A DNA stretch of 60,597 bases, taken from assembly GCA_944322255.1 (NCBI GenBank), contig CALUOK010000014.1, positions 1 through 60,597 of the forward strand. The letters run 5' to 3'. This stretch comes from Candidatus Methanomethylophilaceae archaeon (GTDB lineage: Archaea > Thermoplasmatota > Thermoplasmata > Methanomassiliicoccales > Methanomethylophilaceae). A model generated the notes under the pieces. That model was given only the letters and a program-made list of their open reading frames with translations. It had not been told where the DNA came from and made no database searches. Both the position numbers and the translations under genes were made by a program. The first letter of the stretch is position 1. Every line of letters starts with the position of its first letter. Of the stretch, positions 1 to 60,597 are shown one piece after another.

Positions 1-85
1 CCTCTCTTGCCCATCTTATCACAGATAAGCAATGTGAGTATAAATATAAAATATCAACTAAAAAATATCACATTACCCTTCTTGA

Positions 86-130
86 TTAACGATACAAAAA
101 ATCGGGATCCCGGAAGTTTTGTATCGTTAA
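86..130. repeat. Perfect 14-bp inverted repeat with inner palindrome
   Basis: The arms 86-99 (ttaacgatacaaaa) and 117-130 are exact reverse complements. The 17-base spacer contains a second perfect palindrome, cgggatcccg, at 103-112. It lies 28 bases beyond the stop codon of the minus-strand Fic gene. It could be a terminator-type hairpin, or a two-fold operator for a gene to the left of the window. No T-run follows on either strand, which argues somewhat against a simple terminator. Bases 1-157 otherwise show no gene. Confidence 0.6.
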
Positions 131-157
131 CTAGCCTGTTTCAGATTGGTGAGTGCA

Positions 158-1204
158 TCATCCGCGACCGGCACGGATATAGCGTGCGGCACGGGTGGAA
201 CCCTTCTTGACGATCTCCCCCGCGTCCAGCATCCTCTTGAGTTCTGATGAGATGGTCGATTCGGAGACCTCCGGGAGCATCCCCATTATGTCCCTCTTGG
301 AGACCGGCATGTTGACGTTCAGAACCACGCCCCTTACCGCATCGGACTTCCCCCTCCGGCCTATGGCCGCGGCCATGCGCCTGTCGTACTCCCGGTAGGA
401 GAGGAAGAGGATCCCGAGGAAGTACTCGATGAACGGGTCGTAGGTGGATTCGTTCTCGAACCAACCGACCTCTGATCCCTCCAGGGCGTCGTAGTACGAG
501 TCCAGGTCTGAGTTTATCTTGGATTCCAGCGAGACGTACCTGCACACGTCGTAGCCCTCCTGGTGGAGCAGGAGCGTCATAAGGAGCCTTGACATGCGGC
601 CGTTCCCGTCCATGAAGGGATGTATGCGGAGGAAGTCCACGATGAAGCAGGGGATCAGGATCAGGTTGTTCATCCCGTCGTCGTTCCTGGCCTCCCAGTA
701 GGATGCCAGCATGTCCCCGACGGCTTCCTCCACATCCAGATGCGGGACGGTCTCGTGGACACGGAGGACCTTCCCGTCGGGGGACCTGTCCACGATCGCG
801 TTGTCGCGGGTCTTGAAGACAGATTCCACATCTGTGTACGACATCAGGATGCCGTACAGCTCCAGGATGGAGTCACGTGACAGCACTATGCTGTCGTAGT
901 TCCGGTGGATGTGCCTGAGGCAGTCCCCGTAGCCCTTGATCTCGGCCTCCGAGTGCCCCTTCGGCTTCGAGTTTCCCTCGATCAGGGGGACCAGGCGCTC
1001 GTCCGTGGTGCGGATGCCCTCGATGGCGTTCGAATCGCGTGTGGACATCACCAGGGCGATGCGCTCCATGCTCTGCAGGACGGATTCGCGGTCCATGCTC
1101 AGGACCCTGGTCCGCTGGCTGAACCCCTCGAGCCTCGCGACGCGGTTCATGACCTCCATTGACACAGAGCGCTCTCTGAGGAAGCGGTAGTCGAAGATGT
1201 GCAT
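158..1204 (-). CDS. Fic family protein (putative AMPylase) with C-terminal winged helix
   Basis: 348 residues. The Fic active-site motif HPFMDGNGRMSR is at residues 195-206, with the catalytic His at 195 and a complete phosphate-binding GNGR loop. Residues 58-63 (SNAIEG) match the (S/T)xxxE(G/N) autoinhibitory helix of class II Fic proteins, so activity is probably self-restrained. The last 80 or so residues look like a winged helix-turn-helix, a common partner of Fic domains in archaea and bacteria. Fic enzymes usually transfer AMP to Ser/Thr/Tyr hydroxyls; the target here is unknown. A TATA-like box (gatatttaat, 1239-1248) lies upstream in an AT-rich gap at 1205-1330. It could act as a stress or toxin-like regulator. 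The family call is firm and the role is not. Confidence 0.93.
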   Translation of the reverse strand: MHIFDYRFLRERSVSMEVMNRVARLEGFSQRTRVLSMDRESVLQSMERIALVMSTRDSNAIEGIRTTDERLVPLIEGNSKPKGHSEAEIKGYGDCLRHIHRNYDSIVLSRDSILELYGILMSYTDVESVFKTRDNAIVDRSPDGKVLRVHETVPHLDVEEAVGDMLASYWEARNDDGMNNLILIPCFIVDFLRIHPFMDGNGRMSRLLMTLLLHQEGYDVCRYVSLESKINSDLDSYYDALEGSEVGWFENESTYDPFIEYFLGILFLSYREYDRRMAAAIGRRGKSDAVRGVVLNVNMPVSKRDIMGMLPEVSESTISSELKRMLDAGEIVKKGSTRAARYIRAGRG

Positions 1205-1339
1205 CGAAGAACAACTCGATTTACATATTCGATGATAATGATATTTAATGTTTTCCTATAATTCACACAATTCAACCTATGAAATTATGTAGACCACAAT
1301 AACAAGATTAGAGTGAAATAAGCGGTTTGGGAAGCGGCC

Positions 1340-1999
1340 TCACATCCTCTTGCAGCCGCGGAGCAGCCACTCGCCGATGGACTTGATGCCGTACCTGAGG
1401 GTGGCCTGGAGATGGCGGCTGTTGCTGCAGACGATGGGGGCGGGGTTGTGCATGATGTAGTCCAGGACCTCCTGCCAGGTGGTCAGGTCGTCCGGGAGCT
1501 CCACGTAGCCCTCCCCGATGCGGTGCGGGGAGTGGGCGTCGCTGCCAGCGGTCATGGGCTTGCCGATCCTCTTCGCCAGCTTCTCCGACCTCCTGTTGCC
1601 CCTGGGGGTGGAGCGGCCGTTCCTGGCCTCGATGCCGTCGAAGGGGTACTCCAGGGTGTTCTTCTCCCCGAGCCCCGACCACCACCTGTACGGATGGGCG
1701 GCGAACGCGTACCCGCCGGCCTCGTGGATGAGGTCGATGGTCTCCTGTATGGGCAGGTCCCTGGGGATGAGCCTGTCGATCCCCAGGGCCACTATGTGCC
1801 CCTCGGCGGAGGACACCTCCTCCGCCGGGATGATTATGATCCTCCCGTTGTCCTTCAGCCTGGGGTACGCCTCGAACTCGTTGTGGTCGGTCACGGCCAC
1901 GCAGCCGATCCCGTGGCGCTCGGCGTACTCGAGCAGCTCCTCCATGGTGGTCTTCCCGTCGTTGGAGAAGCATGTGTGGACGTGGAGGTCCGCCTTCAT
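1340..1999 (-). CDS. PHP-domain metal-dependent phosphoesterase
   Basis: 219 residues starting MKADLHVHT. All PHP metal-ligand motifs are visible: DLHVHT near the N-terminus, TDHNEFE, AHPYRWW and GSDAHSP. The size fits the short PHP family related to the PolIII/YciV-type phosphoesterases. The substrate cannot be told; nucleotide or oligonucleotide phosphoesters are typical. The ATG overlaps the metG stop codon in the arrangement ATGA (1996-1999), so it is probably translated by coupling after metG. The same frame stays open further upstream, but that stretch is the metG coding sequence read out of frame. The start at 1999 is therefore preferred. Confidence 0.88.
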   Translation of the reverse strand: MKADLHVHTCFSNDGKTTMEELLEYAERHGIGCVAVTDHNEFEAYPRLKDNGRIIIIPAEEVSSAEGHIVALGIDRLIPRDLPIQETIDLIHEAGGYAFAAHPYRWWSGLGEKNTLEYPFDGIEARNGRSTPRGNRRSEKLAKRIGKPMTAGSDAHSPHRIGEGYVELPDDLTTWQEVLDYIMHNPAPIVCSNSRHLQATLRYGIKSIGEWLLRGCKRM

Positions 2000-4272
2000 C
2001 TGACCCTCGCACCGTCGATGAAGTCGCCGTCGTCCACGGTGATGTAGCATCCCTTGCCGTCGCCCATGGGCACCCTGACGTCCCCGTCGTAGACGAGGGC
2101 GCAGATGTCGGGGCAGTCCTCCGGGACGTTGCCGCCCAGGATGTGGCCGTTGGTCAGCTTGCCCACGCGGATGTCCACGGCCTCGCAGTGCTTGACCTCG
2201 ATCCTCGAGGAGGAGCACTCCAGTCCGCAGTCGATCCTGGTCCCGTTGGGGACGTCGGCGGAGGGCTTCAGCAGCTTGATGGCGGTGCCGCCCAGGTCCT
2301 CGTCGTCCAGGGCCATGAGCATTCCGTCGGACTTCACGCCGCGGAACTTTGCGGGCTTGAGGTTGGCGATGACCAGGAGCCTCCTGTTGAGCATCTGGTC
2401 CCTGGAGTAGACGGTCTTGAGGTTGGTGACGATCTGCCTGGGCTGCTCCTCTCCGACGTCGATCTTGAGGATGTACAGCTTCTCGGCGTCGGGGTGGTCC
2501 TCCACGGACACGATGGTTCCGACCCTGATGTCCATCCTCCTGAAGTCTGCGAAGGGTCCGGCGGGGGCGGCCTCCTTCTGGGGCTGCTCCTGCTTCTTCT
2601 TCTCCTTCTTCTTGGGCTCCTCGGCGGGCTCCTCTTCCTCCTCGTGCTTAATCTCCACCTTCTTGTAGACGGGGACGGACTCCCTGAGCTCCTGTCCGGC
2701 CTTCACCGGCCTGAGGGCCTCGTCCAGTCCGGCCTTCTCGATGGAGCCGTCGTACCCGAGGAATCCCCAGATCCTCTCGGAGGACCTGGGCATGAACGGC
2801 CAGGCCATTACGGCCAGGGCCTTGACCAGCATCAGGTTGGTGTTAAGAACCTGCCCGCACCTGTCCTTGTCCTCCTTGACGAGGGCCCAGGGCTTGACGG
2901 AGTCGAAGTACCTGTTGCCGTAGCGGGCCAGCTCCATGACGGCCTTGATGCCCTTCTTGAAGTCGCAGTGGGAGAGGCACTCGTTGTACTCCTCCATGGT
3001 CCTGGCGATCTCCGCGGCCACCGCCTTCGCGTCGTCGGACGGGTCGGCCTCCGGGATCGCGCCGAAGTTCTTCTTGGTGAAGCTGAGGCACCTGTGGTAG
3101 TAGTTGCCCAGGGCCGCCACGAGCTCGTTGTTGACCTTGGTCTGGAAGTCCTCCCAGGAGAAGTCGGAGTCGTGGGTGTCGGGCATGTTGACAGACAGGT
3201 AGTACCTGACCAGGTCCGCGTCGAAGTTCTCCAGGACGCTGGGGACGTCGATGGCGCCGCCGCGGCTCTTGGAGAGCTTGCCGCCGCTGAGCATGAGGTA
3301 CTCGTTGGCGGGGATGTCGTAGGGCAGGTTGACGCCGCCGATCCCCATGAGGATGGACGGCCAGATGATGGAGTGGAACGGGATGTTGTCCTTCCCGATG
3401 AAGTAGTAGGATTTGACCTCGGGGTCCTTCCAGAACCTCTCCCAGTCGTCGGGCTTGCCGATCATCCTGGAGTGCTCCACGGAGGCGCTGAGGTATCCGA
3501 TGTCGGCCTCGAACCAGACGTAGATGACCTTGTCCTCCCATCCCTCCACCGGGATCGGGACTCCCCAGGACATGTCCCTGGTGATGGCCCTGTCGTGGAT
3601 TCCCTCGTCCAGCCAGTTCTTGGTGAATGTCTTGACGTTGGCCCTCCAGTAGTCCTTGTCGGCCACGTACTCCTTGAGCCTGTCGGTGAAGGCGCTGAGC
3701 TTCAGGAAGAAGTGCTCGGTGGGCCTGATCTCCGGGGCAGTGCCGCACAGGGTGCAGTACGGCTCAAGGAGATCCCCGGGCTCGAAGGTGGTGCCGCAGC
3801 TGTCGCACTGGTCGCTGCGGGTCTTCTCCGCCCCGCACTTGGGGCAGACGCCCTCCACGTACCTGTCGGGCAGGAAACGCTGGCATTTGGGACAGTAGTA
3901 CTGGTTGGTCTCCTTGGGGTAGATGTAGCCCTTGTCCTTCAGGTCCAGGAAGATCTTCTGGACGACCTCGAAGTGGGTGGGGCAGTGCGTCTTGTTGAAG
4001 AGACTGAACTCGATGCCCATGTCCTCGATGGCCTTCTTGTTGATCTCGTGGTACTTGTCGGCGTACTCCTCCGGGGTCATGTTGTGCTTCTCGGCGGAGA
4101 CAGTGATGGGGGTGCCGTGCTGGTCGGATCCTCCGACCATGAGGACCTCGTTACCGATGAGGCGGTTGTACCTGCTGAAGATGTCGGGAGGCAGGAGCGA
4201 CCCGGCGAGATGACCAAGATGGATCGGACCGTTGGAGTACGGCCATGCGACGCATATGCAGACTTTGGACAT
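1996..4272 (-). CDS. metG: Methionyl-tRNA synthetase with C-terminal tRNA-binding domain
   Basis: 758 residues. Class I signatures are complete: HLGH (HIGH motif) at 18-21 and KLSKS (KMSKS motif) at 332-336. Between them are two Cys-x2-Cys knuckles from about residue 126 to 180 (CPKC...CPKCG, CDSC...CTLCG), as in the two-knuckle MetRS type. A charged linker with KKKEKKKQEQ leads to an EMAPII/Trbp111-like OB-fold domain (RMDIRVGTIVSVEDHPDAEK), followed by a further 100-residue extension not typical of bacterial MetRS. It charges initiator and elongator tRNA-Met in the cytoplasm. The gene is preceded by its own TATA box and is coupled to the downstream PHP gene. Confidence 0.98.
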   Translation of the reverse strand: MSKVCICVAWPYSNGPIHLGHLAGSLLPPDIFSRYNRLIGNEVLMVGGSDQHGTPITVSAEKHNMTPEEYADKYHEINKKAIEDMGIEFSLFNKTHCPTHFEVVQKIFLDLKDKGYIYPKETNQYYCPKCQRFLPDRYVEGVCPKCGAEKTRSDQCDSCGTTFEPGDLLEPYCTLCGTAPEIRPTEHFFLKLSAFTDRLKEYVADKDYWRANVKTFTKNWLDEGIHDRAITRDMSWGVPIPVEGWEDKVIYVWFEADIGYLSASVEHSRMIGKPDDWERFWKDPEVKSYYFIGKDNIPFHSIIWPSILMGIGGVNLPYDIPANEYLMLSGGKLSKSRGGAIDVPSVLENFDADLVRYYLSVNMPDTHDSDFSWEDFQTKVNNELVAALGNYYHRCLSFTKKNFGAIPEADPSDDAKAVAAEIARTMEEYNECLSHCDFKKGIKAVMELARYGNRYFDSVKPWALVKEDKDRCGQVLNTNLMLVKALAVMAWPFMPRSSERIWGFLGYDGSIEKAGLDEALRPVKAGQELRESVPVYKKVEIKHEEEEEPAEEPKKKEKKKQEQPQKEAAPAGPFADFRRMDIRVGTIVSVEDHPDAEKLYILKIDVGEEQPRQIVTNLKTVYSRDQMLNRRLLVIANLKPAKFRGVKSDGMLMALDDEDLGGTAIKLLKPSADVPNGTRIDCGLECSSSRIEVKHCEAVDIRVGKLTNGHILGGNVPEDCPDICALVYDGDVRVPMGDGKGCYITVDDGDFIDGARVR

Positions 4273-4300
4273 TATAACCGCGCGAGCATACGCGCGCGTC

Positions 4301-4310
4301 CATATATAGT
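4301..4310 (-). promoter_or_regulatory. TATA-like box of metG
   Basis: ACTATATATG on the minus strand, centred about 33 bases before the metG ATG at 4272. There is no Shine-Dalgarno site between box and start, so the transcript is probably leaderless or nearly so. It places a promoter between the nitrogenase-like genes and metG. Confidence 0.6.
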
Positions 4311-4324
4311 CAACGACTGGGCCG

Positions 4325-5533
4325 TCAGCGGCCCCTGGACGCCCTCAGCACCGTGTCGAGGATGTGCTCCGCGCCGGCTGCGCCGTACACGGGGCGGGGC
4401 ACGAAGCCATCCGAGCCTATGACCGCCCCTCCCGTCGACACCGACGCCCTGCACCTGCGGCCGGACTCCATCCTCAGGGCGGCGTTCCCGTCGCAGAAGA
4501 CGACGTCCGCCGGTTCCAGACGGCCCGTGAACGAGTCCTCGTCCGCGAGCGTGACCGGGACCATGGAGAGATCCCCGGACAGCCATGCCGCCAGCGGTTC
4601 CAGCACCGACCTGGGCGCGCAGGCCGAGAACGTCATCCCGCCTATGCGCATCATGCCGTACCTCATGCCCTCCGCCCTCCTGCGAACGCGGTCCTCCCGG
4701 CGCCCGAGCACATCCAGCGCCGGGGACGGGTCCCTGCCCGTCGCCTCCGCCACGCTCGTTATCCAGGAGCGGGTGGCGTCGAAGCCCACCGGCGCCGGTC
4801 CAGGACGGACGACCTCCACACCGATCGATCCGTAGTATCCGGACAGCCCCTCGCAGGACTCCGGGCAGACCTCCACGCAGAACTCCGCCTCGACTGACGC
4901 CCTCAGGTCCGACAGCGAGGCTCCGGCCCCGGGGGCGCACAGGACGTCCAGCCCCATCGCCTCCAGATATCCTGACAGCTCCTCCAGGACGTCCTCCCAG
5001 CTGGCGTCCAGAACGGTCAGCCCGATGATGCAGACTGCACCCCTCCTCACGTCCCGCCTCTCCGGGGAGAGGTGCGACATCACCGCCGCAAGCGTCCTGC
5101 CGTAGGTCCGGCGCATGGAAGCGGACATCGTCTGGAGGTCAAGCACCATCACGTTGTCGGCCACACCCAGGTCGGATATCGCCCTCATGTGGTCGTCGGC
5201 CATCAGGGACGCGCCCGGGGAGTCCATGACCACGGTCAGCTCGGAACCGCCGCGCCTGACCGCCTCCAGGGCAGACTCCAGCTTCTGGACGGCGCCGCCC
5301 ACGAAGTCGTCGCCGTCTATGTACGAGGCCGGCACGCGCGAGTATCCGGCGTAGAACGGCTCCCTGTACTGCCCCCACGCCCTGTCCTCCCTGGGGACCA
5401 GGGCCATGGACAGCAGGGAGTTCCTGACCCTGCACCCTCCCGGCCCGTGGAGCAGCACGGCGGCGCCTGGGATGCTCTCGACGGCCATTATCGCGCCGGT
5501 GAGCCCGTCCGGACCGTTGATCATTCCCCGCAC
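4325..5533 (-). CDS. Nitrogenase component-1-like protein (NifD/NifK/NifE superfamily)
   Basis: 402 residues. The N-terminus carries VLLHGPGGCRV, the loop that in nitrogenase component 1 holds a cluster-ligating Cys (here Cys34). The remainder has the alternating strand/helix pattern of the family. Judged by eye, the other two usual P-cluster-type positions are not cysteine. The first region reads INGPDGLTGA, and the loop that normally reads xTxCxxxxIGDD reads DSPGASLMADD (about residues 104-114). It would therefore be the cluster-poor partner in a heteromeric complex. The start overlaps the end of the upstream NifH-NifD fusion by 13 bases (5521-5533), so the two are almost certainly cotranslated. 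The substrate is unknown. Confidence 0.82.
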   Translation of the reverse strand: MRGMINGPDGLTGAIMAVESIPGAAVLLHGPGGCRVRNSLLSMALVPREDRAWGQYREPFYAGYSRVPASYIDGDDFVGGAVQKLESALEAVRRGGSELTVVMDSPGASLMADDHMRAISDLGVADNVMVLDLQTMSASMRRTYGRTLAAVMSHLSPERRDVRRGAVCIIGLTVLDASWEDVLEELSGYLEAMGLDVLCAPGAGASLSDLRASVEAEFCVEVCPESCEGLSGYYGSIGVEVVRPGPAPVGFDATRSWITSVAEATGRDPSPALDVLGRREDRVRRRAEGMRYGMMRIGGMTFSACAPRSVLEPLAAWLSGDLSMVPVTLADEDSFTGRLEPADVVFCDGNAALRMESGRRCRASVSTGGAVIGSDGFVPRPVYGAAGAEHILDTVLRASRGR

Positions 5534-7620
5534 CCCCTCGAGAGAGCGTCAGCCACGGACTCCATGAACCTCAGCGGCGGCTCTATGCCCGGCCCGATCC
5601 TGGACATCCTGAGGCTGTTCCCGGGGTATCTGTCCGGGATGTCCACGTCGTACAGCAGCAGGTCCGGGTGCAGCGTCTCCCAGTCCGCCGAGATCTCCCT
5701 CTTGCCGTAGTCGTAGATGAGCATGTCCCTGTGACGTGCGGTGACGCCGCAGCGCTCGTCCGCGCCCTTGGTGAACCCGAAGCGCACCACCTCCGCCCCC
5801 AGGTCGGACAGCATGTCGACCATCCAGTCCATGTTCCTGGGGATCACCGTGGACAGGGACACCCTCTTCCCCAGGAACGTTTCCCTGTGGTCCGAGACGA
5901 ATCCCTCCCACCGGGACCTGGCCCGGGACTCCTCGTCTCCGGACGGCAGGCCGGTGACCTCCGACATGCCGCGGAGCCACCCGACGTACTCGTCAAGACC
6001 CGTGGGCAGCCTCATCACCCTGCGTGACGCGCCCGTCACCGCCATGACCTCCTCCTCGAAGTCGGCCGCGCGCTCCTCGTTCAGCAGGACGTCCACGGAA
6101 CCACCGAGGAAGCTCCTGACGGAGCCCATGGTGGTGTCGTCCAGCAGACGGCAGTTGACTCTCAGGCCGAACACCGAGAGCATCCTCCCCAGCTCGGCGG
6201 CTGCCTCGGGGGACTGGAGGTCGAAGAAGCTTGAGCCCACCAGGTTCACGGTGCCCGGCACGGGGGCGGCGGAAGGGTCGACGGACCCGATCAGGATCCC
6301 CATGACGGCGTCCATGCCGTCGAAGTAGTCCCCGTTGATCACGCCGTCCGTGTGCACCACTGTCGCCCTGGCGTCGGGATGGGCGGCCTCGAAGTCCCTG
6401 GCGACCGCGTCGCAGTCGTCTCCGATCATGCCGGAGACGCATGTGGTGACCACGGCCACCTCCCTGAAGCCGTCCCCGTAGGCGTCGTCCATGGTGTCGG
6501 CCAGGCATCCGGCTCCCCCGAAGATCGCGGAGGAGTCGTCCATGGAGGTGCAGTAGATGTTGTCCGGCATGGGGTCGTCGTACACCCCTCCGGTGTACAG
6601 GTCCGCGACGGTGCTCAGATAGGCTGAGTCCATGAGGTATGCGCAGCTGCGGGGCCCGTGGACGACCACGGCGGTGTCCCTGAGCCTGGCCAGCGCCATG
6701 ACGGCGCCGCACGAGGCGCAAGAGTACTTCTGCCTCCAGCCCGTATGGGCCTCGCACCCGGTGCACAGCGGGACGTCCGCCGGCACTCGGTTGCCCGGCC
6801 TTATCTCCCTGCCCGCCGCCAGATCCGACATCTGGTCGTCGTCAAGCGGCCTCGGGACATCCATCGCCGCGCCGGACATGACCTCCTCGATGCGGTCGAC
6901 TATGCCGCGGACGGCGGATGCGGCCTCCGAGTCGGGGAACATCTCGCACACCGTGTGACCCGCCGCCTCGGCGGAGGCGAACAGCCTGTCCCTGGGGACG
7001 ACGGCGATGATACGGGTGCCGGTGGCCTCGGCGAACCTGCGGACGGCGGCCTCCTCGCCCTCGACCCCGCGGGAGTTGAGGACGATCCCTATGAGGCGCG
7101 GACGGTCCGGGGTGAACCTCCGGATGCCCTTCATTATGTTGTTGGCGGCGTACAGCGACATGAACTCCCCGGAGGTGACAATGACCACGCCGTCGGCGTT
7201 CTCCTCCCTCAGGGGGACGGCGAACCCGCCGCACACCACGTCGCCCAGGACGTCGTACAGCCTGACGTCCGCTCCGGAACCGTCCGCCCCCAGGTGCCTG
7301 ATGGTGTCGAAGGCAGTGAGTATCCCGCGGCCGGCGCATCCGATCCCGGGCTCTGGCCCTCCGGACTCGATGCACATCACGCCGCCGGACCCGGTGACCA
7401 TGACGTCCTCCAGCCTGCGGTCCCGCTCCGGCACCTCGCGGACGTAGTCCAGGACGGTCCTCTGAGACCCTCCGCCGATCAGGAGCCTGGTGGAGTCGTG
7501 CTTCGGGTCGCACCCTATCTGCATGACCCTGTGGCCGCGCTGTGCCAGCATCAGGGAGATGTTGGCGGACATAGTGGACTTGCCTATCCCGCCCTTGCCG
7601 TAGACCGCCAGTTGGAACAT
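5521..7620 (-). CDS. Natural fusion of a NifH-like Fe protein to a nitrogenase component-1-like domain
   Basis: 699 residues. Residues 1 to about 250 are a NifH/CfbC/BchL-type Fe protein: P-loop GKGGIGKST at 8-16, GCDPKHDSTRL at 36-46, and both cluster cysteines, Cys95 (GIGCAGRG) and Cys130 (GDVVCGG). From about residue 285 a component-1 domain follows: Cys286/Cys289, Cys301/Cys304, HGPRSC with Cys326, and TTCVSGMIGDD with Cys394. The last two match the usual cluster-ligand loops, and Cys301 or Cys304 matches the first ligand. Reductase and catalytic subunits are normally separate polypeptides. The start at 7620 (MFQLAVYGKGG) is chosen because the frame upstream is a shadow of the MATE gene. 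A nitrogenase-like reductase is likely; true N2 fixation is not indicated. Confidence 0.9.
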   Translation of the reverse strand: MFQLAVYGKGGIGKSTMSANISLMLAQRGHRVMQIGCDPKHDSTRLLIGGGSQRTVLDYVREVPERDRRLEDVMVTGSGGVMCIESGGPEPGIGCAGRGILTAFDTIRHLGADGSGADVRLYDVLGDVVCGGFAVPLREENADGVVIVTSGEFMSLYAANNIMKGIRRFTPDRPRLIGIVLNSRGVEGEEAAVRRFAEATGTRIIAVVPRDRLFASAEAAGHTVCEMFPDSEAASAVRGIVDRIEEVMSGAAMDVPRPLDDDQMSDLAAGREIRPGNRVPADVPLCTGCEAHTGWRQKYSCASCGAVMALARLRDTAVVVHGPRSCAYLMDSAYLSTVADLYTGGVYDDPMPDNIYCTSMDDSSAIFGGAGCLADTMDDAYGDGFREVAVVTTCVSGMIGDDCDAVARDFEAAHPDARATVVHTDGVINGDYFDGMDAVMGILIGSVDPSAAPVPGTVNLVGSSFFDLQSPEAAAELGRMLSVFGLRVNCRLLDDTTMGSVRSFLGGSVDVLLNEERAADFEEEVMAVTGASRRVMRLPTGLDEYVGWLRGMSEVTGLPSGDEESRARSRWEGFVSDHRETFLGKRVSLSTVIPRNMDWMVDMLSDLGAEVVRFGFTKGADERCGVTARHRDMLIYDYGKREISADWETLHPDLLLYDVDIPDRYPGNSLRMSRIGPGIEPPLRFMESVADALSRGCGE

Positions 7621-7664
7621 GCGTCCAGAATCATGTTCCGACCATATAACGGGGACAGTGCCGT

Positions 7665-9086
7665 TCAGGATACCGGGTCCGCGGACCGACCGCCCTCGCG
7701 GGCCTCGGTGCGCCTCAGTACGATCATGGCGTGGACGCCCATCATCACCCCTCCCAGGATCTCGGAGAAGGCCATCCCCCACCACAGGGATGTCAGCGTC
7801 CCGAAAGTCAGCGTGGCGACCACGAAGGTCAGGCTGAGGATGATGTTCCTGGCCAGGGAGTTCAGCATCCCCCCGGTGGCCTTGTCGATGGACTGCATGA
7901 GCGCCGACCCGGTGTACACCAGGGACATCACCGGCAGGAACAGCGCGAAGAAGTAGAGCATCAGGGTCATGTCGTCGTGGAGGTACGCCAGGTCGTCCGA
8001 CACCGTGAAGACGGACGACAGCACCCCGGCGCCAAGTGCCAGCACCGCCGACAGGCCCACGGTCCAGATGACGGACGTCCTCACGGAGTAGCGGAAGGCG
8101 TCGCGGATCATGTCGAACCGCTTCATCCCGTACTCTGCGGCGCAGACCGCCACCATGGCGCCGCCCATGGCCTGGGCTATGATGAGTATGAAGTTGGCGA
8201 TCCTCCACCCGGTGGAGTACAGGCCCACCATGTCGGTCCCGCCGCACTCTATGACCATGTAGTTCAGGAAGATGTTGAAGAGGTACATGATCGACAGCTC
8301 CAGGGCCTCGGGGCCCCCGACCGACATGATGCCCCTGCATATCCTCGCGTCGGGACGGTAGTCGGACCTGTGGATCGAGATGTAGAGACCCTTACCGCGG
8401 AGGTACCAGAAGGATGCGATGGCGCAGGACACCATGAACGCGATGACCGTCGCCCAGGCGGAACCGGCCACACCCATGTCCAGCCCGTAGATCAGGATGG
8501 GATTCAGGACCATGTTCACAACCGCCCCCACCACCTGGATGACCATGGAGCGCTTGGCCGCTCCCTCGCCGCGGAGCATCCCGGACATGACCCCGCTCAG
8601 GATGATGAAGAACATCATCAGGTAGATCGGATGGGCGTACGCCAGGCAGTCGGCGACTGTGTCCCCTGCGCCCATGAGGACCATTGTCTGCTCGGCCGTC
8701 AGCAGGAGGGCCGGCGTGAGTATCAGGCTCACAACAGCGGTTATCACGACGCCCTGTGCGGCGGACCGGTTGGCGTCGGCATGGTTGCGCTGGCCTATGT
8801 TCCTGGCTATGGCCGCTCCGACACCGATCCCCAGTCCGTTCCCGATGCCGATGAGGATCGTGTAGATCGGGTACACGATGCCCAGGGCGCTCATTGCGGA
8901 GCCTCCGAGGCCCGCCACCCAGAGGCTGTCCACGATGCTGTTGAGCTGCTGGAAGAACAGCGCGACGCCGATCGGTATCGCCAACGCGACGACACCCTTC
9001 CTCTGGTCGCCCAGTAGGGTCCTCGTGCCTGCGGTGTCCTCCTCCATGAGGGGGCGAGTGCCCAGGACAGTAATAAGGATGTCCAA
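7665..9086 (-). CDS. MATE family multidrug/metabolite exporter
   Basis: 473 residues, the usual MATE length, with about 12 hydrophobic segments and the duplicated architecture of the family. An early ALAIPIGVALFFQQLNSIVD segment matches the first helix. It probably extrudes an organic cation or metabolite using a Na+ or H+ gradient at the cytoplasmic membrane. An internal ATG at 9047 (MEEDTAGT) is an equally plausible start. The gene ends 44 bases before the NifH-NifD fusion on the same strand, so it may be the first gene of that operon. In that case it could export the substrate or product of the nitrogenase-like enzyme; this is inference from position only. Confidence 0.93.
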   Translation of the reverse strand: MDILITVLGTRPLMEEDTAGTRTLLGDQRKGVVALAIPIGVALFFQQLNSIVDSLWVAGLGGSAMSALGIVYPIYTILIGIGNGLGIGVGAAIARNIGQRNHADANRSAAQGVVITAVVSLILTPALLLTAEQTMVLMGAGDTVADCLAYAHPIYLMMFFIILSGVMSGMLRGEGAAKRSMVIQVVGAVVNMVLNPILIYGLDMGVAGSAWATVIAFMVSCAIASFWYLRGKGLYISIHRSDYRPDARICRGIMSVGGPEALELSIMYLFNIFLNYMVIECGGTDMVGLYSTGWRIANFILIIAQAMGGAMVAVCAAEYGMKRFDMIRDAFRYSVRTSVIWTVGLSAVLALGAGVLSSVFTVSDDLAYLHDDMTLMLYFFALFLPVMSLVYTGSALMQSIDKATGGMLNSLARNIILSLTFVVATLTFGTLTSLWWGMAFSEILGGVMMGVHAMIVLRRTEAREGGRSADPVS

Positions 9087-9247
9087 CAGCCTCGATGAGA
9101 TCGCAGCGCCGGATTCCGAGACCAGCCGATCATGTGACGATCCTTCGGTTGTGCGCGATGACCCCGCTGATGTCCGCCTCCACCTGCGGACACTGGTGGT
9201 GGATCATCTTGAGTTTCCCGCCCCTCATCAGACCCCCATGCGCATCC

Positions 9248-9257
9248 TTTTATTATA
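9248..9257 (+). promoter_or_regulatory. TATA-like box of the ABCE1 gene
   Basis: ttttattata, centred about 25 bases before the ATG at 9277, with no Shine-Dalgarno site between. This is the spacing expected for a leaderless archaeal transcript. The rest of the 190-base divergent gap (9087-9276) shows nothing else. Confidence 0.6.
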
Positions 9258-9276
9258 GGATGAAATCGGCACGGTC

Positions 9277-11043
9277 ATGCGCATAGCGGCCGTGCTGATA
9301 GACAGATGCCAGAACAAGAAATGCAACCAGGAGTGCGCCAAGTTCTGCCCCCTCAACAGGACAGGGGTGGAGTGCGTCACCTTCGGCGAGAGGGGCAAGC
9401 CGATCATATCCGAGACCCTCTGCCAGGGATGCGGCATCTGCGTCAACAAGTGCCAGTTCGAGGCCGTCAAGATCATCGGACTGGCCGACGAGCTCAAGGA
9501 GGACATGATCCACCAGTACGGGGAGAACTCCTTCAGGCTCTACAGGCTCCCGGTCCCCAAGAAGGGCCTCGTCACCGGTATCCTGGGACCCAACGGTATC
9601 GGAAAGACCACGGCCATCAGGATGCTGTCCGGGACCGAGATCCCCAACCTCGGCCGCTACGACAACCCTCCCACCAAGGAGGAGGTCCTCCAGCACTTCG
9701 CGGGCACCGAGCTGCACGACTACCTGGAGAGGGTCTACGCCGGGAAGGTCAAGGTCGCCGTCAAGCCGCAGTACGTGGACAAGATCCCCCTGGCCGCGAA
9801 AGGGGTTGTCAGGGACCTGCTCTCCAAGGTGCAGGACCGCATGACCGTGGACCAGGCCGCCGAGATCTTCGACCTGACCGAGGTCATCGACAGGGACATC
9901 TCCAAGCTCTCCGGCGGTGAGCTGCAGAGGGTGGCCATGGCGTCCACCATGATGAAGGAGGCCGACGTGTACTTCTTCGACGAGCCCACATCCTACCTGG
10001 ACATCTACCAGAGGGTCAAGATGGCCCGCCTCATCAAGGATCTGGCCGTGGACAAGCAGGTCATGGTCATCGAGCACGACCTGGCCATCCTGGACTTCCT
10101 GGCCGACAACGTCAACGTGGTCTACGGTTCCGAGGGCGCATACGGAGTGTTCACCCTGGCCAGGCAGGTCAGGACCGCCATCAACGTCTACCTGGACGGA
10201 TACCTCCCGGAGGAGAACATCAGGTTCAGGGAGAGGCCCATCGAGTTCGAGGCCTCCCCGCCCAGGGGAGACTGGCAGACCGCCAACCTCATCTCATTCA
10301 ACAAGCTGAACAAGGACTTCGGCGAGTTCAAGCTGGACATCACCGGCGGAGCCGTGAGGATCGGGGAGTCCGTGGGCATCGTCGGACCGAACGCCACAGG
10401 AAAGACGACGTTCGTGAAGATCCTCGCCGGGATCATCGACCCCGACTCCGGGGAGATGGACAACAAGGTCAAGGTGGCCTACAAGCCCCAGTACATCTCC
10501 GGGGACTTCGACGGCACCGTACAGGACCTGCTGTACTCCAAGTACTACGACACAGTCACATCCGGATTCTTCAACGGTGAGGTCGTGGAGCCCCTGGGCA
10601 TCAAGTACCTGATGGACAAGCAGGTCTCCAAGCTCTCCGGCGGTGAGCTGCAGAGGGTGGCCATCACCATCTGCCTGGCGTCGGAGGCTGACATCTACCT
10701 GTTCGACGAGCCCTCGGCCTACCTGGACTCCAACCAGAGGATGAACGCGGCCAAGACCATCAGGCGCATGATGGAGAAGACCGGCCGCAGCGCCATGGTC
10801 GTCGACCACGACATCTACTTCCTGGACATGGTCTCCGACTCCATGATGGTGTTCGGCGGCGAGCCGGGACACCACGGAGTGGGGGACGGGCCCTTCGACA
10901 TGAGGGACGGTATGAACAAGTTCCTCTCGGCGGTGGACATCACCTTCCGCAGGGACGCGGACACCCACAGGCCCAGGATCAACAAGCCCGACTCCAGGCT
11001 CGACCGCGAGCAGAAGTCCAGGGGCGAGTACTATTATGCCTGA
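9277..11043 (+). CDS. rli1: ABCE1/Rli1 ribosome-recycling ATPase
   Basis: 588 residues. An N-terminal ferredoxin-like domain carries nine cysteines, eight of which would bind two [4Fe-4S] clusters (C11, C16, C20, C24, then CQGCGICVNKC at 49-59). Two ABC ATPase domains follow, with Walker A GPNGIGKTT at 104-112 and GPNATGKTT near 370. LSGGELQRV occurs at about 211 and 454, and Walker B motifs VYFFDEPTSYLD and IYLFDEPSAYLD are present. The length and order are those of the universally conserved archaeal/eukaryotic recycling factor, which splits the 70S ribosome after termination together with aRF1/aPelota. It is the strongest single archaeal marker in the window. Its 3' end overlaps the convergent next gene by 10 bases. 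Confidence 0.98.
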   Translation: MRIAAVLIDRCQNKKCNQECAKFCPLNRTGVECVTFGERGKPIISETLCQGCGICVNKCQFEAVKIIGLADELKEDMIHQYGENSFRLYRLPVPKKGLVTGILGPNGIGKTTAIRMLSGTEIPNLGRYDNPPTKEEVLQHFAGTELHDYLERVYAGKVKVAVKPQYVDKIPLAAKGVVRDLLSKVQDRMTVDQAAEIFDLTEVIDRDISKLSGGELQRVAMASTMMKEADVYFFDEPTSYLDIYQRVKMARLIKDLAVDKQVMVIEHDLAILDFLADNVNVVYGSEGAYGVFTLARQVRTAINVYLDGYLPEENIRFRERPIEFEASPPRGDWQTANLISFNKLNKDFGEFKLDITGGAVRIGESVGIVGPNATGKTTFVKILAGIIDPDSGEMDNKVKVAYKPQYISGDFDGTVQDLLYSKYYDTVTSGFFNGEVVEPLGIKYLMDKQVSKLSGGELQRVAITICLASEADIYLFDEPSAYLDSNQRMNAAKTIRRMMEKTGRSAMVVDHDIYFLDMVSDSMMVFGGEPGHHGVGDGPFDMRDGMNKFLSAVDITFRRDADTHRPRINKPDSRLDREQKSRGEYYYA

Positions 11044-11636
11044 GTCTGGGCCCAGGGGAATGTGAGCTCGAAATCCGTCCTCGTGTGTCCGATCGCTGGG
11101 TAGCCTTCTGTGGTCTCCCAGGATCCGAGAAAGAAGACATAGTCGATGTCCTCGGGATGTCCTTCGCCGACGTACTCCATCTCTATCAGGAAACTGCCGC
11201 CGTATCCGGTCTCGCTGGACTGCCTGATACCCAGATCCAGGCTGGCATAGAAGGGTGCCTCCTCCGAGTAGCCATCCTCCCAGTACTCCGCATTCGTTAC
11301 CAGGTCACGACCTTGATCAGACAACACCCGGGTTATCCTGAACTGGTCATAGACATAGAGAGTGACGCCTCCGAAGTCGTCGGGACCCACACGATAGTCG
11401 CAAGTCATCCATGCGTGGACCCCTTCATCGGTTTCGGCAACGAACATGTCACCGTCGACCCATGTACCGTTAAGATCGTCCTGAGCGTGAAACGATTGGA
11501 CTGACGATTCGAATTCATACTCAGTCCTGTCCGATTCGACCGGATCTTCTTCCGGATAGAATGCATAGACTGCAAGAGCCGCTATGACCACAACGCAGAT
11601 GACCAGAGCCGCCATGTATACCCTTTCGTTTGACAT
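11034..11636 (-). CDS. Membrane-anchored extracytoplasmic protein of unknown function
   Basis: 200 residues. A single N-terminal hydrophobic segment (VYMAALVICVVVIAALAVYA) anchors a hydrophilic, acidic, strand-rich domain predicted to lie outside the cell. No family is recognised. The ATG at 11636 is chosen because AAGGTGA lies 4 bases upstream (11641-11647); an in-frame start 12 codons earlier lacks such a site. The gene converges on ABCE1 and their ends overlap at 11034-11043. The domain contains only one Cys and no obvious repeats. Confidence 0.75.
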   Translation of the reverse strand: MSNERVYMAALVICVVVIAALAVYAFYPEEDPVESDRTEYEFESSVQSFHAQDDLNGTWVDGDMFVAETDEGVHAWMTCDYRVGPDDFGGVTLYVYDQFRITRVLSDQGRDLVTNAEYWEDGYSEEAPFYASLDLGIRQSSETGYGGSFLIEMEYVGEGHPEDIDYVFFLGSWETTEGYPAIGHTRTDFELTFPWAQTQA

Positions 11637-11752
11637 CTCATCACCTTCGTTTATAAGGTATAGTATCCCCAAGTATAGTTATAAGGGAGTCGGACATGCG
11701 TCCGGAGCATAGCTCGCAGAACATTAATTAGAATAAAGCCGTGCGGGGAGAC

Positions 11753-12793
11753 ATGGGCAGAGCCGACACCCATCTCCACACCGAGTACTCGGGCTTCAAC
11801 AAGCTCGGGGTCATGAAGTTCCCCGAGTCAGTGACGCAGCCCGAGCGTCAGGTGGACAGGATGAGGGAGCTCGGCATGGATGTCATGGCCATAACCGACC
11901 ACGACGAGATCGCCGGCGCGTTCATAGCGGAGAGGTACGCCAGGAACTTCGACGACATCGAGGTCATCGTCGGCGAGGAGGTCACCACCGCCGACGGAGA
12001 GGTCATCGGCCTCTTCCTCAACGAGAAGATCCCCTACGGGCTGCCCGTGGAGGAGACCATAGACATCATCAGGTCCCAGGGCGGGCTGGCCATCGCCCCG
12101 CACCCCTTCAGCATGCACGCGCCCGGGCTGCAGGAGCGCATCCTCGACCTGGACATCGACGGGTTCGAGATCGTCAACGGCGGACACCCCGACCTGTACG
12201 CCAACATGTTCGCCACGCTGGTCATGGACAGGTACCCGGGCAGGTGGGCGGAGATGTCCGGCAGCGACGCCCATTCAATCTACACGTCAGGGTACAACTG
12301 GACCGAGTTCTCCGGGAGCACCGCAGAGGACTTCAGGCGCGCGGTGCTCAGCAAGTCCACCATCGCCGTCGGTAAGCCGGCGCCGGTGTTCGGACAGGTG
12401 CAGTGGAGCGTGGACGTGGTCCTCGGCGGACAGAAGCTCCTGTTCCAGTCACTTCTGGGAAGGCTCAAGAACGTGCCCCACGACCATCTCATAGAGAAGA
12501 TCAACAGCATCACCGACCTGAAGAAGGCCACCGCCATCTTCGCCGGGATGCTCTACGTTGTGCCGCCGCTGTCATTCATCGCCACGGTTCTCAGCACCTC
12601 GTACCTGAAGAAGACCGCCAAGGCCATGACCACATGGATACCGGAGCGTCTGGTCGACATAGACGAGATTATCAAACTTGTGGACGCCAGGGGCGGGCCC
12701 GGGGCCGGCGGGGGCGAGCTCGGGGAGATCGCCGCGGCGGTCGCGAAGATGGAGGAGTGCAGGGGGCATGTTCCTGGGATGGGACGTCTATAA
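11753..12793 (+). CDS. PHP-domain phosphoesterase with C-terminal hydrophobic extension
   Basis: 346 residues. PHP motifs are THLHTEYSGF, ITDHDEIAGA, APHPFSMH and GSDAHSIY, so the metal site looks intact. Unlike the shorter PHP protein at 1340-1999, it continues for more than 100 residues past the fold. That tail includes a hydrophobic stretch (AIFAGMLYVVPPLSFIATVL), which suggests membrane association, and a Gly-rich tail. The ATG at 11753 is preferred over the in-frame GTG at 11741. An AT-rich box (attaattag, about 11723-11731) sits some 26 bases upstream, consistent with a leaderless mRNA. The next gene begins inside it. The substrate is unknown. Confidence 0.85.
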   Translation: MGRADTHLHTEYSGFNKLGVMKFPESVTQPERQVDRMRELGMDVMAITDHDEIAGAFIAERYARNFDDIEVIVGEEVTTADGEVIGLFLNEKIPYGLPVEETIDIIRSQGGLAIAPHPFSMHAPGLQERILDLDIDGFEIVNGGHPDLYANMFATLVMDRYPGRWAEMSGSDAHSIYTSGYNWTEFSGSTAEDFRRAVLSKSTIAVGKPAPVFGQVQWSVDVVLGGQKLLFQSLLGRLKNVPHDHLIEKINSITDLKKATAIFAGMLYVVPPLSFIATVLSTSYLKKTAKAMTTWIPERLVDIDEIIKLVDARGGPGAGGGELGEIAAAVAKMEECRGHVPGMGRL

Positions 12794-13124
12794 GGTCGCC
12801 GTGAGCGTCCCGGAGAGCCACCTGCAGGCCGTCATGGACTCACTGGACGGCGTGGTCACGCCGATCTACCCCGGATACGACCACGTGTTCTCATGGTGGC
12901 CGGTCAAGGGGTGCTGGAGGCCGCTGGAGGGCTCCGACCCCTATGACGGAAGGATCGGCGAGGTGACTTGCGCCGACGAGTTCAGGCTGGAGTTCGCCGT
13001 CAGAAGCGGGGAGCTGGGGGCGGCGGTGGACGCGGTCCGCAGGGCGCATCCCTACGAGGAGCCGGCCATCGACGTGATCCCCATGGTCCCGTGGAAGTCC
13101 GTCACTGCTTCGGACGGTAAATGA
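12768..13124 (+). CDS. Stand-alone Nif3-insert (PII/CutA-like) domain protein
   Basis: 118 residues starting MFLGWDVYKVAVSVPE. The pattern KVAVSVPESHLQAVMDSLDG, then GYDHVFSWWPVKGCWRP, then AHPYEEPAIDVIPM is that of the ferredoxin-like domain inserted in bacterial Nif3/YqgO proteins (the HPYEEPAYDIYPL motif). Here it stands without the metal-binding Nif3 core. It overlaps the 3' end of the PHP gene by 26 bases, with GGAGG at 12751-12755, so the two are probably coexpressed. Such domains act as trimeric small-molecule or metal sensors, which would fit a regulatory subunit of the PHP enzyme; that link is inference. Confidence 0.75.
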   Translation: MFLGWDVYKVAVSVPESHLQAVMDSLDGVVTPIYPGYDHVFSWWPVKGCWRPLEGSDPYDGRIGEVTCADEFRLEFAVRSGELGAAVDAVRRAHPYEEPAIDVIPMVPWKSVTASDGK

Positions 13125-13683
13125 ACAGATTGTCGAAAGTCTTCTGCATCCTGTGGATCTTGATGCTCTGGAGCCTGTAGGCCTTCTCCTCCTCGTCGAT
13201 CAGACCCATCTCCACGTACTGTGTGAGGATCTCGTCGGCCATGTCGTACCCGGACTCCACGCCGATGACGATGTCGATGAGCCTGTTGCGGCAGGCGATG
13301 TGCTTCGGAAGGGCACCTCCGTTCTCCTCCAGGATGCGGCTCCTGACCAGCGGGAAGAGGTCCAGGTTCCTGCAGCAGGCCTCCTTGGCCTCCTCGTACC
13401 TCTCGGCCCCGAACAGGCCGTCGATGTAGCCCTCGGTGATGACGAACCTGCTGTAGTCGTCCATCTCGTGGCTCTCGGCGTACTTCCCGGCGGTGACCGA
13501 CAGACCGTAGTTGTGGTCCTTGGTGGCCCTCTGCATCAACTGCACCAGGAACGCCTGCGGGGACGAGGTGTCGATGCCCGGGAGGTATCTGCGGAGCTTG
13601 ACCCTGTCCGGGTCGTTGAGGGTCTGGTACCAGTCGTCGAGACCCGCCTCGGCGACCTCCTTCGGAACTTCGGTCTGTGCCAT
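13102..13683 (-). CDS. Conserved-looking soluble protein of unknown function
   Basis: 193 residues with no signal peptide or membrane segment, predicted mostly helical. No family is recognised. It has two scattered cysteine pairs (EACCRN and IACRN). Codon use is normal for the window (third-position G/C), which supports real coding. Its 3' end overlaps that of the Nif3-insert gene by 23 bases on the opposite strand. The start MAQTEVPKEVAEAG follows a short gap after the CDF transporter's 3' end, so the two may be cotranscribed. Confidence 0.75.
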   Translation of the reverse strand: MAQTEVPKEVAEAGLDDWYQTLNDPDRVKLRRYLPGIDTSSPQAFLVQLMQRATKDHNYGLSVTAGKYAESHEMDDYSRFVITEGYIDGLFGAERYEEAKEACCRNLDLFPLVRSRILEENGGALPKHIACRNRLIDIVIGVESGYDMADEILTQYVEMGLIDEEEKAYRLQSIKIHRMQKTFDNLFIYRPKQ

Positions 13684-13747
13684 GCTCTGCGAATCCGCGA
13701 CAGAGATAAAAACAACGCCATCCGCACGGGTTCCGGAGTAGGGGCGT

Positions 13748-14770
13748 TTACTCCTGCTTTATCGTCACCAGGTTTCCCGGGGCGTGGGTGCGGGGGTTGA
13801 CCATCTTGGTGGGGCTCCACTCCAGCCTGGACTCGAAGGGCATGGCCCTCTGGAAGCAGTTCCTGGAGCAGTGGCGGCAGTGGAAGTCGCTGCATGGGAT
13901 GCAGTTGATCGACGTCTCCACGGAGTCGCCGTACCTGGCCATCACCGCCTCGTCGATCTCCATCTTCTCCTCGTGCTCCATCTCCACCGTCATGGTCCTG
14001 GGGAACACCACCTTCATGTCGATGTAGATCTTGGGGCCGTACTTGATCAGCCTGAGGTTGTACACGTCGATCCAGTCGTCGTGCCTGTACTCGTTGATGA
14101 TCTCCGAGACCTCCTCGATGAGGTCCTCGTCGGCGCGGTCCATGGTGTCGTCGGCGGACTTCCTGATGACACCAAACCCGGTGTACATGATTATGACACC
14201 GAACACCACGGCGATGGACGAGTCCAGCCAGCGTGCGTCGTAGCCGGCCCACATGGCGATGTACACCACGACAAGTCCGATCAGGATGCCTATGGACGAG
14301 TAGGTGTCGGAGCACAGGTGCTTCCCGCTGGCCTCCAGTGCGGGGGAGCGGCTCTTCCTACCCTTGCGGATGGCGATCCTGCCCACCACGTAGTTGGCGA
14401 CGGCGGCCAGGGCCACCAGCACCAGACCGATGTCCAGGTCGGAGATCTCGCCGGGGTTGAAGAACGAGTTCACCGACTCCAGGATGATCAGCGCGCCGGC
14501 GACCATGATCATGGTCCCCTCTATGGCGGAGGAGATGATCTCGATCTTGCCGTGGCCGAAGGGATGGGTCTTGTCCGGGGGCTGGGCGGAGAGGTACAGG
14601 GCGTACATCCCGATGCACGCGGCCACCACGTTGACGATGGACTCTGTGGCGTCGGTGAATATTGCGACGGAGCCTGTCAGGAAGTACGCTATGTACTTGA
14701 TGACCAGGAGTGTGAACCCGAGGACGACAATGACCTTCTGGAACTCGAAGTTCTCATCCGCCGCTTTCAT
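13748..14770 (-). CDS. Cation diffusion facilitator (CDF) metal exporter
   Basis: 340 residues. The membrane domain has the CDF signatures FTDATESIVNV in helix 2, HPFGHGKIE between helices 2 and 3, and HLCSDTYSSIG in helix 5, which supplies the HxxxD metal ligands. A cytoplasmic C-terminal domain follows. Unusually, it ends with a Cys-rich tail (CIPCSDFHCRHCSRNC, six Cys), which may sense or bind thiophilic metal. The DxxES form of helix 2 is common in Mn/Fe-type CDFs, but the metal cannot be assigned. A TATA-like box (minus strand TTATAAAT, about 14791-14800) is centred 26 bases before the ATG, consistent with a leaderless transcript. Confidence 0.93.
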   Translation of the reverse strand: MKAADENFEFQKVIVVLGFTLLVIKYIAYFLTGSVAIFTDATESIVNVVAACIGMYALYLSAQPPDKTHPFGHGKIEIISSAIEGTMIMVAGALIILESVNSFFNPGEISDLDIGLVLVALAAVANYVVGRIAIRKGRKSRSPALEASGKHLCSDTYSSIGILIGLVVVYIAMWAGYDARWLDSSIAVVFGVIIMYTGFGVIRKSADDTMDRADEDLIEEVSEIINEYRHDDWIDVYNLRLIKYGPKIYIDMKVVFPRTMTVEMEHEEKMEIDEAVMARYGDSVETSINCIPCSDFHCRHCSRNCFQRAMPFESRLEWSPTKMVNPRTHAPGNLVTIKQE

Positions 14771-14825
14771 GTGACACCGGATATCGAACCGATTTATAAC
14801 GGTTGTCGATTAGCTACCCTTAAAT

Positions 14826-16217
14826 TCAGTTAGCCTCGACTGAACCCTTGCCACGGAACATCGAGACCACCGCCCCCACCACGCACATCGCCACGCAGAC
14901 CCCGAAGGAGTACCTCATGACGGTGATGAAGCTGTCGTAGGTCTCCGGGGCCAGGTTGTCCGCGGAGCCCATGATGACCGAGATGAACAGCATGGCGATC
15001 CCCATGCTCAGCATCATGCCGGTCTGCCTCATGACTGCCACCATCGCCGAGGCCTCGCTGGTCTCCCTTGGCTCCACCGAGCCCATGATGATGGACGTGT
15101 TCGGAGCGGAGAACATGGAGAACCCGAAGCCGATGATCACCTGGGTGACCACCACCAGGGCCAGGTCGGCCTCTGTGGCGTAGGTCATTATGGTGGCGAT
15201 GCCGACCGCGGAGACGACCATTCCGGCGGTGGGCAGGAGGCGCTTGTCGCCGAGCCTGTCGGAGAGGCGTCCGAAGTACGGTGTCAGCACTGCCTGGATG
15301 GCCGGCTGGACGAGCATCAGCATCCCCGCCTGGGTGGCGGTCAGCGCGCCGATGCTCTGCAGGTACAGCGCCATGAAGTACGAGATGGAATAGGACGAGG
15401 CGTAGTTCATGAAGGTGGCCAGGCACGATCCGGAGAACACCCTGCCATTGAACAGCCTCACGTTGAGGAGATGGTACGGCACCCTGAGTTCCCACCAGAC
15501 GAACACGCCGATCACGACGACGCCCACGACCAAAGAGGCATAGGCCCATGTCTCCGGCAGGTTGATGAGTCCGGCCATGGACAGCAGGATACCGACCCCG
15601 TACAGCGCGGACCCGCCGGAGTCCAGCCTGCCGCCCTCCTCCGGGCGGATCTCGGACTTGAACGCGGACATGCAGACCACCGCCACAACGGCGATGGGGA
15701 CGATCACGAAGAACAGGCTGTGCCACCCGAAGGCGTCGTTCAGAAGGCCTCCGACCACCGGGCCGGCGGCCAGGCCGATGTACACGCACATGGTCTGCAG
15801 TCCGATGGCGCCGCCCCTGTGCTCGGGCGGGTAGACGTCGGTGATCATGGAGATGCTGGTGGTGACGATGCACGCGGATCCCAGGCCCATGATGGCCCTG
15901 CAGGCGATCAGGAACCAGAACGAGGGGGAGAACGGCGCGACGAAACTGGCGACTGCGATCACGATGACCCCGACCATGAAGATGCGCTTCTTCCCGACGA
16001 TGTTCCCCACCTTGGCCATGGGGACCATGAACACCACGGACGACAGCAGGAACGCGGTGTTGACGTAGGCCAGCTGGTGGGACCCGGCGGAGAACTCCTG
16101 ACCGATGTTCACCAGCGACAGGTTCATCATGGTGCTCAGGAGCGGCGTTATGAACCCGGCGAAGCAGCATGCCAGCAGGACCAGCTTCCTCTCCGCCTGT
16201 GTGTACGCCATCTCCAT
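14826..16217 (-). CDS. MFS drug-efflux transporter, 14-helix (DHA2/EmrB-like)
   Basis: 463 residues. Early motifs LSTMMNLSLVNIGQEF and LLSSVVFMVPMAKVGNIVGKKR match motif A of the major facilitator superfamily. The length and GPVVGGLLNDAFGWHSLFFV fit the QacA/EmrB (DHA2) group of drug:H+ antiporters. The ATG at 16217 is followed two codons later by another ATG; GGGAG lies just upstream. It is the last of three same-strand MFS genes (16368-17570 and 17665-18918 precede it in transcription), but a 150-base gap with dyad symmetries suggests its own control. Confidence 0.93.
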   Translation of the reverse strand: MEMAYTQAERKLVLLACCFAGFITPLLSTMMNLSLVNIGQEFSAGSHQLAYVNTAFLLSSVVFMVPMAKVGNIVGKKRIFMVGVIVIAVASFVAPFSPSFWFLIACRAIMGLGSACIVTTSISMITDVYPPEHRGGAIGLQTMCVYIGLAAGPVVGGLLNDAFGWHSLFFVIVPIAVVAVVCMSAFKSEIRPEEGGRLDSGGSALYGVGILLSMAGLINLPETWAYASLVVGVVVIGVFVWWELRVPYHLLNVRLFNGRVFSGSCLATFMNYASSYSISYFMALYLQSIGALTATQAGMLMLVQPAIQAVLTPYFGRLSDRLGDKRLLPTAGMVVSAVGIATIMTYATEADLALVVVTQVIIGFGFSMFSAPNTSIIMGSVEPRETSEASAMVAVMRQTGMMLSMGIAMLFISVIMGSADNLAPETYDSFITVMRYSFGVCVAMCVVGAVVSMFRGKGSVEAN

Positions 16218-16301
16218 CGGTCTCCCGTCCTCTCAGAGGACCTTCAGGTCGATTGGACAACAGGCATAAAATAGTTTAGAATCCAAGCATCCACAGTTGT
16301 C

Positions 16302-16331
16302 CTTGAGCGGGCTCAAGTTCCTTTTAAGGAA
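16302..16331. promoter_or_regulatory. Two adjacent dyads between MFS genes
   Basis: A 7-bp dyad (cttgagc-gg-gctcaag, 16302-16317) is followed directly by a 6-bp dyad (ttcctt-tt-aaggaa, 16318-16331). They lie about 85-115 bases upstream of the MFS gene starting at 16217 and 37-66 bases beyond the stop of the previous MFS gene. They may be operators of a MarR/TetR-type regulator or part of a terminator; sequence alone does not decide. Confidence 0.45.
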
Positions 16332-16367
16332 AATGGTTAAACGGTTTTCACTTTGAGGAACGCTCCT

Positions 16368-17570
16368 TCAAGCCGACGGCGATGCAGCCCTGTGCCTGGA
16401 CAGGAAGATGAACAGCACACCCACCACCAGCGCCACCACGGCCATGACCGCAAACAGGTCCGGATAGGAGTTCCCGACGGCGGCGAACAGCGGGACGCTG
16501 ATCAGCGATATGGCGAACTGGCCGAAGTTGAGGCTGGTGCTGTACCCGCCCATGATCTTTCCCGAGGTGGACGCAGTGGTCTCACCGGCAAGGGTGTTGG
16601 ACACCGCAGGGCAGACCATGCCCAGACCCGCTCCGGCTATGATCATCATGGCGATGGATGAAGCTACGGATTCCGAGAACTTCAGGGTCACAAGAGCGAC
16701 GGCCAGCAGGAGGAATCCGACGGCGATGGTGGTGAACGGCGCCATCCTCTGCACGATCCTGCGGTACATCAGACTGACGCAGGCGTTGGTCACGCCGTGC
16801 ACCCCCAGGAACAGCCCCGTCACCGACGCGGACACGGCCAGCTCCGTCTGGAGGTACGTGGGCATCTTGGTCGGGAGCAGGAACGCCATGGTCATGGCGA
16901 TGAAGATTGTAGCGTAGCAGATGACCAGGAGCCTGCCGTCGGCCTTCCTCTCCGGCATCTTGGATTCCGTCTCTTCGCCGGAGTCCCTGCTGGGCTCCCT
17001 CATGGTGAGCAGCACCATGAGAAGGATCGGCACGCCGATCAGGTAGACCAGGAACGGCTCCCTCCAGGAGAGCTCGGCGAGGAGCCCGCCTGTGTACTCC
17101 AGGATCAGGACCCCCACGCCCATGGCGGCGGCCTGGTAGCTCAGGGCCTTCACCCTGTCGATCCCGGCGTAGTACTCCGCGATCAGCGCGGTCACGGCGC
17201 TGGATATCCCGGCGATCCCGATACCGACGATGAACCGGGCCACCAGGAGGATGTACAGCTGCTCCTGTGAGCTCCCGTCCATCAGGAACCCGAACACTCC
17301 GGCCAGGGTGAAGACGACCAGGGAGATGCCGAGCACCCTGACCTTCCCGAACCTGTCCGCGAGGGCCCCCATCCCGAAGCCCACGAGTCCCACGGCCAGG
17401 GAGGGGATGGTGATGATCATCGACACGAGGGTGTCCTGCCCGACGAAGACCTGCTCTATCAGCGGCAGCGCCGGAGCGACAGCCGCACCGCCCATGAGCA
17501 TGAGCATGGAGCAGAGCATTATGGTCAGAAGCGTGGCTTTGGTCGGGACGAAACCGGAACCCTTCGGCAT
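16368..17570 (-). CDS. MFS transporter, 12-helix (DHA1-type)
   Basis: 400 residues with 12 hydrophobic segments. Motif A reads GALADRFGKVRVL and the N-terminal helix MLMLMGGAAVAPALPLIEQVF. It is clearly paralogous to the next gene upstream (17665-18918). Long matching blocks such as MGGAAVAPALPLIE, GIGIAGI(S/T)S(A/T)VTALIAEYY and FL(V/I)YLIGVPIL point to a tandem duplication. It is probably a proton-coupled exporter of a hydrophobic compound. A TATA-like box (CTCTAATAAG on the minus strand, about 17594-17603) lies about 27 bases before the ATG. Confidence 0.92.
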   Translation of the reverse strand: MPKGSGFVPTKATLLTIMLCSMLMLMGGAAVAPALPLIEQVFVGQDTLVSMIITIPSLAVGLVGFGMGALADRFGKVRVLGISLVVFTLAGVFGFLMDGSSQEQLYILLVARFIVGIGIAGISSAVTALIAEYYAGIDRVKALSYQAAAMGVGVLILEYTGGLLAELSWREPFLVYLIGVPILLMVLLTMREPSRDSGEETESKMPERKADGRLLVICYATIFIAMTMAFLLPTKMPTYLQTELAVSASVTGLFLGVHGVTNACVSLMYRRIVQRMAPFTTIAVGFLLLAVALVTLKFSESVASSIAMMIIAGAGLGMVCPAVSNTLAGETTASTSGKIMGGYSTSLNFGQFAISLISVPLFAAVGNSYPDLFAVMAVVALVVGVLFIFLSRHRAASPSA

Positions 17571-17664
17571 GTGTCTTCCGGAGAGTGAGCCCTTATTAGA
17601 GGGTATCGAGAAGGGGGATCCCGGCCGGAGCCGGGTAATTGGGACCTAACGGTCCGTTGACGAA

Positions 17665-18918
17665 TCAGACTGTAGCCCTGGCGGCGTCCCTCTCCTGCTG
17701 GAGCCTGCGGTAGTACCTGAGGCTCCAGGCGGCGATGACCAGGCCGTACACGATGGCGATGACGCCCAGGAGGCAGTACATCATGTAGTACGGGTCGTTG
17801 GCCCCTCCGCCGGGGAGGGTGAACATGGCCAGGATGGGCACGCTGACCAGAGAGATGGCGAACTGCCCGAAGTTGAGGCATGTTCCGTACCCTCCCATGA
17901 TCTTCCCGGAGTTGGAACCGGTGACCTCGGCGGCCAGGGTGTTGACCAGCGAGGGCACGATCATTCCGACTCCGATGCCGGTGACGATCAGGGTGATGAT
18001 GGCCAGCGGGACGCAGGGGTACAGGATGAGCACGGCGAGGCCGACGCCCATCAGGACGAAACCGGTCCCGAGGATCCTGAACGGGGGCACCCTGGCGGTG
18101 ATCCTGCGGTACATGATGCTGAACACCGCGTTGGCCACACCGTGGAATCCCAGGAACAGGCCGACGATCGAGGAGGAGACCCCGAGCTCGGTCAGGACCG
18201 TGGGGATGGTGGTGGGCAGCAGGAAAACCAGGATCATGCAGAAGAAGATGGACACGTAGCAGAGGGCGACCAGCCTGTAGTTGGCCTTCCTGAACTTCTC
18301 GTGGGCGACGATCTCCGCAATCTTCTCCCTGTCGTGCTCGGACACCGTGGGCTCCCTGAGGGAGACGATGGCCATGATCAGGATCGGAACGCCGATAAGG
18401 TAGATCAGGAACGGGGCGTTCCAGGAGAACTCGGCCAGTGTTCCGCCTACGAACTCCAGGATGAGCACGCCGATACCCATTGCGGCGGACTGGTAGCTGA
18501 GGACCTTGACCCTCTGGATTCCGCCGTAGTACTCGGCGATGAGGGCGGTGACGGTGCTGGTGATGCCGGCGATACCGATACCGAGGATGAAACGGACGGC
18601 CAGCATCATCCAGATGTTGCCCTCCATGAAGTATCCGGCGAACCCGAACACTGTGAAGATGGCCAGGGCGGTCAGCAGGACCCTGACCTTGCCCAGTCTG
18701 TCGGCCAGAACACCGATGGCGTACCCCACGACGGCCACGGCCAGCGAGGGCAGGGTGATGATAAGCGACACGAGCGACTCCTGTCCGGGGAAGTTGGCCT
18801 CGATTAGTGGCAGCGCCGGTGCGACGGCCGCACCTCCCATGAGGATGAGCATGGAGCTCAGAAGGATGGCGACGAGGGTCAGCTTCGTCGGTTTGAAGAC
18901 TCCTTTTTCTCTCTGCAT
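17665..18918 (-). CDS. MFS transporter, 12-helix (DHA1-type), tandem paralog
   Basis: 417 residues from MQREKGVFKPTKL. Motif A is GVLADRLGKVRVL. It is a paralog of the gene at 16368-17570 and lies 94 bases upstream of it on the same strand. The ATG at 18918 is preferred over the in-frame ATG at 19059. A TATA-like box GGTTAAATAT (18941-18950) is centred about 27 bases upstream, and the intervening 47 codons look non-coding. A 16-bp palindrome sits directly upstream of that box, so expression is probably controlled by a ligand-responsive repressor or activator bound there. Confidence 0.92.
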   Translation of the reverse strand: MQREKGVFKPTKLTLVAILLSSMLILMGGAAVAPALPLIEANFPGQESLVSLIITLPSLAVAVVGYAIGVLADRLGKVRVLLTALAIFTVFGFAGYFMEGNIWMMLAVRFILGIGIAGITSTVTALIAEYYGGIQRVKVLSYQSAAMGIGVLILEFVGGTLAEFSWNAPFLIYLIGVPILIMAIVSLREPTVSEHDREKIAEIVAHEKFRKANYRLVALCYVSIFFCMILVFLLPTTIPTVLTELGVSSSIVGLFLGFHGVANAVFSIMYRRITARVPPFRILGTGFVLMGVGLAVLILYPCVPLAIITLIVTGIGVGMIVPSLVNTLAAEVTGSNSGKIMGGYGTCLNFGQFAISLVSVPILAMFTLPGGGANDPYYMMYCLLGVIAIVYGLVIAAWSLRYYRRLQQERDAARATV

Positions 18919-18940
18919 GTTCCGCCCTCTCCGTGGTCTG

Positions 18941-18970
18941 ATATTTAACCATGATTGGTTGAACAACCAA
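18941..18970 (-). promoter_or_regulatory. TATA-like box with adjoining 16-bp palindromic operator
   Basis: The minus-strand TATA box GGTTAAATAT is at 18941-18950. Next to it, on the BRE side, is ttggttg-aa-caaccaa (18955-18970), with 7-bp perfect arms. The position is suited to a MarR- or TetR-type dimer governing the MFS gene that starts at 18918. Confidence 0.55.
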
Positions 18971-19288
18971 CCGTCAACCCCCTTTAACATAACGGATTGC
19001 CAGTGGAACCAGGTTTTACATCGATTATATAGCCCTATATCGGTCGTTTGTCCATCCAACGATACAAATGTCTATCGGTCCGACGGACGACCGTCCAGAC
19101 GTTCTGGTTGACAAACGGATAAGACGGTCTGTCGACATCGGAGCGTAGACGGCTGCACGGACCTTGAAGTCGCTTAACCCATGATGCCGTGGCATGACCG
19201 GAAATCACGACAGTGATGCTGAAGTGGAATTCCCTCCGGATCGTTCTCTAAAGAAGGTCTGAAATCATGCGACGCCCATCTCTGATGC
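18971..19288. other. Divergent intergenic region, no gene seen
   Basis: The gap between the MFS gene starting at 18918 and the PNPOx-fold gene starting at 19289. It holds a short dyad gtccg-a-cggac near 19078 but no ORF, tRNA or clear TATA box for the rightward gene. Nothing else is recognisable. Confidence 0.4.
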
Positions 19289-19699
19289 ATGACGAACGAC
19301 GCGGTTTCCAAGGTAGACGACTTCCTGACCAGGGCGAAGGTGTTCACCCTCTCCACGGTCGACGACGGCAGGCCCAGGGCCCGCCCGCTGGGGCTCCACA
19401 TGGTCGTGGACAGCTCGATCGTCTTCGGGGTCGGCGACTTCAAGGACGTGTACAGACAGCTCATCTCAAACCCGGAGGTGGAGATCACAGCATGCATCGG
19501 CGGGGAATGGCTCAGGCTCCACGGCAGGGCCGTGCCCCTTCACGACCCGGCCGTCTCGGAGAAGGCGCTTGACATGGTGCCCCCGCTCAGGAACATATAC
19601 AACGAGGAGTCCGGGAGGAAGCTGGAGATTTTCCGCCTGGAGGATGCCGTCGCCGAGTTCATCGACATGATGACGGTGACGGAGAGCCTGAGGCTCTGA
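19289..19699 (+). CDS. Pyridoxamine 5'-phosphate oxidase-fold flavin/F420-binding protein
   Basis: 136 residues, the size of single-domain split-barrel proteins. The segment AKVFTLSTVDDGRPRARPLG followed by GVGDFKDVYRQLISNPEVEITA is typical of the PNPOx-like family (general-stress/F420 or FMN binders), where the first strand pair and the K-x-x-x-N-P helix line the cofactor site. It probably acts as a small flavin- or F420-dependent reductase, or as a cofactor-binding protein; the substrate is unknown. It is a single gene ended by a strong hairpin terminator. Confidence 0.85.
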   Translation: MTNDAVSKVDDFLTRAKVFTLSTVDDGRPRARPLGLHMVVDSSIVFGVGDFKDVYRQLISNPEVEITACIGGEWLRLHGRAVPLHDPAVSEKALDMVPPLRNIYNEESGRKLEIFRLEDAVAEFIDMMTVTESLRL

Positions 19700-19715
19700 A
19701 AACGGATTGAGAATC

Positions 19716-19755
19716 CCGGCGGGAGGGGACCCTCCCAGCCGGTTTTTTAGTTTTT
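19716..19755 (+). terminator. Intrinsic-type terminator of the PNPOx-fold gene
   Basis: The hairpin stem pairs ccggc with gccgg and gggaggg (19721-19727) with ccctccc (19730-19736), with a one-base bulge. It is followed at once by ttttttagttttt (19743-19755). It begins 16 bases after the stop codon at 19699. The T-run exists only on the plus strand. Confidence 0.8.
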
Positions 19756-19758
19756 CAA

Positions 19759-21300
19759 TCAGACGAGGTAGTCCCTCAGGACACCGGCCAGGTCCTTCCC
19801 CTCGGTGGAGAGCCAGGCGTCGAAGTCCTTGCCGCTGGCGGCCACCGTCCTGCCGAGGAACACGGCCATCTCGGGGCACCTGTCGACCGGCACGGCGCCG
19901 ACCGCGTCCCCGAACCTCTCCTTCCCCTCCAGGCCGCAGCCGTTGACGGTGAGGTTGAACACCGGCACCGCCTTGCCGTCCACGCTCTTGGAGGCCCCCT
20001 GGAGGCCCAGCATGCCCACCTGGTGGTTGCCGCAGGACGACACGCACCCGGAGATCCTGAACCTGGGCAGGGCGTTGTCCGGGATGCCCGCCTCGCGCAC
20101 GGCGTCGATCATGGCGAACAGAGTGCCGCTGGAGTCCCTGAGGCCCTGCTGGCATATTGTGGAGCCGATGCAGGACACAGATGTCTCGAACAGCGTTCCG
20201 GCGCCTCCCTCGGTGGCGTCCCTGACCCTGAGGGCCTCGGCGCCGTCCAGGTTGATGATGTACAGCGTGCTGTCAGGGGCGACCCTGACCTCGGCGCCGT
20301 CGATGTCGGCGATGGCGTCGCTGATCCTCTCGAGAGCCTCGAGCGGCACGTCCCCTCCCACGGGGTGGTAGGCGACGTAGTACAGTCCGGGCTGCTTCTG
20401 CCCGAAGATCCTGTCGCCGGACACGTCCTTCACGTCCTTGACCGGGTACTGGATCGGTTCCGGATGGATGTCCATCCCGCCCCTCTCCAGCAGCGGGGCC
20501 AGGGCCTCGTTGTATGCCGCTATGAATCCCTCGTCCCCAAGGTCGTCCCTCATGTACCTGGTCCTGGCCCTGGCACGGTTCTCGTAGTTGCCGTGTTTCA
20601 TGAAGGTGTCCACCATGGCGCGGACGTGGTACAGGGTCTTCGATGGGTCCACACCCTCCGCGACCCTGATGCCGAACTTCGGATTGCCGCCCAGACCTCC
20701 CGCGGCCCAGACGTCGAAGGTGCCGTCGTCCTGGGCGATGAAGCCCAGGTCCCTGAAGGTGGCGTGGGTCTCGTTCCTGTCGGAGCTGGAGAAGGTGACC
20801 TTCAGCTTCCTCGGGAGCCTTATCTCGGTCATGATGTCCAGCAGATAGGTCTCCGCCGCCTTCGCGTACGGGTAGACGTCAAACTTCTCGCCGGGCTCCA
20901 CCCCGGACAGGGAGGTGGCGGACACGTTCCTGGGGTTGTCCCCTCCTCCGCCCTGGGTGTTGATGCCGTGGTCCAGCGCCCTGTCCATGATGTCGAGGAT
21001 CTGGTCGCCGGTGAGGTTGTGGAGCTGGATGGTCTCGCAGGTGGTGGTGTGGATCCTGGAGATCCCGTACCTCCTGCACTCCCCTATGATGAACGACAGC
21101 TTGTCCTTGTCGAGATGCCCGCCGCACATGCGGAGCCTGATCATCCCGAGCTGCCCGCCCTTCTGGGCGTAGCTGCCGAACTTCCCGGATATGCCCTTGT
21201 ACTCCTTGGCGTTCATCTGGCCGGAGAAGAACCTCTCCTCCGCGTCCCTGAACTCCGGGAGCCTGGCCCTGAAGAACTCAACATCCTTTGCCATGAGCAT
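19759..21300 (-). CDS. Siroheme-[4Fe-4S] sulfite/nitrite reductase hemoprotein
   Basis: 513 residues. The siroheme/[4Fe-4S] signature is complete: CIGSTICQQG (Cys-x5-Cys, about residues 376-382), then GCVSSCGNH (Cys-x3-Cys, about 417-421). The duplicated half-domains of the family are recognisable, with RLRMCGG... and the TTCETIQLHNL stretch. It would reduce sulfite to sulfide, or nitrite to ammonia, with six electrons from ferredoxin in the cytoplasm. It lacks extra ferredoxin or F420H2-oxidase domains, so it is not an Fsr-type fusion. A second ATG two codons in (21294) is equally possible as the start. The cysteine synthase gene 3.6 kb away suggests a sulfide-assimilation role. Confidence 0.93.
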   Translation of the reverse strand: MLMAKDVEFFRARLPEFRDAEERFFSGQMNAKEYKGISGKFGSYAQKGGQLGMIRLRMCGGHLDKDKLSFIIGECRRYGISRIHTTTCETIQLHNLTGDQILDIMDRALDHGINTQGGGGDNPRNVSATSLSGVEPGEKFDVYPYAKAAETYLLDIMTEIRLPRKLKVTFSSSDRNETHATFRDLGFIAQDDGTFDVWAAGGLGGNPKFGIRVAEGVDPSKTLYHVRAMVDTFMKHGNYENRARARTRYMRDDLGDEGFIAAYNEALAPLLERGGMDIHPEPIQYPVKDVKDVSGDRIFGQKQPGLYYVAYHPVGGDVPLEALERISDAIADIDGAEVRVAPDSTLYIINLDGAEALRVRDATEGGAGTLFETSVSCIGSTICQQGLRDSSGTLFAMIDAVREAGIPDNALPRFRISGCVSSCGNHQVGMLGLQGASKSVDGKAVPVFNLTVNGCGLEGKERFGDAVGAVPVDRCPEMAVFLGRTVAASGKDFDAWLSTEGKDLAGVLRDYLV

Positions 21301-21403
21301 CGGATTACAGTCAACATAAAAACAGGTTTAGTGGGTTGGATGTACCGTCACCGGCGTCATCCATATTAGCGCACACCGCCATCCCGTGTCAGAGGTGGTT
21401 CCG

Positions 21404-21952
21404 ATGTCCGGATGTCCTGAGGATGTGAAGAGGAGGCTGGGGCTGGTGCACGTGTACACCGGCAACGGCAAGGGGAAGACCACGGCGGCGATGGGCCTGG
21501 CGTTCAGGGCCGTGGGCCGTGGGCTGAACGTGATCATGCTGCAGTTCCTGAAGCCCCCCAAGGGCTACGGCGAGCACATGGCCGCCGAGATGCTGCCCGG
21601 GTTCACCATCGAGCCCATGGGATCGGACCACATGTGCGGCCGCGAGGTCACCAAGGAGCAGGACCTGGAGGACACCCGCAAGGGGCTGGCCAGGGCAGAG
21701 GAGGTGCTGACCTCCGGGGAGTACGACCTGGTGATCCTGGACGAGGCCATCAACTCCATCAGGCTGGGCCTGCTGACCCCGCAGACGCTCATAGAGCTTC
21801 TCGAGAGGAGGGCGCCCAACACCGAGGTCGTGCTGACCGGCAGGGGCGTGCCCCAGGAGGTCATCGACTACGCCGACCTGGTGACGGAGATGACCCTGAT
21901 CAAGCACCCGTTCGACAAGGGCATCGGTGCCAGGAAGGGCATTGAGTACTGA
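21404..21952 (+). CDS. cobO: ATP:corrinoid adenosyltransferase (CobA/CobO/BtuR family)
   Basis: 182 residues. P-loop GNGKGKTTAAMG near the N-terminus and the DLVILDEAINSIRLGLL segment identify the family, which adenosylates cob(I)alamin or cobyric intermediates using ATP. The length fits. The ATG at 21404 is chosen because GAGGTGG lies at 21392-21398, five bases upstream; the in-frame GTG at 21386 has no ribosome-binding site. Corrinoid chemistry is central to methylotrophic methanogens, which suits the inferred host. It diverges from the siroheme reductase gene and ends three bases before the pseudogene on the other strand. Confidence 0.95.
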   Translation: MSGCPEDVKRRLGLVHVYTGNGKGKTTAAMGLAFRAVGRGLNVIMLQFLKPPKGYGEHMAAEMLPGFTIEPMGSDHMCGREVTKEQDLEDTRKGLARAEEVLTSGEYDLVILDEAINSIRLGLLTPQTLIELLERRAPNTEVVLTGRGVPQEVIDYADLVTEMTLIKHPFDKGIGARKGIEY

Positions 21953-21955
21953 GGC

Positions 21956-23631
21956 TCAGCTCCGGGAGACGACCTGAGACACTATCGTCGGGGTCTTACC
22001 GGAGAAGGCGATGCCGTAGAGGATGGTCCTCCCGACCATGCCGTGGGCGTAGTCGTTGTCGACGATCTGCTTCAGGGCCTCCTCCGCCAGGGACGCCATC
22101 TGCTCCTCCGAGGGGTCATCTACCTTGGAGCGCTTGACCTCGATGACCACGTTGGGGCCGCTGCCGCGGACCCTCCTCAGACGGATGTCGTGGTAGCCCT
22201 CGCCTGACTCGAAGTCGGCGGTTATCTCGTAATTTCCGAACAGGTTCATCAGGAGACCGGCGATGAACGCCTGGTACGAGTGCTCGTTGTCCAGCACCCT
22301 CCCGCTGATGACATGCTCGAACAGGTCCTTCAGACAGTCTCCCATGCTCTCCATGTCATCCGAGAGTATCGCCCTCGACAACCTGCGAATGGACCCCGAC
22401 ATTCCGTTGACGTTCAGCCTGTCGATGATCATCTCGCCGAAGACCCCGTACATCTCGCGGTTGGGGATGCGTAGGGAGCTGCCGGCTCCGTCTGCGGTCG
22501 TGGTGAGGTATCCCGAGAACGCCAGGACGCTGTACACCCCCTTCCCGAGATCGCTGATGTCCGCGAAAGTGACGTCCGGCTTGATGTCGGATGGTATCTG
22601 GCGTCCCGAACCCAGCGACATCATGTTGTCGTAGGTCTCCTCGTCCGGTATGCTGAGGAGGTCGGCTATGATGTCGTTTCCGCTGGTCCCGGCCCAGTAC
22701 GGGGCGGGCTCGAATCCGGAGTCCACGTATCTCAGCACGCTCCAGGGATTGTAGATGTCGGCGTTACCGAAGCGGTAGCCGTCGTACCACTCCCTTGCTT
22801 CGGTGAACTTCTCGGGATGTCCGAAGTCGGCGCACATCCCCTCCACTTCTTTCGGAGTGAATCCGAACATCTCATCGGCATCGGTGCTGAGGATGTTGTT
22901 GACACGGAGGTTGTTGAGACCGGAGAATATGCTCTCCTTGGCGATCTGCATGATCCCTGTGACGACTCCGAACTTCAACGAGCTGTTGCCCTTCAGAGCC
23001 GTCGACAGGAGATCCCTGATGAACTCGACGATGCGATACTGATGGGGTTTCCCGTATGATGAGTTCAACGGGCTATCATATTCGTCTATCAGGATGATGG
23101 TCTTCTTCCCGTAGACGGTGCTGAGCATCCACGACAGGTCGTTGAGCGAGTTCTTCAGCTCGGCACTGTTCAGGTTCCCTTCGATGGCCTTCCTGTAACG
23201 TGTCTTCGCGGACTCGGCGATGTCGGACTCCAGTATCTCGGGGAACATCTCGTAGGCCTCCCTCATCCTGACCCTGACGCTGTCTACGAACTCTCGAAAG
23301 ACGAGGTGTAGAGATTCTTCATGTCGATGGCGATGACCGGATAGACATTCTTCTCCAGATCGTCCGGACGGACATCCGATATCATGAGTCCGTCGAACCA
23401 GCTGTTGCCCCGGTATCTGAAGTTGAAGTAGGCATCCAGCATGCTCAGGTTGGTGCTCTTGCCGAACCTGCGGGGACGGAGGAACTGGAATACCGCTGTG
23501 GCATACTCGTACTCGATGTAGTCGATCAGGAGCGTCTTGTCGATGTAGTACATCCCCTTGTCGCGGATCTCCTTGAAGTCCTGGATGCTGATGGGAATCG
23601 CTCTCATCCCGCCTCGTATGGTTGCGTTCAA
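21956..23631 (-). pseudogene. AAA-ATPase-like/PD-(D/E)XK (DUF1703-type) protein, split by a frameshift
   Basis: The N-terminal part (23631-23284, 115 residues) carries DKGMYYIDKTLLIDYI and FLRPRRFGKSTNLSM, the typical start of the AAA-ATPase-like family. The C-terminal part (from 23266, 436 residues) has the ATPase-lid region and a C-terminal nuclease-fold segment IRLRRVRGSGPNVVIEVKRSK. The first frame stops after SFESS at 23284. One extra T near 23289-23290 would restore a continuous protein (SFES-FVDSVRVRMREAYE), so a single-base deletion in a T-run, or a sequencing error, explains the break. Intact members are about 550 residues, matching the sum. The function of the family is unknown; it expands in gut microbes. 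Confidence 0.88.
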
Positions 23632-23685
23632 TTATAACAATGTCGACTCAGTCATCGTATGGAACGACTCCCGAAGGAGCCGTGC

Positions 23686-24840
23686 TCACCTGGTCCTCCG
23701 GTAGTACACCTTGTCCACCGGGACGACCGTCGCCAGCGACGCCACCTCCGGGTCCGCCACGCCCTTGGCTATATCGGACCTCAGCCTGGGGTAGTTGGGC
23801 ATGCTCAGGTCGTCGTAGAGCCTGCGGCGCCTGAGGGCCTCGATGATCTCAGTCTTGTCCTCCGGCAGTTCCACCTTCCTCTCGTGCCTCACCAGCGCCT
23901 TGCCACTGTGGCCGGTGACGGCCATGAACCCGTTGGCGTCCGCGAACGCCACGATCGACTCCCCCACGGAGTCCCGCCTGGCCTCCAGCTCCGACTGCCG
24001 GCGCCTCAGAGCGTCGATCCTCTCCTGCAGCTCCCCGTACTCGTCCACCAGCCTCACGCCCTCGTCCATGGACATCATGGTCGGATCTCCGGCCAGTGAC
24101 AGCTCGTGGAGCTTCCTGGGGCAGGTGCGCATGTAGGGACATTCAGCGCAGTGGGCTGACTCCCTTGGCAGGGGCTCCTGCGCCTCCATCTCCGACACGA
24201 TGTCAGCCACCTCTCCCAGGGCGAGCTCCGGGTCACCCCTCCTGACGGAGGCCTCGGTGGACGTCCCCGACCCCAGGAACTCCCAGCGCATCCTGACCGA
24301 ACGGCATCCGGCTATGTTCCCCAGGGCCCAGAGGGCGCGCAGGCGCATCTCCCTGTCCCGGGACAGCTCGGACGCGGAGCGCAGCCCGGGGTCGGTGACG
24401 AACTGGCAGACCGTGGCCGTGGAGCCGTGGAACATCAGGATGTCTATGGGCACCAGGACCTCGTGGCCGTTGGGCAGCGACAGCGTGCCGGAGACGCCGA
24501 TCGCCGAGACGTCGCGGACGTCGTAGCGGCCGCAGGCCGAAAGGTACCTGTCCATGCACCTCTCGCCGTAGCGGATCAGGCCGTGGGCGTCCTCCGGCAG
24601 GGGGTCGACGTCCGGGTAGTGGCGGTCCCAGGACTCCCAGAAGAACGACAGGGCGTCGTCCCTGGAGATGCGCTCCCCGCGCATGACCCTGCGGGTCTCG
24701 GACGCCAGGACGGCGTCGCGGACGGCCATGTCCATGCACTCATCGGCGGTTATGCGCCATCCGGGGGCCCTGGAGTCCATGCGGTACTCGTAGGGGCAGC
24801 GGCGGTGGCGGCGGATGCCGTCGAAGGTGTACAGCGTCAT
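23686..24840 (-). CDS. Cas4/RecB-like Fe-S nuclease-fold protein with degraded active site
   Basis: 384 residues from MTLYTFDGIRRHRRCPYEYR; GGAGG lies a few bases upstream of the ATG at 24840. Cys15 near the N-terminus plus the later HCAECPYMRTC (Cys-x2-Cys-x5-Cys) is the cysteine layout of Cas4, AddB and Dna2 nucleases, which hold a structural [4Fe-4S] cluster. The expected PD-(D/E)XK residues look eroded. VPIDIL supplies an Asp, but the D/E-x-K strand reads CQFVTD and the QxxxY helix is not evident. A helical coiled-coil stretch (ELQERIDALRRRQSELEARRD) follows. It may bind DNA without cutting it. It is not next to any CRISPR array. Confidence 0.7.
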   Translation of the reverse strand: MTLYTFDGIRRHRRCPYEYRMDSRAPGWRITADECMDMAVRDAVLASETRRVMRGERISRDDALSFFWESWDRHYPDVDPLPEDAHGLIRYGERCMDRYLSACGRYDVRDVSAIGVSGTLSLPNGHEVLVPIDILMFHGSTATVCQFVTDPGLRSASELSRDREMRLRALWALGNIAGCRSVRMRWEFLGSGTSTEASVRRGDPELALGEVADIVSEMEAQEPLPRESAHCAECPYMRTCPRKLHELSLAGDPTMMSMDEGVRLVDEYGELQERIDALRRRQSELEARRDSVGESIVAFADANGFMAVTGHSGKALVRHERKVELPEDKTEIIEALRRRRLYDDLSMPNYPRLRSDIAKGVADPEVASLATVVPVDKVYYRRTR

Positions 24841-24907
24841 CGCCCCCTCCATGCGCGGACATCCACAATAACCTGACGGAGGCTCCCGGGACAGGGGTTC
24901 GAGACCT

Positions 24908-24913
24908 CTATAT
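24908..24913 (+). promoter_or_regulatory. TATA-like box of cysteine synthase
   Basis: ctatat centred about 28 bases upstream of the ATG at 24938, with no Shine-Dalgarno site, as expected for a leaderless transcript. Confidence 0.5.
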
Positions 24914-24937
24914 CCGACCTCGTTGTTCCTGAGACAC

Positions 24938-25843
24938 ATGACACTCTACGACAGCATCACCGAGACCATCGGGGAGACGCCCCTCGTGCGCCTGAACAGG
25001 ATGTGCCCTCCCGGCACCCACGTGTACGTGAAGATCGAGAGGGGCAACCCGGCCGGGTCCATCAAGGACCGCGCCGCGCTCTCCATGATCGAGGATGCGG
25101 TCGCCCGCGGAGCCCTCGAGGAGGGCGGGACTATCATCGAGCCCACCTCCGGCAACACCGGCATCGCCATCGCCATGATCGCGGCCGCCCGCGGATACAG
25201 GGCGGTCATCGTCATGCCCGACACCATGTCCAAGGAGCGCATCTCGCTCATGAGGGCCTACGGCGCGGAGGTCGTGCTCTCCCCCGGAGCCGAGGGCATG
25301 GCCGGGGCCGTGAGGATGGCTGAGAGCATCAGGGACGAGCGCGGCGGGTTCATCGCCGGGCAGTTCGACAACCCCGCCAACACCGCCGCCCACAGGACCG
25401 GCACCGGGAAGGAGATCCTCAGGGACCTTCCCGACGTGGACTTCATCTACGCCGGCATAGGCACCGGCGGCACCGCCTCCGGGATCGGGCTGGCCTGCAG
25501 GGACGCGGGTTCCAAGGCGAAGGTCATCGGGATCGAGCCCGCCGAGAGCCCCCTCATCACCCAGGGACATGCGGGTGCACACAACATCCAGGGGATCGGG
25601 TCCAACTTCGTCCCGGGCAACTACATGCCCGAGGCCGTGGACTCGGTTGAGACCGTGGCCACAGACGACGCCGTCGCCACGGCGGTGGATCTTGCCAGGA
25701 GGGAGGGCATCTTCGCGGGGATCTCCTCGGGGGCCAACGTCTTCGCCGCCATAAGGAAGGTCAGGGAGGACCCCTCCGCCAAGGTGGTGGCCATCCTGCC
25801 GGACGGCGGCGAGAAGTACATGAGCCTGGGGATCTACGATTAA
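24938..25843 (+). CDS. cysK: Cysteine synthase (O-acetylserine sulfhydrylase family, PLP-dependent)
   Basis: 301 residues. The PLP lysine is in GSIKDRAALSMIEDA, and the substrate loop PTSGNTGIAIAMIAA and the phosphate-binding GIGTGGTASG are canonical. The length is exactly that of CysK/CysM. It makes cysteine from sulfide and O-acetylserine (or O-phosphoserine) in the cytoplasm. Together with the siroheme reductase gene to the left it would complete assimilation from sulfite. The ATG at 24938 is preferred to the in-frame TTG at 24923 because of the promoter spacing. It is divergent from the Cas4-like gene. Confidence 0.97.
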   Translation: MTLYDSITETIGETPLVRLNRMCPPGTHVYVKIERGNPAGSIKDRAALSMIEDAVARGALEEGGTIIEPTSGNTGIAIAMIAAARGYRAVIVMPDTMSKERISLMRAYGAEVVLSPGAEGMAGAVRMAESIRDERGGFIAGQFDNPANTAAHRTGTGKEILRDLPDVDFIYAGIGTGGTASGIGLACRDAGSKAKVIGIEPAESPLITQGHAGAHNIQGIGSNFVPGNYMPEAVDSVETVATDDAVATAVDLARREGIFAGISSGANVFAAIRKVREDPSAKVVAILPDGGEKYMSLGIYD

Positions 25844-25852
25844 ATCTGATGA

Positions 25853-25893
25853 GCGGCCCGGGCCGTCGCGGTTGAGACCACATCCCGGGCCGC
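25853..25893 (+). terminator. GC-rich hairpin after cysK
   Basis: Perfect 10-bp arms (gcggcccggg at 25853-25862 and its complement at 25884-25893) with a 21-base loop, ten bases after the cysK stop. There is no T-run directly after it, so termination is likely but not certain. Confidence 0.5.
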
Positions 25894-25920
25894 ATACTCA
25901 TCATCAGTCATGGCATTCTG

Positions 25921-25965
25921 ATGTGTAACACATATATTTTTATATGTGTGATTTTTGACAAAAAT
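25921..25965. promoter_or_regulatory. AT-rich region with nested inverted repeats upstream of an ATPase gene
   Basis: Three dyads are packed together: atgtgt-a-acacat (25921-25933), acacatata-tttt-tatatgtgt (25928-25949) and atttttg-a-caaaaat (25951-25965). The whole stretch 25914-26050 is far richer in A/T than its surroundings. It leads into the AAA/DUF4143 gene at 26057 and probably holds its promoter and an operator. Confidence 0.5.
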
Positions 25966-26056
25966 AATATACTAAATTTGTGAAAAATTTCCAATTGATT
26001 CATGTTATTTCTGTGAGATAATCACATCTATATACATATCCGACAATCTGCCAACC

Positions 26057-27382
26057 ATGTGGCGCAAGATAATGGATGACCTGGTATCGTGGAAGAACAA
26101 CCCCGACAGGAAACCCCTCGTCATCCGCGGCGTACGCCAGTGCGGCAAGACGACGATCCTGAAACGCTTCGGCGAGGAGAGATACAGGAACTGCGTATAC
26201 GTCAATCTGGAGAAACAACCCGCGTTCTGCGCCGTGTTCGAGAAGGATCACGACGTCCAACGCATAGTGTCCGACATCTCGGCCCTGAGCAGGACGAAAA
26301 TCGAGAAAGAGGATACGCTGCTGATCCTCGACGAGATACAGTCGTGCCCGCGCGCGCTGGCCTCGCTGAAGTACTTCCAGGAGGACGGGAAGGGATATCA
26401 TGTCGCCTGTGCTGGTTCCCTGCTCGGGATCGTACTGGCTAGGTCGAGCTCGAAACCCGTTGGGAAGACGGAGGATCTGACGATGTACCCGATGGACTTC
26501 CATGAGTGGATGATCGCGAACGGGGAGGACCTGCTATGGGAGGCGGTCTCCGAGAACCCCGGAACCCTGGATGCGGCCCTCGCGGACCGTCTGGAGAGGC
26601 TGTACAGAGAGTACCTGTTCGTAGGAGGGATGCCGGAGGCGGTAAAGTCATGGGTCACCACCCATGACGAGGAGGAGGTGTCCAAGGCCCACGACGGGAT
26701 CCTGAACTGGTACAGCGCGGACATGCTGGGGCATGCCCCGAACGATGATTCCGACAAAATCTTCCAGGTGTGGACATCCATCCCGTCGCAGCTGTTCACA
26801 GAGACGGGGAACTTCATATTCAGCCATGTGCGCAAGGGTGGAAGGGCTCGTGAGCTGGAGGGGGCCCTGCAATGGCTCGTGGATGCGGGCCTGGTCCACA
26901 AGGTGTACAAAGTGGAGACCCCCAAGGTCCCGATGAAGCAGCAGATGGACCTCATATCCTTCAAGGCGTACCTGTGCGACGTCGGCCTCCTGGGCAGGAT
27001 GATGAACCTGACACTGGACGCCTATCTGTACCCGGAGCTGGGCCTTCTGTCCGATGACTACAGGGGCGGGCTGACCGAGAACTTCGTCCTCAACGAGATC
27101 ATCCATCTGTTCGGGGAGGACGTCTGCTTCTGGAGGTCTGGGCGCGAAGAGCTGGATTTCCTGATACAGCACAGATCCCGCATAGTTCCGGTCGAGGTCA
27201 AATCCGGAAGGAAGGTCCGCGCATCCAGTCTCGGGAAGTACATCAACGAATACGACCCGGTCGCCGCGGCCGTCGTGTCCATGAATCCTCCCAGGATCGC
27301 CAGGGTGATGCATGTCCCGCTGTACATGATATGGTCGATGAGGAAGCTGCTGAACGATCGCATCGATGAGGTCACTGGCTGA
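26057..27382 (+). CDS. AAA ATPase with DUF4143 domain (AAA_14 family)
   Basis: 441 residues. Walker A GVRQCGKTT is at 25-33, Walker B LLILDEIQ at 88-95, and the sensor segment is ACAGSLLGIVLA. The C-terminal DUF4143 half carries WRSGREELDFLIQHRSR and VPVEVKSG, a PD-(D/E)XK-like core with E, D and ExK in place. These proteins are common, patchily distributed and often in mobile or variable regions of gut archaea and bacteria. Their biochemical role is not established. The AT-rich upstream region with inverted repeats fits horizontal acquisition. The 3' end overlaps the convergent radical SAM gene by 11 bases. Confidence 0.9.
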   Translation: MWRKIMDDLVSWKNNPDRKPLVIRGVRQCGKTTILKRFGEERYRNCVYVNLEKQPAFCAVFEKDHDVQRIVSDISALSRTKIEKEDTLLILDEIQSCPRALASLKYFQEDGKGYHVACAGSLLGIVLARSSSKPVGKTEDLTMYPMDFHEWMIANGEDLLWEAVSENPGTLDAALADRLERLYREYLFVGGMPEAVKSWVTTHDEEEVSKAHDGILNWYSADMLGHAPNDDSDKIFQVWTSIPSQLFTETGNFIFSHVRKGGRARELEGALQWLVDAGLVHKVYKVETPKVPMKQQMDLISFKAYLCDVGLLGRMMNLTLDAYLYPELGLLSDDYRGGLTENFVLNEIIHLFGEDVCFWRSGREELDFLIQHRSRIVPVEVKSGRKVRASSLGKYINEYDPVAAAVVSMNPPRIARVMHVPLYMIWSMRKLLNDRIDEVTG

Positions 27383-28505
27383 CGACCTTCGGGTTCACCA
27401 GCTTCCCCACGATGGCGTCCCTGACGAACGGGTTCAGGCCGGACACGTCCCCGTCCCCGTCCAGGACCTCCTGGACGCAGGCGGAGATGTGACCGAACAC
27501 CTCCCTGAATATCCTGCAGGAGTCGTTGCCGTTGTCCTCCAGGCACCCCTCGTGGTAGGCGTCCATGCTGCAGCCCCCGTTGCAGTATCTGAAAATGGGG
27601 CACGGGGCGCACTTCTCGCGCCTCTTTATGGAACCGACCAGGATCCTCCTGAACCCCTCGGACTGGAACAGCTCCTGGATGGAGGACACCTCGTTCACGT
27701 TGCCCATGTAGAACTCCTGGGGGCAGGCCTTGGCGCACGGATAGACGGAGCCGTCCGGGTTGACGCACATCCACTTTGTGAGGCAGGACGTGTGGGCGCA
27801 GTCCGACGGAGTGGGGTCGCCCAGGTAGTTGAGTACGTAGAGGTAGTGGGGGATCAGCGGCACGTTGGCCTGGGAGTCGTGGAACCAGGCGTCGAAGGCC
27901 TCGATGCTCCCCTTTATGAACTCGTCCGCGTCGGGCACGGTGCCGTTGCACTTCGCGCATCCCGCCGGAATCACGGGCGACAGGGACAGGTTGGTGCCGT
28001 CCCTCTTGAAGAACTCGTACAGCTCCCTCTGCTTCAGCGCCGTCTCCGCCGATATGGTGGCGGACACGGAGTACTTGTTCTCCTTGGCGGACAGGATGCC
28101 CAGGGCTTTCGAGGGGTCGCCCTCCCTGAGCACGCCGTTGTACGGGCCCTCGTAGGACACTCCCACATTGATCTGCTTCTCGCGGCAGTAGGCCATGAAG
28201 CGCCTGTTGATCAGGGTCCCGTTGGTCTGGACGGTGTTCCCGCAGCGTCCGTTGTTCTTCCCGAAGTATCTCTCCTGGAGCTCCACCGCGGTCTTGTAGA
28301 ACGACATGGGCAGCGTGAGGGGCTCCCCTCCGTGCCAGATGAACCATGCGGCCTCGTACTCCTCTGAGACGAGTTTGAAAAGACGGTCGAGGGTGTCAGG
28401 GGACATCTCGCCCCTGACCCTCTCGTCAGGTGTGTGGTAGCAGTGCCTGCAACCGGTGTTGCAGTACAGCGTCGGCTTCACGACTACCGACAGATATGGC
28501 CTCAT
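27372..28505 (-). CDS. Radical SAM/SPASM peptide-modifying enzyme
   Basis: 377 residues. The radical SAM cluster motif CNTGCRHC (Cys15, Cys19, Cys22) opens the protein, followed by WHGGEPL. The C-terminal third is a SPASM/twitch region rich in cysteines: CAHTSCLTKWMC, YPCAKACPQEF, CAPCPIFRYCNGGC and GCLEDNGNDSC. It would hold two auxiliary Fe-S clusters. The architecture matches anaerobic sulfatase-maturing enzymes and the sactipeptide/ranthipeptide/AnSME-like maturases that install thioether or other crosslinks on peptides. No sulfatase is in the window, but a Cys-rich peptide gene sits 15 bases upstream on the same strand. The likely substrate is therefore that peptide (inference from position and composition). 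Confidence 0.92.
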   Translation of the reverse strand: MRPYLSVVVKPTLYCNTGCRHCYHTPDERVRGEMSPDTLDRLFKLVSEEYEAAWFIWHGGEPLTLPMSFYKTAVELQERYFGKNNGRCGNTVQTNGTLINRRFMAYCREKQINVGVSYEGPYNGVLREGDPSKALGILSAKENKYSVSATISAETALKQRELYEFFKRDGTNLSLSPVIPAGCAKCNGTVPDADEFIKGSIEAFDAWFHDSQANVPLIPHYLYVLNYLGDPTPSDCAHTSCLTKWMCVNPDGSVYPCAKACPQEFYMGNVNEVSSIQELFQSEGFRRILVGSIKRREKCAPCPIFRYCNGGCSMDAYHEGCLEDNGNDSCRIFREVFGHISACVQEVLDGDGDVSGLNPFVRDAIVGKLVNPKVVSQ

Positions 28506-28520
28506 GAGCCGATGCCCGGA

Positions 28521-28817
28521 TCAGAACGGCCAGTAGGTCCAGACACCGTTGAAACCGTTGGTGGCGTAGCAGCAGCAGATGACGCAGACGACGACACCGC
28601 CGACGAGGCATCCGTACCAGCCGGGCGTGGAGCAGCAGCCCTTGTCGTTGCAGCAGCAGTAGCCGCAGTGAGAGGCACCCTCGTGGTCGCCCTTGTCGTA
28701 GCGCTCGTTGTGGTCCGTCTCGGGGAGCCCCTCCATGGCGAACGCGATGAACGCGGACGGGGACTGGCTCTCGTACAGTGCTGTCAATTTGTCTACGGAT
28801 TCCGACTCGTACGACAT
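28521..28817 (-). CDS. Candidate RiPP precursor: 98-residue peptide with Cys-rich C-terminal core
   Basis: Residues 1-50 contain no Cys and are polar and acidic, as in a leader peptide. Residues 51-83 contain all 11 cysteines, at 51, 54, 55, 56, 61, 62, 70, 78, 81, 82 and 83. They are mixed with Gly and a hydrophobic stretch (CLVGGVVVCVICCC), ending with an aromatic tail VWTYWPF. A good GGTGA site lies seven bases upstream of the ATG. The radical SAM/SPASM gene follows after 15 bases. The reading is a precursor whose core is crosslinked by that enzyme. The alternative is a small Cys-rich membrane protein, since the hydrophobic segment could span a bilayer. No family is recognised. Confidence 0.8.
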   Translation of the reverse strand: MSYESESVDKLTALYESQSPSAFIAFAMEGLPETDHNERYDKGDHEGASHCGYCCCNDKGCCSTPGWYGCLVGGVVVCVICCCYATNGFNGVWTYWPF

Positions 28818-28824
28818 GGGATAC

Positions 28825-28880
28825 TCACCTACCGACGCTGAATTCGGTACAGTCTAGGCGTACTTTGTGCGCGTATTTAA
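28825..28880 (-). promoter_or_regulatory. Promoter and ribosome-binding site of the Cys-rich peptide operon
   Basis: A TATA-like box (minus strand TTAAATACGC, 28871-28880) lies about 60 bases before the ATG, and GGTGA (28825-28829) lies seven bases before it. This implies a short leader of about 30 bases and strong translation of the peptide relative to the enzyme, whose ATG has no clear site. Confidence 0.55.
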
Positions 28881-29120
28881 TCGTTAGGTTGTGTCCAGAC
28901 TATGCCAGACATCCGGAAAGGGGCTGTTCCGGGGGTTGCGGGCTGGAAGACGCCTCCATCCGTCAGGAGATGCCCCATGGCCGGGGAAAACCATGAGAAT
29001 AAATGAGATTACGGAGCGGTTCCGGACAGGACCCAGACGTCGCGGACGATGCCGGACGGGAAGAATCGGAAGGGTAAGTGGTTGGTCCCCCGGGACGGAA
29101 GGCCGCCCCGGAGGGTTGGA
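28881..29120. other. Intergenic region, no gene seen
   Basis: It holds the 3' flank of the MscS gene and the upstream flank of the Cys-rich peptide gene. A GC-rich partial dyad near 29087-29112 (cccccgggac paired loosely with gccccgg) may terminate the MscS transcript. No ORF or RNA gene is supported. Confidence 0.4.
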
Positions 29121-30158
29121 TCAGTTGTTCTGCTCCTCGATGTCCTTGGACTCCTCGGCCTGCTTGTCGACGAACCTCCTGGCCGCCCACTCCTGGTAGG
29201 CGGACATGGAGTCCTTGTCGAACTCCACGGGCTGGTTGACGACGACCTGCGGGAACGGGATGTTGATGCCGTACTCGTCGAACAGCAGCTTGAGCTCCCT
29301 GTTCATGGCCCTGGACACGGGGAAGTAGTCCTCCTCCTTGCAGTTGGACATGAACAGCAGGTCCACGCTGCTGGGCCCGAGGGCGGTGACACCCTTGTAG
29401 AAGGGTCCCTCCACGATCTGGGGGATCGAGGCCTTGATCCTGTCGATGTTGTCGCGGATGATCAGCTCCACCTTGGGCAGGTTCTCGCCGTACTCGATGG
29501 AGATGGTGGTGGACACCACGGACAGGTGCTGGGTCTGGTTGATGACCGTCGTGATCTCGCTGTTGTTGATGATCTTGGTGTTGCCTCCGGAGTCCACCAC
29601 CCTGGTGGAGCGGATGCCGATCTCCTCGACAGTCCCCCTCCATCCGTCGATGACGACGATGTCGCCCACCTGGTACTCACCCTCGAAGATGGTGAAGAGA
29701 CCGGCGATGATGTCGGCGATGAGGCTCTGGGCTCCCAGACCTATGACCAGGGACAGGATGCCTGCGCTGGCAACCAGCGTGGCGGTGTCCACGCCGGCCG
29801 CGGACAGCACGGCCAGGACGGCGATGATGGCCACAGCGTACTTGATGAAGCTGTTCAGCAGCTTGGACGCGGTGATGCCCTTCTTGGTCCCGGAGAGGGC
29901 CTTGGTCAGGATGAACTGGCAGACCTTCCCGATCACGTAGATTATGAACACGACCTTGACGCAGTCGATGAACGCGGGAATCATCTGGTAGGCCTTGTCG
30001 ATCCCGCCGATCCCGGTGGGGGAGGAGTTGAAGATGGAGTCCTCCCCGTAGATACTGTCGGAGAACGCTATGGAGGCAACCGTGACCACGAACATGACCG
30101 CGAGGATCACGTACCATGCGAGCCTGTAGGCGTCCTTCTCGTCTTTGATTTCGCTCAT
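29121..30158 (-). CDS. Mechanosensitive channel, MscS family
   Basis: 345 residues. The pore helix and adjoining beta domain read ASAGILSLVIGLGAQSLIADIIAGLFTIFEGEYQVGD, the diagnostic MscS TM3 region, followed by GTVEEIGIRSTRV. Three further hydrophobic helices precede it. It opens under membrane tension to release solutes during osmotic downshock. The ATG at 30158 is chosen over an upstream in-frame ATG (30191) because AGAGGAA lies just before it and the extra residues would overlap the upstream gene. It follows the ACG-start gene by 20 bases on the same strand, so they form one operon. Confidence 0.95.
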   Translation of the reverse strand: MSEIKDEKDAYRLAWYVILAVMFVVTVASIAFSDSIYGEDSIFNSSPTGIGGIDKAYQMIPAFIDCVKVVFIIYVIGKVCQFILTKALSGTKKGITASKLLNSFIKYAVAIIAVLAVLSAAGVDTATLVASAGILSLVIGLGAQSLIADIIAGLFTIFEGEYQVGDIVVIDGWRGTVEEIGIRSTRVVDSGGNTKIINNSEITTVINQTQHLSVVSTTISIEYGENLPKVELIIRDNIDRIKASIPQIVEGPFYKGVTALGPSSVDLLFMSNCKEEDYFPVSRAMNRELKLLFDEYGINIPFPQVVVNQPVEFDKDSMSAYQEWAARRFVDKQAEESKDIEEQNN

Positions 30159-30178
30159 TGTATTCCTCTGTGGTATGC

Positions 30179-31054
30179 TCAGATGTCGCACTGGCCGTTG
30201 TAGAGGATCGTCTCCTCACCGTCCTCCATGCAGGTTATCTGGAGGACCGCCAGGTCGCCTGTGAGGCCGGCATCCATGACGTGCATGGCGTACTGGCCGG
30301 ACCCGGTGATCGACACGGACGAGCTGATGCCCTGCATGTCGGTCAGGGTGGCGGTGACGTCCGTCCAGATGCCGTCGGCGTTCTCGATGTCCACCTCGAA
30401 GTGGAACAGGTCGTCCTCGGGGCAGGTGCACTCGTAGGACACGAGCAGGAAGTGGGGCTCGGTCTGGCGCTCGGTGGTGACCGTCTCCGTCGCAAGGATC
30501 TCCCCGTCAGCTGTAAGCGTGAGGGTGTACTCCATGTCCGGCTTGAGGTTCTCCTCCTTGTACGAGAAGGTGTCGGACTGGAACGTCTGGGTCCTCTCCG
30601 TGAAGCGGTTCGACAGGGACACACTGTATCCTAGGTCGGGGTCGTAGTCCTCCAGCTCCACCGTGTAGCGCACGGTGGTGTCGGTGGCGTCCACGGTCAC
30701 GAACGTTCCGGTGACCGTCAGGTCGTCGGAGCCGTCGTCGAATATTCCGTCGAAGACAGGTCCGAAGACGGGCCCGTACACGGGGGCGAAGATCGAAATG
30801 GCGGGGATGACCGCCAGCACCACGACCGCCGCGACGGCGACCGCCGACGCCATGGCCGCGCTGGACTCGGGGCCCCTGCGCTTCTTCCTCTCCTTCTCGG
30901 ACTTGGATGCGGGCGCATCGGTTCCGAACTCCTGGTACTCCTGGGTCTCCTTGGCCTGATGGGTCTCCTCGTAGGTGGGGTTCTCCCCGTACGTGGGGTT
31001 CTCCTCGGGGACGTCCAGGTTGGAGTAGTGGATCCTGTTGACCTCGTCTGCCGT
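30179..31054 (-). CDS. Single-span membrane protein with extracellular beta-sandwich domain, probable ACG start
   Basis: 291 residues if translation begins at ACG 31054. An ideal AGGAGGG (31062-31068) is seven bases upstream of that codon, and a TAG stop (31067-31069) overlaps it, so no ATG, GTG or TTG is available at the proper distance. The first in-frame ATG is 67 codons later (30853) and lacks a ribosome-binding site. The N-terminal 66 residues look genuinely coding: a direct repeat ENPTYGENPTYEE, then a basic stop-transfer KSEKERKKRRG. A transmembrane segment (AVAVAAVVVLAVIPAISI) and an Ig/Fn3-like domain (YTVELEDYDPDLGYSVSL) follow. It lies directly after the giant surface protein gene and may help anchor it. 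Confidence 0.72.
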   Translation of the reverse strand, partial: TADEVNRIHYSNLDVPEENPTYGENPTYEETHQAKETQEYQEFGTDAPASKSEKERKKRRGPESSAAMASAVAVAAVVVLAVIPAISIFAPVYGPVFGPVFDGIFDDGSDDLTVTGTFVTVDATDTTVRYTVELEDYDPDLGYSVSLSNRFTERTQTFQSDTFSYKEENLKPDMEYTLTLTADGEILATETVTTERQTEPHFLLVSYECTCPEDDLFHFEVDIENADGIWTDVTATLTDMQGISSSVSITGSGQYAMHVMDAGLTGDLAVLQITCMEDGEETILYNGQCDI

Positions 31055-31081
31055 TGCCGTTCCCTCCTAATATGTAATAGC

Positions 31082-31106
31082 GACGGGTGTGCATGGCACA
31101 CCCGTC
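31082..31106 (-). terminator. Perfect 11-bp hairpin after the giant gene
   Basis: The arms 31082-31092 (gacgggtgtgc) and 31096-31106 enclose a three-base loop, ten bases past the giant gene's stop codon. No T-run follows on the minus strand. It may stabilise the 16.5-kb transcript's 3' end or reduce read-through into the next gene. Confidence 0.6.
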
Positions 31107-31115
31107 TTAAAGTTT

Positions 31116-34100
31116 TCAGACCTCCTCCTCCTCGGAGTTCTCCACCTGGCGGTTGTAGTGCCACCACATGACGGCCATGACCGCCAGGGTCAGGGCCAGG
31201 GCGACGACGCACCATCCGCACAGGTCGCCGAGGACCAGCAGGACGGCATCGACGACCAGGGCGACCAGGGTTCCCATCCAGGCCAGCCTGTCGTACTCTC
31301 CCTCCCTGTGGACCAGGAGCAGGAACAGCATGTAGACCACCAGGACCAGGACGATGACGATCCAGGTGTAGCACCTGTCGCCGTCTCCGACCGCAGCCTC
31401 CCCGCCCTCGACGGCGGGCCTGACCAGCTCGGGTCCGACAGTGACGGTGAAGTCCCCGGCGGGCACCTTGACGGTCAGGGAGTAGTCCTTCTCCGGGTCC
31501 AGTCCGGTCCAGGTCATGTCCTCGCCGGTTCCGACCACCTGGATGGCCCCTCCGGGTCCGGGCACGGGGTTGCCGTCCTCGTCGGTGACGATGTAGATCA
31601 GTCCCTCCTCGGTGGGTACGGTCAGGGTGGTGCCGTCCTCGCCCGAGGTCACATCCCCGGTTCCGGGCATGGAGGGCACCTCGGGGAACGTGGCCCCTCC
31701 GATGACCTCTCCGTCGCCCTCCGTTCCCTGGTCCCTCTCGATCACCTGGAACGAGGTTCCGGGTGCGATGGGTCCAAGCAGCAGCGAGCCGCTGCCGTCC
31801 TCGGGGGTCCATCCGACGATGAGGCTTCCGTCGTCGCCCACCACGGCGTACTCCTTGCCGGGGGTGGTGGTGACCTTGACGAAGCATCCCTCGTCCGTCA
31901 CCACACCGCCCACGGCTGGCTCCCTGGCAGGCTTGACGTGCACCGGGCCGGTCTCCAGCTGGAAGATGCCGTCCTCGGTCTCGGCGTATATGTAGTAGTC
32001 CTCCTCAGGGTCCAGTCCGGACCAGGTGACCTCGCCTCCGGTCCCCTCGACCCACACCTGTCCGTCCGGGCCGAGCACGGGGTTGCCGTGGGAGTCCACG
32101 ACCTGGTACCTGACGCCCTCGTCGGTGTCGACGGTGACGGTGGTGTCGGTGCTGCCGACGATGTCGGCCACAGGCTTGGCGGGCACGGTGAACTCCTCCT
32201 CGACGGTGGTCTCGTTGGAGCCTGCGGGCCTGCTGACGACCTTGTAGTCCTCCCCGAACTCCAGTCCGGAGAAGTCGGCTGAGCCCTCGGTTCCGGGGAC
32301 CCATCCGCCCACGACGTTTCCGTTCGAGTCGACGACCGCGTACTCCCTGGAGGGATCCATGTTGTCAACGGTGACTGTCACACGGTCGTTGGTCGCCTGT
32401 CCAGTGACGGTGACCTCGTGGGTTCCCGTCTTCACGGTCTCGGGGCCGAACAGCAGGGCGTCCTCGCCCTCGCCGGTCTGGATCCAGAGGAAGTAGTCCT
32501 CGGACGGGTCCAGTCCGGGCCAGGTGACGTCCCCTCCGGTTCCTGTGACCCACACCTCGCCGTTGGGGCCGGGGATGGAGTTGCCGTCCTTGTCGGTCAG
32601 CATGTACTTCTTGTTGGAGTCCTCGGTGGTGACCGTCAGGCTGTCGCTGTCGGAGGTCACCCTGGACGGCATGATCGGGACGTCCACGTTCTTGTCGTAG
32701 ACGGTCTCGCCCGTCGCGGGGTCCCTTCCCTCGATCACGTAGTCGCCCTCGGGGAGCGGTCCGAAGGACACCTGCCCGTCTGTCGGCGAGGTCCAGTCGA
32801 ACACTACGTTGCCGTTCTCGTCGACCACGCGATACTCCCATCCGTTCTCGTCGTCCACGTGTATGTACACCTGGTCGTGCTTGGTGATGCCGGTGACGTT
32901 CGCGTCCATGGGCGGCCTGACCATCTGTGGTCCGACTTCCAGCTTCATTCCGTCCTTCTCGGACGTTGCGGTTGCGTAGTAGGTCTCGTTGGGGTCCAGT
33001 CCGGACACGGTGTGCTCGGATCCGTCGCCGGTGAAGGTGGCGACCACCTTTCCGGCGGAGTCGGTGATCTCGTACCTGACACCCTGCTCGGTGGCGATGG
33101 TGACGCTCTCGGAAGATGTTCCGGTGACCACGATCTCCGGCTCCTCCGGCGTCTCCACGGTCTCCTCGACGGTGACGGTGGTGGATCCGGGGGCCCTGCT
33201 GACGACCTCGTAGTCCTGTCCGGGCTCCAGGGGACCGAACACGATCTCCCCGGTACCGGACTCCCACTCGGGGTAGACCAGGTTGCCGGACTCGTCGCGG
33301 ATGTTGTACTCCTTTCCGGCCTCGGGCTTGACGGTGATGTAGATCTTGTCATCGTCGCCAATCTCCGGGTCGACGTCTGTGCCGGACGAGGTGCCTCCTC
33401 CGCCTCCGCCGTGGGACGGGTTGTCGGGTTCCGGCTCCGGTTCAGGTTCCGGTTCGACTGGTTCCGGACTCGGCGGGTTGGTGCTGTTGGAAGTGTTGAC
33501 GTTGCTGGGTCCGGAACCTCCGGTGTATCCGGGATCGCCGCTGACGGACATTCCGGGGCTGCCTCCCTGACCGGGAACCATGGAGCCTCCGGTGGCTGCG
33601 GGCCTGAACCCTGCGTTGGGTCCGACGGGCTTGGAACCCGTTCCTCCGTTGCCTCCTGCCCCAGAACCGGGGGCGTCGCCTCCGTTGCCTCCGGGGGATC
33701 CCGTGAAGTCGGTGTCCTCGGAGCTGATGGACGAACCGGGGGCGTCCACGGTGTTGCCGGCGTCTCCGCCGTCCCCTCCGTCACCGTCTCCGGCTCCGTC
33801 GCCTCCGTCTCCTCCCTGGCCGGCGACGACATCGGTTCCGTTGCCGTCGGCACCGGGGTTCAGGTCGATGAGACTGTCGCCCTCGATGTCGATGGCGGAT
33901 CCTCCGACGCCTCCGTCGGCCCCGTCCTCCGTGGGTCCGGATGTTCCGTCGTCCTGGTTACCATCGGAGGCGCCCTGGCCTCCCTGGCCTCCGTTGCCTC
34001 CGCCGATCGTTCCGCCGTTGGTCTCGACTCCGGACGGCTTGCCGCCGATTCCGGAACCTCCCTGGCCTCCCTGTCCGGCGGTGGATCCCGGATCATTTCC

Positions 34101-37100
34101 ATCATCACTGGGCGACTGGGCGTCAGCGCCGGTTCCTCCGTCTCCTCCCTGGACGGTTCCGCCGTTGACCTCGACCCTTCCCGTCGTGTCGATTCCGGAG
34201 CCTCCGTTGCCTCCGGGAGCTCCGTCGGCAGGCGTGCCCGTGCTGGAACCGTCGGCTTCAGGACCTCCCTGGCCTCCGTTGCCTCCGGAGACCGTTCCGT
34301 CCTGGTTGACGGTGACATCGGCTCCTCCGGTGATTCCTGAACCTCCGTTGCCTCCGGGGCCGGCGGCGTTGTCGCCTCCGTTGCCTCCGGAGACCGTTCC
34401 GTCCTCGACGGTCACCGGGATGTCGGATTCGATACCGGCACCGCCGGCGCCTCCGGTTCCCTCAGTCGTGGCACCTTCAGAGGTGACCTCGTGTCCGTTG
34501 CCTCCTGTGATGGTCGTGTTGCCATCGACGGTAATCGATCCTCCTGGGACCGAAGGGTCCACGGAGATGGCGGGAGCACCGTCGGGATGGCTGCTGCCGG
34601 AACCGTCGACGAACCCGTCGCCTCCGATGATGTTTCCGCCGCCGGTGATGGTGACGTCCACACCGGTTCCTGCGGGAGTGGTTGTATCGTCGCCTTCGTG
34701 TGTTATCTCGATAGCCGGCTCGCCGGGTTTTCCAGTGATGGTGTGACCGCCTGTGTCGATGACCACCTTCCCGAGGTCGTCGGGGATGGTGAGGGTTCCC
34801 TCAACATCATCCTTCACGGTGATGTGGATGGTTCCGTCGGGATCCTGAGTGACATCCACCTTGTCCTTATCGGCATCAGCCCAACCGTCTGTGATCTCGT
34901 TCTTGATTACATCAAGGCTGCTCTGATCCTTCACTGTGGCTCCGTCGGGTCCGTTGACACCGTCGGCCCCTCCGCTCGGGGAGGTTCCGCCCTGGCCTCC
35001 CTTGGCGGGCTGGCCGTCATCTCCGGCAACACCGGCTCCTGCGGCGCCTCCGTTGCCCGCGGTTCCGGGAGCTCCTGTGACGGATCCCCCGTTGCCTCCG
35101 GGACCGCCCTGTCCGGATCCGGACGCGGTAGGCTTGTCATTAGCATCCGTATTAAGAGAGTCGCCTCCGGCACCTCCGTCTCCTGCGACGGCCGATCCGG
35201 GCCTGCTGCCGTTCGGCAGTGTGACGTCTCCGCCGTTCCCTCCCTGGCCTCCGGCACCTCCGTTGGACTCTTCGGAGTCACCACCGTTTCCAGTTCCGCC
35301 GTTTCCGGCGTCGCCTCCGTTGCCTCCGGAGATGACCCCGCCTGTGATCTGGGAACCCGTGGGCGTGGAGACTGGCTTGCCGCCCTGGCCTCCGTTGCCT
35401 CCGCTGCCTCCAGCGCCGAGGTCATTGTCGGCCCCGTTGCCTCCGGCACCTCCGTTGCCTCCTGAGATGTCCGAGTCGGTTGAGTTGATGGTGGTTCCGG
35501 GCGCGGTTCCAGCGCCTCCGTCACCACCGTCGCCTCCGGTGTTGCCTGCACCGTTGTCATCGGTTCCTCCTCCGTTTCCAGCGTCGCCTCCGTTGCCTCC
35601 GACCAGGTCGGACCTGTCGGCGGTCACGTTGGAGGATGGGGCGCTGACAGCGGGACCTCCGTTGCCTCCGTCCCCGCCGGGACCGTCGGAATCGGATGCT
35701 CCGTTGCCTCCGTTGCCTCCGTTGAGCTGGGAGTCGTCTATGTCGACCCTTCCGCCTCCGGTGACGTCCACGGCCGCGCCTCCGTCACCACCGTCGGATC
35801 CGGATCCTGCGAGGGCGTCGCCTCCGTCTCCTGCGTTGACGACACTGTCCTTGATGGTCACGGGCACGGTGGATTCGATTCCAGCGCCTCCCTGGCCACC
35901 TTCCGGCCTCTCGGATGTGCCGCCGGCCCCGTCGCCACCGTTCACGGTGATTCCGGGACCGATGCTGATGGATCCTCCGGCGACGCCGTCTCCGACGGAC
36001 ACTCCGGGCATGCCGTTGCCGTCGGCACCTGTTCCTCCGGAGACCTCCGAGCCTGCGATGGGCTTGCCTTCCTCGTCCTCGCTGACGATGGAAACGTCCG
36101 CACCGGTCCCTCCGTCGACGTGATCGATGGAGATGGCCGGACCGTCAGGGTTCTTCACATCGTTGCCGTTGAGGTCTATGGTGACCTTCCCCACGTTATC
36201 GGGGATGACGATGCCGTTGCTGACTTCGCCGTCGATCTCTATGACGAATCCCTTATCCGGGTCGTACCTGACATCGCTTTTGTCGATATGGAAACCGGTC
36301 TCGGTGTTCGCGCTGTTGACCTTCTCGAGGAAATCGGCTATGCCGTCCTCGGACACGCCGGACACGGCACCGTTTCCGGGCCTGCCCCCCGGGCTTCCGG
36401 TTCCGGCGTTGCCCCCGGTGGTGTTGGAACCTGTTCCGGCGTCACCGCCGTCCCCTCCGGGTCCCTGGACATCGCCGGGACCTTTGCCTCCGTCGCCTCC
36501 GTCGCCTCCGACGGTCTTGTCGGGGGTTCCCGGCCCGGTCTTGTCACCGGCGTCACCGCCGGCTCCGGGCATACCATTACCGGTGGTGGAACCTCCTGCA
36601 CCTCCGTTTCCGGTGGTGACGTTGTCGGGGGTGCTACCGGACGGGACGTTCACCCCGCCTCCGTTGCCTCCGGCCCCGCCCTGGCCGTTATTGGAGTCTC
36701 CTCCGGCCCCGGCGTCACCTCCGGACATGTCGCCGTCGGTGACCGTGACGTTGCCGTCGCTCTCGATGGGGGATGCGCCGTCTCCTCCGTCGCCTCCGCT
36801 GCCGGTTCCGGTTGCGTCGCCTCCCTGGGCTCCGTCTCCTCCGGTAAGGTCGCTGTTGCCGGATGTGACCTTGTCACCGCCGTTCACAGCGTGACCTCCG
36901 TCTCCTCCGTCTCCTCCGCTGCCGGTTCCGGTTGCGTCGCCTCCCTGGGCTCCGTCTCCTCCGGTCGCGGTGGAGTTGTCGATCTCGACTGTCCCGGTCA
37001 CATCGACGGCATCGCCGCCCTGGCCTCCTGTACCGGCCTGACCGTTCTCGGAGTCGCCTCCGACCCCGGCGTTTCCGCCTGTGATGACGGAGTCGTCGAT

Positions 37101-40100
37101 GTCCGTGTCGCCGACGATGGAGGAGATTCCATCCCCACCCGCGCCACCGGCGCCTCCGGGCGTATCGCCCTTGCCGTCGCCTCCTTCGCCTCCCTGGCCT
37201 CCGCCCACGGTGGATCCGTTGGAGACCTCGGCGTCCTGGGCGCCGTCGATTCCGGTTCCGCCCTGACCGCCGTCTCCGGCGGGAGCGGTCCCTGTTCCAT
37301 TACCGCCGTCTCCGGCGTCCCCGCCGGTTACGGTGGAGTTGTCGACGACCACGTTGTCGGGGTATCCAGACACTCCGGATCCTCCGTTCCCTCCGTCGGA
37401 GCCAGGAGCTTCATTGCCATCGGCCTTCCCGCCCCCGTCTCCTCCGGAGACCTCGGATCCTCCCGAGATTGTGACATCGCCTCCGTCGGTGACGATTCCG
37501 TCGCCTCCGTCACCGGACACGACCTTGTCAGAGCCTGTCGTGGAGCCGTACCCTCCGTCTCCTCCGGAGACCTTTCCTCCATCGGTGACGGTGACGTCCT
37601 CTGTGGTCTCTATACCGGCGCCTCCGGCGCCTCCGTTGCCGTTCTGGGAACTGCCTCCGTCTCCTCCGGAGACCTTTCCCCCATCGGTGACGGTGATCGG
37701 GACGTCGGCGTCGATTCCCGCGCCTCCGGCTCCCGCGTTACCGTCCTCGAGCGGAGAGCCTGCTCCTGCGCCGTCTCCTCCTACCACCTCGACTCCGCCG
37801 TTGACGGTGATCGAGCCGTTGGGGACTGTGGGGTCCACGGATATGGCAGGGGAACCGTCGGGATGGCTGTCGCTGGGATTCTCCGTGTCCATGAAACCGT
37901 CTCCGCCGGTGATGGTGCCGCCGACGGTGGGGTTGCTGTTGATGATGTCCACGACCACGCCGGTTCTGGCGGGTGCGTCTTCCCCAGCAGGTACGTGTAC
38001 GACCTCGATGGCGGGCTCACCTGGCTTTCCGGCGATATTGTGCCCGTTCATGTCGACTGTGACCTTGCCCAGGTCGTCGGGGATCGTGAGTGTTCCCTCG
38101 ATGTCGTCCTCCAGTTTGATCACATATCCCTTCTCGGGATCGAACGTGACTGTCACGTCCTTCTTGTCCTCGTCAGAGAGTCCTTCTGTGATTCTGTCTA
38201 TGGCCCCCTCAAGACCTTCATCTGAGGGTGCCTGAGGGGCGGATGTTCCACTGTTTCCATTGTTTCCGGGTGCTGCATCATTACTAGATGTTCCGGCCGT
38301 TCCACCGGCACCTCCGTTTCCTTCATCGGAGTTTCCGCCAGAACCGCCGTTTCCAGATGACCCTGTGGCCCCGTTGCCTCTACCTCCGGCCCCTCCGGCA
38401 CCGCCGTCTGTATCGGTACCGTGTCCGGCACCTCCACTGCCTCCGTCGCCGGCGGAACCCCTGTCGGTGTCTCCTCCGGCTCCTCCGGCTCCTCCAGTGG
38501 CGGCAGGTTTGTCGTCAGGTTCACTCTGAGAACCAGTGTTGGTGGCATTGCCGCCGGCACCTCCGTCTCCGGCTGAGACATCGGTGGAGTTGCCTGCACC
38601 GGTGATCAATCCTCCGTCACCTCCATTGCCTCCGACATGATTGCCATCCGACGCTTCTGATGATGGAGTTTCATTGGCAGGTCCGTTGACGGTTCCGTTG
38701 CCTCCGTCGCCTCCGGACCCGGATTCGACGACGTCAGCATGGCTTCCACTACCGATCGATATGTCTCCGCCGTCTCCTCCGTTACCTCCGAAGCCGTTGT
38801 CGGTTATGGAGCCTCCCTCCGGCACAGTAGCCTGGGTCCCGTCGCCTCCGTTTCCTCCGTCCCCGGACACGACCTTGTCGGGTGAGCTGTTATTCGGGAT
38901 TGAGACGTCGCCTCCGTTTCCTCCGTTTCCACCGGCTGCACCGTTTCCTCCGTTTCCTCCGTTTCCACCGGCTATGTCGCCACCGGTGATCGAATCCGAG
39001 CTGGTAGAATCTGCATCCTTGTCAATGGGAGATCCACCGTCGCCTCCGTTTCCAGCGGTTCCATTGGAAGCGTCGCCTCCGTTTCCTCCGTTTCCTCCGG
39101 TGAAATCCGTATTATCGGAGTCGAGGGTGCCGCTTCCGGTAATGGCGTCGCCTCCGTTTCCTCCGGCGCCTCCATTCTGGTTCTCGCCAGTGGCGTCGTT
39201 TCCATCGCCTCCGTTTCCTCCGGATACGGTGGAGTCGTCGATCTGGACGTTACCACCGGTGTTGATGCCGGAACCTCCGTTCCCGGAAGGAGTTCCTGAT
39301 GTGCTGGCACTGTTGTTTCCGGCCCCACCGTCGCCTCCTGTGATGTGGGAGTCGTCGATGTCGATGTTCGGACTGCCAGAATCTGTTGATATTCCTGATC
39401 CTCCATTGCCGCCAGCACCGGATCCGGAGCTTCCTCCGTTACCTCCGGTGATGGTGGATCCGTCGGAGTCTATGTCGCTGGGAGTACCGGAGATTCCGTC
39501 GCCTCCGTTTCCGCCGGCTCCGGAACCTATGTTGTTACCACCGTTCCCTCCCTGGACAGCGGAGTCCTCCACAGTTACGGTACCGCCGTTGGATTCGATT
39601 CCGGATCCTCCCTCGGCAGCACCGGCCCCGCCGGAGCTCTTTCCTGCATCGCCTCCAGTGACAGAACCGTTGTTCTTGACGGTGACATCGGATGAGGATG
39701 CGATTCCATCCCCGCCTGCGCCACCAGTCTGCCCGTCGCCTCCGTTTCCACCGTTGACCACACCGCCGTTGACGGTGATTGGGATGCCCAGATCTATTCC
39801 GGCGCCTCCGGTCCCTCCGGTTCCAGATGCAGCATCGTAGCCGTCGCCTCCGTTGACGACGACGCCGGGTCCGACGGTGATGGAACCCTCGTTCGAGAAA
39901 CCGTCTTCCGCGGATATCGCGGGAGAACCTGCAGGACTTTCTGATGTCCCGTCTCCACCGTTGATCGAACCTCCTACAGAGGGCCTGCTGTTGACGATGT
40001 CGACAGCCGTTCCATTTCCATTCTCGGAACCGAACTCGATGGCCGGCTTGCCGGGCTCTCCGTTGATGTCGTGACCGTTCAGGTCGATGGTGACCTTGCC

Positions 40101-43100
40101 CCAGGTGTCGGGGATGTGGAGTGTGCCGTCGTAGTCGTCCTCCAGCTTGATCACGTATCCCTTCTCGGGGTCGTAAGTGATCTCGATGCCGTCGGATCCG
40201 GGATAGATAGCATCCTCGTTGTCTACAAGGTCCTGATAGATGTCATCGACGGTCGTGCCACTCTGCCCGTCTTCGACGGGCGCTGAGGGCACTGTGGTGC
40301 CGGGACGTCCCTGTGTATTGTCAGAACCTGTTCCTCCGTGTCCGGGTTTTCCTCCGGGAGCGCTGTCCCCGCCGTTTCCGGGCTTTCCGGTCGAGCCAGA
40401 ATCGATGCTTCCTCCGGTTCCACCGTTTCCTGGCTTCGCACTGTCGGATTCGCCTGTTGCCGTTCCTCCGGTTCCTCCGTTTCCGGCGTCCGCGTTGGAT
40501 GCCTCTCCTCCGGTTCCTCCGGTTCCTCCGGTTCCGTCGTTGGCAGTTCCTCCGTTTCCGCCGTCACCGGCAGTTGCATCGGAAGGCTTGCTGTTCTCCG
40601 GGAGCTTGACGGACCCTCCGGTTCCTCCGGTTCCTCCGTTACCGGAGGTGGATTTGTCGGGTTCGTCGCCCGGAGTGCCGCCGGAACCTCCGTTTCCGCC
40701 GTTTCCTCCGGTGATGATTCCGCCAGCGATCTGGGAGTCGCCCATGTCGATGGAGCCCTCAGACGTAGGCCACTCTATCGCGGATCCGCCGTTACCACCG
40801 TTTCCGCCTACGTCATCTTCGGTTCCTGTTTCTTCTTTGTCGCCCTTGGAGTCTCCACCGTCGCCTCCGGCTCCACCGCCTATCACGGTGTCCTTGCCGC
40901 CTATGTCGACGTCGTTGCCTCCGGATATGGCGGAACCTCCGTCGCCTCCGGACGGGGCCTTGCCGGTGTCGACGCTGCCCGCATCGCCTCCGGCTCCTCC
41001 GTTGACCTGGGAGTTCCCGGTGCCAGAGGTGTCCACGGATGCGTTGCCCTTGATCGCGTCGCCTCCGTTGCCTCCGTTACCGGTGTTGATTTCACCATCC
41101 ACAGAGCCGGCGATGCTGCCGCCTCCTCCCTGGCCTCCGGCTCCTCCGGTGACCTCGGATCCGCCTGTGACCGTGGTTGTTCCGGCTGTGCCGGCATCCT
41201 CTTTCGATTCGCCGTCAGGGATGTTGTCGACGGCTGTTCCGCCGTCGCCTCCGTTTCCTCCGGTACCATTCTCGGAGTCGCCTCCGTTTCCGGCTGAGCC
41301 TCCGGACACCGTGGAGCCGTCGATGGTGACGTCCACACCTGATACCGATCCGTCTGGCACATTGACGGCGGAACCTCCGCTTCCGCCGTCTCCTCCGTCG
41401 TTGGGGACGTCTGTCTCTTCTTCTTTATGGGAGCCGCTTCCGTCGCCTCCCTGGCCTCCGCTTCCTCCGGAGACCTCGGAGCCGTTGGTTATGTCCACGG
41501 GACCCTCGGAGACGATCGCGTCGCCTCCGTCGCCCGCCTGGCCGCCGTCGGCTGTGGTTGAATCGGTTCCGTCGCCTCCGTTTCCTCCGGAGACGTCAGA
41601 GTCGTCCACCACGACGGAGTCGGGATAGGAACCGACCTCCTGCGATTCACCACCATCTCCGACCGTGGTGGTCACTCCGGAAACCGCAGAGCCACCGTCG
41701 CCTCCCGATATTCCGGGCACAGTGACGGCGCCCTCTCCTTCGCCTGTGGTCTCTCCGCTGCCTCCGTTTCCTCCGGAAACCTCGGAGCCGTTGGTTATGT
41801 CCACGTTGCCTCCGGCGTTGATGGCGTCTCCTCCGGTTCCACCGGTTCCACCGATGCCGTCACCGTCGGCGATGTCGCCTCCGTTTCCTCCGGAGACCTT
41901 TCCGTCGTCGACGGATACGTCCCCGCCTGTGACGATACCGCTGCCTCCGGTTCCACCGGCGTTGCCATCGCCCTCGATGCCCTTTCCACCGTCGCCTCCG
42001 ATGACCTGGCCGCCGTCCTCGACTGTGACCTGGGTCCCTCCGGAGATCACTGTTTCACCTTCGACGGTACCGATGCCGATGTACCCGTCGATTCCGGCTC
42101 CGCCGTTCCCGGGAGTAGTTTGGGTGGAATTCGCGTCTCCACCAGATCCTCCCTGAACGACTGCATCTCCGGTAACCGTGATGCTGCAATCTGGAGAATC
42201 CACCAAGATTCCTGCGGACCCGTCGGTGGCAGCAGAATCGTCGCTGGCATCGGAGCCGTCCGAACCGATTACGGATCCGGGTCCGTTGATGACGAGATCT
42301 GTTCCGGTGGCGACGTCCGAACCCTGGTTCTCTTCTTTTACATCGTCGTTGATGGTGATGGCGGGCTCCCCTTCGTTGTTGCTGATGGTGTGTCCGTTGA
42401 GGTTCACTGTGACGTCACCGAGGGAGCCGGAGATCGTGACGGATTCTCCGATGTTCCCGTTCACATCAACGACGAATCCCGATTCGGAGTCGCCTGTCAC
42501 AGTGACGTTGTCACCGAAAGCCTCCTTCAGCATGTCCATGATGGAATCGTTGAAGACCTTGTCAACAGCCCCGATGAGGGAATCCATGCTGACAGGCCCA
42601 TCCGTTGGATAGGTCACTTCCTCGAGTGCATCGGTGATGGATTGCTTGATATTACTAACAGTCTCTTCATCGAATCCGAAGTCGTTGAGGATGTGCTCCA
42701 GCTTCTCCTGCATCTCGGCCTTGTAGCTGTTGAGCACCTGCTGGCCGATGTCGATCACCGACACGTCCCCGTTGGGCAGCTCGAACCTGGCGTTGCCCCG
42801 GTCGTCGGTGGCTATGGTGTGAGCAGGGATGGATTCGGTTCCGTCGAACATCACGCGGTTGCCGTTGACGTCCGTGACGTAGGTCCCGGCCCCGGCCATG
42901 ATGTCCGTGCCTGCCCCTTCTACGAGACCATCAGTTCTCCCTTCTCTGTCCGTCTCGTGGATTATGAAGTAGCTGTCTTCATAGGTTCCGCTGCTTCCAT
43001 CTGTTGTGAGTGTTCCGGTGATTGACACATCCACTTTGCCGTCTCCGGTTATTGTGTAATCCTGGGAGGCCCATGGATTTGTACCGGTTGTCTCACCCGA

Positions 43101-46100
43101 GACATCGCCATCTATGAGATTATTCGGTTTACTGACTGTGACTCCCAAGCTGTTGCTTCCTGTACCTGAGACCGCCGCAGTGATGTTCATGTCCACCTTG
43201 CCGAGCTCCGTCTGGACGAATTCCGCCTCGAATCCGGCGTAGAGCTTGTCGCCCTCATTATCGCCAGTGCCGTCGTAGATCTCGTGTCCGTGGAGCCCGT
43301 CATGGTCCTCCAGGGTCACGTTGGCTGTGCTGTTGCCCGTACCAGTTTCTGAGGGTGTCGCCACGACGCTGTTGAACCCGTGGCTGGGATCGACGTCGAG
43401 GCTCACACTGGGAGAGCCGACGACCTCCACCTTGGAACCGGACTCGATGAGCCCCACGGAGTCACTGATGTCCGATGTGACGTTCACAACCGACCCCACA
43501 GATGTTAACCCGTCCCCGTAGCCGCCCGCAGTGTTGCCGGAGACGTCACTGTTGTTCACCGTGATGGTGGAGGCACTCCCATCCTTAGGTTTCTCGATGT
43601 AGACCGCACCTCCGTCCCCCTCGGACATGTTGCCGATGATGGATGGCGGTACGTATCCATCGGATCCTTCAGCCTTGTTCTCTCCGATCGTCAGGCTTCC
43701 GCCGTCCTTGACGTAGATGGCGCTTCCGTCCCCTCCGGTCCAGTCAGGGTTCTCGGCCTTGTTGTAGTTCTGAATGGTGGTCCCGGACCCGACGGTCAGA
43801 GAGCCACCGTCCACCATGATGCCGCTTCCGGTTCCCGTATCTATGCCGTCGACGCGCTCGACCCCGTTACCGTCGATGGTAACGTCGGTCAGTGTCAGGT
43901 TTGACCCGCTGCCTATGACGAAAAGGGAACCGTTCCCGCCACCTTCGACATGGTCGATGGTGTGACCGTTACCGTCGATCACGAATTCACCGTCATCTCC
44001 CAGATTCGGAATGGTGATGGTGCCTGAATGCTCGGCATCCGCGTACATGTTCACAGTGACCTTGCTCGCACCTTCAAAGTCGTCACCGGGGTTGTTGAGG
44101 TAATCGACCAGTTCCTGGAAGGACCCGAACTGCTTGATCACGTTGGTCTGGCCATCCTTCTCGATGACCACTGTGAAAGGACTGTTGTACTGGGCTGCCG
44201 CCACGGAGATCCAGAGGCTGTTCTCGGAGTATGTGTGTCCGCCGGTGTCGATATCGTCTCCGGTCCTCGCATAGTGCCTGTTCTCTATGTCGAGGATCAC
44301 GCCTGCATCCATCCTGTCCGAGCGGAAGAACTCCACGAACCTCTTGTCCGCCTGGAGCCCCATCCACTCGTTCTTCGCGATCTGCACATCCTTGCTTGCG
44401 GTGGGAACTGAGGTGGTCCACACGCCTATGCTGCTTCCGTCCACCAGGCTTCCCCTGATGCCGAAGGTCTCGCCGTTGTTCAGACGCAGGTTCTTCTCCG
44501 TGGAGTCGGAGGCGTTCTGTTTGTTGCCCTCGATCACCAGCGGCTCGATGCTGCTGTAGTACCACTGGCCCTCAAGATTGCCGATACCTATCACGAGCCT
44601 CCCGGTCTGCTGGTAGGAACCCACGCCGCCTCCAATGTTGTCTATGATGGAACCGCCGGCAAGCTGGACGACTCCCTCCCACAGGTATATCCCTCCGGCG
44701 CCGCCGGATGCCTGGGCCCTGTTGTTGGAGATCGTTCCCCCCACTATGGTCGGTGATGATCCCACATCGTTGTGAACGAACCCTATCCCTCCGGCATAGT
44801 ATCCGGTGTTGCCGGTAATTGTACCGCCAGTCATCAGGAAGGTCGATTTTCCAGTGACACCAACACCGCCCACAGTGGTGGTCTGACCGGATGTGACGAA
44901 TCTCGTGAACCCTGTGTGACCGGTGATCATGGAGCCTTCCAAGATGTTGAGTGTGGGCTTGGCCCCGGACTGGCCTGCTCTGGGACCCACAAGCCACACC
45001 CCGCTCCCGCCGTTCTGCACCGTGCACCCGTCACCGAGCGTGAGCGTGGCGCCGTTGGTAACCAGCAGGGAGTTCTTCTCGGCTTTGCCGCTGCCGTCGA
45101 TGGTGATGTTTGTCAGAGTTACCGATACTCCGCTACCGGTGACCGTGATCAGGTCCCCAGCGGTGACTCCGCCGCGGAAGATCGTGCAGTCGTCCGCGTC
45201 GGAGGTGATGGTGACGCTGATGCTCCTGTTGAATGTGAGGGGGGAAGTCAGAGTGATGTCCGTCAACAGAGTGATGGTGGAGTTGGAGGTGGCCATGCTG
45301 TATGCATGAGCGATTGTCCTGTACGGGTTCTCACGGGACCCGTTACCGGCTGAGTCGCTTCCATAGGCACTGACATAGAGGTCGGAGTCCATCCTGAGAT
45401 AGATGTTCCCTCCGATGACTGCAGACTCAGAACTCACACGGTCGGAGTGGAAGTAACCATCTATGTTGGAATTCCCTGTACTGATCCGCACGGGCGCGGA
45501 GGCGGTCGGCACGGCAGAGGTGTAGACGCCGATGCTACTGTCGTCCGCCAACCCCCCTTGTACTTTGAACACCTTTCCGTCGAGCACCAGATTGGCGGCC
45601 GATCCGCCGATCTTGTTGCCCGTGATCTTCAGCGGTACGGTCGGATCCTGATCAGCGGTACCGATATTGATGGTCCCGGTATTGTTGTATGTCCTGACAC
45701 CCCCGCCGGTGTTGTTCTGGATGGTTCCGCCGTTGAGCGTCAGCGTCCCGTTCCACACGTAGATTGCCCCGTAGTTTCCACGGGATGTATTATTCTCAAT
45801 TGTTCCATCGTTGATGACTGCTGAAGAACCAGGAGCGAGGGTTATAGCCGAACCGTTGTTTGAAGTGTTGCCAGTGATGATTCCGCCATCCATGACCACC
45901 TTCCCGCCGCTCAGAACGGCGATTGCCCCGGCGGTGCTGTACGTCGGGTACGTGGTATAGAACATCCCTCCGCTGAAGTTCTGTATCTTTGCGCCTTCCT
46001 TGATATTGAGGGTGCCTGAGGACACCTTGATGCCTATCTGCCCGTTCTGTACGGTGGCCCTGTTATCGAGAGTGAGTGTTCCGCCGTTGATTTCGATAAG

Positions 46101-47603
46101 CGGACTGTCGACATTATTACCATCGACAGTTATATCCGCTAGTCTAACCTTAGCGCCAGAAGGAATCGTGAAAACGCCTGTGATCGAACGACTGCCACCA
46201 TGCGCACTGGTTATTGTGACTGTGCCTGTGCTTTCTCCAGAGAGTTCAGCTCCAGGAACGTTCGTCAGAAGGAAGATGGTAACATCGCCATTGACATTTT
46301 TTGCAACATCATACGCCTTTGAGACTGTCTTGTAAGGGCTGCCTCTAGTTCCGTTTCCGTTGGTATCATCCCCATTGGTATTCGAAACAAAAAGACCCTC
46401 GGAATTGAAAACGAAATAAACATCCCCATCTTCATGGGAGCTTGAAGATGATATTACGGTCTGACCGTCTTTGTTCACGAGATGATCGCTATCATACACC
46501 GCCGCCCCACAGTCACCATTCTTGAAACAGCCTAGAACAGAGTAGTCGCCACTTCCTTTCATGTATGACATCATTTGCTCGGAGACAGTGGCGAATTTTT
46601 TATCAGAATCGATGGTAGGAATTTCAGCGGATGTCACCACCGAACTACCTGTCTTAAGATTCCCGTTGATTACGATGGCGACGTCTCCAATTTTATTTAC
46701 TTTGAGTTCTGAAGATGGATTGAGACCTGGTTTCCCGATGTAGACCGTACCTGTATCGTACTTTCCAACATGTTGTGAACCGGTTCCGTTGCCAATGGTA
46801 CCTCCGGTCAGCGTCACATTCGCACCCCATAAGTGGATGTCATTACCACCAACGCTCGATTCAGAACCAGTCCTTGTGTTGTTAGCAATAGTTCCTCCTG
46901 AAATCTCAGCACTGGCACCACTTAAAATCGCAAGCCCCCCGGCATATGATCCTCCTGTATTGTTAGAGATCTCACCACCGGTCATTGTAAATTTGGCCAG
47001 ACTGCCCTCAACTAAAACTCCGCCTACTCTAGTGTTACCACTAAGAATGTTGGACACTACACATCCCGTGTTTTCGGTTACTTTGGCTCCTTCGAGGATT
47101 TCCAAGGAAGAATATCCAGTTCCTGTGTTATCTTGAACTACAACCCCCACGCCGCCTTTGGTAATTACACTCCCATCACCAAGAATCAGATGACCGTCTT
47201 CTGTTACCTTAATGGTTATAGCGCCGGACAAACCATTGACAGTCAGATTCTCTATAACGAGAGTGGATCCATTTGACACTGTTATTGGACTGATACCCGT
47301 GAAACTGATTGTAGAGCCGTTTCCAACCAGTTTATACAGCTTTCCATCATCAAAATTTAATCCTTGAGAAATTCCCGTGATTGCTGTAACCGTGATAATG
47401 ACTTTATCGTAGCTACCATTATCATCAACCGCAGAGGTTAATTGTTCGGCATTCGAAGCAAATATGTTTTGGGCCCCTTCCCATTCAAGGATATCGGCAT
47501 CCGCGACTGCCTCCTGGTCTGCAGTCAACACGATTGCCGACGAGAGCGCCATCACAAGAACGACCGCTATGGTCGCCATAGCATTCTCTTTTCTGATTCT
47601 CAT
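31116..47603 (-). CDS. Giant adhesin-like surface protein (about 5,495 residues)
   Basis: Approximate layout: signal peptide 1-30 (TIAVVLVMALSSAIVL). Parallel beta-helix, adhesin/pectate-lyase-like domains about 40-1600, with the start motif GNGTRGSPYKTVSKAYD near 410, GNGSRENPYRTIAHAYS near 745, and GGxIxxNTxxxxGGG-type rungs. An alpha-helical segment spans about 1600-1715. Five glycine-rich modules (GGNGGDGG runs) cover about 1708-4710. A Pro/Glu linker (PEPEPEPEPD) leads to eight 80-residue beta-sandwich-like repeats at about 4748-5390. Three membrane helices and an acidic tail ENSEEEEV end the protein. It is exported, held by its C-terminus, and presumably a long fibre for adhesion or shielding. 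The ATG at 47603 is preferred over 47645 because a TATA box (47641-47654) overlaps the latter and GGAG lies seven bases upstream of the former. Confidence 0.9.
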   Translation of the reverse strand: MRIRKENAMATIAVVLVMALSSAIVLTADQEAVADADILEWEGAQNIFASNAEQLTSAVDDNGSYDKVIITVTAITGISQGLNFDDGKLYKLVGNGSTISFTGISPITVSNGSTLVIENLTVNGLSGAITIKVTEDGHLILGDGSVITKGGVGVVVQDNTGTGYSSLEILEGAKVTENTGCVVSNILSGNTRVGGVLVEGSLAKFTMTGGEISNNTGGSYAGGLAILSGASAEISGGTIANNTRTGSESSVGGNDIHLWGANVTLTGGTIGNGTGSQHVGKYDTGTVYIGKPGLNPSSELKVNKIGDVAIVINGNLKTGSSVVTSAEIPTIDSDKKFATVSEQMMSYMKGSGDYSVLGCFKNGDCGAAVYDSDHLVNKDGQTVISSSSSHEDGDVYFVFNSEGLFVSNTNGDDTNGNGTRGSPYKTVSKAYDVAKNVNGDVTIFLLTNVPGAELSGESTGTVTITSAHGGSRSITGVFTIPSGAKVRLADITVDGNNVDSPLIEINGGTLTLDNRATVQNGQIGIKVSSGTLNIKEGAKIQNFSGGMFYTTYPTYSTAGAIAVLSGGKVVMDGGIITGNTSNNGSAITLAPGSSAVINDGTIENNTSRGNYGAIYVWNGTLTLNGGTIQNNTGGGVRTYNNTGTINIGTADQDPTVPLKITGNKIGGSAANLVLDGKVFKVQGGLADDSSIGVYTSAVPTASAPVRISTGNSNIDGYFHSDRVSSESAVIGGNIYLRMDSDLYVSAYGSDSAGNGSRENPYRTIAHAYSMATSNSTITLLTDITLTSPLTFNRSISVTITSDADDCTIFRGGVTAGDLITVTGSGVSVTLTNITIDGSGKAEKNSLLVTNGATLTLGDGCTVQNGGSGVWLVGPRAGQSGAKPTLNILEGSMITGHTGFTRFVTSGQTTTVGGVGVTGKSTFLMTGGTITGNTGYYAGGIGFVHNDVGSSPTIVGGTISNNRAQASGGAGGIYLWEGVVQLAGGSIIDNIGGGVGSYQQTGRLVIGIGNLEGQWYYSSIEPLVIEGNKQNASDSTEKNLRLNNGETFGIRGSLVDGSSIGVWTTSVPTASKDVQIAKNEWMGLQADKRFVEFFRSDRMDAGVILDIENRHYARTGDDIDTGGHTYSENSLWISVAAAQYNSPFTVVIEKDGQTNVIKQFGSFQELVDYLNNPGDDFEGASKVTVNMYADAEHSGTITIPNLGDDGEFVIDGNGHTIDHVEGGGNGSLFVIGSGSNLTLTDVTIDGNGVERVDGIDTGTGSGIMVDGGSLTVGSGTTIQNYNKAENPDWTGGDGSAIYVKDGGSLTIGENKAEGSDGYVPPSIIGNMSEGDGGAVYIEKPKDGSASTITVNNSDVSGNTAGGYGDGLTSVGSVVNVTSDISDSVGLIESGSKVEVVGSPSVSLDVDPSHGFNSVVATPSETGTGNSTANVTLEDHDGLHGHEIYDGTGDNEGDKLYAGFEAEFVQTELGKVDMNITAAVSGTGSNSLGVTVSKPNNLIDGDVSGETTGTNPWASQDYTITGDGKVDVSITGTLTTDGSSGTYEDSYFIIHETDREGRTDGLVEGAGTDIMAGAGTYVTDVNGNRVMFDGTESIPAHTIATDDRGNARFELPNGDVSVIDIGQQVLNSYKAEMQEKLEHILNDFGFDEETVSNIKQSITDALEEVTYPTDGPVSMDSLIGAVDKVFNDSIMDMLKEAFGDNVTVTGDSESGFVVDVNGNIGESVTISGSLGDVTVNLNGHTISNNEGEPAITINDDVKEENQGSDVATGTDLVINGPGSVIGSDGSDASDDSAATDGSAGILVDSPDCSITVTGDAVVQGGSGGDANSTQTTPGNGGAGIDGYIGIGTVEGETVISGGTQVTVEDGGQVIGGDGGKGIEGDGNAGGTGGSGIVTGGDVSVDDGKVSGGNGGDIADGDGIGGTGGTGGDAINAGGNVDITNGSEVSGGNGGSGETTGEGEGAVTVPGISGGDGGSAVSGVTTTVGDGGESQEVGSYPDSVVVDDSDVSGGNGGDGTDSTTADGGQAGDGGDAIVSEGPVDITNGSEVSGGSGGQGGDGSGSHKEEETDVPNDGGDGGSGGSAVNVPDGSVSGVDVTIDGSTVSGGSAGNGGDSENGTGGNGGDGGTAVDNIPDGESKEDAGTAGTTTVTGGSEVTGGAGGQGGGGSIAGSVDGEINTGNGGNGGDAIKGNASVDTSGTGNSQVNGGAGGDAGSVDTGKAPSGGDGGSAISGGNDVDIGGKDTVIGGGAGGDGGDSKGDKEETGTEDDVGGNGGNGGSAIEWPTSEGSIDMGDSQIAGGIITGGNGGNGGSGGTPGDEPDKSTSGNGGTGGTGGSVKLPENSKPSDATAGDGGNGGTANDGTGGTGGTGGEASNADAGNGGTGGTATGESDSAKPGNGGTGGSIDSGSTGKPGNGGDSAPGGKPGHGGTGSDNTQGRPGTTVPSAPVEDGQSGTTVDDIYQDLVDNEDAIYPGSDGIEITYDPEKGYVIKLEDDYDGTLHIPDTWGKVTIDLNGHDINGEPGKPAIEFGSENGNGTAVDIVNSRPSVGGSINGGDGTSESPAGSPAISAEDGFSNEGSITVGPGVVVNGGDGYDAASGTGGTGGAGIDLGIPITVNGGVVNGGNGGDGQTGGAGGDGIASSSDVTVKNNGSVTGGDAGKSSGGAGAAEGGSGIESNGGTVTVEDSAVQGGNGGNNIGSGAGGNGGDGISGTPSDIDSDGSTITGGNGGSSGSGAGGNGGSGISTDSGSPNIDIDDSHITGGDGGAGNNSASTSGTPSGNGGSGINTGGNVQIDDSTVSGGNGGDGNDATGENQNGGAGGNGGDAITGSGTLDSDNTDFTGGNGGNGGDASNGTAGNGGDGGSPIDKDADSTSSDSITGGDIAGGNGGNGGNGAAGGNGGNGGDVSIPNNSSPDKVVSGDGGNGGDGTQATVPEGGSITDNGFGGNGGDGGDISIGSGSHADVVESGSGGDGGNGTVNGPANETPSSEASDGNHVGGNGGDGGLITGAGNSTDVSAGDGGAGGNATNTGSQSEPDDKPAATGGAGGAGGDTDRGSAGDGGSGGAGHGTDTDGGAGGAGGRGNGATGSSGNGGSGGNSDEGNGGAGGTAGTSSNDAAPGNNGNSGTSAPQAPSDEGLEGAIDRITEGLSDEDKKDVTVTFDPEKGYVIKLEDDIEGTLTIPDDLGKVTVDMNGHNIAGKPGEPAIEVVHVPAGEDAPARTGVVVDIINSNPTVGGTITGGDGFMDTENPSDSHPDGSPAISVDPTVPNGSITVNGGVEVVGGDGAGAGSPLEDGNAGAGGAGIDADVPITVTDGGKVSGGDGGSSQNGNGGAGGAGIETTEDVTVTDGGKVSGGDGGYGSTTGSDKVVSGDGGDGIVTDGGDVTISGGSEVSGGDGGGKADGNEAPGSDGGNGGSGVSGYPDNVVVDNSTVTGGDAGDGGNGTGTAPAGDGGQGGTGIDGAQDAEVSNGSTVGGGQGGEGGDGKGDTPGGAGGAGGDGISSIVGDTDIDDSVITGGNAGVGGDSENGQAGTGGQGGDAVDVTGTVEIDNSTATGGDGAQGGDATGTGSGGDGGDGGHAVNGGDKVTSGNSDLTGGDGAQGGDATGTGSGGDGGDGASPIESDGNVTVTDGDMSGGDAGAGGDSNNGQGGAGGNGGGVNVPSGSTPDNVTTGNGGAGGSTTGNGMPGAGGDAGDKTGPGTPDKTVGGDGGDGGKGPGDVQGPGGDGGDAGTGSNTTGGNAGTGSPGGRPGNGAVSGVSEDGIADFLEKVNSANTETGFHIDKSDVRYDPDKGFVIEIDGEVSNGIVIPDNVGKVTIDLNGNDVKNPDGPAISIDHVDGGTGADVSIVSEDEEGKPIAGSEVSGGTGADGNGMPGVSVGDGVAGGSISIGPGITVNGGDGAGGTSERPEGGQGGAGIESTVPVTIKDSVVNAGDGGDALAGSGSDGGDGGAAVDVTGGGRVDIDDSQLNGGNGGNGASDSDGPGGDGGNGGPAVSAPSSNVTADRSDLVGGNGGDAGNGGGTDDNGAGNTGGDGGDGGAGTAPGTTINSTDSDISGGNGGAGGNGADNDLGAGGSGGNGGQGGKPVSTPTGSQITGGVISGGNGGDAGNGGTGNGGDSEESNGGAGGQGGNGGDVTLPNGSRPGSAVAGDGGAGGDSLNTDANDKPTASGSGQGGPGGNGGSVTGAPGTAGNGGAAGAGVAGDDGQPAKGGQGGTSPSGGADGVNGPDGATVKDQSSLDVIKNEITDGWADADKDKVDVTQDPDGTIHITVKDDVEGTLTIPDDLGKVVIDTGGHTITGKPGEPAIEITHEGDDTTTPAGTGVDVTITGGGNIIGGDGFVDGSGSSHPDGAPAISVDPSVPGGSITVDGNTTITGGNGHEVTSEGATTEGTGGAGGAGIESDIPVTVEDGTVSGGNGGDNAAGPGGNGGSGITGGADVTVNQDGTVSGGNGGQGGPEADGSSTGTPADGAPGGNGGSGIDTTGRVEVNGGTVQGGDGGTGADAQSPSDDGNDPGSTAGQGGQGGSGIGGKPSGVETNGGTIGGGNGGQGGQGASDGNQDDGTSGPTEDGADGGVGGSAIDIEGDSLIDLNPGADGNGTDVVAGQGGDGGDGAGDGDGGDGGDAGNTVDAPGSSISSEDTDFTGSPGGNGGDAPGSGAGGNGGTGSKPVGPNAGFRPAATGGSMVPGQGGSPGMSVSGDPGYTGGSGPSNVNTSNSTNPPSPEPVEPEPEPEPEPDNPSHGGGGGGTSSGTDVDPEIGDDDKIYITVKPEAGKEYNIRDESGNLVYPEWESGTGEIVFGPLEPGQDYEVVSRAPGSTTVTVEETVETPEEPEIVVTGTSSESVTIATEQGVRYEITDSAGKVVATFTGDGSEHTVSGLDPNETYYATATSEKDGMKLEVGPQMVRPPMDANVTGITKHDQVYIHVDDENGWEYRVVDENGNVVFDWTSPTDGQVSFGPLPEGDYVIEGRDPATGETVYDKNVDVPIMPSRVTSDSDSLTVTTEDSNKKYMLTDKDGNSIPGPNGEVWVTGTGGDVTWPGLDPSEDYFLWIQTGEGEDALLFGPETVKTGTHEVTVTGQATNDRVTVTVDNMDPSREYAVVDSNGNVVGGWVPGTEGSADFSGLEFGEDYKVVSRPAGSNETTVEEEFTVPAKPVADIVGSTDTTVTVDTDEGVRYQVVDSHGNPVLGPDGQVWVEGTGGEVTWSGLDPEEDYYIYAETEDGIFQLETGPVHVKPAREPAVGGVVTDEGCFVKVTTTPGKEYAVVGDDGSLIVGWTPEDGSGSLLLGPIAPGTSFQVIERDQGTEGDGEVIGGATFPEVPSMPGTGDVTSGEDGTTLTVPTEEGLIYIVTDEDGNPVPGPGGAIQVVGTGEDMTWTGLDPEKDYSLTVKVPAGDFTVTVGPELVRPAVEGGEAAVGDGDRCYTWIVIVLVLVVYMLFLLLVHREGEYDRLAWMGTLVALVVDAVLLVLGDLCGWCVVALALTLAVMAVMWWHYNRQVENSEEEEV
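31440..33380 (-). repeat. Eight tandem beta-sandwich-like repeats, two alternating types
   Basis: Within the giant protein, about 80-residue units alternate. Type A has GKEYNIRDESGNLVYPEW... FGPLEPGQDYEVVSR. Type B has GVRYEITDSAGKVV... SGLDPNETYYATA. Four A/B pairs are recognisable by the recurring GLDP(x)2(D/E)Y and DxxGN motifs. They resemble Fn3/Ig stalk domains and end 40-50 bases before the membrane helices. Confidence 0.75.
33470..42480 (-). repeat. Five-module glycine-rich region of the giant protein
   Basis: Each module opens with a header such as DPEKGYVIKLEDD, then IPDDLGKVTVDMNGHNI and GKPGEPAIE, at about 42480, 40190, 38160, 36280 and 34860. It then runs into long GGNGGDGG sequence with a recurrent rung-like unit (ITNGSEVSGGNGGxG). 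Header wording differs between modules, so the modules are old duplications. The GGx triplet periodicity suggests a polyglycine-II-like fold. Confidence 0.8.
36781..36965 (-). repeat. Recent 120-bp tandem duplication inside the giant gene
   Basis: Bases 36781-36845 and 36901-36965 differ at one position only and are exactly 120 bp (40 codons) apart. Both encode TGGDGAQGGDATGTGSGG. This is a fresh slippage or unequal-recombination event, in contrast to the diverged large modules. Confidence 0.85.
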
Positions 47604-47610
47604 ACTAACA

Positions 47611-47654
47611 CTCCAGAACTTACCATTGTGTCCAGCCCAGTTCATATTTAATCT
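47611..47654 (-). promoter_or_regulatory. Promoter and ribosome-binding site of the giant gene
   Basis: A TATA-like box AGATTAAATATGAA (minus strand, 47641-47654) and GGAG (47611-47614), seven bases before the ATG at 47603. Further upstream the pair gctcaaatatccg (47718-47730) and gctcaaattccg (47746-47757) is a short direct repeat that might bind a regulator. Confidence 0.55.
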
Positions 47655-47873
47655 GCCGCCGGCTGCCGCGACCCTCTAACGCTTCCTATTACGCGCGTCT
47701 ATTAAAGATTTAAGCACGCTCAAATATCCGTTAAAACCTGAACATGCTCAAATTCCGCGCACACCCCCGAAAATCCCATGTTTTCCCATGTCTGGCACAT
47801 GCGTCCATCCAACATAATCCGTCCATCCGGACCATCCGCAACAATCATATCGGCCCCCGCGGAATACGGACGC

Positions 47874-48779
47874 ATGCTGGGCTACACCGTGCCGGCCTAC
47901 GGAAGGCTCTCACCCGCGGACCTCTCACTGTACCGCAGGTACTACTGCGAGACCTGCCACCAGCTCCGCGACGGCTTCGGCCTCACCGGCACCCTCACGG
48001 TCAACTACGACATGACCTTCAACACCGTCCTGCTCTGCGGGATCACCGGCCAGGCCCTCGATGTGGGACCCACCGAGAAGACCATATGCGTCCTGGAGCA
48101 CAGCAAGACCGACGCGGACCTCATGCACGCAATGGCCGCCTACACCCTGATCCTCACGAAATGGGAGCTACACGACGACGACACCGACGACCCCTCCCTC
48201 AAGAACAAAGCGATATCCCTCACCCTGAACCGCGCCATACAGAAGGCTGTCAGAGAGTATCCGGAGTACGACGCCATGGTGGGTGAGGGCTTCGAGGACC
48301 TAAGGAGGCTCGAGCTCGACGGCTGCAAGGACGCCTGCCTCATGGGCCGCACCTTCGGGAAGGGCCTGATCGGCGCACTTGAGGACATCGCCGGCGATTC
48401 CTACACCGAGGAGCTCGGAGAGGTGTTCACCGAGCTCAGCACCGCAGTCTACATCATGGACGCCATCGACGACCTGGACGAGGACTTCATGGAGGGGACC
48501 TACAACCCCCTGCTTCCCGACACCGGGTTCGTCAACGCCCGGAGGTACATCGACGGCAACGTCTTCCGCTTCACCGACCTCGTCAACCGGACGGTGGGCG
48601 GGATGCAGTCCTCGTACTCGAAGGTCAGAGGGGACATGAAGGGCAACGTCTCCCTCTGCGACAACATCGTCTACTTCGGCATACCGGAGTCCGCCCGCAG
48701 GGTGATCTCCGGCGGGTCCCAGGCGAAGGCGTCCATCAAGAACATGTTCTCCAACAGGAGCGCCAGGATGTCAGACCGA
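47874..48779 (+). CDS. DUF5685 family protein; 3' end uncertain
   Basis: About 300 residues from MLGYTVPAYGRLSPADLSLYRRYYCETC. The opening, with CETC, and the later DAIDDLDEDFMEGTYNPLL are typical of DUF5685, an all-helical family of unknown function whose Asp-rich motif recalls metal-binding isoprenoid-type folds. Family proteins end near KASIKNMF. Here that end is reached at about 48750, but no stop codon follows. The frame runs on through sequence antisense to the small Cys-rich gene and merges with the next plus-strand gene, closing only at 49727. In the next frame a TAG occurs at about 48792, so loss of a stop or a one-base indel is likely. The given end is therefore approximate. Confidence 0.75.
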
Positions 48780-49004
48780 TCCCGAGGGGTCGTAGAGCGA
48801 GCACACGTCCAACTCGAACATACCCTCGCCGGTCCTCCCGCACACCCCTCCGGAGTAGGAGGAGCAGTTCTCGCAGCACCCCGGTCTGTACCTGCCGCAT
48901 GTCCCGTCCCTGTCCGTGGGCCTCGACTCCGGGAGGCACACCCACATGTCCCCGGCGTGCCTGCAGAACCTGCAGGTGCGGCATTTGCGGTAGCTCTCGT
49001 CCAT
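48771..49004 (-). CDS. Small cysteine-rich (metal- or Fe-S-binding) protein
   Basis: 77 residues with ten cysteines: CRTCRFC at 8-14, Cys23, Cys36, CCENC at 43-47, Cys55 and Cys68. The spacing suggests one or two structural zinc or Fe-S sites. There is no membrane segment. It lies tail-to-tail with the DUF5685 gene. The long plus-strand frame running across it makes a low-complexity, Pro/Ala/Arg-rich product, typical of antisense translation, so this strand is taken as the real one. No family is recognised. Confidence 0.65.
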   Translation of the reverse strand: MDESYRKCRTCRFCRHAGDMWVCLPESRPTDRDGTCGRYRPGCCENCSSYSGGVCGRTGEGMFELDVCSLYDPSGSV

Positions 49005-49154
49005 GGTGACCCGGATGGCCCGATCCGAGAAAAAGCCGTCGGCCGGGTTCCGACCGTTCGTTCGGTGATGGACGGACGCGCCGATGCCCGGACCTCTGCG
49101 CCGGACCGGCTCCTATCGCCAGCTTTATACGCGATTTCCCGATTCCCACGGTTC

Positions 49155-49727
49155 ATGACGATCACAGTGGCCTACATGGGCATCCCCGGATCCAACTCGG
49201 AGCAGGCGGCGACGGAGTTCGCCGCCAAGATGGGATGGGACGAGTACGAACTTCTGCCCAGGGTCGACTCCAGGGGCGTCGTGGACGCCATGGACCTGGA
49301 GGGCGCCGACTACGGCGTTGTGGCCGTCGCCAACATCAACGCCGGGCCGGTGGAGGAGACCCGCATCGCCCTGGAGGGCAGGGACGACATCGAGTTCGTC
49401 CTCAGCTTCTGGGTCCCGATCCACCACTGCGTGTTCGTCAGGGAGGGCTACGACGGGCCGATCAACCACATCGCCTCCCACATCCAGGCGCTGCTCCAGA
49501 CCAAGGGGAACCTGGAGAGGCTGTTCCCCGGCACCGACAGGATCGAGGTGGAGGACACCGCCGTCGCGGCGGAGTACCTCTCCGAGGGGAAGCTCCCCGA
49601 GGACACCGCGGTGGTCTGCAGGAGGAACGCCGGCCAGATGTTCCACCTGAGGATGATCCACGAGAACATCGAGGACCGCGCCGACAACATGACCGAGTTC
49701 CACCTCCTCCGCAAGGGGTCCGCATGA
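49155..49727 (+). CDS. Prephenate dehydratase-like protein
   Basis: 190 residues. GIPGSNSEQAATEFA matches the GPxGSYSExA start of the prephenate dehydratase fold. A central FVREGYDGPINHIASHIQAL and a later VEDTAVAAEYLSEGKLPEDTAVVC match the family's Q/L and DTAxAA motifs. The usual TRF near the end reads NMTEFHLL, a departure at the active-site Arg. It may therefore act on another substrate, or bind phenylalanine/prephenate without catalysis; no ACT domain follows. A TATA-like box (ctttatac, about 49125-49132) lies 26 bases upstream. The coiled-coil gene overlaps its stop (ATGA). Confidence 0.75.
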   Translation: MTITVAYMGIPGSNSEQAATEFAAKMGWDEYELLPRVDSRGVVDAMDLEGADYGVVAVANINAGPVEETRIALEGRDDIEFVLSFWVPIHHCVFVREGYDGPINHIASHIQALLQTKGNLERLFPGTDRIEVEDTAVAAEYLSEGKLPEDTAVVCRRNAGQMFHLRMIHENIEDRADNMTEFHLLRKGSA

Positions 49728-50260
49728 TCTCCGAGATGATCGAGGAGGACGCCCGCAGGCTGGACGACATCCTCGCCGAGCTGAACAGGGAGATCCTGAA
49801 GCATAAGAACGCCCGCGACGACTACAACCGCCAGGCCCAGGTGCTGGCGGACAAGAGGGACAGGCTCCAGGCCCAGGCCAGGAAGCTCTCCTCCCAGGCG
49901 GCGGTCTACAGGCAGCAGAGGGATGAGTGCAACATCTCCGCCAGGGAGAACAAGCAGAAGCGCGACGAGTGGAACGACCGGGCGGCCAGGATGAAGGCCG
50001 CCGGCGGGCTGGGGGACATCGGCGAGGCCAGGTCCCAGGCCCAGACGTACCACCAGAAGGTCCTGAAGTACTCCAAGAACGGCCAGACCCTCCACGACAA
50101 GATGCACGCCCTGATGGAGGAGGCCGACAAGCTGAGGGCCGAGGCCCAGGTCTGCCACGAGCAGTGTCAGACCTGCAGGAAGGCCGCGAACTCCGAGCAC
50201 GAGAAGTACATCGCGGCCGTCAGGAAGGCCGAGAGGGTAAGGGACAACCTGCCCGAGTGA
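49724..50260 (+). CDS. Coiled-coil protein
   Basis: 178 residues, nearly all predicted helix with heptad character (for example RRLDDILAELNREILKHKNARDDYN) and many Gln/Arg/Lys. Two Cys lie close together near the C-terminus (CHEQCQTC). It resembles the conserved archaeal coiled-coil family with RDxLN repeats, whose function is unknown. The ATG overlaps the stop codon of the prephenate dehydratase-like gene (49724-49727), so translation is coupled. The frame upstream is only a shadow of that gene. Confidence 0.8.
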   Translation: MISEMIEEDARRLDDILAELNREILKHKNARDDYNRQAQVLADKRDRLQAQARKLSSQAAVYRQQRDECNISARENKQKRDEWNDRAARMKAAGGLGDIGEARSQAQTYHQKVLKYSKNGQTLHDKMHALMEEADKLRAEAQVCHEQCQTCRKAANSEHEKYIAAVRKAERVRDNLPE

Positions 50261-50450
50261 CGTTACGGCAACCATGCTGGCTGTCGTCACGATTGCCTTT
50301 GCGAATTAACATATTAGCTTACGATTCCCTTTATGAAATTTTCATAATGTTATCGATGACAACAGTATTCAGATTGTCATCCAATATGACACTGCAGCAT
50401 TCGTGACGGACATCGGAGTGACCGACGGACAATCCATCTGCGGGTCACGG

Positions 50451-51005
50451 TCAGTCGGCGAACAGCATGACGTCGCTGCGCATCAGCCTCATGAACCTGT
50501 ATGTGCGCAGCTTCCCAGTCTTGGGATCGGGCATCGTCCTCACGCAGGCCTCGTGGTAGTTGCACTTCTCCAGCACCCTGCCGGAGGCCTCGTTCTCGGT
50601 GTCGTACCTCGCCTGCACGAAGAGGTAGTCGGTGGTGTCCAGGATGTACCTGGAGATGGCCGTCACCGCCTCGGTCATGTAGCCGTTGTCCCAGTAGCGC
50701 TGCGCCAGGCAGTAGCCGATCTCGCAGTACCTCTGCTCCGGATGGTCGCGGACCGCGGTGATGCTGCCTATGGGCTCCCCCGTGGACCTCAGGGTGATGC
50801 ACCAGTCCATGCTCCCGTTCTCGTACTGGCGGACCCACGAACCGATTATCCTTCTTGTCTGAGCAACGTCCCTGTGGGGCGTCCAGGTGGCGAAGAGCGC
50901 CACCTCTGGGTCGGACATCCAGGACTTGAAGCAGGCCTCGGCGTCCTCCACCTCGAACCTCCTGAGCTCCAGGCGCTCGGTCCTGAGACGTGGGGTCCGG
51001 ATCAC
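50451..51005 (-). CDS. GNAT N-acetyltransferase (RimJ/RimL-like)
   Basis: 184 residues. The opening RLRTERLELRRFEVEDAEAC and the motif A region QRYWDNGYMTEAVTAI, followed by ARYDTENEASGRVLEKCNY, are those of the RimJ/RimL group of GNAT enzymes that acetylate protein N-termini or small amines with acetyl-CoA. The substrate is unknown. The ATG overlaps the stop of the isochorismatase-fold gene by four bases (51002-51005), so the two are coupled. The 190-base gap to its right-hand convergent neighbour (50261-50450) holds only AT-rich sequence with a small dyad (atgaaa-t-tttcat, 50333-50345). Confidence 0.93.
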   Translation of the reverse strand: MIRTPRLRTERLELRRFEVEDAEACFKSWMSDPEVALFATWTPHRDVAQTRRIIGSWVRQYENGSMDWCITLRSTGEPIGSITAVRDHPEQRYCEIGYCLAQRYWDNGYMTEAVTAISRYILDTTDYLFVQARYDTENEASGRVLEKCNYHEACVRTMPDPKTGKLRTYRFMRLMRSDVMLFAD

Positions 51006-51517
51006 AGTACCTCCACCTGCAGCGAGGCCATGACCTCAAGCGCCTTCTCACCGAGCTCCCTGTCGTAGCTGGCGACGCAGTCCCTGCGCACGATAACCCT
51101 GGCCTCCGGGTTGGCGGTGCGGGCTATGACGGCGTTGGCGATGACGCAGATGTTGGTGGCGACACCGCACAGCTCGATCTCGTCGTATCCATTCAGAATC
51201 TCCATCAGTTCCGCGCACCCGAATGTGGGCTTGTCGATTATGCGGCATCTGGGGTCCTTGGACATCTCCCCGACCCTGCCGTGGATCTCCCATCCGTGAG
51301 TCCCATGGATGCAGTGAGGGACGGGCAGCATCCTGCCCTCCCTCGAATCGAGATAGTCCGGACCGTGGGTGTCGCGGGTGAAGAACACATCGTCGCCTGA
51401 GGCTAGATGATCGGATATGCGGTCGCAGACCGCATCCCCGATGATGACGGCATCCTGGCTTCCCAGGCTGCCGTCCACGAAGTCGTTTTGATAGTCTACC
51501 ACGACCAGGGCGCGCAT
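51002..51517 (-). CDS. Isochorismatase-fold cysteine hydrolase, nicotinamidase-like
   Basis: 171 residues. The catalytic triad Asp8 (VVDYQNDF), Lys96 (IDKPTFG) and Cys124 (ATNICV) is intact. The metal-site DTH (49-51) and following His residues match nicotinamidases (PncA), which deamidate nicotinamide for NAD recycling. Related amidohydrolases share these features, so nicotinamidase is likely but not certain. It is transcribed just after the zinc-ribbon gene (16-base gap) and coupled to the acetyltransferase. Confidence 0.88.
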   Translation of the reverse strand: MRALVVVDYQNDFVDGSLGSQDAVIIGDAVCDRISDHLASGDDVFFTRDTHGPDYLDSREGRMLPVPHCIHGTHGWEIHGRVGEMSKDPRCRIIDKPTFGCAELMEILNGYDEIELCGVATNICVIANAVIARTANPEARVIVRRDCVASYDRELGEKALEVMASLQVEVL

Positions 51518-51533
51518 GCCCGGCCGATTGGGT

Positions 51534-52052
51534 TCACACCTTTATGTTGTTGGCGGTGTTCCTCCTGACTATCTCGAACACGAGGCTGTAGGGGATACCC
51601 TGCGCTATGGATATGTCCACGCAGGAGTTGCCCTTCCTGTACTCGCCCATGATGAGGCCCTCGAGCACGGAGTCGACCTCGGGGATCTGGGGATCTATCC
51701 TCTGGATGTCGACCTCCCTCTCGCTGGCCCAGTCCTTGGATGAGCACAGCGGACACTTCCGCGGGACCTTGGTACCCTTGGCATTCCAGCTGTAGCCGCA
51801 GCGCTTGCAGGTGTAACTGCGCGGTGGAGTGTTCCACTGGTGTGTCCCGCATGAGGGGCACCTCTTTGGTGCTCCGTTGTGGGAGTTCCACGTGTGGCCG
51901 CAGCGAAGGCAGGTGACCCTGAGATGGGGGTCATTCCACTTTATCGAACGGCACTTGGGACACCTCTTTGGCAGCTGGTCCTTGCGGGGGATCCACTCGT
52001 AGGAACACCTCGCGCATCTCAACAAACTGCCGAGAGGTATTGTTGGGGACAT
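51534..52052 (-). CDS. Triple zinc-ribbon protein with C-terminal helix-turn-helix
   Basis: 172 residues. Three zinc ribbons are regularly spaced: Cys13/16/31/34, Cys48/51/65/68 and Cys82/85/100/103, each with a Trp after the second knuckle. The C-terminal 60 residues look helix-turn-helix-like (GEYRKGNSCVDISIAQGIPY... VFEIVRR). This suggests a nucleic-acid-binding regulator. A TATA-like box is centred 26 bases before the ATG, so the mRNA is probably leaderless. A small dyad overlaps that box, compatible with autoregulation. No named family is recognised. Confidence 0.8.
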   Translation of the reverse strand: MSPTIPLGSLLRCARCSYEWIPRKDQLPKRCPKCRSIKWNDPHLRVTCLRCGHTWNSHNGAPKRCPSCGTHQWNTPPRSYTCKRCGYSWNAKGTKVPRKCPLCSSKDWASEREVDIQRIDPQIPEVDSVLEGLIMGEYRKGNSCVDISIAQGIPYSLVFEIVRRNTANNIKV

Positions 52053-52064
52053 ACACGGATGTCT

Positions 52065-52083
52065 ATACTTGTGAGTATTTAAT
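52065..52083 (-). promoter_or_regulatory. TATA-like box with overlapping dyad
   Basis: Minus-strand ATTAAATACTC (52073-52083) is centred 26 bases before the zinc-ribbon gene's ATG. The dyad atact-tgtg-agtat (52065-52069 and 52074-52078) covers its downstream half, a position where a bound protein would block transcription. Confidence 0.5.
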
Positions 52084-52123
52084 AGTATGCGTAAGATTTA
52101 TATTGTTGGACGTATCCTCCAAC

Positions 52124-53149
52124 TTACCATCCTATTCTGAAGGCGAGCCATGTCGCAAAATAGACATTCGCATACCTGGGATGTCTGAGGATCGCCAAGA
52201 ATCCCTTAGGGATGGAGTACCCCGAGCGGAACGGGCGCATGGCCCCCCTGATATCGTCGTCGGTCCACCGGGAGTACTGGCGGTGGGCCTCCATGAAGTG
52301 GGGGTCCAGAAGCCTGGAGGTCCTGCACCACTTGGAGTAGATGCCGAGGTCGCGGGCCATCAGGGCCTCGGCGGCCTTCCTTCCGGACACCATGCCAATC
52401 CCTATCCCACCGTAGCAGAGGGCGTTGGCCAGACCTGCTGCATCACCGATGATCATGGCGTTGCCGCTGACCGTCTCCGGCACCCCGCCGAACGGCAGAT
52501 GGCGGGCGCCTGTTGCCACGACATCCTTGGGAACCTCCCCGCCCTTGGGCGAGCCCACTGACACCAGCCCCTCGCGGGACGGGAACCTCCAGGAGTAGAA
52601 CCCCTGATGAGTCCCCACCTCGAAGTCCAGAACCGAATCCCCCTCGCCGGGGGCCAGGCTGTTCACCACCGGGAGCATCTCCAGCTTCGTCCCGAAGATG
52701 TCCCTGCGGACCACGGAGTGGGCACCGTCCGCGCCTATCAGGAATCTGCATACAATATGACCGGCGGTCGTGTCGACATCGAAGCGGTCCCCCACTCTAC
52801 ACACAGACAGGGCGGTGCCCCTGACGACCTCGGCGCAGCTCATGCTCCTGAGCTCCTCCAGGAGCGCAGGACGGTCCACGATACTGCCGCTGACGGGGAT
52901 CTCGATCGACGCGTCCCCGGGATAGGAGATGCGTATGCGGTCCACCCTGGCCACCACGGCCATGGGCTCTATCCCTGCTCTCTCGAACATGCGGTCGCTG
53001 ACGGCTTCCCCGCACACGGAGTGGTAGCGCCTGAACATCCCCGTGGAGAGCCTCTCCAGGATCACCACCCTGCCGTGGAACCCCCGGAGATGGTACGCCG
53101 CGGACACTCCCGCAGGACCAGAACCTATGATCAGAACATCCGTGTCCAT
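52124..53149 (-). CDS. Geranylgeranyl reductase family flavoprotein
   Basis: 341 residues. The FAD Rossmann motif GSGPAGVSAAYHL starts the protein. The family motif YHSVCGEAVS, the product-pocket FYSWRFPS and the second FAD motif IIGDAAGLANALCYGG are all present. Such enzymes saturate the geranylgeranyl chains of archaeal ether lipids at the membrane face. The ATG at 53149 follows the cardiolipin synthase stop by five bases, so the two lipid genes are cotranscribed. The frame before that ATG is a shadow of the neighbouring gene. Confidence 0.92.
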   Translation of the reverse strand: MDTDVLIIGSGPAGVSAAYHLRGFHGRVVILERLSTGMFRRYHSVCGEAVSDRMFERAGIEPMAVVARVDRIRISYPGDASIEIPVSGSIVDRPALLEELRSMSCAEVVRGTALSVCRVGDRFDVDTTAGHIVCRFLIGADGAHSVVRRDIFGTKLEMLPVVNSLAPGEGDSVLDFEVGTHQGFYSWRFPSREGLVSVGSPKGGEVPKDVVATGARHLPFGGVPETVSGNAMIIGDAAGLANALCYGGIGIGMVSGRKAAEALMARDLGIYSKWCRTSRLLDPHFMEAHRQYSRWTDDDIRGAMRPFRSGYSIPKGFLAILRHPRYANVYFATWLAFRIGW

Positions 53150-53154
53150 GGAAA

Positions 53155-54657
53155 TCACGCCAGCAGTATGAGGTGCCTGGACACGGCCATGCGGATCCTC
53201 ATCATCATGGTGCTCTGCTCGAACTTCTCGCAGGAGTACTCCTCGCTGACCTCCAGGTCCTTCAGGAACTGCTCGGCCGCCTTCTCGGTTATCTTCCTGG
53301 AGTACATCATCACGTTGGTCTCGAAGTTCAGGGTCACGGACCTGTGATCGACGTTGGCGGAACCGACGGAGCAGAAGCAGTCGTCCACCAGCACCATCTT
53401 CTCGTGCACGAACCCGTCGCCGTAGCGCCATATCCTCACGCCCGCCTTCATGAGCTCGTTGGAGTAGGTCATGTTGTTCCAGAACAGGAACATGTGGTCC
53501 TTCTTGTCGGGGATCAGTATCCTCACGTCGACCCCGGACTTCGCAGCCTCGGACAGTGCCAGCAGCATGGAGTCGTCAGGCGCCAGGTACGGGGTGGTGA
53601 TGTACAGGCGCTTACGGGCATTGGTGAACATGGCGAGGTACTGCAGCTGCACCGGGTTGTTGGGCATGGTGTCCGGCCCTCCGGACACCAGCTGCATCCT
53701 CACGTCCCCTCCGTGGGGCAGCGTCAGGTCCCCCAGGTAATGGCCCAGCGGCTTCAGGGGGTCCTTCGGCGCGGAGTACTGCCAGTCGGCGCTGAACCTG
53801 ACGGCCATGGGCAGTATGCCCAGGCCCTCGACCCTGACCGACGCGTCCCTCCAGTGGCCCAGGGGGCCCTCCCCCTGGTACTCGTCGCCGATGTTGAACC
53901 CGCCGCAGTAGGCCACCTTCCCGTCGATGATGGCGATCTTGCGGTGGTTCCTGTTGTTCTTCTTGGGGCTCAGCATCAGGTTCAGCGAGGAGTGGAACAT
54001 GGCGTAGTGTCCGCCGGCGTTCCTGAACCTGTATATGCCCTCCTTGGGCCCCTTCCCGATGCCGAAGCCGTCCGTCAGCAGACGGACCTCCACCCCCTCC
54101 CTGACCTTCTGGATCAGGATGTCCATGAGCTCGTTGCCGCGGCGGTCGTTGCGGATGATGTAGTACTCGATCAGGATGGTCCTCTCCGCCCTGCGCAGGT
54201 CCTCGTACATGGCGTCCATCTTCTCCCTCCCGTCGGTGAAGAGCGTGACCCTGTTGTCGTTGGAGTAGGACCAGGCCCCGGCGCGCTCCATGGCCTTGGC
54301 CATGCGGTACACGTCGGCCATCTCCGGGTCATGTGCCAGATCGCTCTCCAGCAGGTCCCCCTGGTACTCGGCGGCGGTCATCAGCTGCTGGTCGGTGACG
54401 TTCTTGGGCATGAACTTCATGCGGTTGTAGATGGTGGACCCCATGTACATGTACAGGATGAAGCCCACCGGGGGAAGCAGGATGAGAACCACCAGCCAGG
54501 TGAAGAACACCCTGGGGTCGTACCTCTCCAGGAACAGCATGATCAGAAGTGCGATGATGTCGAAGACGACGATCAACATGACCAGGTCCGAGATGTAGTT
54601 CGTGTAGGACAGGAACGTCTCCACCTCTGGCGACCAGCCGAAATCGTAGGAGGGCAC
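53155..54657 (-). CDS. cls: Cardiolipin synthase (phospholipase D superfamily)
   Basis: About 500 residues. Two N-terminal membrane helices (LIVVFDIIALLIMLFL and WLVVLILLPPVGFILYMYM) precede two HKD sites, HRKIAIIDG near 241 and VHEKMVLVD near 419, each followed by the expected GS or N residues. It joins or exchanges polar head groups to make cardiolipin-type lipids, in archaea between archaetidylglycerols. The GTG at 54657 is chosen because a TATA-like box (about 54679-54690) lies 26 bases upstream; an in-frame GTG five codons earlier (54672) is the alternative. It forms an operon with the geranylgeranyl reductase. Confidence 0.93.
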   Translation of the reverse strand: MPSYDFGWSPEVETFLSYTNYISDLVMLIVVFDIIALLIMLFLERYDPRVFFTWLVVLILLPPVGFILYMYMGSTIYNRMKFMPKNVTDQQLMTAAEYQGDLLESDLAHDPEMADVYRMAKAMERAGAWSYSNDNRVTLFTDGREKMDAMYEDLRRAERTILIEYYIIRNDRRGNELMDILIQKVREGVEVRLLTDGFGIGKGPKEGIYRFRNAGGHYAMFHSSLNLMLSPKKNNRNHRKIAIIDGKVAYCGGFNIGDEYQGEGPLGHWRDASVRVEGLGILPMAVRFSADWQYSAPKDPLKPLGHYLGDLTLPHGGDVRMQLVSGGPDTMPNNPVQLQYLAMFTNARKRLYITTPYLAPDDSMLLALSEAAKSGVDVRILIPDKKDHMFLFWNNMTYSNELMKAGVRIWRYGDGFVHEKMVLVDDCFCSVGSANVDHRSVTLNFETNVMMYSRKITEKAAEQFLKDLEVSEEYSCEKFEQSTMMMRIRMAVSRHLILLA

Positions 54658-54718
54658 CTCCCACCCTAGCACGGATTCGTATATAGTTGGTTGCCCGAAC
54701 CCTTCGCGCCGGCGGAGG

Positions 54719-55681
54719 TCACCGCCTGTCCGGCAGCCTGGAGTAGTCCATGCACTCCCTCATGCACAGGTAGGCCCCCTCGTAGCCGGGGCGGTACCTG
54801 CTTGAGTCATACCTGTGGCTGGACAGGTACCTGGCCAGGTCACCCAGAAGACCGTATGGCACGTCCAGCCTCTGCAGGACCGGCTCCCCGGATCCGGCGA
54901 TGTCCTCGGCCACCGAGTCGCCCTCGGCGAGCCTCCTCTCGAAGGACTCGGCCAGCTGCCTGTCGAAGGGTACGGCGAGCTCGTCGGCCGTCCTGTTCCT
55001 CAGCAAGGTCATGACACCGGACTGCGCCCGCATGTTGGGGTTGCGGCTGTAGTCAGGCCTCACAACCTCCATGTCGTCCATGACCGCCTTGGCGGCATCC
55101 AGATCGAGAACCCAGATGCAGAATCCGTCCCCGGGGCCGTCCATATGCCTGAGGGCACTGCCCGCCGCGAAGTGCAAAGCTACGTTCACATCGGTGGTCC
55201 AGTCCAGCAGCCTGGTGGGCACGCCGTAGTGCTGTGCCAGACAGGCCACCTCCAGCCACCTGCGGTCCATCCACCTGCCCCTGAGACCCTCCTTGAATAT
55301 CATGTCGGAGGCCTCGGTGTAGGGGTTGTCGGTGGTGGAGCCGAGGTCCGGCACCGGCAGGCCCTGGGCGTTGCAGAGCTCGTGGAATATCCTCAGGTCG
55401 GCGATCTCCAGCACCTCTATGTCCAGCCCCTCCTGCACGTCCACGGCCACGCCGTTGTACTTCAGGTGGCCCTCCATCATCCTCAGGAGGGTGTCGTACC
55501 CGCACGGGCCGTCCCTGCGGTACGCCGATGGCACCAGGTCGCGGCCGGCGATGCCGTGGCCGCGGAAGGCGTGGCTGGCGAAGGGCTCGAAAACCAGGTC
55601 CCTCAGGCCGTCCAGGTCGAGGGTTCTGGACGACACCGGGCTGTACCGATCGGATGATGTCATCACTGCAGACATCCACAT
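54719..55681 (-). CDS. FRG-domain protein
   Basis: 320 residues. The hallmark FRGHGIAGRDLVPSAYR near the N-terminus and LAQHYGVPTRLLDWTTDVNVALHFAA in the middle identify the FRG domain (named after Phe-Arg-Gly). FRG proteins are sporadic in bacteria and archaea, and some are associated with defence or toxin loci. Their activity is not established. In-frame ATGs also occur at 55675 and 55663; a TATA-like box (CTTATAAAGG, 55711-55720) lies 30-40 bases upstream. It is not in an obvious operon. Confidence 0.88.
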   Translation of the reverse strand: MWMSAVMTSSDRYSPVSSRTLDLDGLRDLVFEPFASHAFRGHGIAGRDLVPSAYRRDGPCGYDTLLRMMEGHLKYNGVAVDVQEGLDIEVLEIADLRIFHELCNAQGLPVPDLGSTTDNPYTEASDMIFKEGLRGRWMDRRWLEVACLAQHYGVPTRLLDWTTDVNVALHFAAGSALRHMDGPGDGFCIWVLDLDAAKAVMDDMEVVRPDYSRNPNMRAQSGVMTLLRNRTADELAVPFDRQLAESFERRLAEGDSVAEDIAGSGEPVLQRLDVPYGLLGDLARYLSSHRYDSSRYRPGYEGAYLCMRECMDYSRLPDRR

Positions 55682-55881
55682 GCCTGTTCTTGACGTTTCC
55701 CGACGGGTCGCCTTTATAAGACCGGGTGCGGATTACATGACGGCCGCGTCCGCTTCCATATCCAAAGCATCTTTGGACACGTTATTCATCTCCTCAAACC
55801 TCTTGGGACGCGGCCCTCGGGATCATAACGCACATGTGCCAGACGCCATGACGAGGTCTGACGGAGAACTGTTGGAAGTGG

Positions 55882-55953
55882 AGCCGCCTGAGGGATTTGA
55901 ACCCCCGGCCTGCTGATTACAAGTCAGCCGCTATACCCCTAAGCCAAGGCGGC
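55882..55953 (-). tRNA. tRNA-Thr (anticodon UGU)
   Basis: The cloverleaf folds fully. The acceptor GCCGCCT pairs with AGGCGGC, the anticodon stem is GCTGA/TCAGC with loop CTTGTAA, and the T arm contains GGTTCAAATCC. The discriminator is U, as in archaeal tRNA-Thr. CCA is not encoded. A TATA-like box (GATATAAACG, about 55978-55987) lies about 30 bases upstream. Confidence 0.96.
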
Positions 55954-56090
55954 ACCAAGGAGTCGTATCAGCAACTCGTTTATATCGGTTTCCCCGGAAC
56001 CGACGGTCCGGCGGACCTCAACCGACATTGTTATATTATACGACGCAATCGCCAGCCCAATCCTATATTACCTTTAACTGGTGATTTCAA

Positions 56091-56789
56091 ATGGCAGATT
56101 CCAAGAAGATCGTCCGCATCGACTACAAAGCCTACTTCGCAGACGCCGACAGGCTCTACGACACAACGAACGCCGACGCCGCCAAGGAGGCCGGCATCTA
56201 CAACGAGAAGGTCACCTACGCCCCCATGGCCTACATCGTCGGATCCAACACCCTCTACGCCGACCTGGACGCCGCCATCGCCGCGGCCGAGGTCGGAAAG
56301 GAGGTCGAGGTCACCATCCCCTGCGAGAAGGCCGCCGGCGCCAGGAACCCCAGGCTCATCGAGCTCCACCCCATCAAGGAGTTCTACAAGAACGAGATCA
56401 ACCCCTACCCCGGAATGAGCGTCTCCCTGGGCAACCGCAGCGGAGTCGTCATGTCCGTCGGAGCCGGCCGCGTCAAGGTCGACTTCAACAGCCCCCTGGC
56501 CGGACACGACCTGAAGTACGAGATCACCGTCGTCGAGGAGGTCACCGACCCCGTCGAGAAGGCCAAGTGCATCATGGAGATGGACTTCGGAACCTCCGAG
56601 GGATTCGGATTCGGCATCATGGAGGACAAGGTCGTCGTCACCGAGGCCGAGATCTGCAAGTTCCACGAGGGATGGGCTGTCGCCAAGTACAAGCTGGTCT
56701 CCGACTACCGCGCCACCTTCGGAGTCGACCGCGTCGAGTTCGTCCAGGTGTGGGAGTCCAAGAAGGCCGACGCCCCCGCCGCCGAGTGA
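56091..56789 (+). CDS. FKBP-type peptidyl-prolyl isomerase, long archaeal (SlyD-like) form
   Basis: 232 residues. The opening VRIDYKAYFADADRLYDTTNADAAKEAG and the VKVDFNSPLAGHDLKYEITV segment are those of archaeal long FKBPs with an inserted IF chaperone domain, plus a C-terminal extension. It catalyses prolyl cis/trans isomerisation and has chaperone activity in the cytoplasm. Codon use is extremely biased to C-ending codons, which suggests high expression. GGTGAT (56080-56085) lies five bases before the ATG, and a TATA-like box sits further upstream. It is followed by a strong hairpin. Confidence 0.93.
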   Translation: MADSKKIVRIDYKAYFADADRLYDTTNADAAKEAGIYNEKVTYAPMAYIVGSNTLYADLDAAIAAAEVGKEVEVTIPCEKAAGARNPRLIELHPIKEFYKNEINPYPGMSVSLGNRSGVVMSVGAGRVKVDFNSPLAGHDLKYEITVVEEVTDPVEKAKCIMEMDFGTSEGFGFGIMEDKVVVTEAEICKFHEGWAVAKYKLVSDYRATFGVDRVEFVQVWESKKADAPAAE

Positions 56790-56857
56790 TCCGCTCGCGC
56801 GACGTCCTGAAACCATTTACAAAAAACACCCTTCTTTTTGGTTACATCGGGTTTAGT

Positions 56858-56880
56858 ACGGGAGGGTGTCCCCCTCCCGT
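56858..56880. terminator. Hairpin between FKBP and the convergent small ORF
   Basis: Perfect 9-bp arms (acgggaggg at 56858-56866 and its complement at 56872-56880) with a five-base loop. A short T-run (cttcttttt) precedes it. Because the flanking genes converge it may serve both. Confidence 0.65.
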
Positions 56881-56903
56881 CCATCCTATCCGCCCGTCCC
56901 GGC

Positions 56904-57050
56904 TCAGTCGAAGAACGCCAGGATCGAGTTCAGCTCCATGTTCACGTTGTCCCTGCGCTCGACCCTCCTGTAGGGTCCGGTCCCGGGCTTGGAGGGCTCG
57001 GGGAAGCGCTGCCTGGGCATGGGTATTATGAGTGTCTGCCTCTGTGCCAT
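56904..57050 (-). CDS. Small ORF of 48 residues, unknown function
   Basis: The frame starts MAQRQTLIIPMPRQRF and ends NSILAFFD, rich in Arg and Pro with a hydrophobic end. Third codon positions are mostly G/C, as in real genes of this window. The ORF sits between a terminator-like hairpin and a 174-base upstream gap. The ribosome-binding site is weak (AGAAGAAGAG directly before the ATG). It resembles nothing recognised. It is included because codon use and isolation make it more likely real than chance. Confidence 0.5.
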   Translation of the reverse strand: MAQRQTLIIPMPRQRFPEPSKPGTGPYRRVERRDNVNMELNSILAFFD

Positions 57051-57224
57051 CTCTTCTTCTCTCCCGCAGTCCGTATGACTGCGATATGGAGATTGGCTGG
57101 GAGGTATAATTACAGCTCGTTGTTATCTCTGTAATGTCTGTAAGAATTGTAAAACTCGTGACGGCGCAGAGGGATCGCTGAAACGACGTCGGAACAATGG
57201 AGGGCCCGGATTGAAGGACGGGGA

Positions 57225-58025
57225 TCAGTCCGTGTAGAACGTGCCGATGGCGGTCCTGCCGCTGTCGGTGAGGACGTACCTGTTGCGCAGCTCGTCCTTG
57301 ACTATCCAGCCGTTCCTGAGCCACTTGGAGATGAAGTCCCTCTGGTAGTACACGGCCTCGGTCTGGCGCTGGTTGGCCTTGCGCTCGGGGTCGTCGGTCT
57401 CGGTGTCGCGGTACCACAGGCCGGCCTCCTTCAGGGCCTGGACCATCCTGCCGCTGGTGACCGACAGCCTGGAGTCGTTCCTCTCGGACAGGATCCTCAG
57501 CCCCCTGATCAGGTGCTCCTCCGGCATGTCTATCGCATACACGGGCATGGCCCTGGGCGGGTAGGTGCTCATGGTGAGCCCCACGGGCTCCCCGTCCACG
57601 AAGTAGACGTCGCGGATGCGGTCGGCCGGCACGGTGTACTCCCTGGTGCCGACGGAGAAGGGTATGGTGCCCGGCACCATCATCGATGCCACCGCGGCCG
57701 CGGCGGCGTACTCCGGGGAGCCGGAGGAGATGTTGACGTAGATCTCGCACCCCTCCTCCCCCCGGTTCTCCGCCTGTATGATGGACAGGACGGTCCTGAG
57801 CATCACGGAGAAGTCGCTGACGCGCTCATTGTGCATCACCAGCTCCACCTCCCGGGGCGACTCGTCCCGGAGGCGCTCGCACACCCTGCGGCGGAAGCTG
57901 TCGTAGACCATGCCACTCTCCGAGTCGGGGTCCTTCACGTAGTGTATGATGTGGGCCCTGTTGACCTCGTAGTAGAGCGCCGGCTCCACGACCTTCGATG
58001 TCTCGAAGGTCACGCAGGCGATCAT
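57225..58025 (-). CDS. CARF-like domain protein with C-terminal winged helix (DUF6293-type)
   Basis: 266 residues. The N-terminal half is a Rossmann-like domain with YVNISSGSPEYAAAAAVASMM, resembling the ligand-binding loop of CARF sensors. The C-terminal half is a winged helix (RDFISKWLRNGWIVKDELRNRYVLTDSGRTAI). This layout matches archaeal Csa3-like and HFX_2341/DUF6293 regulators. If so it would sense a nucleotide, possibly a cyclic oligoadenylate, and control transcription. The ATG at 58025 is preferred to the TTG at 58052. A TATA-like box (CATTAAATACC, about 58084-58094) lies upstream. No CRISPR or cas gene accompanies it. Confidence 0.65.
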   Translation of the reverse strand: MIACVTFETSKVVEPALYYEVNRAHIIHYVKDPDSESGMVYDSFRRRVCERLRDESPREVELVMHNERVSDFSVMLRTVLSIIQAENRGEEGCEIYVNISSGSPEYAAAAAVASMMVPGTIPFSVGTREYTVPADRIRDVYFVDGEPVGLTMSTYPPRAMPVYAIDMPEEHLIRGLRILSERNDSRLSVTSGRMVQALKEAGLWYRDTETDDPERKANQRQTEAVYYQRDFISKWLRNGWIVKDELRNRYVLTDSGRTAIGTFYTD

Positions 58026-58402
58026 GATCCTGTTCTTGCGGCCAGACGGCAAAGCTGCATCCCGACATGCACATCGCGGGGAGGGTATTTAATGACTTTG
58101 ATTACGTTCAAATCGACATCTACGATTGTGACAAACCATACAGTCGATACAGGCATTACAGCGAATGGTTTATCTAGATGCGGTGACATGTGGTAGTGGT
58201 ACTTCCCCCGAGGGAGGATCACCCGCTTATAGCCGGGGCCCACCCCATCCCATCCGGGCCCCGGCTGCTTCTAACAACCAAAGAATGATACGGAACCAGC
58301 AACATCCCCAGCAGGAGCGCCCGAGAACGACATGACAGGACGGAGTGAAACAACAGCGAAGCAGGAGACCCCTGATAGGAGCCACATGATGGAGGTAATC
58401 GA
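58026..58402. other. Divergent intergenic region with strong hairpin
   Basis: It holds the leftward TATA box near 58090 and a perfect 10-bp hairpin (58232-58241 with 58256-58265, gccggggccc and its complement, 14-base loop). No tRNA or known RNA fold is recognised. A strong GGAGGT (58391-58396) at the right end serves the next gene. The hairpin could mark an untranslated leader or a small RNA. Confidence 0.45.
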
Positions 58403-59472
58403 ATGACTGGCTATGACGATCCGATCAAGCTGACGATCCACTACACCGGAAAGCGGTTCGATGACCACACGGTGCCGGTGACCCTGCTGGAGGATCTGGG
58501 CACGATCCAGGAGATGATCCTGGAAGTCGCCTCCGAGATATTCAAGAGGAAGTCCGGTACCAAAAGGGTCCCGAAGGGATTCAGGGAAGGTTGCAGCCTC
58601 AGACTGGAGTCCGTCTCGGAGGGGTCCGCGGTCATCGACATGACCGTGGGAAACATACACAGCCAGAGACACATAGTGCCATCCAACGAGAGCGAATGCG
58701 TCTCGGAAGCCATCGACCGCATGCTCGGATTCATGGGGAGCGAGCAATCAGACTTCGACGACATATTCCGCGAGCACACCCGGAAGATGGGGTCCAAACT
58801 GAGGGATGACGAGGCTATGACCTTCTCCTCGAAGAACAGGAGCGCGGTGTACAACCAGAAGGTCAGAGCCGAGCTCACAGCCGCCTGCTCGGACTACGAG
58901 AGGTACGAGTCGTACTACGGGAAGATCACCGAAGTGGACAGCAAGCTGAGAAGCTTCAAACTCTCCCCGGTCCCCGATGAGGACGGGAAGAGGGTCGACA
59001 TACGCATAAGGGACCTGGATGACATGCCCCCGGACCTCGACACGTCCAACATGATGGGCAGGCACCTGATGATCTCGGGCAGGTTCGACGTCAGGAAGGA
59101 CGGCACGCGTAAGGCACGGTCCATCGAATCCGTGCAGGTGCTGGACCCGTTGGACGTCAACTACAGGCTGATGGAACTCTCATCCATGAGGGACGGCTGG
59201 GGAGAGCACGGGGACGAGGTCGCCCCGAAGGGCGAGCTCCTCTGCAGGCTCATGGACCTCTACGACGAGCTCTGCGGCGACATGAGGCTTCCGTACATCT
59301 ACCCGACGGTCGACGGGAACATACAGATGGAATGGGACTCCGACGACCTGATGGAGATGGAGGTCGACCTGGAGTCGATGAGGGGCACGCTGTACCATGG
59401 CGACTGCGAGACGGGGATAGACCTGAACTCCGAAGAGGGTTGGAACAGGCTGTCCGAACTGGAGGGCAGTGA
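58403..59472 (+). CDS. Uncharacterised protein, first gene of a two-gene unit; 3' end uncertain
   Basis: About 356 residues from MTGYDDPIKLTIHYTGKRFD, with GGAGGT six bases before the ATG. The sequence is soluble, charged and contains segments such as GCSLRLESVSEGSAVIDMTV. No domain is recognised. The reading frame stays open to 59839, but everything after about 59470 is the next gene read out of frame. The authentic end is therefore probably near the second gene's start, where TGATG occurs at 59470-59474, one frame away. An indel close to the 3' end is suspected. The second gene overlaps, so the pair is cotranscribed. Confidence 0.65.
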
Positions 59473-59839
59473 TGATCGCCGACGACTGGACACTTCTGCT
59501 CCGCATCGTGAACCCGAGATGGGTCGAGGACGGCAGGGTGACGTCCCAGGCGTTCCTGACGTCCCGCGGAAGGCCCGTGTCGGTGTTCGACGGGAGCATG
59601 ATCACCCCCGAGGAGGCGTTCCACAGGTTCGAGGAGGACCACGAGGCCTACGGTGTCATCGGGGTGACCGTCGCGGAGGCCAGGAGCCTGGGGATGGAGG
59701 TGGTCGAGGACCGCGAGCCGTACGTCGAGCACATCTCGCTCGTCTTCCCGCCATGTTCCGGCAACCAGGAGAGGAGGCTGGCCAGGGAGCTGAGGGAGCG
59801 GCCAACCGGAGGGGCTGGCTCTACAGGCCGAGGGAGTGA
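59472..59839 (+). pseudogene. Small partner protein of the two-gene unit, frameshifted
   Basis: Starts MIADDWTLLLRIVNPRWVEDGRVTSQAF, with GGAGGG six bases upstream (59461-59466). The segment VSVFDGSMITPEEAFHRFEE followed by GVIGVTVAEARSLG recalls a widespread small protein family that ends in RGWLYR and is usually encoded after an unrelated partner. In this frame that ending is missing. It appears in the other frame (AANRRGWLYRPRE, stop at 59839). One missing base near 59798 (gagg-cggcc) reunites them into about 122 residues. Left uncorrected, the frame runs to 59993 into the tRNA. It is either a pseudogene or a sequence error. The function is unknown. Confidence 0.6.
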
Positions 59840-59953
59840 CCCCCGGGCATCCGCCCGAGCCTGCTTCCGGGCCGCGGCAGCGCGGACGGACGGTTGCCTG
59901 ACAGCAACCCAATGGCAACGCTTATATCCTCGGGCTGAATCGGGGGATTCAGC

Positions 59954-60031
59954 GGACAGGTGGCCTAGTCTGGATATGGCAGCAGCCTCCTAAGCTGCAG
60001 GCCGGGGGTTCGAATCCCCTCCTGTTCGCCA
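59954..60031 (+). tRNA. tRNA-Arg (anticodon CCU), CCA encoded
   Basis: The acceptor GGACAGG pairs with CCTGTTC (one G-U), followed by discriminator G and an encoded CCA (60029-60031). The D region starts TGGCCTAGT. The anticodon stem is GCAGC/GCTGC with loop CTCCTAA, and the T arm is GGGGG TTCGAAT CCCC. A TATA-like box (cttatatcc, 59921-59929) lies 29 bases upstream. A T5 run directly follows. Confidence 0.96.
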
Positions 60032-60597
60032 TTTTTAGCTTCTGCTCTCGACAGCCAGATATCGTTTCTGAAAATTAGCGCTATCATTCTGATACCTCCG
60101 TTTCTCACTCCTCTTCCGAACGTGTTTGCGAAGTCGTTTCCCACGATGACGGAGGGCGCCGGGGACGTCGGTGGAACGGCTCCTCCGGACACCTCCTGTC
60201 GGCGCAGCGCCTGAGGTCGTCCGCGAGGTCGCGGACCCTGCGGCATCGGCAACCCTTAAATCGTCGAAGAGCAGGTTTTGGATCGACCGATCCGGGGAGA
60301 ACGGATGGCGCCTGCCATCCGCCCGGGCCGCTCATTCTCAGATGTACCCGTGCCTCCTGATCCCCGATTCTAATCCTCATATGCTCCGCACGTATCCGGA
60401 GATTCTTCATCGCGGATCCTGCCGCGTTCCCGACAGCCGGACATGCTTTCTGAGAATTGGAGACATCATTCTGATATCTTCATGGCGAGACGCTCCCGTG
60501 TGTCGGTTCACAGGCCGATATGTTCCAAGTACAGACTTCGTGAACAGCGAGAATACAGCGAAATGAAAGAAGATAAAGATGACTGAATGAAGGACAC
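60032..60597. other. Right-end region without a recognisable gene; diverged direct repeat
   Basis: No ORF here has convincing composition. Two stretches, about 60046-60096 and 60428-60478, are diverged copies of one ~50-base sequence sharing cgacagcc, tttctga, aatt and tcattctgata in register. They lie 380 bases apart next to tRNA-Arg and may be old integration or duplication scars. Confidence 0.5.

Follow-up and report, generated by a model that had tools for sequence, protein, structure and literature searches.

A putative three-gene RiPP-type system of the Methanomethylophilaceae comprising a Cys-rich peptide, a radical SAM/SPASM enzyme and a DUF5685 protein

Analysis of a 60,597-nucleotide stretch of DNA from a Candidatus Methanomethylophilaceae archaeon (hereafter the window) points to what may be a three-gene RiPP-type system specific to the Methanomethylophilaceae, in which a Cys-rich peptide, a radical SAM/SPASM enzyme and a DUF5685 protein would act together; we put the chances of this composite reading at about even. 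Two of its parts are, in our judgement, considerably safer: the sequences make it quite probable that the enzyme modifies the peptide, and we are similarly confident that DUF5685 functionally belongs with the two. The first-pass annotation had proposed a dedicated peptide-maturase pair, and this core held up, given the constant gene order, strict co-occurrence, a leader motif, purifying selection on the peptide and no sulfatase. Its two-gene scope proved too narrow: the third member, DUF5685, was missed, lying beyond the interval that it covered. The features are collected in Table 1.

Table 1. Positions in the window of the proposed system's genes, their parts and the inserted block
Feature	Position	Strand	Basis
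Precursor-like Cys-rich peptide, 98 aa	28521..28817	-	ORF and sequence; homologs at enzyme loci
Leader-like region, residues 1-50, acidic, without Cys	28668..28817	-	Alignment and charge
Cys region, residues 51-69; C51, C55, C56 invariant	28611..28667	-	Alignment
Hydrophobic TM-like segment, residues 69-85 (GCLVGGVVVCVICCCYA), with invariant C82 and Y84	28563..28613	-	Alignment and hydropathy
C-terminal tail, residues 86-98 (TNGFNGVWTYWPF); W96, P97 invariant	28524..28562	-	Alignment, pN/pS
Conserved block upstream of peptide gene, TATA-like TTAAATA and RBS	28818..28890	-	Compared with G014, G023
Putative maturase (radical SAM/SPASM enzyme of 377 aa)	27372..28505	-	Pfam/NCBIfam; AF2 model
CxxxCxxC radical SAM motif, residues 15-22 (CNTGCRHC)	28440..28463	-	Homolog alignment
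SPASM region, residues 236-330, eight invariant Cys	27516..27800	-	Alignment
Family-specific C-terminal extension, residues 345-377; N358, V361, P372 invariant	27375..27473	-	
Inserted block with genes for an MscS-type channel, an fn3-like protein and a giant repeat protein of 5509 aa	29121..47645	-	
DUF5685 protein, third component, all-alpha	47874..48767	+	PF18937, adjacency in relatives, AF2, Foldseek
First Asp motif, DDxxD (D101, D102, D105)	48174..48188	+	At end of helix 82-105
Second Asp motif, DxxxDxxxD (D196, D200, D204)	48459..48485	+	End of helix 179-199 and next short helix

On re-reading, the peptide ORF has no Cys in residues 1-50 and 11 in residues 51-83, as first described (positions 51, 54-56, 61-62, 70, 78 and 81-83), and the strong ribosome-binding site already remarked on, GGTAGGTGA, lies immediately 5' of its ATG. 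From its sequence, we infer that the conserved block upstream acts as the promoter of the peptide gene. The layout of the peptide is fixed, running from a YxxQS leader motif (Y15-x-x-Q18-S, Y and Q invariant in 48/48 homologs) through a C-x-Y-x-CC region and a hydrophobic segment to a tail ending in WPF. Comparison of leader and core conservation, suggested earlier as a check, found YxxQS, C51, C55, C56, C82, W96 and P97 kept; together with Y15, Q18 and Y84, these Cys, Trp and Pro residues are invariant among the 48 aligned peptides. The hydrophobic stretch described as membrane-like likewise recurs in all 48 homologs, where the best 17-mer has a mean hydropathy of 1.98-2.95 and stops 12-16 residues short of the C-terminus. 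Homologs have between 8 and 13 Cys in their final 50 residues, so that most Cys are individually dispensable. For 14 peptides of the same length, pN/pS was 0.27 overall, indicating purifying selection, and residues 84-98 were the most constrained part (0.14), a pattern unlike that expected of a diversifying toxin. The peptide had no match in Pfam, NCBIfam or the PDB, nothing was found in viral contigs, and a degenerate search using the peptide alignment gave no result. We also note that in isolate COG_1 (L157) the peptide frame continues beyond WPF with no stop. A candidate operator shared between DUF5685 and the peptide, TCTCATTTATTCTCATG, was rejected, being confined to the closest relatives.

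All 61 named family loci having upstream sequence carry the peptide immediately 5' of the enzyme (60 identified by pattern plus L157; a 62nd, L173, is truncated at a contig end and was left out). At each, an encoded precursor with a conserved leader adjoins what appears to be a dedicated modifying enzyme, the arrangement that characterises a RiPP. When 100 related genomes were searched, peptide and enzyme were found in essentially the same set, all from the window's family; the co-occurrence check put forward earlier thus came out in favour of the pair, with the peptide always accompanied by the enzyme and no homologs spread without it. Across 390 genomes of the phylum, searching by profile gave 35 true matches, all in Methanomethylophilaceae. 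Two matches outside the family (G147 and G160, E ~5e-4) were rejected as chance, with five in-frame stops, and this phylum sample held no authentic peptide copy outside Methanomethylophilaceae. The carriers are rumen, colon, termite and other MAGs and include Methanomethylophilus, Methanoplasma and Methanomicula.

All three genes were present in 48 of 60 family genomes, none in 9 and a partial set in 3, each of the latter an assembly at most 84% complete; among the genomes at least 90% complete (n=35), 33 had all three and 2 had none, joint-presence counts that are not a set of independent events because the genomes are related. Clustering of the neighbouring genes showed a divergent DUF5685 gene adjoining in 54/54 loci with enough upstream sequence. 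Other recurring neighbours were a cation-efflux gene (38 loci), an MFS transporter (35) and two others (31 and 27), with no universal protease or exporter among them. The earlier statement that neither a protease nor a dedicated exporter adjoins the pair therefore stands for immediate neighbours and needs qualifying for the wider locus, where these MFS and cation-efflux transporters lie within 7 kb and nothing ties either to the system. Since the wider synteny is partly conserved, vertical inheritance may explain part of the linkage. The idea that the locus of G053 was duplicated as a unit was rejected: across most of the 15 kb compared, identity between the copies is ~83%, which makes two strains in one MAG the likelier explanation.

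In the window itself, DUF5685 is displaced from the peptide by three inserted genes. In the close relatives G014 and G023 it stands directly beside the peptide, and we therefore place the inserted block outside the system. The largest insert (31116-47645) encodes a 5509-aa Gly/Asn-rich, surface-like repeat protein with a hydrophobic C-terminal region. In another genus, NifH-like nitrogenase-like genes lie between DUF5685 and the peptide (L231:3916-7358 of G033), a second independent insertion at this site. Elsewhere in the window, at 21956-23631, an AAA-ATPase-like gene, perhaps an accessory gene that has suffered a frameshift, is apparently split into two ORFs (21956-23266 and 23284-23631).

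The enzyme had been identified as a radical SAM/SPASM protein with the motif CNTGCRHC, beginning 15 nt after the peptide stop, and both Pfam domains are indeed over cut-off (Radical_SAM, 43 bits; SPASM, 35 bits). CxxxCxxC is kept in 47 of 48 homologs and lost in L101. In G032, the homolog at L230:7099-8199 is without the CxxxCxxC region (~21 residues gone) while the peptide gene and DUF5685 are kept, possibly a dead enzyme or an assembly error. The invariant SPASM Cys fall into two sets (236, 241, 257, 312 and 299, 302, 308, 330) that correspond by alignment to the two auxiliary-cluster sets of anSME (ligands from PMC5682303). The AF2 model (pLDDT 86.8) has anSMEcpe as its best PDB fold match (TM 0.77/0.80), and the closest solved relatives by sequence are also anSMEcpe. 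Residues 345-377 are mostly beyond the range matched by known models and could be a peptide-binding element. At the other end, the radical SAM domain begins at residue ~4-10 with no domain ahead of it, leaving no room for an RRE.

DUF5685 matches PF18937 well (140.8 bits against a gathering cut-off of 26.7), as do 53/53 homologs, and both Asp motifs are invariant in the 53 sequences. In its AF2 model (pLDDT 90), the two motifs sit at helix ends four helices apart, which we take to be their placement on helices D and H of prenyl synthases. The motifs and a suspected relation to isoprenoid synthases were noted from the alignment before the fold search was run, and in the PDB matches from Foldseek almost every top-ranking structure was then an isoprenyl diphosphate synthase, a (dehydro)squalene synthase or UbiA, although the scores were modest (E 0.02 at best; highest TM 0.55/0.59, for 2azj). 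A comparison of the DUF5685 profile with archaeal prenyl synthases gave no sequence-level similarity (hhalign probability 0.1), so that the likeness is structural only and is no proof of activity; the model suggests a resemblance to class I isoprenoid synthases by fold. In the window, the DUF5685 frame runs unstopped into the downstream gene (47778-49727; MTITVAYMGIPGSNS...); G014 and G023 have a separate ORF for each. The DUF5685 genes of bacteria adjoin J-domain/DnaK genes, not peptides; J-domain neighbours were seen in bacteria and in G081 (L237, L238, L239, L229), and in G081 DnaK as well, so that DUF5685 and the J-domain gene form a conserved pairing there.

In the mechanism that we propose, the enzyme would recognise the YxxQS leader and crosslink the peptide by SAM radical chemistry, most likely at the invariant C51/C55/C56/C82, or else in the aromatic C-terminal tail. 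DUF5685 would act on the same peptide, most plausibly by attaching an isoprenoid to the invariant W96, third from the C-terminus, or to a conserved Cys. The product would remain in or on the membrane and serve the producer itself, as its single-copy, vertically inherited genes and purifying selection suggest, unlike a diversifying bacteriocin. Taken to its full extent, with DUF5685 acting on W96 or on a conserved Cys in a core embedded in the membrane, the locus would specify a peptide natural product carrying both radical SAM crosslinks and an isoprenyl group, the first from archaea, and DUF5685 would be a new branch of isoprenoid-synthase-like peptide prenyltransferases; we offer this only tentatively and think it doubtful. 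Counting against the proposed mechanism are the bacterial copies beside J-domain/DnaK genes and the modest fold match.

Of the alternatives, the one that survives best, though we consider it rather unlikely, is that aromatic C-C crosslinks of the cyclophane or dynobactin kind form in the tail (GFNGVWTYWPF), with the Cys contributing to folding, metal binding or membrane packing. Among NCBIfam models DynA fits the enzyme best, yet the score is 160.7 bits against a cut-off of 450, and while no other part of the peptide is as constrained as the tail, with W96-P97 invariant, the g2/g5/g6 peptides swap much of it for Cys, and C51/C55/C56/C82 are themselves invariant. The nearest enzymes outside the family (~26-33% identity; Lachnospiraceae, Ruminococcus, DPANN archaea and others) do speak for aromatic chemistry and against a Cys-based crosslink, since, where a candidate is readable, they adjoin small ORFs that carry Y/H-x-D repeats and few Cys or none, and the DPANN cases reach 280-324 bits to DynA. 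The DynA-like enzymes of DPANN and other archaea (L185, L186, L190 and L192), scoring in that range and so below the cut-off, lie beside peptides full of Y/H-x-D repeats and may constitute an undescribed archaeal group of crosslinked peptides. In two Lachnospiraceae loci (L182, L183), the enzyme is followed by an ORF with YSDYM repeats and, after them, a hydrophobic segment.

Less likely still is a sactipeptide- or ranthipeptide-like thioether RiPP, in which the product would be a secreted antimicrobial with Cys thioethers and DUF5685 an incidental neighbour. The Cys-rich core, the leader-core layout and the adjoining SPASM enzyme are in its favour, and the first-pass annotation had accordingly suggested kinship to such maturases, but this did not withstand comparison: the enzyme lacks an N-terminal region of RRE size, and the thioether-maturase models all score far below cut-off (PapB 60.6 against 340, SCIFF 58.4 against 425, StsB and others also below). 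Purifying rather than diversifying selection on the peptide, the strict linkage of DUF5685 and the lack of a universal protease or exporter at the loci also weigh against it.

We consider it improbable that the peptide stays unmodified, or binds metal, as a small membrane protein while the enzyme acts on another substrate, or that DUF5685 has a chaperone- or Fe-S-related role. The conserved Cys clusters and TM-like segment of the peptide would fit the first idea, and C25xxC28H and C72 of DUF5685, along with its bacterial copies by DnaJ/DnaK, the second, but an unvarying peptide-enzyme order and a conserved motif in the leader are what substrate-enzyme pairs typically show. Formylglycine-type chemistry, whether its target were the peptide or a sulfatase, can be dismissed as very improbable despite the anSMEcpe likeness in structure and sequence, because the genome has no PF00884 sulfatase (sulfatases beside the enzyme, named earlier as an outcome speaking against the pair, did not appear), because all 48 family enzymes have A/G/S directly after the YPC cysteine, at the position of anSMEcpe Asp277, which we take to be the anSME catalytic base, and because the sulfatase maturase equivalog model scores 145.3 against a cut-off of 349.45.

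Archaeal RiPPs are little known, and the open-access literature searched held no earlier description of this system. It is near-universal in one family of host-associated methanogens (gut, rumen, termite), which, together with the purifying selection, makes a core cellular role likely. A family of unknown function that occurs also in Firmicutes and Thermotoga, DUF5685, gains a testable function, and the locus as a whole suggests an undescribed archaeal route to modified, possibly lipid-tagged peptides.

How does the proposed three-gene system compare with those already known? We do not file it under sactipeptides, ranthipeptides, anSME, DynA, TIGR04083 or ComQ, because the defining features tested for each were lacking. 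With anSME (TIGR03942) the enzyme shares the radical SAM and SPASM domains, all eight auxiliary Cys and the fold; it differs at the Asp277 position and in its partner, here a Cys-rich peptide in a genome without a sulfatase. Like DynA (NF041298), its best NCBIfam match, it has a short N-terminus and a dedicated small peptide, but this family is archaeal, and its peptide is Cys-rich and TM-like and comes with DUF5685. TIGR04083 is likewise a predicted peptide maturase, named for methanogens, of which the enzyme is no member by score (108.6 against a cut-off of 300 bits). Sactipeptide and ranthipeptide maturases (CteB, PapB, SCIFF) also pair a SPASM enzyme with a Cys-rich precursor, and differ from the enzyme here in their N-terminal RRE, a feature that is frequent among them and not a universal criterion.

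For DUF5685, the closest parallels are ComQ-ComX and PalQ-PalX, in which an enzyme of isoprenoid-synthase fold prenylates a Trp near the C-terminus of a small RiPP (PMC5331326, PMC10853753); in ComX(RO-E-2), this Trp must stand second to fourth from the end for ComQ (PMC5331326), and according to a 2026 review all characterised ComQ/PalQ-type enzymes act on Trp (PMC13290415). The locus shares with them a FARM (DDxxD) and a small peptide with a Trp near its C-terminus, W96 being third from the end and invariant in 48, and DUF5685 may share their isoprenoid-synthase fold. The likeness is drawn from fold and motifs, and the second motif of DUF5685 is a full Asp motif. ComQ/PalQ-type enzymes share a Gln immediately before this second motif, the SARM (PMC13290415), whereas DUF5685 has YxM before D196 (YxMD); as this Gln is lacking, we hold prenylation of the peptide, by analogy, to be plausible, though it is hardly the likelier outcome. 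No ComP/ComA-like neighbour was seen to recur at the family loci. Unlike ComQ-ComX and PalQ-PalX, the locus described here adds a radical SAM enzyme.

Follow-up and report, generated by a model that had tools for sequence, protein, structure and literature searches.

The adhesin-like proteins (ALPs) of Methanobrevibacter smithii and Methanosphaera stadtmanae are large membrane-anchored surface proteins that combine right-handed beta-helix domains with an Ig-like stalk; the largest of them in M. smithii reaches 4,691 aa and is built of seven beta-helix domains and 18 stalk domains, and the archaeal Big domain is without a database definition of its own (PMC11532034). The inter-domain gene transfer into surface functions of gut methanogens is known in general (PMC3445992). 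The protein described below is most likely one of this adhesin-like kind in its anchored architecture, with a Gly-rich module that, among the genomes searched, was otherwise found only in bacteria of the Kiritimatiellae; new here are this module, the link to Kiritimatiellae and the fold predicted for it.

The window, i.e., the whole stretch of 60,597 nucleotides analysed (C14:1-60597), belongs to a 1.88-Mb genome that is 96% complete in a 31-contig draft and carries mcrA, by which its host is a methanogen; of 61 genomes taken from the same order, 54 had mcrA, and the gene for an RLI ATPase lies also within the window. The minus strand from 31116 to 47645 is occupied by one unbroken frame of 5,509 codons counted from the first in-frame ATG (47645), with residue i at base 47645-3(i-1) in the numbering used throughout. 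Met15 (47603) is the better start, because GGAG lies upstream of it and a signal-peptide-like segment follows downstream. The likely product from Met15 has 5,495 aa, about 529 kDa, pI 4.05 and a net charge of about -581. Chance is ruled out as the source of an open frame of 16.5 kb whose GC content is about 61% and in which conserved domain headers recur. The single 16.5-kb gene for about 5,500 residues, as had been called in the first-pass annotation with the same start at 47603, is an uninterrupted one. The parts of the gene are as follows.

31116-47603, minus strand: whole gene, 5,495 aa from Met15
47499-47603, minus strand: signal peptide-like N-terminus, residues 15-49 (hydropathy peak at residues 20-44)
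44256-47465, minus strand: three beta-helix-type units of about 365 aa, residues 61-1130 (from alignment; low GC3 of 0.43 at the 5' end)
43146-44228, minus strand: fourth beta-helix-type unit, residues 1140-1500 (from sequence and alignment)
40272-42725, minus strand: Gly-rich module 1, residues 1641-2458, header 1714-1873
38241-40271, minus strand: Gly-rich module 2, residues 2459-3135, header 2487-2639; tail modelled from residue 2795
36351-38240, minus strand: Gly-rich module 3, residues 3136-3765, header 3164-3334; residues 3155-3600 modelled
34956-36350, minus strand: Gly-rich module 4, residues 3766-4230, header 3790-3945
33486-34955, minus strand: Gly-rich module 5, residues 4231-4720, header 4263-4427
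33381-33485, minus strand: Pro/Glu and Gly linker, about residues 4721-4755 (from sequence)
31413-33368, minus strand: stalk of eight Ig/SpaA-like repeats of about 80 aa, residues 4760-5411 (SpaA PF17802, E 2e-12)
31155-31382, minus strand: C-terminal membrane anchor, residues 5422-5497, two or three helices (from hydropathy)

The signal peptide, beta-helix domains, five Gly-rich modules, Pro/Glu linker and eight stalk repeats that had been read from the letters at first pass were all recovered in the sequence; of the three C-terminal membrane helices the hydrophobic region 5422-5497 stood, and the helix number fits two as well as three. The eight stalk repeats were matched in Pfam by SpaA PF17802 (E 2e-12) and by no Big model, and, the stalk aside, no family of Pfam or NCBIfam rose above the cut-off in the protein. 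The N-terminal units appear by their sequence pattern to be of the beta-helix type and are weakly related to sequences in 15 further genomes of the order, in some cases within frames of 3,257-4,068 aa; giant proteins of the surface type are therefore no rarity as such among these archaea. In comparison with the ALPs as far as described in the sections of PMC11532034 used, the giant protein is alike in its hydrophobic segments (20-44 and 5422-5497) and in the right-handed beta-helix of the module 3 model, whereas its membrane helices are C-terminal and those of the ALPs generally N-terminal, its 5,495 aa exceed their length, its stalk matches SpaA, and the Gly-rich module kind, present here in five copies, found no mention in those sections.

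The five Gly-rich modules (residues 1641-4720) are 45-53% identical in pairwise comparison and repeat one plan, a header followed by coils of 33-45 residues and by a nearly pure GGxGG tail. The header has the consensus VTxDPEKGxVIxxxDDxxGTLTIPDxLGKVTIDLNGHxIxGxPGEPAIEI around the core motif DLNGHxIxGxPGxPAI, and the coil type after it is VTVxDGxVSGGNGGDG...GGNGGDGI; the five copies scored E 1e-44 to 1e-60 with a mixed profile in which these five were themselves included. The Gly-rich part comprises about 2,900 residues with 31% Gly, and the whole protein has 125 GGxGG motifs. The earlier estimate of about 3,000 residues of GGN-type sequence is corrected to these figures, and the sequence is organised in coils and does not form a featureless PGRS array. 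For the mycobacterial PE_PGRS proteins, a polyglycine-II packing has been proposed, and long GGxGG-rich regions are common to them and to the giant protein, which differs by its beta-helix header and by the hydrophobic strands in its coils. The whole protein matched no PE domain in Pfam-A, and membership in PE_PGRS was rejected on this absence; the comparison with PE_PGRS made at first pass comes down to glycine content, as each module has a folded header and beta-helix strands in its coils.

The distribution of the module was followed with the header profile, for which the near absence of matches across hundreds of other genomes served as specificity control. In the methanogen order, one of 147 genomes was matched, which is the window's own, and in the archaeal phylum one of the 389 genomes drawn from it. 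A degenerate-pattern scan of 84,980 species, by which the phyla beyond the archaeal and the Kiritimatiellae ones were covered in a single pass with a short pattern, gave one relative, protein L012 of a Kiritimatiellae bacterium from goat duodenum, whose header and coils aligned end to end and lie in an open frame that is 2,559 aa long or longer. Within the Kiritimatiellae order to which this bacterium belongs, 25 of 161 genomes have the module, and 387 genomes of the phylum of this order gave five matches, all within that one order. The Kiritimatiellae proteins (L012, a 5,513-aa frame of G303, and a protein of G284) share the header motif and the GGxGG coils, set in tandem in very large multidomain proteins; they have other domains around the module and are without the archaeal stalk and anchor. 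The open frame of G303 (L047, contig C25), of 5,513 residues, carries at least 10 header modules at E 1e-3. A search of the papers covered for giant surface proteins in Kiritimatiellae returned nothing relevant. The search for homologues of the header motif, proposed with the first-pass annotation, has placed them in Kiritimatiellae. The remark made there, that such a protein is unusual for an archaeon, was right and more so than the letters alone could tell: its Gly-rich module is of Kiritimatiellae type, and none of the other archaea searched has it.

Between the archaeal modules and their nearest bacterial counterparts, the identity is only about 35-40%, by which a transfer would be old or its donor unsampled. 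In the unrooted module tree, four archaeal modules cluster (94/92) among the bacterial ones, with module 1 placed beside them without support, and they are not beside any one donor; a single archaeal clade of modules was not rejected (AU p 0.515). The lateral acquisition of the module from bacteria is the best and simplest reading of these data, the direction and the number of transfers being inferred, and it was probably followed by duplication to five copies. An ancient shared module, or an independent convergence on Gly-rich beta-helices, with losses in other archaea, is considered unlikely: the modest identity and the tree position of module 1 would suit it, and short-period Gly-rich repeats can converge, but the header is not of low complexity and was matched along the whole of its 158 positions, with E 1e-40 (L012 being one row of that profile), and common descent without transfer requires loss in 146 of the 147 genomes of the order. 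Phage origin of the module was considered as well and rejected, as no header relatives were found in phage records and viral contigs.

A bacterial module distribution, a GC3 of the giant gene unlike that of its neighbours and a draft of 31 contigs are also what would be expected if Kiritimatiellae sequence had been fused to an archaeal contig by chimeric assembly or mis-binning. This is regarded as highly improbable, since the single frame runs unbroken from the N-terminus through to the archaeal C-terminus, both flanks are syntenic with four archaeal genomes of the same genus, and the modules are merely about 40% identical to the bacterial ones. The contig contains no N, and no exact internal repeats of 60 bp or more were found inside the giant gene; short reads are thus able to span each repeat, and collapse of repeats is unlikely and was rejected. 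Along the gene, the GC3 climbs from 0.43 (5' end) to 0.90 (3' end), against about 0.9 in the neighbour genes, and this gradient suggests a mosaic origin.

The stalk and anchor were found in three same-genus genomes only, among 59 other genomes searched, the stalk end and anchor of one of them (G008) being 50% identical to those of the giant protein, and no paralogues of the stalk were found in its own genome; by these relatives, the C-terminal stalk and anchor are assigned to the archaeal genus. The gene is the first of a three-gene cassette, with the further features given below.

30179-30853, minus strand: second cassette gene, single-pass membrane protein with an outer domain, 224 aa (open frame up to 295 aa)
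29121-30191, minus strand: third cassette gene, MscS-type mechanosensitive channel
29011-47872, no strand: 18.9-kb stretch that holds the three-gene cassette only; in G014, G015, G023 and G027 it is missing from between these neighbours

The MscS gene was recognised by the MS_channel beta domain PF00924 (E 3e-14) and TM2/3 PF21088 (E 3e-7), and the order of stalk-type protein, 224-aa relative and MscS in the window recurs in G014, G020 and G008. This order in four genomes would be consistent with a tethered mechanosensor, the fibre pulling on the 224-aa membrane protein and the adjacent MscS channel, a function to which a very low probability is given, as the co-location may reflect joint inheritance alone, and the 224-aa/MscS pair stands downstream of mcrA in G125 without the stalk protein. 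The similarity to the four same-genus relatives stops at about 29010 and 47873, and the genes flanking the cassette (radical-SAM-like and DUF5685) are close neighbours in the four genomes of the genus. The 18.9-kb stretch may have been either inserted here or lost in the four relatives; no target-site duplication was found at its edges, where there were merely chance matches of 9-10 bp.

The fold of the module was predicted with AlphaFold2. For residues 3155-3600 of module 3, aligned with the other modules and L012, a right-handed parallel beta-helix was obtained with pLDDT 91.4 and pTM 0.91. VIA-align matched this model to Vag8 (Z 24.1, rmsd 3.3, 281 aligned), pertactin (Z 20.4), AlgE4 (20.1) and an SRRP adhesin (20.0), and a Foldseek search to the springtail nine-helix polyproline-II bundle 7jjv (E 4e-4), while a profile search of solved structures (PDB) with the module body gave no match at E 0.01. 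The autotransporter passengers Vag8 and pertactin have the same right-handed parallel beta-helix as the module (Z 24 and 20) at 13-16% identity to it, and they belong with an outer-membrane barrel, instead of which the giant protein has an archaeal export signal and C-terminal membrane helices. For the tail of module 2 (2795-3135), the best model had a mean pLDDT of 65.8 and the other four 38-52; the better part of this weak model (pLDDT 65.8) superposed on 7jjv with Z 14.2, with 123 of its 126 residues aligned at rmsd 2.1 A. The predicted tail thus resembles the nine-helix bundle of the springtail (Collembola) polyproline-II antifreeze proteins (7jjv, 2pne); the structural identity of 42% to 7jjv is probably due to the glycine that both contain and does not speak for common descent, the tail serves in this surface protein as a repeating scaffold, and there is no reason to expect ice binding. 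A library of viral folds searched with the module model returned mainly generic beta-helix proteins with low TM-scores. On these models, the long GGxGG sequence is most likely a beta-helix with a polyproline-II bundle, a structural reading open to test, instead of disorder.

The structural matches include the AlgE4 and AlgE6 epimerases and tailspikes, and a multi-domain polysaccharide lyase or epimerase has accordingly to be weighed; little credence is given to it, as enzyme domains of Pfam and NCBIfam are absent from the protein, the identity in the structural alignments is 10-18%, and a common fold is no proof of function. A membrane-anchored adhesin-like surface fibre of the methanogen, with a native stalk and anchor joined to a laterally acquired and five-fold duplicated Gly-rich module, is the explanation held to be probable. 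The signal segment, anchor, beta-helix parts and stalk are present, in agreement with the proposal at first pass of a giant surface protein, anchored and akin to the adhesin-like proteins of methanogens. By its sequence features, the protein would be exported via the signal peptide and retained by the C-terminal hydrophobic anchor, and the eight Ig-like repeats would raise the remaining protein off the membrane. About 4,400 residues of beta-helix and polyproline-II-bundle modules may then form a stiff, very acidic outer rod, the fold of one module being a high-confidence prediction that is extended here to the remaining ones. In this fibre, the archaeal anchor and stalk would have been joined to a Gly-rich module otherwise confined to Kiritimatiellae among the genomes searched. 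The rod is most likely an adhesin or a protective coat in a crowded gut-type habitat, and the giant protein could be the main contact or shield structure of the cell, as first suggested. A more specific formulation, that the composite fold (right-handed beta-helix, polyproline-II segments in the coils and a free PPII bundle end) is a mobile surface module passed between Kiritimatiellae and the methanogen, where it sits on a native MscS-linked stalk, is put forward tentatively as doubtful rather than probable. With a native anchor carrying bacterial modules, a concrete way is seen in which archaea that live among bacteria may build their surface, and, should contact with bacteria or feed particles be made through this protein, it bears on how methanogens hold their niche. 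The Gly-rich module, which is covered by no Pfam or NCBIfam model, now has a usable motif and profile.

Several observations were made around the cassette. In G125 (L095, C21:88000-106000), the 224-aa relative and the MscS gene lie directly downstream of the mcr genes, without the stalk protein. On contig C81 of G008 (L013/L096), the stalk gene in the cassette is truncated, with stop codons upstream, and is separated from the 224-aa/MscS pair by a reverse-transcriptase-like gene and ATPase-like genes. An AAA_14/DUF4143 ATPase gene (26057-27382, plus strand) and another frame (21956-23266, minus strand) in the window have no match in the corresponding region of the four relatives and are probable mobile genes near the island. 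At 47778-49727 on the plus strand, DUF5685 and prephenate dehydratase stand in one open frame, which is either a gene fusion or an assembly detail; in many same-genus relatives, there are stops between the two regions, or the genes are apart. A gene for a small Cys- and Gly-rich protein (28520-28820, minus strand) lies beside the insertion point and is conserved at the DNA level in the relatives.
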